DNA of 64,000 bases from contig OY727093.1 of assembly GCA_963402885.1 (NCBI GenBank), positions 5,084,001 through 5,148,000 on the forward strand. Reading direction: 5' to 3'. Source of the stretch: Antedon bifida. Its lineage: Eukaryota > Echinodermata > Crinoidea > Comatulida > Antedonidae. Positions 1 to 64,000 of this stretch are shown here, in pieces (within the stretch, counting starts at the first letter, position 1; every line of letters starts with the position of its first letter). Below the pieces are notes generated by a model. That model saw nothing but the letters and a program-made list of their open reading frames with translations, ran no database searches and was not told the DNA's origin. A program made the position numbers and the translations under genes.

Positions 1-765
1 TACAAAAATAAAAAAGCATAAATTTATCATATGTTTCAAAAATAAATGAAAAGAACAATCTGTACAGTATCTGAACTTTATATTGGAAATAGTAAGACTC
101 AGTTGCTATCGTAACTGCTTTCTAAAAATATGTTTGTACTTAAAGTAAAATTTATGCTTACCCCCCAACCCTTACCCAGGAGAAACATTAAATAAGGAGA
201 TAATATTTTATGTGGGCCACCCCAGAGATGAGCGAGAAATGTTGTTACCTGTATCGTTTTATCATTGTAAATAATGTAGTGAAGTAATTTGAACTTTATC
301 TACACAGTATTACAAATCTGTTTCCAAATATACATTTTTACCATTAACAAATTAAAAGATAAAAGTCAGCTACTGTGAATAGCCTGTATGTTGCATTGGC
401 ACACCATAGATGACTTGGAACAGCTTGTACAATCCAGCTACTGAGATTGCCTTCCATAGCCATCATAACCCATTTGCCATGTGATATTTAAGCTCAAGCC
501 TAACTCCTGCAATTGCATCAGGGAGGATTTATCTAGGTACCTGTACAGTTTTACTATTGGGAAATTTTCCTTGCCAATAAATTCATTCTAGGCATAACAA
601 TAGTTGTCATTTAGGTAAGTTTGAACTAGGTAATCAGATTCAGCCAAGTCGTACAAGTTGAACCCATTCCCTATCGTTTTATCCCCATGTGTTTTCTTAC
701 CTTGTTTAAACGTTTAACCCTATTGTTATCCAGTAAAATTACTTTTTTACTTGCTGTTTTTTCAG
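1..765. other. Non-coding stretch upstream of first visible semaphorin exon
   Basis: I see no exon here that continues the sema domain. The first recognisable exon starts at 766 in the middle of a reading frame, so this stretch is most likely intron of the semaphorin gene whose 5' part lies outside the window. No promoter or RNA gene is evident. Confidence 0.5.
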
Positions 766-3700
766 GGTGTACTTTTTGTTGGAACAAACAGTCAAATAAT
801 CCAAGTTCCTGTCCATCGATGTGATAGATTTTTAACTCAAAGGTATTTACCAATAATTCATATGAAATTATTATGAATTAAGCAGCCAAGGTCTCAAATT
901 TGTTTTTATCAAAAGGTGTTGATAAATTCAGACATTTAAGCCAAGAATATAGACTGATTTCCCATTATATAAGCTCTATAGGCCATACAATATTTTAATG
1001 GTTTATGGCAGGGTAATCTTAATCAGTGAAATTTTTGTTCATAATATGAAACATTTTATGATTAGTTTACAGTACACTGGCATGTCCAAAGCCTAAGCCT
1101 TGGGCTTATGTATTTTTATGTATATTTTTCAGTGATTGTATCGATGCGAAAGACCCATATTGTGGCTGGGATCGTAAGAAAGGAATGTGCACTACCTTTA
1201 CCGACAGGTACTAATATTTTAACTATATTTTTGAGAATTTGAAAATAAAAATGTTAATTGGTAATATAATACACTAGTTTTCCCTTAAGAATCTGTAGCT
1301 CTTTATCCCCAAATGTTCTGTTAAATTAAATTATTCCATAATAAATTTATTATTTCAACCAACCCAACACTCCCAGTTTAAAATAATGGTAGCAATAATT
1401 GTTTGGTAACACAAATTATTGAAGTAACTAACTGGATTTCAAATTCAATTTTAGATTTAAAAGCAATAAGCTAAATCAAGACAGACAGAGAGAAAGGCTA
1501 AAGCTCTGTCTACACTATCAAACTAGTTTGATGTGTCCAAATATGGTAGAGATATGCCCAAATATGGTAGTGATGTGACATCATCATATCCATATTGAGA
1601 ACATCAAATTTTGTTGTCACATAAAATTTGATAATGTATACAGAGCTTTAGTTTCTGTTCATTGGTTAATGAGAGTACCTTGAAAAGTAGTTTGTTATAG
1701 TATTCAATGATTTAATATAAAATATTTATTAATTGTAGTAAGGATAAGCTTCAATCAAACCATTAATAATATTTAATTGAGTACAATGATATGAACGCTT
1801 TATTACTTAATCTAATTTCCTATTTTATTTAACTAATTAGTTTTAGTTTATCACGATGGCTACAAGTTATTGACAGTTGTCCTGTACAGCACAGTATTGC
1901 AGGTAAGTTATCAAAATAACAAATTACTTCCGATTACAACTAAAGATTGACATCTTGGCCTTCATTTTAAAATCAATTTTTTTTTTACAGTTTTTAAAGT
2001 TGTTTAGTGGTCTTTACATATTGATTTTATTCTAGTTATAACTTGAACATTTGTAATGTTTTTCATGAGGTTGTCCTTAATCCTCAAGTGGTTTTAATGA
2101 GCTATGTTCTGTTTCATGAGGTTGTCCTCAATCCTCCAGTGCTAATCTCTAAATATGCAATCAAGTAACAAACAAGATATTGTGGTGACAGGACTGGTTT
2201 GAAATGACCATCAGCACTCACTTGTCAGTAATTAAAAAACACAAAAAAAGATTTAAGTCATCCTTAGTAATGTGAATATCAACAGATGGCAGTTTTAAAA
2301 TAACTACATTGTATGTATATATAGAGAAAGTAAACCTTTTTTTTTGGATATCATAAAATGCTTGTATTGTTGTAAACAAACGACAGCCAAAAGTAAAAGT
2401 TTTTGTTGGATCAGACATTTCAGGTTGAATTACAGGAAATACTGAGTCATATATAAATTTAAACAGAAATATTATAAGTATAAAACGTTAACGTGAAAGA
2501 TTCATAGCAATTGTTGCCTGCCACTCCGGCAAGTTCATGCAACTCTTGACGCAGCTGTTCTGCGAATCCCACAGATCATAATCTCGCCATCCAAAGTCAA
2601 AAGTACTTCTTTATAACATGTATACAAAGAAGCTGTGCAATATCTTATTGTATTCAGCAATTTTCACTTATTTTGTAACAGTCGATGGAGGTTATGGTCC
2701 GTGGTTGCCATGGGTGCCCTGTAAAAGTCCCATAGGAAAGGAACGTTGCTTCTGTCGGAAACGGGAATGTGATTCACCGAAGCCACAACATGGCGGACGA
2801 GACTGCGGTGGGGATTTTATACAGGTGGCTAATTGTTCAGGTAAGTTATGGGATTTTTAAATGTTTTGTTAGCTAATATTAAATTTAGATGTATAATTGA
2901 TTGACTTAATAAAACTCTTTCACAATACAATCAAGCCAAGTTAACTTTTACTTCTCTTAAGTTCATAATAATAAATTACAATATTGTATTTGATTAAACT
3001 ATGAGGAGTAAAATCCAAAAAAAAGCTTGTGATAGGCAGCCAATACATTAATTGTATAGGAGATTCCTGAATATGGCAAGCCAACTATTATGTAAGCGTG
3101 TTAACATAAAGCTTTGGTGAACACAAAATTAGGTCATGTATTTGTTGGCATTACCTTTATTTAGCCTCTCCTACCTCTGTTACACTAGTGAGTCAGGCTA
3201 CCACTAATATTCTATGAATCCTCTAATCAGGGATAAAACTAAGTGCCAAGAACCTGCGGGTGGCAAGATCTCTAACTTATCTTAGAGGCTTCTTAGTTTG
3301 TGTGCTAATAGACTTAAAGAAACTAAGAGAATATTTATGGTTACCAAATACAGTATGTGATATCCAACAAAACTATTTTTTTAGGATGGCTCTATTTATC
3401 TTTACAAAAACAAGATTTAGAAGGATGATAAATTACATTTTTCCTTCATAAATTCCAAGATAATTTTATCTTAATATTTCGATTATGATCCAATGTCAAC
3501 TGTCAATGCTTTATAAATGCAATTCATGTCTTTCATTAGATAGTGGGAAAATGACACTTTATAACAACTTTATCATACTTCACTCGTTAAAGGAAATATT
3601 ATATGTTTTACCATGAATTATAATTACTGTTGACAACAAATATTAATTGAATTAAGTTGTGCTGGGAAATAGAAAAAAATGTTCCCCTCAGGATTATTTG

Positions 3701-6700
3701 AACGTGCCAAGAGCAGTAATGGTATAGTTAATTCTACGATATGTATTACATAGTTGTCAAAAGTATTGCTCCAAAATTCAGTAGTTTAACATATATTTAG
3801 TTTACAATTTAGAATAATTGATTTCTTTAGCAGTTGGATGTATTAATATAGTAGAACACCTCCTTTGAGACACCCTTGTTAAAGCATTCCTTAAAATGTA
3901 TTTTTTTGGCTTTGACATTCCATTTTGGTCCTAAAGGCCAATTTACACAGATGAATCTGTATCTATCCTGAGCTGAAACCGCCTGTCCACTCTGGGATTT
4001 TGTAAATGGTCATAAGGAATATTACATAGATTCTACATTTTTATTACGGTTACCTCTCGTCTGTGTTAACTGGCCTTAAGGATGAGAACCTAATGATCAT
4101 ATTCTTCATAAAGATTTTTTAACAATGCTAAGTATTGGTTTGAATTGCCTATATTTGGTAAATTTACATGTTAAAATTTGTCCAGTTGTTTAATTTTATT
4201 AAAATGTTTAATCCTGCAGGGCACTGGGAGGAATGGAGTAGCTGGGGAAATTGCTCCTCCGATTGTGGAATTGGTCTTCAGAAAAGAACTCGCAAGTGTA
4301 TCGGATCAGAAATATGTTTTGGAAATTCTTCTGAGTCCAGAGAATGCAATCTAGCCCCATGTAAAAGTGAGTTAAAAAACGATTAAATTTACTTACTAGA
4401 AAGTTGTGTTTGTAGAATTGTTTTAGACACAAATGTACAAACTGGCTGAGCTAACTGGCATCAAGGATGTTACTGCACAGTATACTTGAAAGTCTGTTTA
4501 GGGTTCAGCATTTTTAACTGCTCCTCAATTGAATAACAGATATAAAGAAAGCCTACCATTGGACACCGTGGACCATCAAGAATTTAACCACAGATGGCTA
4601 CGTGCTTCATCGATCTCGTGTTGCCTGCCGGGCTAATGTGGAATCAACCAGTTTGATAAGGATAACGCAAAGAAGAGAACAAACCCAAGAGTGTTCATTT
4701 AATGATGCTAGTTCATGTTGGCCAGATTCGGGTGAGTTGGTATCTAATGGTGTGTTTTTGAGTAAATGGTGGTTGTGCTAATGGTTTCAAAGATGTTATG
4801 TTGCTGGTAGTATGGTACTGATGGTGGTGGTGATGGTAGTATGGTACTGATGAGGTTGTTGTAGTGGTGGTAGTGTAATTCTGACGCCAGCAGAATTAAA
4901 ATGATGGTTGTGGTGTGGTACTGGTGGTTGTGGAGTTTTTGTGATGGCTAAGCTCTTGAGTAATAGTTCTTGTGTAGTGATGTGTTCATAAATGGTTCTG
5001 GTGGTGGTGAGGGTGATGATAAGGGTGATGTATTATGATGAAATTACTTTTGGTGATATTAAAAATAAACCAAAAAAAAGACAAACCTTTATTTTTAATT
5101 CTAAAGAATATTTTGGGGGATACACAAACTGGTCACCTTGGCTACCTTGCACCAAGACTTGTGGCTGGGGCGTTCAAATGAGGTATCGAGGCTGCATACC
5201 AGGACACAAGTTATGCAAGTCAGGGCAGCACCAGCAAAAGACCTGCAAAATTGCAGAATGCCCAGGTAACATAGATATTATAAACAAGATTGTTATACAG
5301 TACTACAGCTTATATTAAATATACACTTCAGCGATTATATTGTTCCTTTTGTCTTAACAACATAGTACATACACTCGACTACAGTATAATATTAAAATAA
5401 TAGTAATTAATAATAACATACTATATTCTAGAAGTATTAGGCAAAAAAAATGTGGTGCTTGATTTATTACTAAATTTGTGGGAAGTTTTGCAGGTTTGCA
5501 TTTTGATGAATACTAATTCTTTCACTACCCTCATCGCAAACAGAAAGAAAAACTGACTGGTTTTTTTTTCCAAGTAATTAAATTAGCGAATCGTATGCCT
5601 GAACTCTTCCAAGAACTTTACTGATAACTACCATTTTCTACCTAAATATTTGCCAACACTCATAATTAAATCATTCATTCATGAATAATTTCTGCAGTGA
5701 CTGTTTCATCATTATTTGAAATTTGGCCAATGTTAGTCACTTGACACACAAGTCAACTGCCCACTATTTATAACTATGATTAACTTGTCCTTCGGCTGTT
5801 TACTTAAATCTCTGGTGTATATATTCTTTTTTTTTTACTGGAAGTCCAGATTAAATCTAAAACTAAATATGATTCCTGCAGGAAATTGGGGATAGGGTAA
5901 GGTGTGTGGGTGGTACAGTGGTATCTAATTTCATGTTCCATTTTGATAACATTTTGTTCCAAGATCAAGATTTTTGTTTGTCTATCACAAACTCCTCTTC
6001 TCTATAGTGTAAGGGACCGATTTAATTACTGAAACATTTGTCAACAGAAAAGCTTGAAACTATAAAAAATAATGACGATTAAAATGATGATGTTACTTAT
6101 CCAACAGTAAAAGGCCAGTGGAACTGCTGGACTGCTTGGAGCGAATGCTCTGCTACTTGTGGTCCCGGTGTACAACACAGATATCGCACATGCACTAACC
6201 CTTCCCCTGCTTTTAAGGGGTCACTATGTGTGGGTGACAACTCACAGGTGCAGCAATGTCAACTGAAGGAATGTCCAGGTACGATGGTGTACTAACTCTT
6301 AATACTAATTTATTTAAATTATTGTTTTATATTAATTTTTTTAAGCCACCACAATATTTGCATTTCTAAAGCGAGTCAAATGAATAAGCAGTTAAGGCAG
6401 GGGCTCCGTTTACTGCACAATTCAGCAATATTGGCATTGGTTCGAGGCTGACTCGCTCCTATTTCTGGTGGCGCAGCAAGTCTTCTCGGATAAGGACTAT
6501 TAACTGTAGGTCCAGTATACACAGTTATAACCTGTGTGCACTTTAAAGAACCTAGTTCATTATTCGAAAAGAATAGAAGGTTACCCCGGTGAACTGGTTC
6601 ACAAAATAGCCTCTGTATTAGGGGGATTACCACCTATCTGATGAGACTATTGGTAATCCTCTGCCAAATGTGCCTAAAGAAAAATTGAATTTGTTAACTA

Positions 6701-8795
6701 CTGATATTTATGACATTCATTTGTTTTCTTAAATGCTTTGGTAAATAAAGGTTTTGGCATATTATATTAATGGTGGTGGAACAAATGGTATGGTATTGTT
6801 TTAGTAAAATGTGCTTTTTTTGGTGAATTTGTAAAGTAATATGAATTATAACATATTCGAGTATATCCTAATTGCCATTATATTATCCACTAATAAACAT
6901 TCGTTATTTGTATGTTATCACATATTTTAAACAGTAATTTGATTGATTTGTATTAATGATAATTAATTGAAATTTTTGGTGAATTATTACTTATAATTCT
7001 TTAATTCATTTGTTCACTCACTCATTTAATTAATCAATGATTATTTTGTCAATTATTATTTAAAAAAATTATATTATTACTTCATTCATTCACTTATTCA
7101 TTCATTCATTTTATTTTTTTAATGAAATGTAAGTACAGAAAAATGTAGTATGTAGTTTTTATCATGATTTTGATGTTTTGAGATTGCTTATCATTTAGTT
7201 TACAATGGATGGAAGAATTGGGGAGATTGGTCTAATTGTCGGAACAACCGTCGACACCGAGCTCGTCGCTGTGATTTCTTGTTCCCAGTGAATGGCATGT
7301 GCTCGGGATGCGGCAAAGAAGTTGAGTTTTGTGGGAAAGATATACGCGATTTCAAGCTCGTGGCAGGTACGAACAGGTTGACATTAGGTGAGGTCAGGTT
7401 GTAAAGAATTCAAAATATAATTAGAGAAGATAGAATAGAAGATTTTGTGTTGTTTGCAACTAACACAACATAATCAAGTATTGTGTGAGTGTCGTATGAT
7501 GATAGAGGTGAAGTCCATCATAGTTGGCTTGGTATCTAACATAACCTGGTACAGTACTTTTAGATTCTGATGTGTACAATTTAGTTGTATGCCTTATTTT
7601 TGCTATTAGAAGTTCTGTAATAGTTATATTTAGTTTATCATTTAACTATTAAAACATTCTTTATAATGATTTGGATTTTTAATATAATAAATTACAGTAG
7701 AACCCCTATTAGGACCCAACAAAGTGTCCCCTTAATAGGCATGTCCCAAAGGAAAGGGTTCTACTACTATAACCTATATAACTGTAGAACATTTACAATA
7801 TACTGTAGTAGTTTAAATTATACAGTAGCTTTATATGCAATGTAGAATAGACATATTTTTGCTTCATTGTAGTGGACATTTTAAGCCCTGTCTACACTAT
7901 CAAACTTTATGTGACAACAAAATCTGATGTACCCATATATGGACATGATGATGTCATATCACTACCATATTTGTGCATATCACTTCCATATTTGAGCACA
8001 TCACATGTTTTTGTTACATAAAGCGTGATAGACTTGTTACTAATAAAAGAATGATTAAATCTTGTTCAAATAATAATTCACCATTCCATCAAGAAGCCAC
8101 TGACAGGTCAGGGTAACAGTGCAATTTGGTGACATTGACAATGAATCAGATATGAGTAATATGTGTTAATTTAATTTCATTTTTGACAAATCATTGAAAA
8201 TATAAACTAAAGTGACTTACAGAGTTGCACTCTTTTAAAACAAATTATTTCTGTCATCAAATACTCCCCAAAATTTTAGAACGAACAAATCTTTTAGAAG
8301 AGATAAAAATCCAATTAAATAAGGTATAAATATGCTCTGGGGTGAAATTATCGACTGTTGTACATTTATCAACTGTTGTACAAATTTAAAAACTTTTTTT
8401 GTGTGCTGTTGTCCTCTTTTTTAAGCCAATTATCATATAATATTTGCGAGAATCTCACCACTTCAATTTTTATCATAACAGGAAGTGCGAAAGCCTCTCC
8501 TAGTGGATACAACTTAGACGACGCAGAAGAAGACTGTGCGGAAAAGGCAAAGATGGAACGTGTTTACATAGTGATGGTTGCCATGGGATCAGCGATAGCT
8601 GGGGCTGTCGTCTGCTTAACTGTTCTATCATCATATAACAAACACAAGACAAGTTCATTAGACAGTGAGCTCGAAGACACGTCCGAGTCATTTGTTACCG
8701 AGTTTGACCTCGACGGGTACTCGGATAAAAAATCAACGGACAGTGATGTGTCTTCTGGTGCTAAATCAAAAGTATGCTGCTCGCCGAAGCGTTGA
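766..8795 (+). CDS. Sema5: Semaphorin-5-like transmembrane protein, 3' part (5' end outside window)
   Basis: Class 5 semaphorins are membrane guidance cues that bind plexins and, through thrombospondin repeats, glycosaminoglycans. Exons: 766-842, 1133-1207, 1841-1902 (alternative acceptor 1847, same frame), 2682-2840, 4220-4366, 4540-4731, 5107-5265, 6108-6278, 7199-7366, 8482-8795. They join in one frame to 507 residues ending at TGA 8793-8795. Visible in order: the end of the sema propeller (LFVGTNSQIIQVPVHRC), a PSI domain (DCIDAKDPYCGWD), a CPV linker, six thrombospondin type-1 units (for example GHWEEWSSWGNCSSDCGIG), one membrane segment (about VYIVMVAMGSAIAGAVVCL) and a tail of about 55 residues. 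The third unit (4540-4731) is divergent, as in vertebrate SEMA5. The last (7199-7366) is degenerate. Vertebrate SEMA5 has seven repeats; six are visible here. The module exons are phase 1-1. Family is certain; the A/B paralogue is not decidable. Confidence 0.95.
1499..1651. mobile_element. Hairpin MITE, family A (GCTCTGTCTACACTATCAAA ends)
   Basis: The left end reads CTAAAGCTCTGTCTACACTA and the right end is its inverted form (ATGTATACAGAGCTTTAG). The interior has the family's CCAAATATGGTAG and CATCATATCCATA blocks, themselves arranged as an inverted repeat. It lies in a semaphorin intron. At least seven relatives occur in the window. No coding capacity, so it is a non-autonomous element. Confidence 0.8.
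3931..4080. mobile_element. Hairpin MITE, family C (AAGGCCAATTTACACAGA ends)
   Basis: The left end CTAAAGGCCAATTTACACAG is matched by an inverted right end CTGTGTTAACTGGCCTTAAG. The interior has TGTATCTATCCTGAGC and AATGGTCATAAGGAAT, both shared with a second copy at 17299-17487. It sits in the semaphorin intron just before the exon at 4220. Confidence 0.75.
4790..5060 (+). repeat. GGT/GAT-rich low-complexity tract
   Basis: Irregular runs of TGGTGGTGATGGTAG-like words fill much of this semaphorin intron, including a near repeat of AGTATGGTACTGATG. It makes a spurious open frame entering the exon at 5107. The real exon starts after TTCTAAAG at 5106. Confidence 0.7.
6380..6660. repeat. Dispersed repeat, family E copy 1
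   Basis: The block GTGCACTTTAAAGAACCTAG, preceded by GTAGGTCCAGTATACAC, is shared with the repeat at about 35495-35660. The downstream part has the same TACC(C/T)(C/T)GGTG pattern. It lies in a semaphorin intron. The upstream half (6390-6500) contains GGTTCGAGGCTG, resembling a polymerase III B box, so a SINE origin is possible but not shown. Confidence 0.5.
7881..8036. mobile_element. Hairpin MITE, family A, decayed copy
   Basis: Begins TTAAGCCCTGTCTACACTAT and has the internal CCATATATGGACATGATGAT and ACCATATTTG blocks of family A. The right terminus is eroded (AAAGCGTGATAGACTTG). It is in the last semaphorin intron. Confidence 0.7.
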
Positions 8796-8801
8796 AATAA
8801 A
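8796..8801 (+). promoter_or_regulatory. Poly(A) signal AATAAA of the semaphorin gene
   Basis: AATAAA directly follows the stop codon. A second AATAAA near 8876 is better spaced to serve the transcript end, so the first may not be the one used. Confidence 0.45.
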
Positions 8802-9949
8802 ATATTAAATTTAATGTATTGAGACAAATTAAAATAGACAAATCGAGGAGTTATTGCTCCTTGGTACGTTAGCAAAATAAATTGTATAAATGTAATAATT
8901 GTTATATAATGTATGATCATTTTAATAGACCTATATATAATTAGTATTATAATTTTTTTACATATTTTAACTTTGAAGTTTGTTATTTTTTGTACATTTT
9001 AAGTATTTAATTGTTTGTTATATGGACAGAGAATATCTACAGATAGTATTAATATCCTAAATATGGATGTGAAGGGACATAATTATATAAGTAATTATAG
9101 CATCATTTTTAAAATAATAAGTGAAAACATATTTTTGTCAGCAAAGTATTATAGGATAAATTTATGTATTCAAAATGTTTGAAGAATTAAACGCCAGTAA
9201 CTTTCTTCTTAATTTATTGGTCTATAGGTGGCGCTATCCTTGCTTGAGTTATCACAACTTGTTGTCCCTCTATTGATGAATTTAGTATAGCACTAAAGGC
9301 CAAATTGTTTGATAATGGTGATATGCTGGTTATTGAATTCATTTTTTAAATGAAATGTATTTAAATCATGGATTTATAGATCCATGTTTAAATCGTATCT
9401 TGTATTCAAACGTTTGAATAACTGTACCAGCTTATAATAGAAAAAAATGTAAAAGTTTAATATTTATAATATATTAATATCGCTTTTTACTGTAAATTGA
9501 TTATAAATATATGCTTAAATGTAAATGAATATTCATGTTCCATTGATTAAAATATTTCAATGTAATGATGTAATTTGCATAATATAATAATAATTAAGTA
9601 TTAATTTATTACCGTTTAATGATTGTTATTACAAAGTGTAAAAACTAGAAAGATAATTAAACTACATTTTAATGTTAAAACATTCTTATAATATAATGTT
9701 TAATTTGAAATGATAACATGAAAGAAATAACACTTATATATCATAAATGTAACACTACGTCGACTAATTTAGGTTCTTCATTTTTGGTTGCATTTATCTG
9801 ATTAATTTAACTATTTAATTGGTTTTGGTTTGATTCAATTTAATTGTTATACGTCGAAAAGTAGTATATGAACAAATAAACATTCCTGTAAAGAAAATGA
9901 AATGACAGATATTTAAACCTATAAAATCGTTGTTTTGCCGTCGACAATT

Positions 9950-10150
9950 ATAATTAATAATAATAATAATATCCTGTATTTATATAGCGCCTTGTGAAAC
10001 CTTTAAGCGCTGAACATTATTACCCCAGTCATGTTTTGGATCAAACACCTATGGAAACATACTCCCATAATGCAGCTAGTAATCAGCGCAAAGTTGTGTC
10101 TTGATCTAACCGGGTTCCCATTTATACACCTGGGTGGGGAGAGGTAAACG
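9950..10150. repeat. Probable SINE-like dispersed repeat with (TAA)n flank
   Basis: Starts with an (ATA)n run followed by TATTTATATAGCGCCTTGTG, AAGCGCTGAACATTATTACC and later CCGGGTTCCCATTTATACAC. I recognise this as a repeat type common in marine invertebrate genomes. Only one copy is in the window, so repeat status rests on familiarity, not on an internal comparison. Confidence 0.4.
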
Positions 10151-10885
10151 TAAATAAAGTATATTGTCTAAAGAGATTTTCGCGCGCACATGTCCAGTAT
10201 ATTACAGGTAAACGTAGACCTGTACATGAACCGGTGTAAGTATTCTGACCACAGAGGAAAGCTGATTCACATTCAAAAAGTAGAATGTATATGGGACCAT
10301 GTAACGTGAAAGATGACGTTGACGGTATGCATTAGTGTAATGGAGGAGAATTCCGTAATTATTAAATTATAATTTGTGAAAACCATGGAGGTGAAAACTG
10401 AGGACTACTTCAAAGTTTTAAAACATTCTATTTCTTTTCTGTAAATAGTGTTATTTATTATCTTGCATGCATTGATTTTTAACTTAGACTAAAAGTGGTA
10501 TGAATCAATTGTTACTGAATGGTAGGCCTATCTTATATGGTATAAATTATATACAAATAAATATACCGTTAACGTACGTTGTATCCATCTTAATACTTTT
10601 AAATGTATTATTATTATTTATACACTAATTTATTAATTATTCAAATATTGGAATTTTAATTTTATTGCAGCTAGGACAACTTCTATACAATATAAAGGCA
10701 TGCAGTTGATATACGTGGAACCATGGTGGAACTTATGGGGGCTATTTTAAAGATTGGTACGTATGTTTATTAATTATTTCAAAATTATTGAGTTACTGTA
10801 CTTATAATTTAAAAAGTTTGGTTTTGGGAATATAATGTAAAGTGAAGTCTGTGTGCCACATCGTTGCGCCCATAACTCGGCCGCT

Positions 10886-10975
10886 TAAGGTTGATCCATC
10901 GCGTTGTGTGATTGGTCAAATTACTTGCGCTGCGCTTACGTCCTTGCGTTGCGCTTACGTCCTTGCGTTTTGTTC
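10886..10975. mobile_element. Family B hairpin element, fragment
   Basis: Carries GTGATTGGTCAAATTACTTG and a tandem pair of TTGCG(T/C)TGCGCTTACGTCC, which match the inner right arm of family B. No outer GGTTCCCACTAG end is present. Confidence 0.55.
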
Positions 10976-11299
10976 ATTTTATTTAATATTATTGGGGTTT
11001 TTTCTGGTTTGTTGACATGTTTTCGAAATAGTTTTTAGTTCAATTTTCCGTTTATTGGTTTATTGTGCAGGGAAGCAAGGGCCCATCAATATGTTACCAT
11101 ATAGTGCAGATAAATTGAATCACTTGTGATTTATTATAAAGAAATTATGTTGTGCATTCCAGGGTCGTTGTGCGTGGAAGCAGCTTGTAGCTTTCTACAG
11201 TAATTAGTTCATTCATCTAGTTCGTTGTCTATCTGACATTTATTATAATTCCGAAACATACCGGAAATGATCGCTTCAGTAAAATAAAGCTTTGTTGAC

Positions 11300-11396
11300 A
11301 CTCGGACGCAACGCAAGCGAATTGACCAATCACACATGGATTATTCGAAGTGTTGATTTTGATTGGTCAATTCGCTTGCGTTGCGGTTTTCGTCCT
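11300..11396. mobile_element. Family B hairpin element, inner part
   Basis: CGCAACGCAAGCGAATTGAC on the left is the inverted complement of GTCAATTCGCTTGCGTTGCG on the right, around a 30-base loop containing TTATTCGAAGTGTTG. The outer termini are absent. Confidence 0.65.
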
Positions 11397-11400
11397 TTCT

Positions 11401-11585
11401 CTAAAGCGTGGTTCCCACTAGCGACGCAACGCAAGGACGTAACGCAACGCAAGTGAATTGACCAATCACAAGCGATGGCTTATTCGCTTGTGATTGCTAA
11501 CTGTCTATAACTTCGCTTGTCATTGGTTAAAACGCTTGCGTTGCGTTTACGTCCTTGCGTTACGTTCTAGTGGGAACCAAGCTTT
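11401..11585. mobile_element. Family B hairpin element, complete copy
   Basis: Left end AAAGCGTGGTTCCCACTAG with CGCAACGCAAGGACGTAACG. Right end CGTCCTTGCGTTACGTTCTA then GTGGGAACCAAGCTTTT. The two halves are long imperfect inverted repeats around TTATTCGCTTGTGATTG. Non-coding, so MITE-like. Confidence 0.75.
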
Positions 11586-11729
11586 TAAGCTTGGTTCCCA
11601 CTAGAACGTAACGCAAGGACGTAACGCAACGTGATTTGAACAATCACAAACAGTCGGTTGTGATTGGTCAAATCACCTACGGTTGCGCTTACATCATTGC
11701 GTTGCGTCTCCAGTTGGAAATCAAGCGTA
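11586..11729. mobile_element. Family B hairpin element, adjacent second copy
   Basis: Starts TAAGCTTGGTTCCCACTAG immediately after the previous copy and ends with a diverged CTCCAGTTGGAAATCAAGCG. The interior has ACAATCACAAACAGTCGG/TTGTGATTGGTCAAATC. Head-to-tail adjacency suggests nested or tandem insertion. A further fragment follows at 11730-11830. Confidence 0.7.
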
Positions 11730-13150
11730 AGGACACATATGCAACGCAAAGACGTAAGCGCATCACGTCAAATTATTTGACCAATCACAAATGACTATTA
11801 TTCGGACTGTTCATTGGTCAAGCGCGGCAGCACGTTGTCTTTTTTTTCATATGAGCCCGTAGACATTTTGACAAATTATAATAGACTGGGAATTACCGTA
11901 GGACTACGTAAGAGCTATCCAAATATAAAACATGCCGGTGTCGAAAATACCGTAGTGAGATAGGCACTCTCGAAAACTCAATATATTTCATAAGATTTGA
12001 TCATTAAAATACTGTATCTATTTTACGGTAACATCATCAACTCGATTTCCGAATACCGAATTGTTTTTCTCTCTTTGACAACAATAACAGGAGGTAAAAA
12101 AAATAATTATCGGCAGCCTGAGCAACATCCGACAATAACAACATGAACAACATCAAGTCAACACACCATGTATATATTGATTACTTTATAATATGACGTT
12201 AATTCGCGTCATTCTGTGTTGTTTCTTCGTCGTCAGCCCACTGCCCTTCCCTTCTTTACCCCCAGGGTACAGTTTCTGTCAACGCAAGTTGTTGGAGCTA
12301 TGTATGTATACTGCTAAGACGTCACGGTAAATGGTGACGTCATAGCGGCATGTGTAAGCATGTTGACAATTCCATTACGAAGTTGGGAAAAGGCTTGAGG
12401 GCGAGAGACACACGACACATGTTTAGACGAAAGGACGAATTATTGTCAACATAGTAAATCGCAAAGTTAATAAGAAAATACAATTTCGAAAAGAAGACGC
12501 AAATTCCGTTTTTCTACAGCCGAGGTGTCAATGTTCGATGCTGATTTTCGGCACTATCGAATACGAAGGTTTTCTTTATCTAACAGGTGTATGCAATTTT
12601 CTATTGATTCCAAGAATTAACAGTCTATGATTTCCTCTAGCATTTTGTCAACTTTCGCGCTTTATGAACAATTTCTGGAAATTCACGTTTTAAATATGTA
12701 TTGTCCCCTGAAAAAAATAATGTTTTTGGGGAACAATGCATTTTTAACAAAATATTTTATATGAAATTCATGTCTGTAGCTGAGCTGTACATACATGTAC
12801 AACACTTTACTGTTAATACACGTTCTGTATTATGTATTTGTAGGTCTTAATTTGTTTATACTAATTGTTTATTTATAGGAATAAGCACAAGATAACAATA
12901 CGAATCTTATGAAATTGGCAAGAAAAAAACGGCTAAGCATGGGGTAAGAGGACAAAAATAATTATAAAGCAAATTCAACTCTATTGTAGAATATGTCTTT
13001 ATTTAAACATCTCTTTGTAGTTGTATGTACTAAAAGCCTTCAATTACCTCATAAACATTTTATTACGATCTTAACAATAGAATAATAGTTACGATTTCAA
13101 TAGAATTAACGTAAATGTTGTATGTTCGCGTGTTAGATTATTTCTTAACA

Positions 13151-13306
13151 CTTAAGCTTGGTTCTCACTAGGACACAGCGCAAGGACGTAGACGCAATTG
13201 ACCAATGACAAGCAACAGTTCCAATAATTCATCGCTTGTGATTTGTCAAATCCCTGACGTTGCGTTACGTCGATGTGTTGCGTCTCAAGTGGGAACAACG
13301 CATTAA
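13151..13306. mobile_element. Family B hairpin element
   Basis: CTTAAGCTTGGTTCTCACTA at the left and CTCAAGTGGGAACAACGCAT at the right form the diverged terminal inverted repeat. GCGCAAGGACGTAGACGC and GCGTTACGTCGATGTGTTGC are the inner arms. Confidence 0.7.
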
Positions 13307-14105
13307 GCAATAATTATACCAGGGAAGAGTGAAATACTATTAGAGTAAAGTTGATTATTTGTGTTTGTTTATATTGTCTATACTGTATTCTATAGGTTTT
13401 ACTACTGTTGGTATTTAGGCCTATCTCAGCATACATTATTATCTGAAGGGATTATGCATATAGGAAATTACACGGTGTATCGCAAACTTTACAAGCTTGT
13501 GTTAAGAATTGCTCTCATATTAACCTTAGCGTAATTGATAAGGCTTGAACCATACTAAGCCTTAGTAATAGTATTTATGAATTTGATATACTGTAAGAAA
13601 AGTGTTTGCAACCAGTTAGAAACTTTTTTTTCTTATTCATTCGCCACATTTAAATTACGGTTGAATAAAAGAAATTACGTAACTTAGTTACCATAATCCT
13701 TACTTTTACTAACAATAAACATCACTTAAGCTTGTTTAAACTGTCTTAAAATAGAATTGCGTTCTTTCTTTAGCAATTGTTGATTGAAGAAAGATTCTCT
13801 CATAAGTATTCAATCGATTGTTGAATTCAGCATAAAAACAATGATGGACTTAAATGTCAAGGATGATTATAGCGGTAAACACAACTTACGTCATATAACA
13901 TCGTTAGGGTAAAAACGCACACACCCGGCCCCAAACGGGACCGAATGTGGTAAAAGTACAACAAACACACTTGTTGTCTGAGGGAAAAGTGGTATTGGTT
14001 CAATCTTCACTAGTTGTCTTTATAATAAATAATCTACTAAACAGATTTACATACTTTTAAATAGCCTTGACTGTGCGTCTGAACTCTTTATCGATTCATA
14101 TACCT

Positions 14106-14190
14106 ATAAAGCGTGGTTCCCACTAGAAACGCAACGCAATGACGTACGCGCAACGTAAGCGAGTTTACCAATGACAAGCCACTGTTTTTA
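14106..14190. mobile_element. Family B element, left half only
   Basis: TAAAGCGTGGTTCCCACTAG then AACGCAACGCAATGACGTA and TTTACCAATGACAAG match the left arm of the complete copies. The right arm is missing, so this is a truncated copy. Confidence 0.65.
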
Positions 14191-15016
14191 ACCAAAAACC
14201 ATTTTTTGCTTTAAATTACATTTTTTAAGGTAAATAATTTGTTTTCGATCTGGTTTTTCTCAAAGTGAATAACTGTTATGTGACATTAAAATGGCATATT
14301 TAAAACAAAATGTTAAACAAATTATTTTTTTTAGGGGGACAATGTATCTTTAACCACATGAATAGTTTCACCTTGTAATTGTATATTGGCGGCGACAAAA
14401 CGATTACCAGCACTTGAACATACATAAAAATGACAATTGCGAAATTGCAACATTTAACATTAAATAATTATTCATTAGCCCTATCAGAAAGATAGACATG
14501 AAAAACATTAATTTGTAAGTAGTGAATAGCAGTGTCGGATGAATAGCCGTTTCTATCTAGTAATGACCTTGTTATAAATGTATTTACCCTAATTAGAGTA
14601 TTTGAGTTGATAGATAACGAAGGTTATAACTAATTACCCGTTTATGCTTACGTCACGCGACTTACGGTAATGGAAATATAATTTCAAATATGATTGTACT
14701 ATAATGCAGTTATAGATTTTCGCTATTTTAAATTGCTTTTATGAAATGTTCAAGTTGGATTGCAATACTAAATGATTAAATAAATTAAGCAGAACGTGTT
14801 ACAGAAACTGACATTTTAATGGCAGTTGAAGTCTTAAACTTGTTTAAAGCCTACAGTAGGCCTAAAGGGTTTTATCCTGATATTTATAACATGCAGTATT
14901 TAAATAATTATTATAATTCATTTATCAAACTAACGTACTCAATATTGCACCAGCCTATATAGGAACAGAGAGTTAAATTGATCTCCCTTTTTTTAAAACA
15001 TCTGATTTCTGTTGAA

Positions 15017-16550
15017 TTATCGAAACATATACGACGGTATAGCCGAAAATGGTTTCCCTGCCCAAGTTTTAATTGTATTTTCTTGAACATGTGAAGATTG
15101 ACCAGCCTTTACAACAACAGGACTCGACGATTTCATTGGTGGAGTAATTTTTCGAACGGGTTTTAATGGTCTTGAACCAACAGGCGGACTTCCTCTTGGA
15201 CTTTGTGGTGGACTTGGCGTTCTTGTGGGCACTTTGACAGTTCTATTTGCTGAGGACCTTCGCGTTCGAGAAACAGCCGGTAGTCTTACCGGGTGACTTG
15301 TAGGAGATGCACTGCCTATAGTGTTCGATCGACGCCTGTAAGGGTCTATTGGCTTACTAGCATTACTGTGCTTGTTTGAAAAAACCTGTTCCTCACGAAG
15401 GTCGGGTAACGAGCTGGAATGACGCCTTCTAGAAAGCAGATATTTTTGTATGTCTTCTTCCTCTTCCTCGGCTGGAAATTCCTGCAGACGATCTAATCGT
15501 CGTGACATGTTAAAGACTAAGCTGTTTGCTTGCTTAAAGTGTTCTTCATTTAACGGTATTGAAGGCACCTGTCGTTTAAGTTTTTGGACTTCTGAAGACT
15601 CCATCCAGCGATTGACAGGTTCTAGTCCAGACATTGCTATCAGATCTGTCAAACAGCGTCTGCCTTGCGCCTCTCGTTCTTGGCGCGCTTTTGTCTTCCG
15701 GACAGCGATTGGTGATAGCAGCAACAGATCTGGTGTATCACACCTGCTCTGAATCGCTAAATTCTGCGCAGTGTTGTTGTTCGTTGGATCTCGAATACTG
15801 ACATCTGCACCAGATAATACAAGCAGACGACATATTTCTGAATGACCAAGTCGTGCAGCTTCTAACAAAGGTGTGTAACCTAAAAATTTAAGAATAAATT
15901 TTCAAATTCAGTTGTATTAAGTTGACGAATATTCTATTTCCATTTCTCCAAACGTGAAGAAAAGGTGAACATTTAATGTCATTTTCTTATTTTCGACTAT
16001 ATACACAAACATAAATATTAATTTTATTATTAAAAAGATAGGGTATAATGTGACTCTTACCTTTAAAATTCATTTTATCAATATCAAGATTTAAACGCCC
16101 AAAGCACGTGACCATTGCCTTGACTACGCTGATTCCTTGTTTAATTCGACAAGCATGCATCAAAGGCGTATCAATTGAATTATCAACAATGTTTGGGTTA
16201 GCATCTGATTGATCCGCCAGTACCTTCACCATGCCTTCATCACCACGTAGACAGGCAAGAGCCAAAGCAGTCCTGCCTTCAGTGTTTCTTAAATCGGGAT
16301 CGATATCTGGCTTCTGCAACCAGATTTTTGCAAGATCTCTTCGACTTTTTGACAGTAGATCTAACTCGCATATCTTCATCAGGACAGTGTTACCACCATG
16401 TTCTGTGTCTTTTTTGTTAACGTCTAAACACGGCAGATTCATTGATGTTTTGATGCGAGTGTAACTATTTGTTCTCAGAGCTTCCCTCAAAGCATGGGTT
16501 GAATTCCCTGAAGACGTTTTCCTTTTCAGTTGCATTGTGGAGTCTTTCAT
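15017..16550 (-). CDS. Ankyrin-repeat protein, ANKRD63/ANKRD34-like, two coding exons
   Basis: Exons 16061-16550 and 15017-15879 (complement) join in phase 1 to 1353 nt, 450 residues. Donor AAAG|GTAAGA and acceptor TTTTTAG|G are clean. The first ATG at 16550 gives MKDSTMQLKRK. An in-frame TAG lies 45 nt upstream, and a second possible acceptor (TGTCAG) ends just before the ATG. Ankyrin repeats run from about residue 25 to 200: GGNTVLMKICELD, GRTALALACLRGDEGMV, DTPLMHACR, then across the splice GYTPLLEAARLGHSEICRLL. The segment FGRLNLDIDKMNFKGYTPL resembles vertebrate ANKRD63 (FRRLGLRLDRTNRAGLTAL). The C-terminal half is basic, Ser/Pro-rich and probably disordered (RRRHSSSLPDL, TPSPPQSPRGSPPVG). 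Such proteins are scaffolds without a known enzymatic role. Paralogue identity is inferred from memory of motifs, so no symbol is given. Confidence 0.88.
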
Positions 16551-17298
16551 TCTGACAGTATGTTCGATTGATGATACCTCGTTACTCACCAACTAGGTTC
16601 CAAAGTTGAAGCAATTATGTATGGTCAGGTTTTATTCCTTACATTCTATCGAATCAGATATGCTTACAATTCTTGTATCTGGAATCAAAGACAAGTATTA
16701 ATTAGTTAATGAACGTCTTAATGTGGTATACAATCTTGTCTCCCTGATCGTTTTTAGTCGCGTGCAACGCAACTCTACAGCTCACTATGTCGGTCGGATG
16801 GTCGGATTGTCGGTCGGTAAACACTAACTCAAATTTGAGCACGCGATTGCAGCCATGTGTATGGCCTTGTTTTTAACAGATAAGAGTTTGCATCAACTGA
16901 TATTACAATAAGAAAATCGTTTCATTCAAATAATATAACGTACATTTTGTGACCGCGTTTGTGACAAAAAAACTTTCTTTTGACCCAGTTATCTTTAAAC
17001 CAAACTGCCGAGCTATTTTTTCTAAACAATGCTGTCATTCATATCATTGTCGTTCTCACCATTTCTATGGGCGTAGATCTCTTTAATACCGTACTAAAAT
17101 ATAACCGAAACAAACGGAACTCTCGAATTCATTGTAAATATTTAACAAAAGAAAGTAACGTGTATAAACAAACAACTCAGAGGCACGTAACTATAGTAAA
17201 TTTACAAACACTTAGAAAGACAAAAGCTATTGAATAGTTATCTATAGATTAAATTAGATGAACCTTTTAGACCCCATCTCATCTCTTATTTTTCCGGA

Positions 17299-17487
17299 TT
17301 AAGGTCAATTTGCACAGACGAGCGATAACGGTAAGCGGAAAACCGCGCGGTAGAATTTGTATCTATCCTGAGCGGAAACTGCCCGTCCGCTTTGCTTTGT
17401 GTGTAAATGGTCATAAGGAATAAACATATATTCTATATTGTTATTATCGTTACCACTGTCTGTCTGTGTGTGTAAATTGGCCTTTAG
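17299..17487. mobile_element. Hairpin MITE, family C, second copy
   Basis: Left TTAAGGTCAATTTGCACAGA, right TCTGTGTGTGTAAATTGGCC, inverted. It shares TGTATCTATCCTGAGCGGAA and AATGGTCATAAGGAATA with the copy at 3931-4080. Near the ends are complementary blocks AGCGATAACGGTAAGC and TATTATCGTTACCACT. Confidence 0.75.
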
Positions 17488-18734
17488 ATTTAAAGGTATT
17501 TGGTTCATTGATGGTCGACGTGTAAAGGTGGCAAAATATCTGAGTAAAGGAAGAAATTAAATTGACGATGGAAGAGCATGGTCGACTCGCCGACATAACT
17601 ATTGTACATCCATAAAAAGTTTATATCACATGTGAGGCCTGTACCATGTAAGGTTAGGTTAAGGGTTAGGTTACTACTAGTACTTATAGATACGTAAAAC
17701 ATGTGTGATGTTGTATTACCATTCCTATGATACTTCGGAAATAGATACAGTACCGAGAATCGGCTGTCAGGAGCTGAATCTGATATCATTATTAATATGA
17801 TATATGTTGTATTTTGAAAAGATACCTATCCGATATCAAAGATTTAAAATCTTAGATGTCATCAAACATTTATGAAAACTGATAGTAAATATATAGGGAA
17901 TATAAGAGTTCTCCGGGTGGTATAGCTAAAAATACACACGAATGTAGGCCTACGTTTTGTATACAGTTCAGATTGAAACCTGGTGATCCTTCGGCTTATG
18001 TTCAGTTCTATAATAGGCTATAAATTATGTGATCCATCTTTTGCTCTAAATAATCGACATGTTGTGGAAATGAATATCCATCCAGTAGTATCTACGGAGG
18101 GGCAATAATTCAAATCCTCACCTTTGACCGAAAGTTCTAAAAACAAACGCTAATGTTAACATTTATGGGTCTATTGGTAATATATCATTTTTGTAACCTA
18201 ATCCAAAAATAGGGCAAGCATTACATACAGTAGCATTACATTTTAGTAGTGGATTCCTCAGTTGGGACACATTCTTAAATATATATTGAGAAAATCACTA
18301 AAAATAGGCCTATTACGCTAATATAGAGAAATATTTTTGCAGGCAACCATAGTTAAAGGAACAAATTATTTTGCTACCAAGTGGAATTTTTTGTTTAGAT
18401 TTAGAGGTGGTTTCAAATAGTCTGGCAGCAAAACGCCTACTTCCATTGCATATTGCAATTTTGTCTAAAAACTGTGGAAAACATTGGAAGGTTGGACACC
18501 TTGTCTATTGGACTAATTAATATATATAATAATTAATTAATAACAATTAACAACAATATATAAGTTGCATAGAAAATGGATTGAACTTCTGTATACATAA
18601 TTTCATGTATACGTTTACGTATGTTAACTTGTATCAGTATAGCCATAATAATGTGTTGTTTTTTTTCACTCCTAGTTGAAAACCGACGGTTTTTCGACGG
18701 CATTATTATGTGCGACATGTGGTATAGATTTTTT

Positions 18735-18773
18735 ATTTGTTATGATATGGACTTTGTTCTGAAATAAAAGTGA

Positions 18774-18804
<31 letters not shown>
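18735..18804 (+). repeat. Retroelement-like 3' end with (GATT)n tail
   Basis: GGACTTTGTTCTGAAATAAA is followed by about seven GATT units. A polyadenylation-like word running into a 4-bp microsatellite is typical of LINE 3' ends, but no coding part is recognised upstream. Confidence 0.4.
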
Positions 18805-19189
18805 ACAATAGTAGGCATTCTCCTTAATTGTTACATTTAATTGTTGCTTGTAAGTTTGTAAACGTTTCACTACACAATATATAAATATCGCGAGTACTCA
18901 ATCATTGTTGGACCTACATTTAGCTTGAGGCCTTCCACATTTTCTAATCTACCATTTTCACCATCAACCATGTGTAAAACTTATATTTGGCCCTGACCCA
19001 CGATTGTATTTTGAAGTTGAAATAATTAAAAGACGAAAATATTATAACTTGTGTGACACGTTCCTAAACATATATTGCGAATAGATTCATGGTGATCATT
19101 TTTATAATAGGCATACTTTATAAAAGAATAATAGGTTTTACATGCTGCTGTTACTACTACTACTTACATTTTATAATATGTATTATTTT

Positions 19190-19254
19190 CTATTATTGTA
19201 CAGTACTTGGGCCAGTGGCCTATTATACTATTGAATAAATGAATGAATGAATGA
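19190..19254 (+). repeat. Retroelement-like 3' end with (AATG)n tail
   Basis: CAGTACTTGGGCCAGTGGCC precedes TTGAATAAATGAATGAATGA. It has the same architecture as other LINE-like tails in the window, with no coding sequence retained. Confidence 0.35.
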
Positions 19255-20269
19255 CTACTGTATATTTTAATAACGAACTGTATATATCCTTGGTATAACA
19301 ATAGTATCAGTGTAATAGTACACTCTTTAGCAAAAAGTTATAAACATCCAAAAGTATAATAGTTATAAAAATACTGTAGGCTACTTCGAAAAAAAGGTGT
19401 GCCTAACACTAACAGTAGTATATAGGTCTATTTATCAGCGCACACTTAACCTTCGATTTCACCTGAATACTAAAAACACTGTGTCAACAAACCAAATTAC
19501 AACCGCCAAAATATTTCTCTCACAATTCAACAAAACAGTTTATTAGAAATTGACGATGTTTAAAAAGCAATAAAAGATCCGAATACTTACATTTGTGAAG
19601 CATTGGTTTCCGTTTAAAATTCGTATCCAACGCGTTTACTGTCGTTTACTAAATATAAAGAAAACGCGATGTACTGTATGCTTTGTGTCGTCTGCTCGCT
19701 GTCGCTATTTTATCTTATCTGACACAGCCGAGTCGTTCACTACGGTTTTACTATAGCATCGAGGCACGTCTTTTGTTCACTAGTAATTGATACGTAATGT
19801 CGATCAATAACATGCTGTTTGGCAAGAGTCCACACAAGATGACGCCATAAATGTTGTTCTTAGGTCTTGTGATCACGCTCTTTACGACTTTAATGGGAAA
19901 CCCCGTAACCTGGTTTTTACAGGTTTCTTAATTTAAGAATACATTAAAAATGATCACGAGTTGTAGGTTTTACTTTTTTTTTAATTCAATAAAAATTGTT
20001 TATTCAGCATTAATTACTATTATGGTCTATTTAGGCCTAATCTTAGTTATAGTATCAGGCATATTATGATGTTAGTATTATTGCAAATATATATACTCGG
20101 TTGGGGCGACCTTATTCTCACAGATTTCCTCATCTTATCGTTTCAAATTAATTAATTGTCAGTATATCACCGGGCGGTTTAGAATTTGTTCTGTGTCTGT
20201 GCCTATTTCATCGACTACCTAAATTTTCAATATTCATTTTCAAGTTTCAATATTAGCCACCATTTGGAT

Positions 20270-20530
20270 TTTGAGTTGTTTTTTTGTTTATATCTACCAA
20301 ACTATCTTCATTGTCTTCACTCTTGCTCCACCCTCTATTCACCAGCCTGTGCCTCCTTTGTTTTTATTTCTTTTAATCCAGTCCACTCAGACAGCGCTTC
20401 ATATTCTCAATTTTGTCCAAGTACTCTCTCACTTGCACTGATGAAGGGCTAGTGTTGCCAAAAGTTCTGCTAAGTTTTCTGTTTTACTTTATCATTTTGA
20501 TTTTGCTTTTTGCTTATTTTATTTTGTATC
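20270..20530 (+). mobile_element. Retroelement 3' fragment with hammerhead-like motif
   Basis: The block CTGATGAAGGGCTAGTGTTG (from 20438), followed by CCAAAAGTTCTGCTAAG, is a pattern I associate with invertebrate retroelement ends, probably Penelope- or LINE-like. It resembles a hammerhead core: CTGATGA, short stem GGC/GCC around TAGTGTT, then AAAA where GAAA is expected. The rest is pyrimidine-rich and non-coding. Element class is uncertain. Confidence 0.4.
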
Positions 20531-22439
20531 TCCATTGAGATCCAACTGATACACACAACATTGTCATTTTTCAGTAATTTGCCATTGGATGTATATATTT
20601 ATATACATATACATTCTTTGCAGTATATATTAAATAATTACCGGTATCAATAAATATCACTTTAATATTAATAATATTCAATTCTACAATAATTGATATT
20701 TTTGTGTGGTACGGTATATAATCGCATCAACGTCTTCAATCTTCAATTTCACTTTATAAATAAATCATCTTAATTAAAGTTGTAGGCCTTCATAAATCAT
20801 CGTGATTCATTAGCGGTCATCACTGGCGTCATCGTAATCACCAACATCATTAAAAACATTGTCCCATCACTATTAACATCATTCTACTATTCGTTAAAAA
20901 ACATCGTCATACGTCATCACTAACTAACTTGTTTGTCATTTCATTCCATCGGTAAACATTTAGAGCACAAATGTTTTTGAACCAAGCATTATGATATAAC
21001 ACGTCCGCACACTTATAATAACATGTTATTGTTACAGGTTCAAATATTCTAGGATGCAATTGCGATTTTTGCAACGTTTGACGTATTTCAAATCTTTGTT
21101 TAGATGTAAATATATAACGAGTGAGATTACGTAATACTGAATTTGAAAATAATTACTTTGAAATTCCTCAAAACAAAAATTTAAAGAAAAGTCAGAAATC
21201 AATTCTGCTTCCATGTGGCCTAGTTTTTTTAGTGCGTTCTAATCCTACAGCACTCAGGATCATTAGATCGCCCTAGATTCTTTATGTACGCAAAGAGACA
21301 CACAATCGTACGTGCGCGTTCAATTACTGATAATATTTGCCGATTTTTGTACGCGGGTGTCAACCTCATGTTTCGTAACCGTAAGAATTACGTCACCACG
21401 AGGTTGAACGACCAATGCCCTTTACCGTAATCGATTTGATAAATGAAGTGATGAAAAACACACAAAACATTGGCGTTTAGCCAAGCCAACTTTGCCCATA
21501 AACAAGCACTTAGCACACAGTTCACTGGAGACATGTTTGCTTTTATGGTCGTCATCAATAAATGTAATACTAATTTATAGCATAATATTGTTCTCTTTAT
21601 ATCCCCATCAATTAGCCTTTGTAATCTCATTAATGCTCATAAAATTCATTTCCTATCGCGTACCCTAACATGTTCTGTACTCCTATACCCTCACATTTGT
21701 ATTAAATACCAAGACATAGCCTGTACGATATGCTGTTCGTGGCACGTGTAGGCCTACGCAAACAGTTATTCGCTCACGGGTAAATGTTCACATTATCCGG
21801 CTTAAATAACCACGATAATGCCCTGAAACACCACTCACTCCTAATGAAACAAATGCATTGAACCACTACTTTTTCGCCATTTGCATGGAAATCGAATTGT
21901 CGGAATTACTCATTAATCTTCTGTTTTGATATAAGATAATCTCTAACCGGTCGTTTCACTTTTAATTCACTTTCTAACTAAGAAATTAATCAGTAAATCT
22001 GAATAAAATAGTGAGGATTGTTCATGTTTGCAGAACGTCAAGTATAGTTTGACGAGGTCACGAACTACGTGCAAATAACAATGTTAAAAGGGGAAAAACA
22101 TAGTAAGTTGCTCCTGTGATATGTCTATTTGTACGACGAATGTACACATTTATATAACTTGAGACTATATTTGTAGAAATTCCCTTCCTCTCTATAATAT
22201 TTAATTTAAAGCTTGCTTGCTGTTGCGTCCCTTTTCCACTTATATATTTCTTTTCTTGCATTATATTGATTATGTTCATTATTGGTTGTATATTTATTAT
22301 GTTAATCTGTACTATTTTACTCTATTATTTGTGGAAATAAATGTTATTATTATTAATATTACATGTTTTTTTAGATTATACTTATACAATTTGATTTACT
22401 TCTTGAATGTATTTTTGTATAATTGTGTATTGTTTTTAA

Positions 22440-22540
22440 AAGGGGCTCTTCAAGTCAGCTTTACTGCTGTAGTACAACTGTTAGAGCTACGGTACCCTTG
22501 TAAAACAAAGTTGAATAAATAAAATAAATAAATACTTTAT
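22440..22540 (+). repeat. Probable LINE/SINE 3' tail with (AATA)n
   Basis: GGGGCTCTTCAAGTCAGCTT, then CTACGGTACCCTTGTAAAAC and a run of TAAATAAA-like units. The layout is typical of a retroposon 3' end. No reverse transcriptase remnant was recognised next to it. Confidence 0.45.
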
Positions 22541-25339
22541 TTTGAATAATTTAAATTGTTTGTCGAATCCATTTCTCGCTACGTCAGTTGTTGTGAACGG
22601 GGCTAGATTAAAATATTGTACGATCATGGTAAACAAATCGAACATTCTAACTACCAGTTATACTTGTCGATCAAGCCTTGCGTCATAAGCGTAAAAATAA
22701 TATCAGTAAGCTTAAAATCAATTATCAAAGAGCTTGTTTTGATGTCAAACAAACATTTAGGTCTGTGGTTTTTATATATAATAATTTCTCTTTAGATTGA
22801 TTTATAGCATAAAATGTAAACATGTTGAAAATCTCCGTCAGCAAAGTGATATTGTAAGCATGTTGTTTCTTACAACTATACATAATTCTATATTTATATA
22901 ATAAACCTCCTATTAGCCGTTCAGTATTAGTTCTATTGCACGTTAAAGGTTTATTTAATTGTTATATTTAATGGTTCTATTACACGGGGAAATCTTTTTC
23001 ACTAGAAACAGAGCAGTGTATTTCTGAACAACAATTTCATTTTGAAAGTGATGCTTCCGTTGTTTGAGATCTTTGTTTACTAAAGATACGCTATCATCAT
23101 ACCAACCATTGGTTGTTCTTGTTAAACATTTACATAGGATTCGTAAGGATCCGCAGCATGCAAACATTCGATTATGATCGTGCCATTTCCCCACATTAAA
23201 TGTTTCTGTTGCTTGATGTACTTGACCTTGGGGTCCATTACCCCAGCAGATTATCCAATAATTGATAATCACCAAACATGGTGCTGTTGAAATTTAGTGT
23301 GTTTATTCGATGGCGAATGCTCGTGGGAGAAGAACGAGGTAGAGGTAGAAACGAAAGAAAACAATTACACACAAAGGTAAACGACCACAATGTGATTATT
23401 TGTTTAAGAGGTTTGGTAATTGTACAAGACCGATATCGAATCCCCTTGGTATGCGGGCCTATAGGCTGCCTTCCATTTTACTTATAATTCATAAGATGAG
23501 CGACTCGTGTAGCCTACCTTTAAGTTATAGGACAAAATTATGACATGCTAGTTATGTTTGGAATGAATAATATTTTTATTTTATGAATATGGAACTCCAC
23601 GCATATCATTAGGCCAGTATTATTAAATTTCATGTAATCAAAGCATAATTATGACTGATTTCCGTGGCGGATAAATATTTTGAAAAAGATGAGGGCCTCG
23701 CCTACAAATTGTAAAATGCTGAACATGACCTAATGTCCTATCTTTAATGTTCGAAGGACCGCCATATTTCTTTTGAAGAGAATATGATTAGAATGTGCGG
23801 TAATATGTACCTTCAATAAAGATAATGTTATAGTATGAGGTAGTTAGAGCTTAAAGGTATATGTAAACATCGTAGGTCCCTATAAACGAAATTTTAGGCC
23901 TATAGCAAATTATATTTCGTAGTCTGTTTGCAGCTAACTAACATTCCTCCGCGATGTAGGTTGTTTACATTTTAATGAATAAAATCGTATAGATTTTCAA
24001 GGACAGTGACAGTGTATACCAGGAGGGGAATGGGAGAAGTTTGTAAACACGTTAACTTAAGCTTAATTAAACACTTTATCGACCTCTCACACTGTTAATT
24101 CAAATGACGTCATATCTATTTCATACTCAAGCTTCGGTAGATTCAACTTTATTCGATTCGCAATGCACGTTCAGGCATACTTTTACAATAACAAGGCCAT
24201 CTCTATACTGGAGAAATAAAACAGAATGGCAGATGCGAGATGGAAATAATAATGTAGCCTACACAGATAAGAATGTTACCAGCAAATTTTAAACTGAAAT
24301 GACATCATGGACATTAACTAAGACGCGCGCGCATGTCAAGAGATGCATGTAGATGTTTAAACAGAAGAATGTTGTTCGGGACATCATAAACATTACTGTA
24401 AGGTATATAAATGAAAGTTACTGAAAATAAAACACTAAAAAGAAAAGAAGATTAAGAGCGAACCAACTTACAAAATGACCATGGGAAGGAAAGTTGAATG
24501 AAAAGAAAGGATCAACAACAACAACAAAGACAACACAAATATAGACGAAAATGAAAAAGTTTGTGGCATCAGACGTCCATTATGGAACCGGTGTCATCAC
24601 CAACACCATACAGAAGGCTAGTAAGCAACTGGGAAAGGATCATCTCAATGTTGCTCCCTAGTTGGCGTAGGCCTATTTCTCATTATTTCATCTATGGTGC
24701 TATGTCTCTTATGTCATTGGTGTCTAAACTGTTTTATTGGACTCCATTTGCTGACATTTATGTGCCATTACATTATATCTTTTACATTTTACCGGGGATT
24801 TTTTTTTTTTAATGGCTAAACATTTTGTTGTGTTATATTTTGCTATGTTGTGCTGTATAAACATTTCTTTCTCATTTTCGTGGTTAGTAATTACCGGTGC
24901 AAACGTGTCATGTCAAAAGTGAAATATTTATACTGAAATATGCTACTAATATATTCAAAGAAAATAAACATTTAAGATGTCTTTAAATAGTGTACCGGTA
25001 GTATTAACTGAGATTACACGTAAGCCAGTTTGTCATCAAGTATAATGACCATGGCAACAATGTTGATTGATATTATGTCGATGACATTTGACTTTTGCTG
25101 TAGTATATAATATTTATATACATTCGCGAATCTATTTTGACAAGACGTACGTAAATAGTGACGTAGTTACACTATTTTATTGACGTTTTGAATATAATAT
25201 AAATTGAAACAAGTTCGAATTAGTTGTGTAAATACGTAAATAATTGTAAAAAATTGTCTGAATTCGAAAATATCAATATATCTACAACTATATTAAGCAG
25301 GTGAAATGTGTATACGTTAAAAACTATTACCTTTTTATC

Positions 25340-28300
25340 CCCATATATTGCACATCATCTTATAGTCACTGTGTCATAGCTATGTGCAAAAATAAAAAGG
25401 ACGAAATTTGGTCTTTTTTTTTTGGAAATTTACAAAATAAAAAATTACCAAAATATCGACATTTTAAAATTTAATTATTATGCAATAATATTGCGTTATT
25501 ATCATCTTACAGAGTCATAGTAACCAGTTTTGTCAAAAAATAAAAAGGTCGAAATTTGGTCATTTTTCGAAAAATTCCCTGTACTAATAGTACAGGGATT
25601 TTTTCAAAAATGGCCAATATGTCGACTTTTTAAAATTCAATTATTATGCAATAATATTGCCATATATGCGCATATATTGCGTTATCAACATCTTATAGAG
25701 TTATAGTAAGCAGTTTTGTCAAAAAATAAAAAGGTCGAAATTTTGTCATTTTTCGAAAATCTTCCTCTACTATAGTACAGGGATTTTTTCAAAAATGGCC
25801 AAAATATCGACTTTTTAAAATTCAATTATTATGCAATAATATTGCCATATATGCGCATATATTGCGTTACCATCATCTTATAGAGTCATAGTAACCTGTT
25901 TTGTCAAAAAATAAAAAGGTCGAAATTTTGTCATTTTTCGAAAATGTTCCTGTACTATTATAGTAGGCCTACAGGGATTTTTTCAAAAATGGCCAAAATA
26001 TCGACTTTTTAAAATTCAATTATTATGCAATAATATTGCCATATATGCGCATATATTGCGTTATCATCATCTTATAGAGTCATAGTAAGCAGTTTTGTCA
26101 AAAAATAAAAAGGTCGAAATTTTGTCATTTTTCGAAAATTTTCCTGTACTAGGCCTATAGTAGGCCTACAGGGATTTTTTCAAAAATGGCCAATATGTCG
26201 ACTTTTTAAAATTCAATTATTATGCAATAATATTGCCATATATGCGCATATATTGCGTTATCATCATCTTATAGAGTCATAGTAACCAGTTTTGTCAAAA
26301 AATAAAAAGGTCGAAATTTGGTCATTTTTCGAAAAATTCCCTGTACTAATAGTACAGGGATTTTTTCAAAAATGGCCAAAATATCGACTTTTTAAAATTC
26401 AATTATTATGCAATAATATTGCCATATATGCGCATATATTGCGTTATCAACATCTTATAGAGTCATAGTAAGCAGTTTTGTCAAAAAATAAAAAGGTCGA
26501 AATTTTGTCATTTTTCGAAAATTTTCCTGTACTATAGGCTAGTACAGGGATTTTTTCAAAAATGGCCAAAATATCGACTTTTTAAAATTCAATTATTATG
26601 CAATAATATTGCCATATATGCGCATATATTGCATTATTATCATCTTATAGAGTCATAGTAAGCAGTTTTGTCAAAAAATAAAAAGGTCGAAATTTTGTCA
26701 TTTTTCGAAAATTTTCCTGTACTATAGGCCTAATACAGGGATTTTTTCAAAAATGGCCAATATGTCGACTTTTTAAAATTCAATTATTATGCAATAATAT
26801 TGCCATATATGCGCATATATTGCGTTATCATCATCTTATAGAGTCATAGTAAGCAGTTTTGTCAAAAAATAAAAAGGTCGAAATTTGGTCATTTTTCGAA
26901 AATTTTCCTGTACTAGGCCTATAGTACAGGGATTTTTTCAAAAATGGCCAATATGTCGACTTTTTAAAATTCAATTATTATGCAATAATATTGTCATATA
27001 TGCGCATATATTGTGTTATCATCATCTTATAGAGTCATAGTAACCAGTTTTGTCAAAAAATAAAAAGGTCGAAATTTGGTCATTTTTCGAAAATTTTCCT
27101 GTACTATAGTACAGGGATTTTTTCAAAAATGGCCAAAATATCGACTTTTTAAAATTCAATTATTATGCAATAATATTGTCATATATGCGCATATATTGCG
27201 TTATCATCATCTTATAGAGTCATAGTAACCAGTTTTGTTAAAAAATAAAAGGTCGAAATTTTGTCATTTTTCTAAAATTTTCCTGTACTATAGTACAGGG
27301 ATTTTTTTCATAAATGGCCAAAATATCGACTTTTTAAAATTCAATTATTATGCAATAATATTGTCATATATGCGCATATATTGCGTTATTATCATCTTAT
27401 AGAGTCATAGTAACCTGTTTTGTCAAAAAATAAAAAGGTCGAAATTTGGTCATTTTTCGAAACTTTTCCTATACTATAGTACAGGGATTTTTTCAAAAAT
27501 GGCCAAAATATCGACCTTTTAAAATTCAATTATTATGCAATAATATTGCCATATATGCGCATATATTGCGTTATCATCATCTTATAGAGTCATAGTAACC
27601 AGTTTTGTCAAAAAATAAAAGGTCGAAATTTTGTCATTTTTCTAAAATTTTCCTGTAGGCCTACTATAGTACAGGGATTTTTTCAAAAATGGCCAAAATA
27701 TTGACTTTTTAAAATTCAATTATTATGCAATAATATTGCCATATATGCGCATATATTGCATTATTATCATCTTATAGAGTCATAGTAACCTGTTTTGTCA
27801 AAAAATAAAAAGGTCGAAATTTGGTCATTTTTCGAAAATTTTCCTGTACTAAATAGTACAGGGATTTTTTCAAAAATGGCCAAAATATCGACTTTTTAAA
27901 ATTCAATTATTATGCAATAATATTGCCATATATGCGCATATATTGCGTTATCATCATCTTATAGAGTCATAGTAACCTGTTTTGTCAAAAAATAAAAAGG
28001 TCGAAATTTTGTCATTTTTCGAAAATTTCCTGTACTATAGTACAGGGATTTTTTCAAAAATGGCCAAAATATCGACTTTTTAAAATTCAATTATTATGCA
28101 ATAATATTGCCATATATGCGCATATATTGCGTTATCATCATCTTATAGAGTCATAGTAACCAGTTTTGTCAAAAAATAAAAAGGTTGAAATTTTGTCATT
28201 TTTCGAAAATTTTCCTGTACTATAGTACAGGGATTTTTTCAAAAATGGCCAATATGTCGACTTTTTAAAATTCAATTATTATGCAATAATATTGCCATAT

Positions 28301-28448
28301 ATGCGCATATATTGCGTTATTATCATCTTATAGAGTCATAGTAACCAGTTTTGTCAAAAAATAAAAGGTCGAAATTTTGTCATTTTTCTAAAATTTTCCT
28401 ATACTATAGTACAGGGATTTTTTCAAAAATGGCCAAAATATCGACTTT
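25340..28448 (+). repeat. Tandem satellite array, about 16 hairpin monomers of 184-197 bp
   Basis: The phase marker TTGCGTTAT recurs at 25491, 25677, 25862, 26056, 26253, 26439, 26629, 26820, 27011, 27196, 27381, 27566, 27756, 27943, 28127 and 28312. Each monomer has ATCTTATAGAGTCATAGTAA, a left arm AAAAAGGTCGAAATTTTGTC ending in CCTGTACT, a right arm starting AGTACAGGG and ending AATATCGACTTTTT, then TTATTATGCAATAATATTGC and the palindrome ATATATGCGCATATAT. The two arms are imperfect inverted repeats of about 45 bp, so every unit can fold on itself. Length varies mainly by insertions at the hairpin tip. The first unit (25340-25490) is diverged and lacks the hairpin centre. No coding potential. 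Confidence 0.95.
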
Positions 28449-28452
28449 TTAA

Positions 28453-29046
28453 AGCTCAGGTACAGGCATGAATTTTAAATATAATATTTGGTTAATTGTA
28501 CATAAATCAAATATTTGTAACAGAAATCAAGATGAAAAAACATGAATTTCCCTTAATATGGTCAAATACAAAATTTGGCAAAATTCTTCCATAAAAACCA
28601 GGAAGACTTTTTTTCAGTAGTTAGGTAGTTAACCTAATGTAATAACATGTCTGGTGACTCTCTAGAAGGTGAAAAAAGATGGTGGATATACGGTGGATAA
28701 TTTTTGCTATAGCATGAAAATAAAAATCTGAAGTTGAATAAAAATACCAGAAATGTAATATTCAAGTTATATTACCTATATTTAGTCATCTGATAACATT
28801 TTTTACAACACCGTTTATTTTTCATAGCTTTTTAAAATGCCTCTCTATTTACAAAATTTGTGTACAAAAGAATAGAGATTTTACTGTGTAATATGAACTA
28901 TCCCCCCACTGATACGAAAGTGCTTATTTTCAACAAGCTCGTGTAACACAAATAAAATCCCAAAAATTATGAAACATAAGGGAAACTATAGATCGATAAT
29001 TATTGGAATGTATGATCAATAGAAATTTTTTGCCCGCACCTGGCCT
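28453..29046. mobile_element. 594-bp TTAA-flanked element, copy 1, inserted in the satellite
   Basis: Starts AGCTCAGGTACAGGCA and ends TGCCCGCACCTGGCCT, whose complement is AGGCCAGGTGCGGGCA, so the terminal inverted repeats are imperfect. TTAA lies directly on both sides (28449-28452 and 29047-29050), the target-site duplication expected of piggyBac-type transposition. The satellite monomer reads CGACTTTTTAAAATTCAATT, and the element splits it at that TTAA. No open frame of note, so non-autonomous. Confidence 0.88.
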
Positions 29047-29050
29047 TTAA

Positions 29051-29225
29051 AATTTAATTATTATGCAATAATATTGCCATATATGCACATATATTGCGTT
29101 ATCATCATCTTATAGAGTCATAGTAACCAGTTTTGTCAAAAAATAAAAAGGTCGATATTCAATAATATTGCCATATATACGCATATATTGCATTATCATC
29201 ATCTTATAGTCATAGTAACCAGTTG
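29051..29225 (+). repeat. Satellite remainder beyond the TTAA element
   Basis: AATTTAATTATTATGCAATA continues the interrupted monomer, followed by one full ATCTTATAGAGTCATAGTAA unit and a shortened one missing the hairpin. From about 29230 the similarity fades (TAGTAACCCATTATGTCATA and AAAGGGTCGAAATTAT near 29265-29305 are decayed pieces). Confidence 0.85.
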
Positions 29226-29305
29226 AGGTATCATGCAAAGAACATATCTGTGCATACCAAATTATGATATAGTAACCCATTATGTCATAAAATAAAGGGT
29301 CGAAA

Positions 29306-30040
29306 TTATATTTTAACTTGTCGTTTCATTAAAAATTTATGACCAATCATTAAAAATCATAAAATCGTGCATAACTTATGGTGCGCAACTCTGACGTCAT
29401 AAAATATATTTCAAATAAAGGCTCATATAAAATATTCTGTTTACAACTTTTAGAGAAACGCTGCGGACAAAAATTGCAGAAAGAACAAAAAATCCTGACA
29501 ATCACAAAAATAACCGGAACAAGTTTTTCTTTTTAATAATACAGTAATATTGGACACACAAAGGATCTATATACACACTACGTTACACTGTACTAGATTA
29601 CATTTAGCAAAATGGACAATTTTATATACAGTTTAGTTTCAAAATGTTTTAATAAACGGTCATATATGTCGAAAATGTGTTTATTATTATACAAAATATT
29701 GTTGGCATAAATGAATCTTTAATTATGGTGCATATTAATAATTTTATGATGTATTTATTTATTATTTCCCATTTATATGTACTGTAATTTATATCATGAT
29801 TCTAAATGCTAATTACAATTGCTGAGAAATTGAAACTTCAGTGGATTCATATAAATTGAACTAATTACCGACTAAATCAATATTATATTTATCTAAATCA
29901 AAATTATATTAATATTATATTATTGTTGATAGTGTTTTATCATTTCTATACATGTCTTGTCTTAGTTAACTAAATTCTTTTTAATTTAAAATACATGCAA
30001 TAATCATAAACAAAATAAAAACAAAACAAGAACGCAACGG
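29306..30040. other. A+T-rich spacer and probable KIF23 3' flank
   Basis: No coding sequence is seen. On the - strand ATTAAA (complement of TTTAAT near 29985) and AATAAA (complement of TTTATT near 29753) could be poly(A) signals of KIF23. Confidence 0.4.
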
Positions 30041-33000
30041 TCAATAATCTTCTCCAACCTGAATTGTAACTTGTGTACCTTGTATACAAACTGGACCTTC
30101 TCTCGTATGCAACACAGCTAAATTTTAAATTTTCTGTAAAAAAAAAAAATGGGTTGAATAAATTAGTATAAAGCTAATGATAAAGTAGAAAAGTTTATGG
30201 TATTTGATCGAATCGAGTAAATTAAACAAGTATGCTATCCTTAAGCTCTGTCTACACTATCAAACTAGTTTGAAAAAAGTGTGATGTGCCTAAATATGGT
30301 AATGATATGCCTAAATATGGTAGTGATATGACATCATCATGTCCATGATGTCATATCACTACCATATTTGGGCATATCATTACCATATTTAAAAAATGTG
30401 ATATGCCCATATATGGGCATATCACATTTTTTTGGTCACATAAAGTTTGATAGTGTAGATAAAGCTTTAGACAAAAATTTAGGGTATATTTTGGGGTGTT
30501 GCAATTAACCATGGATTGAATGCCAAAGTATTGTTTTAAAACTATACCCATTGTTTCTTTGTACACTGTATGTGGTTTACTTACTTTTGTGGTACAATGT
30601 GTGTAAGTGCTGGACTTCCTTTACCTGCAATACCCTGAATGCCAACAGCACACTAAAAAAACAATACAAACAAACATTATTTAGATGTTGACTTGGTCAG
30701 ATGTTTGCAATATTCTCACGTAATTGTACTTTATGCTTTATGTAAATAATGAGAATAAAATTGCGAGAATAAAAGTAATTCTCAGATTGGACTCAAACAC
30801 ACAACCTCCAGGGCACTATACCTATAAACCACCGAGCTTACACTGATGGCTAGGGTTAGATACTATAGCCCAAGGATGATAATTCAATCAAAACGAAATA
30901 GCTTTACTTTACAAACATCCAATTAACTTAGCTCATGGACACAAACTTATTCAATGTTGTTTTTATTTGGTACTTATAGTACAAAAAATGAAATGTATGT
31001 TGTATGAAGTGAAAATTCTTTCAACGCAGAATTTCATCTTACTCTAGTTTCAACGTCTGTCCATTCACCACTGTTCTCTTCATCTGAAGCATGTCGTTTA
31101 CGTTCAACGCTCTTGCGTTCTGCACTTAATGGCGTCTCCTGTCGCAGCTTCTCAACATCTGTGAATTGCACTGATTTCCCTCCACCTCTTGTATCAAAAA
31201 CCTCACCCTAAAAATAATTTTTTTGAATGTCAACATTTTCACAGACTGTTTCATGAAGGAGATAAAAATCTCTCTTCAATCATTAGGTGCTAAGATTAAA
31301 TAATACATTACATATTTTTTTGTCCAACACTGACTTATTACTATATTATTAGTACATTCTAATAATTTAACAAGCATTCTTTGCTTTTTAAAAATTATTT
31401 CAGACGCATCCAACAGCGAGTAACTTATTACCGGATGGATAAACTATTTACTAATTTATCGTGCTTATAAACTAAGTCTCATTTGAGGCTTAGAGAGTGG
31501 AGTTGAAAGAGTCGTGAGTTACAATGCTGGACTGAACCCTGGACCTTAGGATTGGAAGGCAAGCATGTTAACCACAAACAAAACCACTACGCTACAAAAT
31601 TATTTTAAACAAAATAACCCATATGATTTGGGATTTGTATCTTCCAATGACATTTGTTATTATTGAATTTTACCTTGAATAGTTTGGTTTCAATCTCGCC
31701 TTGTGAGTTCTCTTCTTGATGTGTCAACATGTAGTTGGATGCCTTCACATCTTTCATCTCTTTTGCATTCTTTATTGTTTTCTTCTTCTTAATACCTGAT
31801 GGTTGCATTACTGTCTCTGAAACATACCATTATATTTACATTATAACTAAACAAAACAAAACATCTTGTTTTGCATATAACATTAGGACATAAAGCTCTG
31901 ATATGCCCATATATGGACATGATGAGCACTACCATATTTGGGCACATCACACTTTTTTTTTTGTCAAACTAGTTTGATAGTGTAGACAGAGCTTTACAAT
32001 GTGTAAAATATTAGTTTGTTTCATATAAAACTCTGCAGGATATCACATTTTAAAATTATTGCGAGAACAATTATTGCATTTATCATATACAATTTATATT
32101 TTTTTTAATAATTCACCAACCTGTGCCAATAGTGGTGGCAGGCTTATGATCAATCCACACAGTACCAGATGCTGAACGTGACCGTCTATGTCTTAGTTTA
32201 ACTGGTGGTGGATTACGCTTAGGAGGTGGCGACTTTGACCTGTTGTGAACAACTGCTGCCCTCCTCTCCTTTACTCGGTTTGATGCTGCCTCTCTAGCGC
32301 ATACGATCTCCTTTAGTTGTCTTAGCTTCTCGTCTTTAACCCATATTTTGTTTTGCATTTCCAATTGCTTTGCTTTTACTCGTTTTTCCTGTGGTTCAAA
32401 TGAATGTAAAATAAGGATTTTGATAAATTACATACTAGCCACCCAATAGCATAAAATATAAACACAATAATTAGGACATTCATAGCCAGGTCTGTGGACA
32501 TTTATAGCAGTAACAACAACAGGCATCAACCTGCAGAAGAGCAGGAACAAGAACATTAAATGTATATGGTAAAAAATTGACCTTGCTGTCTACGCTATCA
32601 AACTTTATGTGACAAATGTGATGTGCCCATATAAGAACATGATGATGTTATATCACTACCATATTTGGGCATATCACTACCATATTTGGGCGCATCACAC
32701 TTTTGTAGACAGAGCTTAAGACAATCTATTGTATCTTCTACTGCCTAAGTACTTACACATTCTCTGGCCCACTTTTCTTTCTCACTGGTCGCGACTCCTT
32801 TCAGTGCTTGGCGCAACTTGTCTTTTTCCTGCTTCTCACGGTTTATTAATTTCAGTTTCTCATCAAGCTACAAAATATAAACATAATTATTTTACTATTT
32901 TTCTCATCGTTGAAAATTTAAGGTTATGTTGGGATACAGAATACCATTGATGTTAGATGTTTTTTTAAAAAATGTATTTCAATTTTTTTTTAATAGACAT

Positions 33001-36000
33001 TTTTTTTAAATAGGAAAAGTGTACATACACTAAAATCACATGATAAACATAAATATTCCTTTTTGTGATCCAATTTTATAGATTGAAAAGATTCAGTGAC
33101 GCAAAAAAATTAAGAACAATTAAAATTTGCATAAAAACATACTTCAGATTGGAGACCTCTCCTGTCTTCCTCGTAAAGCTGATGTGTACGGTGCAACATT
33201 CCATTTTGTGCATTTTTCTCTTTCAATCTATTCTGAAATTTGACTAACTCTTTGTTCTGCGACTCGGTCTGACTTTGAAGCTGTGAATTCTTGTCTCGTA
33301 ACGTTTGACACTCGCTTTCCAAATCCAATAACTGTGTTCGGAAGTTTCCCACTGAAATTTTAAAAACAAATCATTAGTAGGTGCAACAAAAATATGTAGG
33401 AAGAATAGAACAAAGAAATTTGTGGTCACTTCATCCACACAAAATGATGTAATTACTAAACTAAAAATAATCAATCAATATGATTTATTTTTAACATATT
33501 TTAGATTTTTATTATGATTGTTGTGCTTGCCTTTTTGTGTACTTTTTAAACGTTTTATGAATATAACCATAACCAAATAAATTTCCCCGGAGGTTGGGAT
33601 AATAAAGTTTTATCGAATTGAATTGGGTATTAAAAATTGGGTATAGTTTTCTTGGTCTTTGATTAAGCTCTGTCTACACTATGAAACATTATGTGACAAA
33701 AAAAATGTGATGTGATGACATCATATCACTACCATATTTGGGCACATAACACATATTTTGTCAAACTAATTTGATAGTGTAGACAGGTTACCCAATGTTG
33801 ATGTTCATCGAAATGACGGAAGAATCAGAATGTAATAGAATGACTTACTTAATCTTGATAATTCCTTGTTTAATGTGTTTCTTCGTTTTTCTCTCTCCAT
33901 GAGGAACTCAATTAACCTCTGAATGGAATTATCATTTGGATCATTGATCTATAGAAACAATTGGAAAAGAAATGATGTTAAAAATAGAATCTTTTACTAA
34001 ATTATAACACACATAAATATGGTCCAATGCTAAATCAAGCGCAAGAGTAATATAGGCTCATTATAAAATAATCAATTGCTTACTTCAAAAAATGGATAAG
34101 GAGGTCCAAGAGATATCAATAGAGATGGAACCGCTACATCATCCTCTTCTGAGCCTTCTTCTATCATCTTTCTATACATCTGGTGAGCTACATGATAAAA
34201 TAGATGGATTGTTATATTCAGTAACACAGTGGTAAAGTTTTCAATACAGTTAAACTCTCCCATACTGGACTCCATAAAAACCAGAAACTCTCCCAATACC
34301 AGACTTTTCTTTAAGTCCAAACATAACAGTCCCAAATTCATTGTTACCATTAAAAACACATTCCCAATACCAGACTTTCCAGAAAATCAAGACAAATTTG
34401 GCCAGCCCAAAGGTGTTGACTGTATTACTATTTATCAGGTGTACTCGGATATAGAACTTTGCTGTGGTGTTAATTTTACCGCATTGTTTATTCATATCAT
34501 TATTATTTACCTCTTCTTCTGCCAGGTGTCAATCCAATATCAAATTTGATGTCTGTTGCTCTGGCAACTTGTACCTCTTGCGTTGCCTCTGAGAATCTCA
34601 TGACATGCTGAAAAATAAATCATTAAAATAAATTGAAAACATTCTACACTTTTTCCTTTTACTAATAAATTACTAAGCAGTCTTGATTGTTATTAAGACC
34701 ACACTACTGAGTATTAAGTCTTTGACAAGCGATATCAGTGGTGTTTTTTTTTCTGCCTTTTTTATTTTCATTTTGATTTAGCTTACAGTGACACGATAAA
34801 TTTACTTATACTTACGATGGTCTCATCATAGTCAGCAGCTCGTGGGTTAACGCATACAATCATTCTAACCTTACCCTCACCATCAAAGTAGTTCTTAAAT
34901 AAATGTGTTACTTTGGAATCTCTATAAGGCACAATCTGTAAAACAAACAAATATTTCAACAAATTGTTTTAAAAATATATAATTTTACAGTAACTGCTTC
35001 AACATTTTATAAATAATAAATAACGGTAAAATCTTAAGCTAAAGTAGAGTTTTAAAACTGATAAATAATGTTCATTAGATATAAACAAAAAAGCAGAGAA
35101 ATATAAATAATACCTTGCTTGATCCATTCTTTTGATTCTCGCGTAGCATATCTATACACGTACGTAACGTCATCAGGGACGCGTTGATGTTACCTGCCTC
35201 TCGCAGCCTATCTCCAGAATTCTTTGTGCGGTGTGTTCTTTCGCTTCCAGCCAGGTCAACTAAAGACAATTGGCTGATGCAAATCTGATTCTTGTCCTGG
35301 TAAACCTCTTCCCCGATCGGGTCCAACGGTGCCTGTACCAACCGGATGTTGAACACGCTATGCGAACGACTGGATTCTGTGTTTAGCTGTGTGTGGGCTA
35401 CTCTACGTCTCCTTTGTCCTATAAAACAACAAATGAACAACTGTTTTAGATGGAAAAAGAATGGAAAAGTAAACTAAAGAGCAGAAAAGAACTATAAACC
35501 GTAGGTCCTGTATACACCTAGCTCATGTGCACTTTAAAGAACCTAGTACATCTTTTGAGACCTGTACCCTGGTGTACTAGTACATTACAGCCACTGATTA
35601 TAACTGGGCCCTCTGGGAGAACAGTCTTCGACTGAAGAGGATACCCAGTATAAATGAACAAATTTTTAAAATATACAACTACAAAACTCATAGCAGACTA
35701 ACGCGAGGAGATTCAATGTGAACAGTACCTTTTACAAAGACAGCATAAGCTTCATCTGTGGTCTTAACTTCAACTTCAGTACAGCCAGCTACATACATAT
35801 TGTGATTAGCATCCTCACGTAGGGTTTTAGATGGCATAGACCTAATAAAAGAAAGAATTTACATATTTTATTATCAACAAATTTTGATACTAGAAGCATA
35901 AAGCTCTACACTTTCAAACTAGTTCAACAAAAAAAGTGTGATGTGCCCAAATATGGTAGTGATATGCCCAAATGTCATGGTGATATGACATCATCATGTC

Positions 36001-39000
36001 CATATATGGGCACATCACATATTTTTTGTCACATAAAGTTTGATAGTATAGACAGAGCTTAAATGACTATTATTGTAACATTTTTACAAAATATTCATTA
36101 TTTGTAAGTCGCAAATGAATCAACAAAAAAATGTAACTGTTTTTTATATTTACATGTGTTAATAATTTTATTCTGTAAAGGTGAAAAAACAAAAATTAGT
36201 AACAATTTTTAAACCAACGTTAAAACCAGAAGAATAATGAATGGATAGTTAATTATATTAGTTTAAAAAGAAATATCTGTCAACTCTAGCAAATATTAAT
36301 AATTAATAACAAATGCTATATTTCTTAATCAGTCAAATTATTAAAATTAATAAAAACAAATTGTAGTATGATAAAATTGTAAAATTTAAAGAAAAAGCTT
36401 AAGGAAGAACTAAGGCACCGCATGCATAACGGTACATACATGACATTTGATGGAAGTCCATACAAAAACCTAAATATAAAAACAAACGTACAGTATTAAT
36501 AATCTACTGACACTATAGAATATAAGCTATGTAATGGTGACAGTTATCATACTAAAAGGTTATAATTATTTAGATGTTGACACTTTTGAAATTTAACGTT
36601 TATGTAAATAACTGATCTACTGTAACTCCATTTGAGCTAGAAAACAGCCCTAACATTATAATTAGTAACTATTTAGTGCAGATTACTAAATAGGTTAAAA
36701 AATATGTTGCTCTTACTTTGGGGTCATGATGGGGTCAACCGGAAGTTCCTCAAGCAAATCATAGATGTAATTGTTGTAGATTTCAATGTATGATACAAAC
36801 ACAGTGTAGTTGTTATCGTCATCAACGTTGCTTATACTTGTTGTGTCAGGAATTCGGACAAGATTTGCCAAATCATTTTTTCTACTATATTAATACAAAA
36901 AAAGAGGGAAAATATAATTTAATATTTGTTTATTATTTGATAGAAGCACAGAATTTAATTTGACCTTTAGTTTAAAATTGTCATTCACAGAGCTGAAAAA
37001 ATTAATTCTTAGGTGGTTAACAATTATATGTAAAGATTCTGAATTTTGATTAATTTTTTACCTGCTCTTGGGCGTTGCAGGTGTAGCAGGGTTTCTCAAT
37101 GGGGTCAAAAGGTCACGTTTTTGTCTCTCCATCATCGCATCTGCTTCTGTTTGAACATCCATACCATTGCACAAGTCTGGACGGAATACCTGACAAGAAA
37201 AAAACAATAAAGCATAATTGTAAGGAAATCTGTCTTAATGTAAAGATATTGATTTTCTAAAACGTCACAAAAAATGATATGATATTTACATATTTTTTGG
37301 CTTGAAGATCTCCAATGCTGTTGAAAAGGACATCCAGAGCTCTAGGCAGAATACCTCCGTCCCCAGGGGTGCCTTGCATTGTATGTGTCTTTCCTGATCC
37401 AGTAATTCCATACATGAACAACAATCCTAATTAAATGACATACAAGTTATATACAGTATTTCTAAATTAGTGTATAATTATTGTATAAGGATTTCAAATG
37501 AGTAATAAATAAAAAATTAATAGAATTACGTGACAAGAGTATAATGAAACGACTCGGAGACAAAATATTTTTAAAACTTACCATTTCTCCCGTGTATTAG
37601 GTCATCTATCAACGGCAATGAAACCCGGTCAAATAGAGCCTTCTGTGAAGTGTTTGTCGGGAATACAAACTTAAATGTATATTGGTTCTAAAAGGAAAAA
37701 TATACAATACAATACAAAATAAAATATATAAATATTTGTAAAATACACTTTACAAATTAATAAGATATTTTGTATGGGACAATGTGATTCAAAGATCTCA
37801 ACTTAGGCAAGCCACCCCCACAACAAGACCTCTTTGTTAGACTTCCAAGTGGAGTATTTAAGAGGATAACAACCAAGTACCAAGTGAGTGATAATTACCT
37901 CCTTTAGGTGACCATTTCGGTAGGCGTGAGAGGTCTCTGGAGGCCTCAATTGAATAGTAGTACTATTCACTACATCAATACAAACTTCCGCATCACCATC
38001 TGGGGGCCTAAGTCTGCAGTAAACCTGTAAAGTGAATAAAATAAACAAATTGTACACATAAAAAGAAATTAATTTGAATTCTGAACAACAAAATATGTAA
38101 CACTTCAAAAGTTCTTAGAGTAAAGTTTTATTCATAGATCAGTGAATCTTATAATCGGCATCTTGGATGTGAAACAAAATAATGTGTATATTATAATACT
38201 ACAGTAACCATTGCATGATTAGGTTACAAAAACAAAGTATACATTACTGTGAGTGTGTTTATTTTATAACAATTTTTAATTCACTCATCCAAAGTCATAC
38301 AGAAATCAGTGAGTAGCTTTCCGCTTGTATTGAGATATATCTACGGTACAATGAATATATTAAGCAATTTTAAGTAATTTTATTTTATCTTCACCCATAC
38401 ATTCAATAATTTAAATTTTCCCATATTTTTATATTCAGTCAAGTATTGTGTAATTTGGGAGTTTTTTTCAACTGTAAATTTAATTGCTGGCATGTTGATA
38501 TAACGGTGTTTACTTATTTTAATTTTTTTATTTAAACTTGATTGAATCATAAATAATTTTTATAAATTCACAGTCTATTAAAGACAGTTACTATTATGTA
38601 AATGAATTCATTATATTTATATATCAAATGAAGCATGACATGACTTGAATGGGAAAAAAGAAATGACCCAGTTAAAAGTAGGTTTGTTATTTTATCCTTT
38701 ATAAATACCTTTTAAAAAGCATCAATTTTGTTTACAGATTAAGTGGAGCATGTGAATAGAATTTGAAGACAAAAATTGACCAGTTAAAAATAAATCAATA
38801 AAATGGTCGGTTGAATCTTGAGTTTTTTAAATTTGTTTCAAAAAGATTGTTTAAACTAGGCCTATGTAACCAAAATAATAATAAAAAAGGATTCATCCTT
38901 CAATAAATTAAAGTTTTTTTTATATAAAAAAAATATGATCTGTACAGTCAGTACGACACAGTAAATCATAATTCACATCTCTTTGTTCAAAATATTTTTT

Positions 39001-40117
39001 CTTTTTAATACCAATCATTGATTGCTCTTTTTTTTAATTATTCCTTAAAGCTCAGGTACAGGCATGAATTTTAAATATAATATTTTGTTAATTGTACATA
39101 AACCAAATATTTGTCACAGAAATCAAGACGAAAAAACATGAATTTCCCTTAATATGGTCAAATACAAAATTTGGCAAAATTCTTCCATAAAAACCAGAAC
39201 GACTTTTTTTCAGTAGTTAGGTAGTTAACCTAATGTAATAACATGTCTGGTGACTCCCTAGATGGTGAAAAAAGATGGTGGATATACGGTGGATAATTTT
39301 TGCTATAGCATGAAAATAAAAATCGGAAGTTGAATAAAAATATCAGAAATGTAATATTCAAGTTATATTACCTATATTTAGTCATCTGATAAAATTTTTT
39401 ACCACACCGTTTATATTTCATAGCTTTTTAAAATGCCTCTCTATTTACAAAATGTGTGTACAAACGAATAGAGATTTTACTGTGTAATTTGAACTATCCC
39501 CCCACTGATAAGAAAGTGCTTATTTTCAACAAGCTTGTGTAACACAAATAAAATCCCAAAAATTATGAAACATAGGGGAAACTATAGATCGATAATTATT
39601 GGAATGTATGATCAATAGAAATTTTTTGCCCGCACCTGGCCTTTAAACTCCTAATTAGGCCTGTGCCTAGTAGTAGTGTCATTTTAAAGATTCTACAAAC
39701 CTCAACAGGATCTTTGTCTTTGTTAACAAGTCGTCTTGGTGGCTTTTTTGGTGTCTTACCTCGTCTGCAACAAAAAGGGAAAAACAATTGAATCAATAGA
39801 AAAGAAAGGGATTATTAGAAAAGGGATGGGCTTATCTTGTATAAATAATAATATTCGTAAGCGTAGCTATGCTATTATTGAATACCGTGTAGCCACCGTC
39901 AGCTAGGCCTATTAGTAGCTGAATCAGAAATAGCAAACGTAGCCTGCATGGTGAGTATGGCCTGGCTAGTAAGTAGTAGGCTAGCCTAGGCCCTAGTAGG
40001 TAAGGAAACCAGCCAGGCGCGACGCGAAAAAAGGCCAGCCAGTAAGTTTTTCAGTAGCAAATTACCATTAAATTATTAACAATTATTTAATATAAAGTAT
40101 ACTTACGTTGGCTTCAT
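30041..40117 (-). CDS. KIF23: Kinesin-like protein KIF23 (MKLP1), complete
   Basis: KIF23 is the motor of the centralspindlin complex (with RACGAP1) that bundles midzone microtubules for cytokinesis. Exons (complement): 40107-40117, 39701-39764, 37899-38024, 37582-37687, 37290-37426, 37062-37189, 36717-36884, 35729-35841, 35114-35418, 34816-34935, 34511-34607, 34084-34187, 33849-33948, 33143-33351, 32757-32867, 32121-32388, 31674-31816, 31043-31207, 30625-30652, 30041-30117. All join in frame: 859 residues. P-loop GITGSGKT at 109-116, SSRSH at 300-304, DLAGSE at 339-344, KIF23-type N-terminus ([14 protein letters not shown]), coiled coil about 495-665. Conserved tail motifs are RHRRSRS (699-705, matching the 14-3-3/Aurora B region of human MKLP1), [21 protein letters not shown], and RKRHAS near the human Aurora B site. 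It lacks the extra tail exon of the long human CHO1 form. If exon 30625-30652 is instead read through, the protein ends VPQK at 30581 (848 residues). Confidence 0.96.
30241..30470. mobile_element. Hairpin MITE, family A, longest copy (in last KIF23 intron)
   Basis: TTAAGCTCTGTCTACACTAT at the left and GATAGTGTAGATAAAGCTTT at the right. The interior is a nearly perfect inverted repeat built from CCTAAATATGGTA(A/G)TGATA, with CATGTCCATGATGTCATATC at the centre and a second palindrome around GCCCATATATGGGC. Confidence 0.85.
31891..31996. mobile_element. Hairpin MITE, family A, internally deleted copy
   Basis: TAAAGCTCTG at the left joins directly to the internal ATATGCCCATATATGGACAT block. The right end GATAGTGTAGACAGAGCTTT is intact. 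It is in the KIF23 intron 31817-32120. Confidence 0.8.
32581..32719. mobile_element. Hairpin MITE, family A, in KIF23 intron
   Basis: CTGTCTACGCTATCAAACTT at the left, GTAGACAGAGCTTAAG at the right, with ACCATATTTGGGC(A/G)CATCAC blocks inside. It ends about 40 bp from the exon at 32757. Confidence 0.8.
33664..33790. mobile_element. Hairpin MITE, family A, in KIF23 intron
   Basis: TTAAGCTCTGTCTACACTAT left end and TTTGATAGTGTAGACAG right end, with a shortened interior (GTGATGACATCATATCACTA). It lies in intron 33352-33848. Confidence 0.8.
35495..35660. repeat. Dispersed repeat, family E copy 2
   Basis: Contains GTGCACTTTAAAGAACCTAG shared with 6380-6660, and ACAGCCACTGATTATAACTG with GGGCCCTCTGGGAGAACAGT shared in inverted orientation with 58660-58790. 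It thus links the three copies. It lies in the KIF23 intron 35419-35728. Confidence 0.7.
35899..36062. mobile_element. Hairpin MITE, family A, in KIF23 intron
   Basis: TAAAGCTCTACACTTTCAAA left, GATAGTATAGACAGAGCTTA right. The interior has CCCAAATATGGTAGTGATAT and CATCATGTCCATATATGGGC. Confidence 0.8.
36440..36469 (-). other. Candidate 30-nt cassette microexon of KIF23
   Basis: Between KIF23 exons 36717-36884 and 35729-35841 lies a 30-nt segment bounded by acceptor TTTAG|GTTTTTG and donor GTCAT|GTATGT. Its phase (2 in, 2 out) fits both neighbours, so including it adds ten residues ([10 protein letters not shown]) without changing the frame. Skipping it gives a join closer to the human protein, so inclusion would be alternative at most. 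It could be chance. Confidence 0.3.
39049..39642. mobile_element. 594-bp TTAA-flanked element, copy 2, in KIF23 intron
   Basis: Same length and termini as the copy at 28453-29046, with only scattered substitutions visible. TTAA is at 39045-39048 and 39643-39646. It lies in KIF23 intron 38025-39700 and ends 58 bp from the exon 2 donor. Confidence 0.88.
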
Positions 40118-40242
40118 ATTTAAGATGGAAGCTGTATAAATCTTACTATATAAAAAAACAACAAATTTATGATTTAGGAACACTTTAGTACCACCACGAC
40201 TCGGTAAAATGTAAAACTCAATCTGTTGACTTGCGTGTGCTT

Positions 40243-40294
40243 TTCAAACTAACCCGCTTGATTTCAGCCAATCAAATTTGAACATTACTTCCGG
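40243..40294 (-). promoter_or_regulatory. KIF23 promoter module: CDE/CHR, inverted CCAAT, ETS-like site
   Basis: In KIF23 orientation the order is CCGGAAGT (40294-40287), TTCAAA (40282-40277), ATTGG (inverted CCAAT, 40272-40268), GCGGG (40257-40253), a four-base spacer TTAG, and TTTGAA (40248-40243), about 130 bp before the ATG at 40117. A GC-rich CDE box four bases before a TTTGAA CHR is the classic arrangement bound by DREAM/MuvB complexes in G2/M genes. Human KIF23 is known to be controlled through a CHR. The transcription start was not determined. Confidence 0.6.
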
Positions 40295-40299
40295 TAGCT

Positions 40300-40437
40300 G
40301 GACACGAGAGTCTATAACCAGTTAACGACGACGGTAGAGAGACTATCAATTGTTGTATTTATTGTATAAAATGAGGGCAGCATGTTAAATATTTATTTTG
40401 TTGTTTGGCAACCGGACGCTTGATTGAGATTGAGAAC
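40300..40437 (+). other. Possible non-coding first exon of the LRR gene (divergent from KIF23)
   Basis: The donor GAGAAC|GTAAGTAC ends at 40437 on the + strand. The coding exon of the LRR gene begins with an acceptor at 43455, six bases before its ATG, so a non-coding upstream exon is required. This donor is the best I see, and would place a 3.0-kb first intron and a shared promoter with KIF23. The 5' boundary is a guess. Confidence 0.35.
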
Positions 40438-40748
40438 GTAAGTACACTTTTCCAAAAGTTTAAACTAATTAAATTATTGTAAAGCTACAGAAATACGTAT
40501 TCCGTGTTCTCAAGTGAAAATGAGCTATAAACCTAGGTGCAAATAAACTACGACGAGGGAGTCGTGACCGGCCGATTTCCTCTAGCCGGACGTCCCACAG
40601 GCGGCCATTTCTGTGTGGGACCAGTGATGCATCACTTCTCCCCTCTGGGGGACCGCATCTTTGATAAATTTTCTTTAAAAAAGGCTCTCAGGCTATATTC
40701 CATGCTATATTTAAGTGTGTGACCTAGGTCGAGACGCTATTTAAATCT

Positions 40749-40830
40749 CGGATCAGGTGCCGTTTTCGGCCACCTTGACTTGTATGGGCTATACCATTAT
40801 AAAAAGATGGGGAAATAGGGGTGTCCCATT
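40749..40830. repeat. Left arm of a widely spaced inverted repeat
   Basis: GGATCAGGTGCCGTTTTCGG followed by TGGGCTATACCATTAT and AATAGGGGTGTCCC. The inverted complement is at 43265-43328, about 2.5 kb away. It may be one end of a non-autonomous transposon or two oppositely oriented repeat copies. Confidence 0.6.
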
Positions 40831-42086
40831 TATTAATTGAGTGATGCTAATGTGTTAAAATACTGCTGCTTTTGTTCTTTTGTTTAGTGCATTATGTTTC
40901 AGCAACAAAGGGAAAACAACTACGCCCTGCATGCTGCAGAATTAATTTCAGTTTTCAAGTTAAAACAGTATATTATTATGGCTCTTTATTTCTATATAAT
41001 TTTTAGGTATCCTTCCCTAATATATTAGGTGGTTTCCCTAAGGTGGATATTGAATAATTGTTACGGATTTATAGATACAGAAAGTATATAAAGAAAGTTT
41101 TTATTCCAGTTACAAATAAAAAATATAATTTACCTAACGATAACACAGTAGTAGATGACAGTAGTACATTTAATAAGATCTTTAAAAAATCAGGAAATAT
41201 TTATAACAGAGTATGATAATAAAAGTGGGACGAACCCACACAAGACAAAAAAATATCTATCACATACTGATTATTAGGTAATCAGTAAAACAAATAAACA
41301 TTATAATTATGAATCTGTACCATTTTGTTCCCAGAAAACACAGCGTTTGACATTGCATGTTTTTAGGTTTGGTTTTTCTAAAACGTTTTAAACACGTTTT
41401 TAAACGTTTCTGTGTAGAAATACGTGTTCTAATTGAACAACGTTTGCATCAAAACGTTATAATAGCGAATGCAAACGGAGCTGATAATGTCGCCATGAAG
41501 AGGATGATTAGTGTCTTCCAATATAGCATGGAATACATCTGCTAGCCCAATATACAATATGCCCAAATAGAACATCACTGATTAGTAAAACATAAACATT
41601 CTATAGTACAAATATCCTGCTTTACCCCAAAGAACCGAGTTTCCTCAAGCAGTACAGCCTTGTATTTAACTTCTTAACTAATGTCCACCCATTTAAGTTT
41701 TAGTCAAACACTACTGCCAGATACTTATGTTTAGTTCAAGAAAATTGTTGCCATAATCGGTATGAATCGAATAATCTCAGATACAGAGAATAATCGTTGT
41801 TTTAAGTCCAACTATAGCCGAGTCGTCGTAAAATAAAAATACATATAATTAGGCATATGTCATCAATGAATCTGCTACCATTTTGTTTCTGTATCTACAA
41901 TCGTTTCGTTTCTGTCAATGAATCTTCAATTGTGCTTGCCTACTGATGCCAGGTTCTTGGGTTCAAATCCATGTTGTTGGGATTTATCCCTTGCAAATAA
42001 AAATACGATAGGATTGGGCCGATTAGAATGCATTTGCCAACATTCTTTTACATATTTCACAATATTATAGAGTGTAGGTAATTTAA

Positions 42087-42437
42087 CCGATTGTAATGTA
42101 GTATTTAGGATATTTTAATATCGATTGTACTGTAGTATTTAGTATCGATGTTTTAATTCAGATTGTACTGTAGTTTTTAATATGTTTTGATTCTGATTGT
42201 ACTGTAGTTTTTAATATGTTTTGATTCTGATTGTACTGTAGTTTTTAATATGTTTTGATTCTGATTGTACTGTAGTATTTAGTTGTATTGTAGTTTAACA
42301 TGTTTTAATTCCGATTGTATTGTAGTATTTAAGATTTTCTAATTTCAAATCCGATTGTACTAAAATTGAAAGTGTTTAAATCCAGATAGGAATAACATAG
42401 GCCTAGTATGCTTTAATTTTGATTATACTGTAGTGTT
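42087..42437 (+). repeat. Minisatellite, about 34-bp unit
   Basis: GATTGTACTGTAGTTTTTAA followed by TATGTTTTGATTCT repeats with near identity three times (about 42161-42262). More diverged units on each side keep the GATTGTACTGTAGT(A/T)TTTA word. Confidence 0.8.
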
Positions 42438-42489
42438 TAGTTTAGTTTTTATATATAATAAGTAAGTATACCTTATATAGCTATATATA

Positions 42490-43085
42490 TTTATTTTTTC
42501 ATTTATTTATTTATTTATTCATAGGAATCACCTTTATATCGGTGTCACACATTTATCAGTTAATGGTGCATCCAATTTACAGACAAAATTACAAATAACA
42601 TAAGCCACAAAGTTCTAAATACTAATACATAACATCAAAACAAAATGTAAACTAATTAATTAATTAGATCTGTATGAAAATACATAATACGTAAATTGTA
42701 CAATATATATAACTACAAAAATAAAAACAGAACAACAAAAATACAGGATAGGCCTAATAAATAAATAAAACTTACAGATACATCCTCATAGAGATGTCTG
42801 TAGCTTGTTTACTATATTAATCAATTAGTTGAGAGAGGTAATGCTGATAAAATTGTAGATCTAGTAACCCATGCTTTCATTAAATATTTTTTACAATAAA
42901 AATCAAAGATTTTTCCTAATTTTTCATTTTCAGTGAATAAATTGTCTAGCATAAAGTGGTGTTTTAATTCCCGAGATCCACAATTAAAATTATCCCAGTA
43001 CATACTTAATTATTGTCTAACAGAGTTTAATGAAGGACATTTAAATAAAAAATGGTTTACTGTTTCTTTTTTTTTCTAATTATAT
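42490..43085 (-). mobile_element. 5'-truncated LINE 3' end (reverse transcriptase C-terminal remnant)
   Basis: Read on the - strand, 43060-43005 encodes ETVNHFLFKCPSLNSVRQ, the terminal motif (E-T-x-x-H-F-L-x-x-C-P) of CR1/L2/Jockey-type LINE proteins. After a stop codon comes YWDNFNCGSREL and a longer open stretch to 42821. The - strand 3' end is (AATAAATA)n at about 42525-42490, matching a LINE tail. Disrupted, so a dead copy in the putative first intron of the LRR gene. Confidence 0.65.
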
Positions 43086-43264
43086 AGTAATATTGTTACA
43101 AAATCTTGGCATTCCCTAACACAGTACCTAATAATAACATGCATTGCTAGTTTTTGATGTTTTGTATTGTTCCTTGTAGTTTGTACTGTAGGTTACATAA
43201 CAGAACAATTGTATTGTCTTCCCATTCAATAGACACCCTTCTCTACATAAAACATAATACACCA

Positions 43265-43328
43265 CACCCCTATCATAATAATGGTATAGTCCATATAAGT
43301 CGAGGTGGCCGAAAACGGCACCTGATCC
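43265..43328. repeat. Right arm of the widely spaced inverted repeat
   Basis: ATAATGGTATAGTCCATATA, then AGGTGGCCGAAAACGGCACC and TGATCC, is the inverted complement of 40749-40815 with a few changes. It lies about 130 bp before the first coding exon of the LRR gene. Confidence 0.6.
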
Positions 43329-43461
43329 AAAATCTCCTTAATTATTTTAAAGTTTAGTTAGGAGGGTGCTTTGGACATAACGATATAATAATAAATAATA
43401 TTTAGGCTCATCTCGTTAAATCAAAAAAATCTTTCACTTTCAAATGATTTTTCAGATTGCA

Positions 43462-46400
43462 ATGGGATGTGGCGGATCAAAACAGCAGACAAACGCCATA
43501 CCTCCACTAAGTTCAAAGAATACAAAATCTCAAGAGGATTTATCACGAAGTGCTAGTAATAAGCAGAAAGTAGGCACAAGAACGGAAGATGAAGAGGATA
43601 ATAGGAATGTGTGCGAAGAACAGACAACCGTGCAACCGTTTACATCATCAGCTCCTGAAGAAGAAGAGAACGAAATAACTAGGCATAAAGATGTTGATGA
43701 TGAAGGATATGAAGATACTATAAATCAATTACCTACATGTGACACCCAATATGAAGATGTTACTGAGAAGGATAATAGGAATGTGTGCGAAGAACAGACA
43801 ACCATGCAACCGTTTACATCATCAGATGTGATTCAAGAAAAGCAACATCTTTGCAGAAAACAGATATTGTTGAAAATGAAAATAAACTTAGCAGTCAGCG
43901 TAATGTAACAGAAGAATCAAATGAAGCAGTAACAAAGGAGAGTGAAGGCATTGTTATTAAAGAAATGATAAACAACGTACATTTAGAATGTGCTACAGGT
44001 ATTAATGGCAAGGAAGATGCAATAAAAAATGTTGAAGAAGTAGTTGTATTGGAAGAAGAGGTTGAAAAGATAGAAAAAAATAAAACCATGGAAGAGAAAA
44101 TAAAAGATAATTCTAGCTTAACAGATGGAACCAATGAACAAAAGAATCAAACCAGAACTGTTGCACCTGAAAGTAACCATAATGCGCCTTGTAATGATGA
44201 CTGTATTAAGGAAGAAAGATTGTCTTCTGTATCAAATGAGAATGATTGCAACATTCCTGGTCATACATCTAGAGAGGAATGCCAAGAAAGTGAACTAAGC
44301 ATTGATATTTTGTCATCTGCAGATAAGGTTATTGTTGAAAAGAACAATATGATATCTACCACCAATGCTGATGATGGCAGTACTGGACAAGTTGGTGATG
44401 GCAGTACTGAAGAAATTGGTGATGACAGGCTAAGTACTGGTGAAGGTGGTGATGGCAGTTCTGGTGAAGGTGGTGATGGCACTACTGAAGAAGTTGATGA
44501 TGGCAGTACTGGAAAAGTTGGTGATTGCAGAACTGAAGACTTCAATAACAATAGTGGACTTGTAAAGCAAGTGAAAACTGATATTGGTAAAGGGATTTAG
44601 TATTAAGTAAATATCTTTGAAACGTTGTCATTTAAATTATTTAACAGGTTTGAAAGCCGCTGTGTGTGACACAAATATAGGTGCAGTTTCCTTTCTTTTA
44701 ATTGACAACAATATAATTTTTGGTTTTTTTTTTTAGAAGAGACTAAAGAAGACATCAAAGATGACCAACTAAAATTCAACCAATCACTTAGAAGCTATTG
44801 TAGGCTTGTGAATCCTGATGCCATGAAAACAGTAGCAACACATGCAGTTACAGAACTTTATCTTGAGAGAGCCCTTCCAGGAATTGGAGATGTATTCACA
44901 CATATTCTTGCTAACATTGGCCAATTGACGGTGAGCAATTTAAATATTGGGAAAGTCTTCCTTGTGATTTTGTAACTCATTAATTCTTATGTATGCCTCC
45001 ATAAATGTAACTTCTACTGTATACACTCTAGTACATTATTCTTCTTTACTCTCTTTCTGCCAGAATGAATCATCATTGCTACATACAAATATCTGTAATT
45101 GAGAACATACAGTAAAAATGAATTAATAAACTATTCCACTTTTCTCTTCTTTCAGGTGCTGGATCTGTCAGGCAACCATATAGGACCCCAGGCATTTCGT
45201 GCAGTAGTCTTGGCTTTGAAAACCAATAAAACATTGAAATCCTTAAATGTCTCAAATAATAAGACAGACACACAGTGTTCGGTAGGCATACAAAATGATG
45301 TCTTTAAATTTTAAAACTATGGTCACAAATAACATTGTAAAGTATACAGTAGACCTATTTGTTTTCTTTATTTATAGGAGAGTCTTGGAGTTATGTTGGC
45401 AAAGAATGATACCTTAGAAGAATTAGATGTATCTAGTAACCAGCTTGGTAGAGATTTCTTCTCCAGAAGTGTCGGTCTAGCTATGAATACAAATTCAACT
45501 TTAAGAGTATTAAGGTGATTAATTATAGAAACCTGAGCAATGAAATGTCCACCAGTATACTGCTTGATTCATTACAGACTGAAATATGTCAATCCCTTTT
45601 TCTGCAGATGTGCTAGTTGTGGTTTTGCAAATCTATCCATACTACTCGATAGCTTGTCCGGAAACAGCACAATTACTGAGTTAGATTTCAGCCATAATCA
45701 CATTGTAAATGGAACAGAATTTGGAGAGAAGCTAGCAGTATTACTAGCTGTATGTAAACTGTTTTTATTTTGTTAAATTCTTTTAGTCACCATAATCAAC
45801 TATCATGCCAGTTCATTGCAAGATGAAACCATCAACCTCTTTCACACATATTTCTTCCGTCTTCTTATTTATGTTCTTAGAAATCTTCAAGCCTAAGTAT
45901 TTTAAAAGTTAAAGCTACCAACATAAGCGGCGAGGGAATGCAGAAAGTACAAAAAACATTAGAAGCAAACACTGTCCTTACAAATCTTCATATTGGTGGC
46001 AATCAGGTATCACACTTTTTTATAATAAATAGCAAGTCCTGGTTTAAAGGAATCCTATAGGCCATTGTACAATCTCACCAATGGAACTCTTCTTTCTCTA
46101 AGTCATATTCACTCAATTAATATTCATTTTTTAATGTCTTTGTCTAGATGCTGCACTATAATGCTATGCTTCAATTCTTGATCACTTGTTTTAATCATGT
46201 TAGCTTAAGAAACCTCAGTTTGCAAGATACTACATATAAAGAAACACATAAGATATTTGATGGTATGTATAGGCCTACAATAAACAATACTGCAGTGTTT
46301 ATAAACTACACCTTGTTAATTTAAACTCAAATTAAAATACAGCCAAGACCAGGTTTGTCTCTTTTACATTAATTCCATTTTTTTTTTCACAGACATAACA

Positions 46401-49400
46401 GCAAATCAAGTTACGGAATCCAATCTAATACAGCTGAATTTATCAAACTGTTGTTTAGTAGACTCAATGTTCCAGACTTTGGTTGGTTTGATGCCAAGGG
46501 GCTTGAGTAATTTACAAATATTGAATGTTACCAATAACTGTGAATTGACATCAGATCGTGTTAAAGATTTTGCTCAATTAACTTCTGGTAAAGTCTATTA
46601 TTTAAATGTAGTTTTGTGTGTTTGTGCAAAGTCGGACATTTAGTTATGTTTTTGCTTTATTTTTTGCAGATGGTAGTGGTAAAAGCAATCTGCAAGAACT
46701 AATTTATGGCGTGAATGAAGCTGAAAATCTTCCATTCTCTCTGTCCATGTATCAGAACTTATCCAGTTTGGATCTTCGTAAATGTCAGATTGCGACCTCT
46801 AACCTTGTGCAAGTTGCATTCTTCATGAATAAGCCAGACGGCATCTCTTCCTTGTTTCTGGATGGACAGAAGCTTTCTGGTACTGATGTGCTTCAAGTCA
46901 TGTTATCAAATGGTTAGTTCACAAGGAATGCAAAATCTGCTTATAAAGTCATGTCTTACAAAATTGTTAACTTCAAGAAAGAAAACTGTAGTTTTAAATT
47001 TCTCGATGCAACATGATAATCAAGGAGTAATTGCTAAATAGTATAATTATAAAGATAAACCATGGATAAAAGATAAACTCAGTTCATATCTGTTTATAGG
47101 CTCTGATAACAGTTTAGAATCCCTGTCACTGATTGGCTGTGCTTTGAATGATGATGACATGGAACCAATCACGTCTGCTCTTAAGGCAGGTCTTGGTTTG
47201 AAGTCACTTAAACTATCAGGCAATAGGATTACAGATAACAGCATTGAAGAAATGGTGGAAGCATTTATGTTACAAGTGGACTGTGCCTTAGAATGCATAC
47301 ATTTAGCAAACAACAAGGTATGTAGTAGCGTGGAGAATTCTTTGATTTATAAGATGTTGTGATGTTTGCCACTAACAAGTAACTTCATTTTCCAACAGAT
47401 TTCTTGTGAAGGAGCAATTCAAATATCCAAACTCCTTCCTAGTTGCTCGGCGTTACACACACTTATTCTGTCCCGTAACCACATTGGTGCTAATGGCCTG
47501 AAGACTATTATTGAAGCTGTAAGGTCTGATTCACGGTTAAGACTACTGGATTTGAATGGCCAAGCGCATCCAATAGATGAAGAGGACATGGAAGAAATCC
47601 TGACAGTACTGGCACATGCCTTAGGTATCAATCAAATGCTTATTTGAGATGGTATTTTATATCTCCTGTACCCACGTATCTCTACATATGTCTTATGGCC
47701 TATGATACAGCATAATATGTGATACATATGACACTGTATACAGAAATTACCTAAGATACTGAACAAATTATAGATACAGTGTAGAGAATTCAATAGACTA
47801 TTTATACTAAGTGCGAAAGGACAATGTAGATACCAGAATCAACCAACTTTTAAACTATTTTATTAGGTTATACAGTTGAGAGAAATGAATACGGACAGGT
47901 TTCTATGTCATCAAACGGCTTAGTTAGCATCAGTAAAGATCTTACTGTTTTGCTTACTAACCTGGGCAGCATGACTGGTAATGTGGGTCAGGCGGTTGAT
48001 GGATGCATTATAAAGACTGACTACAGTAAAGATCATTGGCCATACCTAGGTCTGCAAGAAGTACTGACATTAAGTACAGTCTTGAAGGGCCATTCACCAA
48101 CAGGTAATATACAATTTTATATACTGTACAGTGGCATAAAGGCTATAAGCACTCACAGGCTAAACCAAACAGCCCTGGAGCTTATGGAGGCCTTTGAGCA
48201 GTGCCCAGAGGAACAAACAGGCATTAAAATATGTCAAAAAATGCCCAAGGCCTCCAGCGTTAGAGAGCCACTTAGGGTTCCTAAACCAGGGGCCTCAGAC
48301 CTCCCCTACATTACACCACTGATACTCTATTTAGATTTTCTAGTCAATTTTGAAATGGGTCCTGGTTGCTGCAGCGCATATATGGAGTTCAAGGATGGAG
48401 AGTTTTCAAGTTCTATTGTTTGCTTGTACACCAAATAAAATATTTATTTTCTACATCAAGATAAATGAAGTGCAATATTGTGTTATATAAGGAAAGCTTT
48501 CCGTTTTAAATTTAGTATATTTATGACATTGAAATGAATTGAGCATTAAGTGTAAAGATAAATGATTTTACTTCCAAAATGTAACAAAAGTTTTGCTATG
48601 TAGGAAGGGTTCAGCTAACAAAAGAAGAATGGAATCTGATTATTGGTGAAGGAAAAGACCCTTGTGTACCCTCATGGCTACAGGTATTATTTTATGTAAT
48701 GGTGTACAATAAAACAACTGTCCAAATACATTGATTTGTTCAAATTTGGGCTTCATGATTTTGTAAGTTTGAATATGTTTGTTCTGTCCTGACACTATGA
48801 ACTTTAAACTTTATTTTAATACTTCTAGATAGTAACAACTTGTTAGACAGGTAAAAATGGCAAGATACTGATCACACTAATATTTTTCTAGGTTGATACC
48901 CATAGAGATAGAGCTGTGTACTTGGCGGGTCTTCCGGCAAGTGTATCAGCCAATAGGCTTGAAGGAGACCTAGACAGTGAAGCTGATTGTGTTATCAGTG
49001 AAGTCTGTATCATGAAGGTAAACAGATTCTTGTTGTATATTTTTTTTCCAGTGGCCAAACATGCTTCATCAATACAGAATGAAATATATTTTTTAAACAG
49101 CATAGCATAGCATACTCACCATCTATTTAAATCAAGTTAAAGTTATATGCTTTATATAATTTGTTCATTGTTCTGAATTGATGAATATTTAAGGGAATAA
49201 TGTAATTGAAAAATATAGAAATACTAGAGGTTATTTTAGCTAAAAAGATTTTTTTTCTTCTCAGATTTCATGTTTTTGTAAGTAAGTGGTGTATGCCCTT
49301 GTTGTTATAGTAACTAAAGATGGTAATATTGGTAATCACTGACCTGGTAATCACTGACATGCTCTGCCTAATTTAAAACATGCTTCCATTATAAAAATAT

Positions 49401-52400
49401 TTCTTCTACTGTTTTTAATAAAAATTGTTTTTTTTTTCTCAGGATCCAATTTTACAAAAACCAAATGGCTTATGCTGGATATTAATGTCAGACACAGACT
49501 CAGTTGAGAAAGCAGTCAGACTGTATGAATCAGGCCAGGTAATAAGATAATCACACGGTTATAAAGAAACCTTTGTTACATCTTGTCTTTATTAACATTG
49601 CTAAATACATCCATCAGCGATGATAACAACACATAAGCCTGTTTGACTTGTGTGCATCAGCTGAAGTAATAATGTCAGTCTTGTTCGTCTTCTACAAATC
49701 CATCATTTTTTTGAATTATTAAAGAGATCTTTCGTCGAGGGAATTACACATACAAAATTATCTGATTTTTATATGATCTGTTTCATCGCACACTGAGCCG
49801 ACAGAAGGACAATTTTGTATTGTTTCAATTCTAATGCCAAGAAACTTTCATTCACATTTTACACAAGTAGTATCATGGCCCTCTTGGGAGTTTTTGATAC
49901 ACCTCTCAAATACGGAATAAGGCACTGTGAAGTCTTGAATCAGTATTCTGTGGGGACGCAGAAAATTGGTGTATCATTGTTATATGTTTTGTAGAGGCTT
50001 TCATGGGAATTAAAAATTTAATTTTAGTTTAATTTATTGGATCAAGATGCTAGACCTTGTCTTTTAAAAGATCATATTACGTCCATCCGTAATCTAATTT
50101 TGATGAACTTTATTGGTTTCAGTGAACTTGAACAAAAGTGTCTTTATATCCTGTCAGGTGGCGTGCAGTGAGACTACTGCCCTCTATAACAAGCGTGTAA
50201 TTGTAACTTTTTAGAATTTTGCAATCTTGAGCTCAAATAAACACAGGGGTGCATGGGACAACTGACAAATTAATGACCTGTTTTATTACTGATGGTTTTA
50301 TTGTTGTAGTTAGCTTTCATCACTAATGATAACTGAATATAAGCAATTCCTAAACATGGTAGAAAATAAACGTTTAGGTACAGTACTTAGGCCAATTAAG
50401 GGTCATGTCCAAGCTACTAACTTCTATGCTCAACAGACCGGTAAATGGATTTTGCACCATGACAAGTTGACTGAAACCTTTTTGTTTTGTTACTAATCCC
50501 TAAATATTTATTATTTTGAGTTTTTTAATATTTAATTTTATTTCTTTTTGTGGTAACTGATAGTAAATGCAGTTTATGGTAACTCTGCCAACTTAAAATT
50601 AGAAGTATTAACAATTATAATTATTTATTTTCTTCTAGGCTCGTTTATTCAACCAGGCCTATATAATATCTAGACTGGATGTTATCATTACTGATGTGAA
50701 GTTAGAAGGGGTAGAAAATAAAGCACAGTGAGTAGATGATTCAAAGTCTTTGTCCTTGGTACCCACCAAGGTGCTTACCTTGCTTATACCCTCACCTATA
50801 CCTATATACTTATCTACACCCTTCCTCAAACAATGGCATAGGGCGTGCAACCAAGCTAAACAATGCAGGGTGGTAATCAAATGAAATGCAACACACCCAT
50901 CTAAATATTGACATTGTTCACAAAAATAAGCCTATAATTAAAATATTCAACAAAAATATATTAACCAAATCATAGAGATATCTATAATATCTCTATGTTG
51001 ACTATAACATCTCTATGACCAAATCTAAGACAGCTACAGTCACCAACAAAAGAAACTATAGCTTTAAAATGACCTGTAAACAAAAATATTAACGCAAAAA
51101 CCAAAATATATTTCTACAGGTGTATAAACAATGTTAGCAAGTCTCTTGATGTTTTTAAAATACTTATTTAAATTTTACAGATGTTTAATTTGAAATATTT
51201 AGTAAAAATTGAAGGCCAATTATCAATTAGCTTCCTGAATTATATTTAGGGCTCCAGAATGATAAGTAGGCTGGTGAATTTAACCATTATATTACGCATA
51301 GCGCTATGCATAATTCCCGACAGAGACCTGTAAGATATCAGAAAGTTAGTCTATACATACTTTACATGTATAATTCTCAACAGAGGTCTGTGGGCGGATG
51401 CATTGGTTTTGAAAAGTACTAAGTACCACCAATGTTATGTGATATTGGTTTGTCGTTGATAAGATTACAACATAATGGTGACTGGTTTAGAGTGATAAAA
51501 TGATAATTAACCTCTCATTAACCTAAGAAAAAAATCACTTGCAACCACATAATCTCTGAAACGTCATATTAATATTTTTTTTTGTAACCTGATGGTGCTA
51601 CAGTATAGCCTGGATGGTAATTTAATTGAGTACCTTTATAATAATTATTTCATATTACAGTACGCCCATACAGTAATTTACTCTCAATCTATAGCTATAA
51701 CTAAGCCGGAACAGGCCCATAGTTTTGTGTTCGCATTAGATTTGATATAATAAAATAAAGTTTTGATGCTTTGTTTGATCTATGATACCAGTGGCCTACC
51801 TAACGCATTAAAAAAAGAATCAAATACTGTAACCCCAATTGATATCACCCCATTGGTGTAAGGCATTCCCCAGTGCCAAATCCATGTTACTTTTATAATA
51901 AAGCGTTTATTTTTTAGTATAGTTACAAATATTAATGATTAATGTTTACTTTTACGTGCAAGTTGTAATGTACTATGTAATTCCAAGTATTATAAAGCAA
52001 AACAAGCCAATGGAATTTCCTTTCCAATTTATGATGACTGCGTAAAATCAATAATTTTGTAATGTGTGATTTATTACCGTTAGCTTCTTGCTACTTTCTT
52101 GCTATTTCGCGACACCAGCCATTAAGAGCAAACTATTTTTGGCATTCGCATTACGAGTCAAGTCCACATACCTTGTGGGATGAAAATGTTTGCATACCTA
52201 CTGTATAATACTGCATTACATTAGTTACTATTACAGTAAAACTCTATAGCAAAATGTCCCAGGGCAGACACTCTTAATAAAGGTAAAAGGTAAAGGTATT
52301 TATATTTGTCCTCAAGCTTAACTAAGTGTGCAGAAGGTTCTATTGTAATCTACATTAATGGATACATACACATATATAATTTATACAAATTTTAATTTCA

Positions 52401-52613
52401 TTTATTAAAAATGGATTGATACCTTGCGTTCCATTGCTCTGTGAATATTAATTATTATTTTTTTATAGGGAAGAGATGGAGCGACGAGCAAAACAACGAG
52501 ATGCCGAGAACGAGGAGCATCGTGCTCTTCTTGAGACGAGTTTTGCGGCATCAAAAGCAAGACATGAATATGCTGCTGCTAACCCAGCCTACGCTGATGG
52601 CAGGATATGGTAG
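43462..52613 (+). CDS. Large LRR protein with MGCGGSK start, acidic region and RRM-like domain (frame break in first coding exon)
   Basis: Not a family I recognise. Exons: 43462-44586, 44737-44930, 45156-45281, 45378-45514, 45608-45749, 45881-46006, 46148-46262, 46393-46587, 46670-46912, 47100-47317, 47399-47624, 47867-48103, 48604-48683, 48892-49017, 49443-49538, 50639-50727, 52469-52613; stop TAG 52611-52613. All junctions fit one frame except inside the first exon, where one base seems missing near 43826-43832; allowing for that, about 1206 residues. Start MGCGGSK is an N-myristoylation/palmitoylation signal (G2, C3). Residues 10-375 are acidic, low complexity, with repeated D-G-S-T-G motifs. 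Residues about 420-950 are ribonuclease-inhibitor-type LRRs (LDLSGNHIGPQAF, LKLSGNRITDNSI). Residues about 1060-1145 look like an RRM (RNP2-like VYLAGL, weak RNP1-like NGLCWILM). The tail is charged, ending ADGRIW. Suggests a membrane-tethered scaffold; function unknown. Confidence 0.85.
43597..43825 (+). repeat. Internal 55-bp duplication in the LRR gene's acidic exon
   Basis: GATAATAGGAATGTGTGCGA through TTTACATCATCAG occurs at 43597-43651 and again at 43771-43825, offset 174 bp (58 codons), with one visible difference. Both copies read DNRNVCEEQTT(V/M)QPFTSS. The frame break lies just after the second copy. Confidence 0.85.
48129..48321. mobile_element. 193-bp hAT-type MITE in an LRR-gene intron
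   Basis: Starts CAGTGGCATAAAGG and ends ACATTACACCACTG (complement CAGTGGTGTAATGT). Flanking 8-bp words ATACTGTA (48121-48128) and ATACTCTA (48322-48329) match at seven of eight bases, with T at position 2 and A at position 8 as in hAT target duplications. It follows the donor at 48104 by 25 bp. The reading frame of the preceding exon stays open through it. Confidence 0.7.
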
Positions 52614-53190
52614 TGGAAGGCATCACTACAACGTAGGAATTAATTAATCCTCTGCGTCCATCTTTACCAATGTCAAAGGCGGGAAATTATTCAAAAAACA
52701 ATGTTCCGATTTCTGGCCGTGGAGTACAATATTTACAGCGCACACAACTGAGTTTGGTTTTCTGACGAATACACAAAGTATTAATTGAAAAGTATACAAA
52801 AAGCTGAACGTGTAATAGTACCATTAAATATAACCATTAGATATCCATTTTACTGTTCAGTAAAACAAATTGAATGGCATATAATACGAAATTAACCAAT
52901 CAAATGCAAGGATACACTCAGGTGATACACTGATATACAAAAACATATGGAATCTGTAAACGTTTTTGTAAAACAGTGTGAATTTATATTGTAATTTTTA
53001 AATCCCTATTTCAAAAGCCAGATTTATATAACACACATGTGTGAATTGCCTTGTTTATAGACATTGCTATCTATATTTCTAAAGAATTATTTATTATTAG
53101 ACTATCTTTGTAAATATTTTTTCTCAGAAAGATATATATTATATTTTACTTTCATTTTGTTAAACGTGATATTTGGTGCTTTGATGTGCA

Positions 53191-53196
53191 AATAAA
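53191..53196 (+). promoter_or_regulatory. Poly(A) signal AATAAA of the LRR gene
   Basis: AATAAA lies 578 bp after the stop at 52613, with another AATAAA near 53222. The 3'UTR between is A+T-rich and shows no other gene. Confidence 0.45.
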
Positions 53197-53644
53197 TACT
53201 GGTGCTGTGTCTTTGTCTCTGAATAAATTAAATAAGTTAATGCTGGGTAATTTAATTTTGCTTTGTATCATGCGACTGTTTTTTGTCCGTCTGTCATAGC
53301 TCTATTGTTTTAAATTGGCCGAGTGCCCTAACTACAGTAACAGTATCTTGGTTGTGAATATGTATTGAGGAAATAGACTAATCAATTCCAAATATTGTAA
53401 TGCATTAATTAAAAGAGGATGCTGTTACAAATATTAATGTAATTGAAGTGTCTCTATTGTAATTAAGTTTCTCGGCCCAATACATATTTAGTAAATAATA
53501 CTGACGCTGTGTATGTAACTTGTTTTATATATTTTCGAAGAAAATGAAATATGGTCAATAATTTTATTGTAATTTGTCCAATTTCGTATCTGTCTTTTAT
53601 GTCTGTCACGGACCTATTTTAAAGTTTTAAATTGCTATTGTGCC

Positions 53645-53745
53645 TAAAGCTCTGTCTACACTATCAAACTTTATGTGTGATGTGCCCATATATGGACACG
53701 ATGACGTCATATCACTACCATATTTGGACACAACACAGTTGTCCC
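53645..53745. mobile_element. Hairpin MITE, family A, right-truncated
   Basis: TAAAGCTCTGTCTACACTAT, then GTGCCCATATATGGACACGA and ATCACTACCATATTTGG. The right terminal repeat is missing. Confidence 0.75.
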
Positions 53746-53942
53746 GTTTTGTCTAGTTTCATTTATGCTATAATAACACACTGTTGACTTCTTGGCAGTA
53801 AATGAACTTATTCCTTAATTTACTTGTAGAACAACTAATTAATCAGATTAAACACTTTTATGCAAATACAAAATAGATACGTGACAGTATTATTGACATT
53901 TGTAATATTGAGATCTCATTGACAACTGATTGCTTGACGAGT

Positions 53943-54014
53943 GGTTCTATGGTGTAATGGTTAGCACTCTGGACTTTGAATCCAGCGATCCGAGTTCAAG
54001 TCTCGGTAGAACCT
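53943..54014 (+). tRNA. tRNA-Gln (anticodon UUG), copy 1
   Basis: 72 nt that fold as a cloverleaf. Acceptor GGTTCTA (53943-53949) pairs with TAGAACC (54007-54013). The anticodon stem is CTGGA/TCCAG with loop CTTTGAA, giving TTG at positions 34-36 (glutamine, CAA). The B box GAGTTCAAGTCTC forms the T arm. No intron, and CCA is not encoded, as usual in eukaryotes. A T-rich stretch follows. Confidence 0.95.
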
Positions 54015-55089
54015 CATTTATTTTGTACGAATATTATAATAATTTTTTGGCAACTTCACTTTTACAACAGTGGCACACTTTGAAGACAAAGGTGCGTTCA
54101 ACTTAAAATGAAACAAAATAAATGCCAAAAAAAACCCAGCTGATACTCAAATGAGCTATGGACAAAATAAGTACTGATATTACTACAACCTATTCCTTAT
54201 AAGTGAGTCACGTGACTGATTTCTGAAGACGAGTAGGCCTCTAAACTCAATGGAAGCAGATTACAATTCATTTAATAGTATTGATCATTCTTATTGATAT
54301 CCAACAGACACAATTTCAAAGAACACATCGCGTCTGACATACTGACACCCTCCGTCTCCTGTTCCATCATCTTCAAAACAACACCACCATAAAATGACAA
54401 CATGTTCCCAAAACTTGTCTGTCAAATTGGTTCAAATTTAATCCAATATTTGTCAGATTGCATGTAATTCTGTTGGGAAAACGAATTAGTGTATTTGAGT
54501 TTAAGTCATATTTTGGAAAGATTCCAAGTTTGCTGGGTCCTACGTTTCTTATCTTATTTTTTATCTTGTTACAGGCTCATCAAACTTATCATCTTATCCG
54601 TTTATATTTAGTAGTTTTGTGAATAATACAACCATGGTTTATGTGCCCTGTAAATGACAACGAAAGGGAGGCCCTTCTCTTCTAAGACTTTAAAATCTCG
54701 GGTAGAAGAAATCCTGCCTCCGTCCACAGGCAAATGGCCCTAATGGTGGTGTCAAGAAATCCGCCTCTATTACAATAACTTTTGCGCGAATTGTTAAAAG
54801 ACTAAACGATTGAAATGTTAAAATACCATCATAAAAGTGTAGGAATGGATATCATCAAAATGTTAACTGGGATTAATTATGACTATTAATCCTTAGGCCC
54901 TAAACAAAAAAAAACATTAATCCGCCCACTATTTGCAAACAAAAAGGCACACAATAAGCAGAATCAGGCTATAAAGAATATACACAAAGGATTGACAACA
55001 TTACGGACGCAGCGGATTTGTCTATCAATTTGACAAGTGTCAAATTGGTGTGTTGAAGATCTCCTTGACAGACTAGACACGCAACAGCC
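54015..55089. other. Spacer between the two tRNA-Gln genes
   Basis: I see no gene. Short shared words before each tRNA (for example AGATCTC.TTGACA) hint that a longer unit was duplicated and has since diverged, but the similarity is too weak to define ends. Confidence 0.45.
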
Positions 55090-55161
55090 GGTTCTATGGT
55101 GTAATGGTTAGCACTCTGGACTTTGAATCCAGCGATCCGAGTTCAAGTCTCGGTAGAACCT
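55090..55161 (+). tRNA. tRNA-Gln (anticodon UUG), copy 2
   Basis: Identical over the 72 nt to the copy at 53943-54014, with the same anticodon loop CTTTGAA and T arm. Followed within a few bases by TTTTTT (55165-55170), a standard polymerase III terminator. Confidence 0.95.
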
Positions 55162-56070
55162 CACTTTTTTGCATGAATATTGAAGTGCCCTCGGCCGATT
55201 GTAAAATTGTAATTATTACTAATGGATGTTGTGTAATGTAAGTTTTAATTTAAATATGTATTAAAAGAAAATATTATTGAATAAATTCTCTGAAAAGGAA
55301 AATATTTTATAAAAAAATTAAAAAAATTATATGTATAATAATTTTTTTATTTAATCATGATCGCCACAAGGTTTTTATTTTTATCATTTAAGTAAACCTA
55401 ATTAAATAATGTAAATATATGACTGATGATATAAAACCGTTATTTTTTTTTAATGAATTTATTTTCTTACAAAATGATTCTTAAGGCGTAATATCTTTAT
55501 AAGTAATTTCACGTTAGAATCAGTAGTTTGTAGTTTCATTTTAGTAGTTTAGTTAAATAAGAAATGACGATGCGTATTTAAAACACGAACGATAATTATG
55601 AACAAAACTATTACGATGCAGTAATAGATTCGCTTTATGAGTTTATTTTTAAACCTAGCTTTTTTTAACGAAAGTGTCAGTTGAATAACAACATCAACTC
55701 CATTGATGAACGTCATTCAATCACTTTGACTAAATAAGGTTAAATGATTCGTTCTTGCCCGAAGTTCCATAAAGATAAATAGATACATAAAAAGATAACT
55801 AAAGTCTGGCACCACGAAGGGGAGAAAATTGAAAATAAAATGTATTAATAGAAATTAACATTAACCATCCTAAAAGACAGAACGGGATGATCGTAGCCTA
55901 TAAGCATGAAATATGATAAATCCAAGAAAAAAGAAATATATTTATACAAAATTACTTAAATACACAGTTAGGCCTAATGATTGTTTTAAAATGTATTAAA
56001 ACAAAAGAAACTAAAAGGAGAAAAAATAATAAAAAAGAGAAAATATTAATAATGTTATGAAATTTTTTTT

Positions 56071-56340
56071 AAATTTAGGCCTATCGAAATGAATTATTTA
56101 AAATTCAATACTTACCTACCTTATTTAAGTATCTTATTAATTTATATTATTGTAATAGTTTATGAAAGAAAGAAAATAAATGTTTACGTTGAACTTGATA
56201 AGAAAATTAAATTTAGGCCTATCGAAATGAATTATTTGAAATTCAATACTTACCTACCTTATTTAAGTACCTTATTAATTTATATTATTGTAATAGTTTA
56301 TGAAAGAAAGAAAATAAATGTTTACGTTGAAAGAAATGAT
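56071..56340 (+). repeat. Tandem duplication, 138-bp unit, two copies
   Basis: ATTTAGGCCTATCGAAATGA begins each copy (56073 and 56211). The copies differ at only a few positions (for example AAGTATCTTA versus AAGTACCTTA). The duplicated open frame is a by-product. Confidence 0.9.
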
Positions 56341-58659
56341 TATAAAATGATGTGTAACTAAAACCTGTTATTTTCTGTGACGCAAAACAACGTTTAATTT
56401 GCATTTTATTTAAAGCATATTCATGACTTTATGTATAGTAATTTAACTCGTTTAAATTGTATTGTACAGTATTAATCGGTAATTAAATGACTGTAAAGAG
56501 TGCGTAATTGAGTCAATTCACAAGAGATCGATTCCCAGTCGAATTATAAATGGAATCGATACGATATCTTAAGATTACCAATACATTTAATAAATTAACA
56601 ACCTCCAAGTAGTCACACATACGTAAAAGAAAATAGGTCATTAATATGAAATTGAGATGAAATTGATATGAAATTGATATGAAATTGATATGAAAATAAT
56701 TTGTTTAAATTGACGGTATTTTTCAATTGGAGTATGTCCTTAATGTGACACACTTTAGCAGTAACCTGTTAATATTAATTAAATGATAAGAAATTATTCA
56801 ATTTCCAAACGACTTGTTTACGACTTTTGTATTGAAATTTTTATATCATAAAGGATAATAATAAACATGAAGTTCAAAGTGGTTAAGTGGAACATTATAT
56901 CAGTCAAATGTATTAATATAGACACAAATAGAGTGTATAAACGAAAGTAATAAAACCCTTCTTTAGACCGAACATTGTATGATCGTACACTATAGCCTAA
57001 AATACATAAACCAACCAACGTTCATTTAGATAATGATAAGGCAGTTCTAAAAATTGATAGATATTTCTTTGCATTTATATCATATCGTTTTCTCACAAAA
57101 ATCTAGAAGTTTTCATCTCATATTTAACGCTTCTTTCGTGTAAAATAGATAACATTTTGATGAACAATCAAATGATGTTATTATAGAATTTGCATCATAA
57201 ACTACTAAATAGGACATTACACTGTCAAATGGGGCCTTATTATGACATCTGTTAATACAAACAACAGTATTTAGCTCTAAATATAACTAATATAGGAAAA
57301 CGACTGGAAAGTGTGCTATAATAACTTGTCACCTAATCGTTGTATTAATCCCGGCCTCGTTGATCTAAAAAATACATGTTGTGGAAAGACGGCATATCAG
57401 GAGAGCTCTGTTCACATATTCTGTACAATCTTATATCTATTCAATCGCATTACTATAACCTAACGCATAGAGATATTATAGTGAAATGCCTAACGTAACA
57501 AACAATTCCTTAACACCAACAAATGTATTCCTCGGGCTCTATGATGACGAATACACAAAAGTGCTGATAAACTGATTGACCTTAGACGAAGTACAAAGCA
57601 ATTATTATGATTATTCTCTATATATTTTGTACCGAATGCTAATTCGGAAATAATTAGCATATTATGTTTTAAATAACCACCATCTCCCTAGGTCTCAATT
57701 ATATAATAAGTATTTAATAAGGTTACCGACCTAAGACTCCAACATTTTTGTTAGATCGACTAGAAAATCGATAGATTGCATTACGATCACTGAAAATTCT
57801 ATGAATTAGAATTCAAGAATACCACAATAACATGTATTAGGCCTATAATCTTATATTAGAACTATAATACGCCGAACGCCTTTTGAAGCTATGCAAGAAA
57901 TAAAATTCCAGTTCAGACATAGGCCTAAACTCACACAGAATGCGTGATATCAGAGGTCTAATATTTGTCATAACAGGATTTGACACTTCAAAATAGCAGA
58001 CAATATTTTAGGTCAATTTCCTAATTATAAGTCCACTCTTGAGCAGTTGTTAGAGCTTCTGCTCTTTATGGGTATATTGATGTCGTCTGCTATTGTGCAT
58101 ACGTCATAACTTGGCCAGAACGTGCAAATGTGTTCGCTAAACTGCCTGATCTAAAAATAAACCAGGCCTAATGTATTCACAGCTTTAAAATTGGTTTGTC
58201 AAGATACAATGTTTCTTAAAATATGTTTATGGTTTTAATTCGTGCTTACTGTATAGCCAATTAAAATTGTGGTGTTTGTATTTATCTTTATTTTGTTATT
58301 CAAGGCCAGTGCACTTTTAAATTGAAAACAAAATGAAATGTTGGTATGACTGTGGATACAAATTGTATCAAATATATTTTTGCATTGTTTTAACCAACGG
58401 GTTCTCATCCAAATCTAATGTATGTGTCCTAACCATTCAATGAACATAATTATATTGATTTAATTAAGAAACTAAACAAAACCTATAGAAGTGTTGTTTA
58501 TCTTATGCAGAATTTACACAGGTCCTAATTGAATTAATATGGATGAAGACATAACCTACATATACAAAGCCAAACATTGGATGTCTTGTCGAATCCAATA
58601 TTGGTTGAATAATTACTGCATTGCGGTATTTGTATCATATTGTATTGTATTGTATTATT

Positions 58660-58790
58660 CATTTACACTGGGTAACCTCTTCAGTCAAAGACTGGTCTCC
58701 CAGAGGGCCCAGTTATGATCAGTGGCTGTGATGTACTACCTGTAGTACATCGAGGGTAACCCCCTACTCGCCCCGAAAGATGTATCTGAA
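58660..58790. repeat. Dispersed repeat, family E copy 3 (opposite orientation)
   Basis: The complement of this segment contains GGGCCCTCTGGGAGACCAGT, CAGCCACTGATCATAACTG and GACTGAAGAGGTTACCCAGT, matching 35545-35650 in order. Function unknown. Confidence 0.7.
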
Positions 58791-61700
58791 ATAATTTTGG
58801 CTAATAATTTTTGAGACAGTTTTCCATTCTATAAAATAAATAGGAATCCCTTAAAATCGTGGAAATGATACATACTTTAACGTCACAAAAAACTTAGAAA
58901 TGGCTATATGCATTTATAACTTTATTACTCATATCATGGCAGGCAATATAGAGATAATGTATAAATAAATTAAATGACATTATCTGTATGTTTTAAAATG
59001 AGGTCTTGGCACGTTTAGATGAACCTTATGTAAGCTTATGTAGAATTACGATGTGTTCAATGTGTTATCTTTTACAGAGTAAGCCTAACTATAATTCATA
59101 AATAACATAAAGTGGATTTATTTGGATGGGGATTTTCAAACTTGAATGGCCGCCTATAAGAATGAATGAATGTCTTAGATTATGACGTCATCGGATTAGA
59201 GACAAAGTATGATGTTTTATTTTATTAGTCACTACGTGACAATATGCAGATAATGTAAAATAAAACATTTTATTTATTAAATGAAATTATTATAGTCTGA
59301 AATAAGTCTTAGCTTGTTATTGATATGATCGGGAAAAGTTCGCAAAGACATGAATTATTTGTATCATGATAGGGCTACTCTATTTGATTTCCCTACGCGA
59401 TGGATTACTCATAATGATGTTAAAATAATAGACAAATAATGTTTGTATAAAATGTTCCGCTCAATTAAATATTTTAAGGATCCTGCCAAGTTTACAAGTA
59501 CATCGAGACTGCTAATAGTTTTATCTACTCTGGGTTCCAGACTGATTTTGACTTGACTTAATATTAGTTAAAAGATAAATTTAGCACATGTGGCGTTTCA
59601 TACGTGTAGGCCTACTACGCGAGCTTGTGAACTCAAACATCGAAAAGCCTCGAAAAACTACAGACTTTGAGCAAGTTTTATCGAGTAGACGTATGTTGAA
59701 TGTTGTTTATTTACGGCTTTCTGTTATGGTTCTTTCTCCCATGAATCACCCTAACGTTGGATTACTACAGAAATGTTACGCGACATTATACATTATGGAC
59801 ATTACCATAACCAACGCTGATTGGTCAGAAGTTGAAATACGCCTGTCTTAACGTTTTGAGGCAAAGGACTCAAATTTGCTACAATGCTATACAGTGTAGA
59901 GGTAAATGCTACAGTGGTAATAGGTCTAACCACTTGTCACTGTTGAGTAGGCCTACTCAACCACTTATGTAGTGACGGAAGCAAAAGGTCAGTGATAATA
60001 AACGCCACTGTATCATTGTGCAAAAAGCAACACGTGCACTTAAATAACAATGCATGTATATTGTCTTTTTTCGACGATATTAAATATGGATTTAATTAAA
60101 ATCATCTGGATTTATAGTTTTTTTGTTTCATACTAGTTTAATTCAATGGACTCCTTCAAGACTGAACTGCGAGGGCGTATCTTTAGATTTCTGACCGTTT
60201 GTCTAGTATAGGTCATGGTCTAGAGGACTATTAAACAAACTACAATTTAATCTACACTTAATTTTAAGATATTGTTCTTGATACTTTGTATATGATTTTC
60301 AAAATTGAAAAATATGTTGTCGTGAATTATCGAAAATTCACGATTTCAATAATTAAAACCAACTAAAATAATTATATCAACAAACACTATTGTATTTCAA
60401 GAGAGGATTAAAATGACTTAAACACAGTTTATGTTGTGATTTTGTTAAGCGCACCCAAATGGCTCCTTGACAAATTAAAACTATTCTACGATTACAATAA
60501 ATGTTTTTACTTTGATTTATATCTGATAAACAAGCTTTTGAATTTCAAGAAATATCACATTTCTAATAATTTATACACATAATGAAATTATACAAGTTTT
60601 AAAGCAAATTTGACGATTCATTAAGTTTGAAGCCAAATATTTAGATTTGTGGGATTGTAATCGGATGTTTTGGTCTATTAGTAACAAAGGGTATTATACA
60701 AGTGTAATTGGTATGGCACCGTTTGATTAGCGTCCTTTATGGTAATTTTGCACCAAAACCTTTATAATTCTTAGGCATAACTCTTTCCAATACTATAGCT
60801 AATTTATTAAGGTTGTAGGCGGATCAAGTAGGCCTATCTATACTAAATTTCGAACATTGCAAAACACATAACATTAAGGTTAAGGATAATTTTACTATTT
60901 TTGTCCCTCCTTCTAATATTTCTGGATCCGACACTTAAAAATACTTTCATCATAATATTAATATAAAATTTGCATGATAAAAAAATAATCATGCGTGAGT
61001 AACCAAGATTAGAAGAGGAAGTTCTTAAAATCGCGACGAGATTCAGACGATACGAATTTAACCGTTAATTTTGTAATTTTAAAGTAAAAACATTATTTGT
61101 TTAATTTTTTTTTCTACGGAAGTGATTAACTTTGATAAACTACAAAATGGCCTATTAAAAGTCTTATTTGATTAATCTTAGCCTACTTTTAATCATCTTT
61201 AATTCATGTTTTGGGGGGACAATACATCTTTAATAGGCTTTGTCAATACACTATATATTTTATTGTAAATGATAAATATGATATATACAATCTTTATTGA
61301 GATTAATAATGAAGTTCTTGGCCAGGTATTCGCCTCTAATTTTTTTTGTTAAAATCAGTTCAAACGAAAAGCATTATCGATTTGATCTCAGTCAATATAA
61401 ACTGTGGTCCTGCTATTGTTTCCGTATTACATTGTATTTCTATTTTATATACAAACTCTTGAATGCATACAGTGAGTCATCGCATAATTTTCAAACATAA
61501 TAGGCGTTGATGTAGAAATAAGTAATGCTATTAAAAATATGCCATAATTGACCCTAGAATAGCCCGACAGGTCGTGTTCATTCATAAAAAAAATGTCTGG
61601 GAATCACCGGCGTAATTATTGTATAATTATTGTTATAGTGAAATAGTCTCACATCACAGATTGACGACGTATTAAAAGATCATTAAAATATAAATACAAA

Positions 61701-62287
61701 CTGTTATTATTTGTTTGTAGTTCAGTAATGTTAGCATTAGCTAGACGCCATTTAGAGTCTCCCGTTGGGGTTAGTTAACAACCAGTACGGTTATTAAGGG
61801 TGTGTCCGAGCCATAATTAATGACTCTTGACGCCCTGGCTAACATCAAACGGGTAGGCACCCTGATTTTAGACTACATCACGTTAATGTTCCTCTTATAC
61901 TTATACACATCATGTAATTTGGATGGTGCCATCTGTAGGGCCTATTATTATTATTTCCCAGTATTTAGTAATTTATTTTGTATTCATTACTTAGTAAGGC
62001 CATTATTAAGCTAATTACCTCTACTCCGAACACACACGGATTATCAGATTTAGATTATCATTTTAACAGATCTACCTGGATAAGCAAAACGTGATCGTGT
62101 TAATTTCTTACTCAATGACGTCATTTTGCAGAAAAAATGCACAGAAAGTTCTAAATTATTTAATTATATAGTATTTGTAAAATTGTAATTTCTAATTACG
62201 AGATAAATATTATCGCATTTTCAAGGTGCACGGTATAGACACGTGCGCGGCCGGATTCATTCAGCTTCCTTCCATAATTGATAAAAC

Positions 62288-62314
62288 CATGGACCTATAA
62301 TGTATAGGTCCATG
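62288..62314. repeat. Perfect 12-bp inverted repeat with flanking direct repeats
   Basis: CATGGACCTATA (62288-62299), three bases, then TATAGGTCCATG (62303-62314). TGATAAAACCA occurs on both sides, overlapping the hairpin ends. The hairpin is small enough to be a template-switch product or a transposon relic. Confidence 0.7.
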
Positions 62315-63478
62315 ATAAAACCAAGGCATTCATAATTTCACCTTTTTAAAACTATTACAGTATTTGGGCATTCTCATTCATTGGTATATAATACATTGAC
62401 TTTCTGCCGACTAAAATGATCACACAACAGGCCTACGGTTAATCCCTGAAAAGAAACTAAAATGTTTATGTATAACCACAACTCCCTGGTATAACACTGA
62501 TTACTCCATCCGGGTTGCTATGTTCTATAATTAAAACTAATTTTAAAATATGTAATTAAACGATTATTTTGACGAAGGCCTAATTGATAAGGCCTACTGC
62601 GGAAAACGTCTCAACGGTAGCTGGTGCCTATAGGCCTATACTGCGGAAAAGTCTCAACTGGTAACTAATTTTTAATGCGATAAAATATAACCTCGTCATT
62701 TACATTATGAACATCGCTACAATATTTTCGAATATCTCTACAATTATCAATATTCAGAAATATTAACAGAAAAGTATATAAAAATAGGAGATTATAGGTG
62801 AATGTCTGGTTGGTGGTTGGCTGGGTCGGACTGACTGGTGTTCACCGATGCGTAACAAGATTGTTTGCAATGCAATGTGGGAAAACTCGTAAAGTCATCT
62901 TATTATTGGTTCGTCAGAAATGCATAGAATCAGTCACAAGAAACAAATTCTTTTAATATTTTTCTTATCCATGGAAACATTTATTTGAAACCTCAATCGT
63001 GAAATTCTTATAAGGATTTAGTTGCATACGAATGAGTTGATCTTTTCTGGAGATATGTATGATCATAGACAAAGGTAAGTGTTTAGTTATCTTTCCTCCA
63101 TAGAGCAGCTCCATCTTATTACTACAGTAATTTAATTCATTATGGATTTTTGATAATACTGGTATTAAGGTAGCATATTAAAGGATCGCAATCAAATCGT
63201 ATGTCTATTGTGTTAAAATGACTAGCTTATATTTATAAATATCACATTCACATGAACTTTCTTTATTGAATTGAAGGTGATAACATATAATGTGAAATAC
63301 GACTCTTGGTTCCTTTCAACATCTGTTGAAAAAAATGTATCGACGATTTACGGCTTTTTGGTAGAGGGTTTATTTATAGATAATGATATAAAAAGATATA
63401 TGACTGCCTTCCTCCAAGGTAGGACTGTAAACATACCATGACGATGGCCTATGATATCCGACGAGAATTGTATAAACG

Positions 63479-63830
63479 GAATTAGGTCTAAAATATAGGG
63501 CCTAGAAGTTAGAAACTTACATTTTCAACAATCCACTCAAATAAGCCTACACATCTTCATTCAAAATGTTTATACTAAATTGACTATATAGATACAGTAT
63601 CTCATTTTATGGGAACTACAATTATATCGAGTTAATTGCATGTAGAGAAGAGAGAGAGGAATTACGCCTAAAATATAGAAGTCAAAACCTTATTCTACAT
63701 TTTCACTAAGCATGAATAAGCCTACCTATCTTCAAACTTTTTAGACTAACTAGACTAACTACAGTATCTCATTTTATCGGAACTACAATTATATTGAGCA
63801 TTTTTATTGTCATGCAAAATAATATATAGG
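63479..63830 (+). repeat. Diverged tandem duplication, about 180-bp unit
   Basis: Copies at 63479 and 63659 share GGAATTA(G/C)G(T/C)CTAAAATATA, ACATTTTCA, AATAAGCCTAC, CAGTATCTCATTTTAT and GGAACTACAATTATAT. The first copy has TAGGGCCTAGAAG where the second has TAGAAG. Confidence 0.8.
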
Positions 63831-64000
63831 TTAATGGAATACATTATAATTTTACAGGGCGTTTATAATGCAGGTTATAATAACAATCTGATGGAACTCA
63901 AACTTAACCTAAAACAAATAAATAAAAAGTAATCAAAACGACTGTCAGTATTCATTTAATTCAACAAATTGCAATCAATTAAATATTAATATTTATTATT

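Follow-up and report, generated by a model that had tools for sequence, protein, structure and literature searches.

A TA-flanked octamer gained in a satellite hairpin and in excess along a sampled chromosome of Antedon bifida: possible footprints of transposon excision

Introduction

The closest described systems are the Tc1/mariner transposons and their pogo-type relatives. Tc1/mariner footprints measure 2 to 4 bp according to a passage of PMC7913693, in which it is also stated that ZB favours a palindromic AT repeat, as reported for Sleeping Beauty and Bari. The Sleeping Beauty footprint, TACAGTA or TACTGTA, appears as a primer end in an excerpt of PMC3432063, and Sleeping Beauty and mariner are described as nicking three bases inside the element (an excerpt of PMC7827188). 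In the respective reports, footprints of 0 to 4 bp are given for the pogo-type transposon Passer (PMC9976928), and severely distorted target DNA is described for the Mos1 structure (PMC5481204). Hsmar2 footprints are mostly irregular according to a passage of PMC3770610, so that the uniformity of the putative scars described below is cleaner than some precedents.

The window analyzed here is a 64,000-nucleotide stretch of the Antedon bifida genome (C1:5084001-5148000; 315.6 Mb in 27 contigs), in which the octamer TAGGCCTA alternates with TA at the tip of a satellite hairpin. As with Sleeping Beauty and other Tc1-type elements, a short fixed filler stands between two TAs, and TACAGTA and TACTGTA are in excess here too. 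In contrast to these systems, the filler is mainly GGCC (4 bp) instead of CAG/CTG (3 bp), its over-representation is much stronger, and the element from which it would stem is a candidate. That candidate shares with Passer and the pogo superfamily a DDE_1-type transposase, bordering TA and short terminal inverted repeats, but differs in a C-terminal PHD-finger match, in GGG...CCC ends and in a TA duplication that is not clean in its one complete copy. HIP1 is the highly iterated palindrome of cyanobacteria. The present case resembles it in the great excess of one octamer palindrome (here in the sample of one chromosome), whereas the octamer is TA-flanked on both sides, is accompanied by variants of other length and is gained in a satellite. 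TAGGCCTA may also be common among other marine invertebrates and in fish. Among the matches listed from the open-licence literature, represented by titles and the first lines of abstracts, no paper dealt with a genomic excess of TAGGCCTA or an alternation of TA with TAGGCCTA.

Results

The window harbors an array of a 185-bp satellite (25336..29220, + strand, outer limits set by eye) that comprises 16 full monomers between 25504 and 28453, the first starting at 25504 and the last at 28325. The edges of the array are degenerate copies, and a repeat of about 604 bp interrupts it. The sequence below the tip forms a predicted hairpin of -31.9 kcal/mol (z -7.5 in monomer 27024) with the tip as its loop. 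Unfilled, the tip reads CTGTACTATAGTACAG, which is identical to its reverse complement and has 1,839 exact matches across the genome. The monomer consensus contains 20 TAs, four of them in the tip, and all seven fills found in the window are located there. A pattern search for the satellite gave no match in viral contigs; four matches, all bacterial, were obtained in a genome contigs collection.

The alternation of TA and TAGGCCTA at four tip TAs, reported in the first-pass annotation with coordinates correct to within a few bases, was confirmed by alignment of the monomers. Six of the 16 monomers carry the seven fills, six being TA-GGCC-TA and one TA-GGC-TA. TAGGCCTA is located at TA1 of monomer 27579 (27656..27663), at TA2 of monomers 26069 (26150..26157) and 26833 (26914..26921), at TA3 of monomer 26642 (26725..26732, adjoined by a G-to-A change), and at TA4 of monomers 26069 (26161..26168) and 25875 (25964..25971), none of these being assigned a strand. 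Monomer 26069 is thus filled twice, as had been noted before. The shorter TAGGCTA at TA3 of monomer 26452 (26535..26541, + strand) recurs as an identical allele in the same orientation at L023:5028. The exact palindrome CTGTACTATAGTACAG is present in four monomers and a version with one substitution in three (25690, 27394, 28325). The further claim that every gain takes the form TA-GGCC-TA does not hold, as three monomers have gained only A (25504, 26266) or AA (27769), and the tip centre of the filled monomer 25875 has also gained TTA. Gains of A/T, AA or TTA/TAA occur in 12 of 105 tip rows, which means that the tip acquires bases by other routes as well.

Since the tip is palindromic, its four sites form two mirror pairs; the fills at TA1 and TA4 are exact reverse complements of each other, and likewise those at TA2 and TA3. 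Inversion of the tip would interconvert mirror fills, so that the four sites may represent two classes, and the seven fills may derive from fewer than seven events, with flips possibly halving the count. Monomers 26069, 26642 and 26833 have flanking variants in common. GGCC or GGC/GCC was found in four of 88 further tip rows from the 17 other sampled regions, where the near-symmetric anchors mean that some of the 88 monomers were possibly counted on either strand. Fills are also present in other arrays of the same chromosome (L009, L017, L023), and related arrays are filled at other TAs, by GGCC in L019 and by CTG in L024. These fills in other arrays and at other TAs point to more than a single event, although the L023 allele may be shared with monomer 26452 through descent. 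The word TAGGCCTACTATAGT of L014, considered as a satellite tip, was rejected because it is not a tip.

Whether the fills are gains or losses was assessed from 10,354 repeat-versus-repeat alignments over the sample. The tally, drawn from gapped alignments that share monomers, comprises 1,066 distinct sites with insertions of 3-12 bp. Nine six-base insertions fit TA-x-TA, eight of them with GGCC as the filler; the corresponding five-base insertions comprise GGC (2), CTG (2), CTA (5), CAC (2) and others (4), and the CTG case at L009:3181 could be a local duplication. The commonest TA-x-TA insertions are three bases long with T or A as the filler, or eight bases long with CTATAG, and are read as tip-centre changes. 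GGCC, GGC and CTG are thus the same fillers that are in excess outside the satellite and gained inside it. These alignments support the earlier view that the satellite fills arose by insertion and not by loss. Outside the satellite, two diverged repeats (72% identity) differ by a gain at TA, as one copy contains TAGGGCCTA (63496..63504, + strand) where its partner (63658-63798) reads ATATAGAAG. TA-x-TA opposite an empty TA is accordingly seen in satellite arrays and in this one non-satellite pair. In the repeat alignments of the sample, none of the 22 aligned outside-satellite TACAGTA, TACTGTA, TAGCCTA or TAGGCTA sites had an empty partner, and the usable alignments covered no TAGGCCTA outside satellite-related sequence. 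A repeat difference between L011, L012 and L020, considered as a TAGGC gain, was rejected as a block replacement.

In the whole window TAGGCCTA occurs 29 times, whereas 100 dinucleotide shuffles contain it 0.49 times on average and never more than 3 times. A word search located 23 of these octamers outside the satellite (span 10523..62638, no strand assigned), at 10523, 13416, 14857, 17945, 18305, 20032, 21749, 23895, 24668, 38857, 39904, 42398, 42749, 46270, 55969, 56076, 56214, 57838, 57920, 59607, 59948, 60829 and 62631. By their coordinates, none of the 23 lies within the five stop-to-stop frames of at least 150 aa in the window. Their flanks are unrelated and without an extended consensus, except for one tandem duplicate. 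At site 59948 the joined flanks form a perfect palindrome over 6 bp. When the joined flanks of 22 of the 23 sites (the tandem duplicate being dropped) were tested for palindromes, no preference was found (P 0.25-0.63), and the evidence for hairpin targeting therefore comes from the satellite only. In the masked window, TA flanks 23 of 106 GGCC on either side, where TA frequency predicts 1.2 such cases and one-sided counts predict 11.6 (P 9e-7).

The wider sample consisted of the window and 17 further 10-kb regions of C1 that were picked for satellite tips, 234 kb in all, of which 195 kb remained after masking of 39 kb of satellite. In this masked sample of one chromosome TAGGCCTA was counted 52 times versus 1.5 expected, and it is the most over-represented 8-mer there as well as in the masked window. 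The phenomenon, first described for four sites of a single hairpin, is thereby confirmed and widened to a strongly over-represented word along the sampled chromosome. Extrapolation from 52 copies in 195 kb of satellite-chosen regions on one chromosome gives approximately 84,000 TAGGCCTA genome-wide. Among G/C-containing fillers in the masked sample, CAG/CTG (TACAGTA/TACTGTA, 137 vs 40) ranks after TAGGCCTA, and GCC/GGC (TAGCCTA/TAGGCTA, 50 vs 17) is likewise among the next strongest. The latter, class (2,1), amounts to 9 vs 5.1 in the window alone. TAGGGCCTA, with the filler GGGCC/GGCCC, was found 8 times versus 0.54 in the sample, and CAC/GTG, the next G/C-containing filler after CAG/CTG and GCC/GGC, 75 times versus 40 in the masked sample (P 6e-7). 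TAGCTA, class (1,1), is rarer than expected both in the window (9 vs 14.5) and in the sample (30 vs 48). AT-only TA-x-TA words, for example TAAAATA and TATATATA, likewise exceed expectation in the masked sample, which reflects AT-rich simple sequence. Single-substitution neighbours of TAGGCCTA total 30 in the masked window versus about 13 expected, beside 23 exact copies; this fits gains that accumulated over time and then decayed neutrally better than it fits strong upkeep.

The first-pass annotation had seen no TA element with GG...CC ends in the window, and a search for TAGG...CCTA inverted repeats agrees with this. The 29 matches in the window, compared to 12 in the reversed sequence, include extra matches that are largely pairs of TAGGCCTA octamers, and this control is weak because reversal preserves inverted repeats. 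The 18 sampled regions gave ten matches, versus 6, 7 and 7 in first-order random sequences; four of the ten involve the satellite, two are located within a longer inverted repeat of L011, three are weak (17-18/24) and one is in L022. The L022 match (L022:321-444, 22/24) was rejected as an element, since its arms continue beyond TAGG, so that the ends are not there, and the fetched loci contain no second copy. No convincing TAGG...CCTA element was thus found in the window or the 18 sampled regions. Genome-wide, 49 matches to the DDE_1 profile were obtained, several with identical scores on different chromosomes, and 15 to DDE_3. Ten Tc1-type DDE_3 loci (L026-L035) showed no convincing TA-bordered inverted repeats. 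The Transposase_1 profile gave no match either in the genome or in its control, from which an absence of mariner does not follow. L038-L043 were rejected as a pogo family; they align with one another across almost the full 3.5 kb and are close together on C7, and are therefore read as local duplications.

The proposed source, a TA-flanked element with GG...CC ends, has a counterpart elsewhere in the genome in a pogo-type family with GGG...CCC ends, although no convincing one was found in the sampled regions, in which TAGGCCTA is common. This DDE_1 family was read at C1:19547066-19551314 (4,249 bp), and the copies on C1 and C7 share 3,932 bp of identical sequence. The ends are 24-bp inverted repeats, GGGTATACGGCCC.../...CATATACCC, with 21 of 24 positions matching (end sequences GGGTATACGGCCCAGATTTCACAC and GGGTATATGACCTAGATTTCACAC). 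The element begins with GGG and ends with CCC, with TA adjoining, and ends of two bases would yield GGCC. Its 653-aa frame matches DDE_1 (8.4e-19) and HTH_psq (1.2e-4), both above the Pfam cut-off, and has a C-terminal PHD match; the predicted product is a pogo-type transposase. Four copies of the family are listed, with five intact readable ends. On the left side, GGG is preceded by AAAATA in the C7 copy and by GGCCTAGGCCTA in the C12 copy, both of which are truncated on the right, and by TAGGCCT in the C1 copy. On the right side, CCC is followed by TAGGCCTAGGCCTA in the C1 copy and by TAGGCCTA in the C23 copy, whose left side is at the contig edge. Four of the five ends are bordered by TA, and TAGGCCTA abuts three of these four, for which the chance is about 1e-6 to 8e-6 at a base rate of 0.6% that was taken from a 284-kb set containing these same element flanks. 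In the only copy with both ends intact, that of C1, the left border is CT and the right border TA, so that the TA duplication is not clean, and a 7-bp TAGGCCT repeat flanks this copy. A TA element with GG...CC ends sitting at its own footprints would look like this, and so would an element preferring pre-existing TAGGCCTA targets. The extrapolated number of TAGGCCTA far exceeds the four listed copies.

Discussion

We hold with middling confidence that TAGGCCTA is mainly an insertion product at TA and represents the excision scars of a TA-targeting transposon with GG...CC ends. Such an element would be a cut-and-paste DNA transposon of the Tc1/mariner-pogo group that inserts at TA with duplication of the TA. 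Its transposase would cut about two bases inside each end, and repair of the donor site would then produce TA-GG-CC-TA, together with shorter and longer relatives such as TAGGCTA/TAGCCTA and TAGGGCCTA. A cut of three bases at GGG ends, as made by Sleeping Beauty and mariner, would instead give TAGGGCCCTA; the masked window contains no copy of it versus 0.01 expected, which counts against the footprint reading. The satellite tip might be favoured as a target because an AT-rich palindrome bends or extrudes easily, and most octamers outside the satellite would also be gains. The pogo-type element described above, or a relative of it, would be the source. The footprint idea of the first-pass annotation is strengthened by the TA-x-TA rule for GGCC and GGC and by the excess of the Sleeping Beauty word, but the CT beside the copy with both ends intact does not fit it. 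Our confidence is held down by a TA duplication that is not clean, by how few element copies and empty partners were seen, and by the lack of an occupied/empty pair.

Other explanations bear on parts of the same evidence. One or two TAGGCCTA insertions could have been spread and mirrored within the satellite by gene conversion and inversion of the palindromic tip. The reverse-complement relation of the TA1/TA4 and TA2/TA3 fills, the flanking variants common to monomers 26069, 26642 and 26833, the position of the tip as the loop of a strong hairpin and the unchanged TA3 GGC allele in L023 all agree with this. As it cannot explain the 23 octamers of the window outside the satellite, the 52 in the masked sample or the fills at other TAs, we consider it unlikely as a full account, yet it may well hold for the number of events within the array. 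A transposon would be unnecessary if a staggered break at TA were filled by untemplated addition of about two G per 3' end, since joining would give TA-GG-CC-TA, a palindrome because both ends receive the same tail from a terminal-transferase-like polymerase. This predicts a series of TA-G(n)C(m)-TA words, whose members (2,2), (3,2) and (2,1) do exceed expectation in the sample, and accounts for the scarcity of elements. The depletion of (1,1), TAGCTA, the excess of TACAGTA and the element ends abutting TAGGCCTA are left unexplained, and we know of no terminal-transferase-like activity at TA; such an origin seems very unlikely.

It is also conceivable that TAGGCCTA is a genome-wide motif kept or spread in another way, for instance through protein binding, recombination or methylation, the satellite cases being incidental. 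Its rank as the top over-represented 8-mer in masked window and sample would suit such a motif, and HIP1 provides a precedent for an iterated palindrome (PMC4390886). Under upkeep, however, neither the excess of single-substitution neighbours, as seen under neutral decay, nor the absence of conserved flanks is expected. It also leaves unexplained why one hairpin has gained bases at several of its TAs and why TACAGTA and TAGGCTA behave in parallel, and the TA on both sides of 23 of 106 GGCC and the TA gain alleles of the satellite argue against it, so that we give it only a slim chance. Slippage-like growth, by which TAGGC(C) units seeded by chance expand in the manner of short unstable repeats, would explain chains of units such as TA-GGC-TA-GCC-TA-GGCCC-TA (39977..39995, + strand, found by unit scan) and TA-GGC-TA-GCC-TA-GGCC-TA. 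Another unit directly follows in 14 of 178 units compared to 0.6% of TAs (284-kb set including element flanks), and in 8 of 125 in the window and the 17 array-chosen regions. TAATAATA and TATATATA occur more often than expected, and the tip commonly gains TTA/TAA. If locus L024 is left out, however, 3 of 111 units are followed by another (P 0.017), a smaller excess. Chains are thus real at some places, but their general excess is weak. Furthermore, slippage does not seed single units, whereas 155 of 164 runs are single, and this explanation appears very unlikely. Among the explanations considered, excision footprints are the best; the evidence supports them without proving them.

If excision footprints are nevertheless not the answer, the 30- to 50-fold excess of a TA-flanked octamer still requires a mechanism. 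If they are, transposon excision has left a fossil record in the octamer that is most over-represented on the sampled chromosome. Excision, which is normally invisible, would then be countable and datable from sequence alone, a class of recurrent short TA indels would be explained, and target choice could be read from the satellite hairpin as from a natural catalogue. The process might even be self-reinforcing, a doubtful but not negligible prospect, in that each TAGGCCTA scar offers two fresh preferred TA targets for new landings, from which chains would arise. In that case tens of thousands of octamer landing pads would outnumber the element, and the octamer would be a self-spreading by-product of transposition.

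Repeats of the window and of fetched loci

The 185-bp satellite is interrupted at position 28449 of the window by one copy of a repeat of about 604 bp (28449-29060), which shares 96% identity with a second copy at 39045-39657. By eye, the termini of this repeat resemble inverted repeats adjoining TTTAA/TTAAA, which suggests a TTAA-type element. Another repeat family, whose copies reach about 150 bp, is dispersed over eight places in the window (1498-1648, 7880-8031, 30240-30391, 31899-32002, 32586-32720, 33663-33786, 35905-36063 and 53643-53737), and the copy at 1499-1650 has the inverted-repeat ends TAAAGCTCTGTCTACACTAT. Inverted repeats also cluster at 10937-14146, where the words include TACGTCCTTGCGTTGCG. 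Two reading frames on the reverse strand (15017-16592) match ankyrin repeats in Pfam.

Units such as TAGGC, TAGGCC and TAGGGTC are densely clustered at 39977-39995 of the window and at two loci elsewhere in the assembly (L024:8637-8840 and L049:69-120). At a further locus, TAGGC...GCCTA lies within the arms of an imperfect hairpin that spans about 144 bp and occurs singly (L022:311-454). In the satellite-masked sample of 18 regions, TACACTA/TAGTGTA occurred 75 times versus 40 expected.

Coding potential of dispersed families

A long multi-copy repeat was found at L010 (8594-9580), L011, L012 and L020. A frame in the L010 copy matches DUF6729 (Pfam, 1.8e-80); the 309-aa frame at L011 gave no match in the Pfam comparison. 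Profile matches to DDE_1 in the assembly include C1:19548866, C7:4218669, C12:2562506, C23:11873 and other pairs, and one of these pogo-type families encodes a C-terminal PHD-finger match. The paired DDE_1 matches score identically on different chromosomes and lack inner stops, which suggests that several pogo-type families have been active recently.
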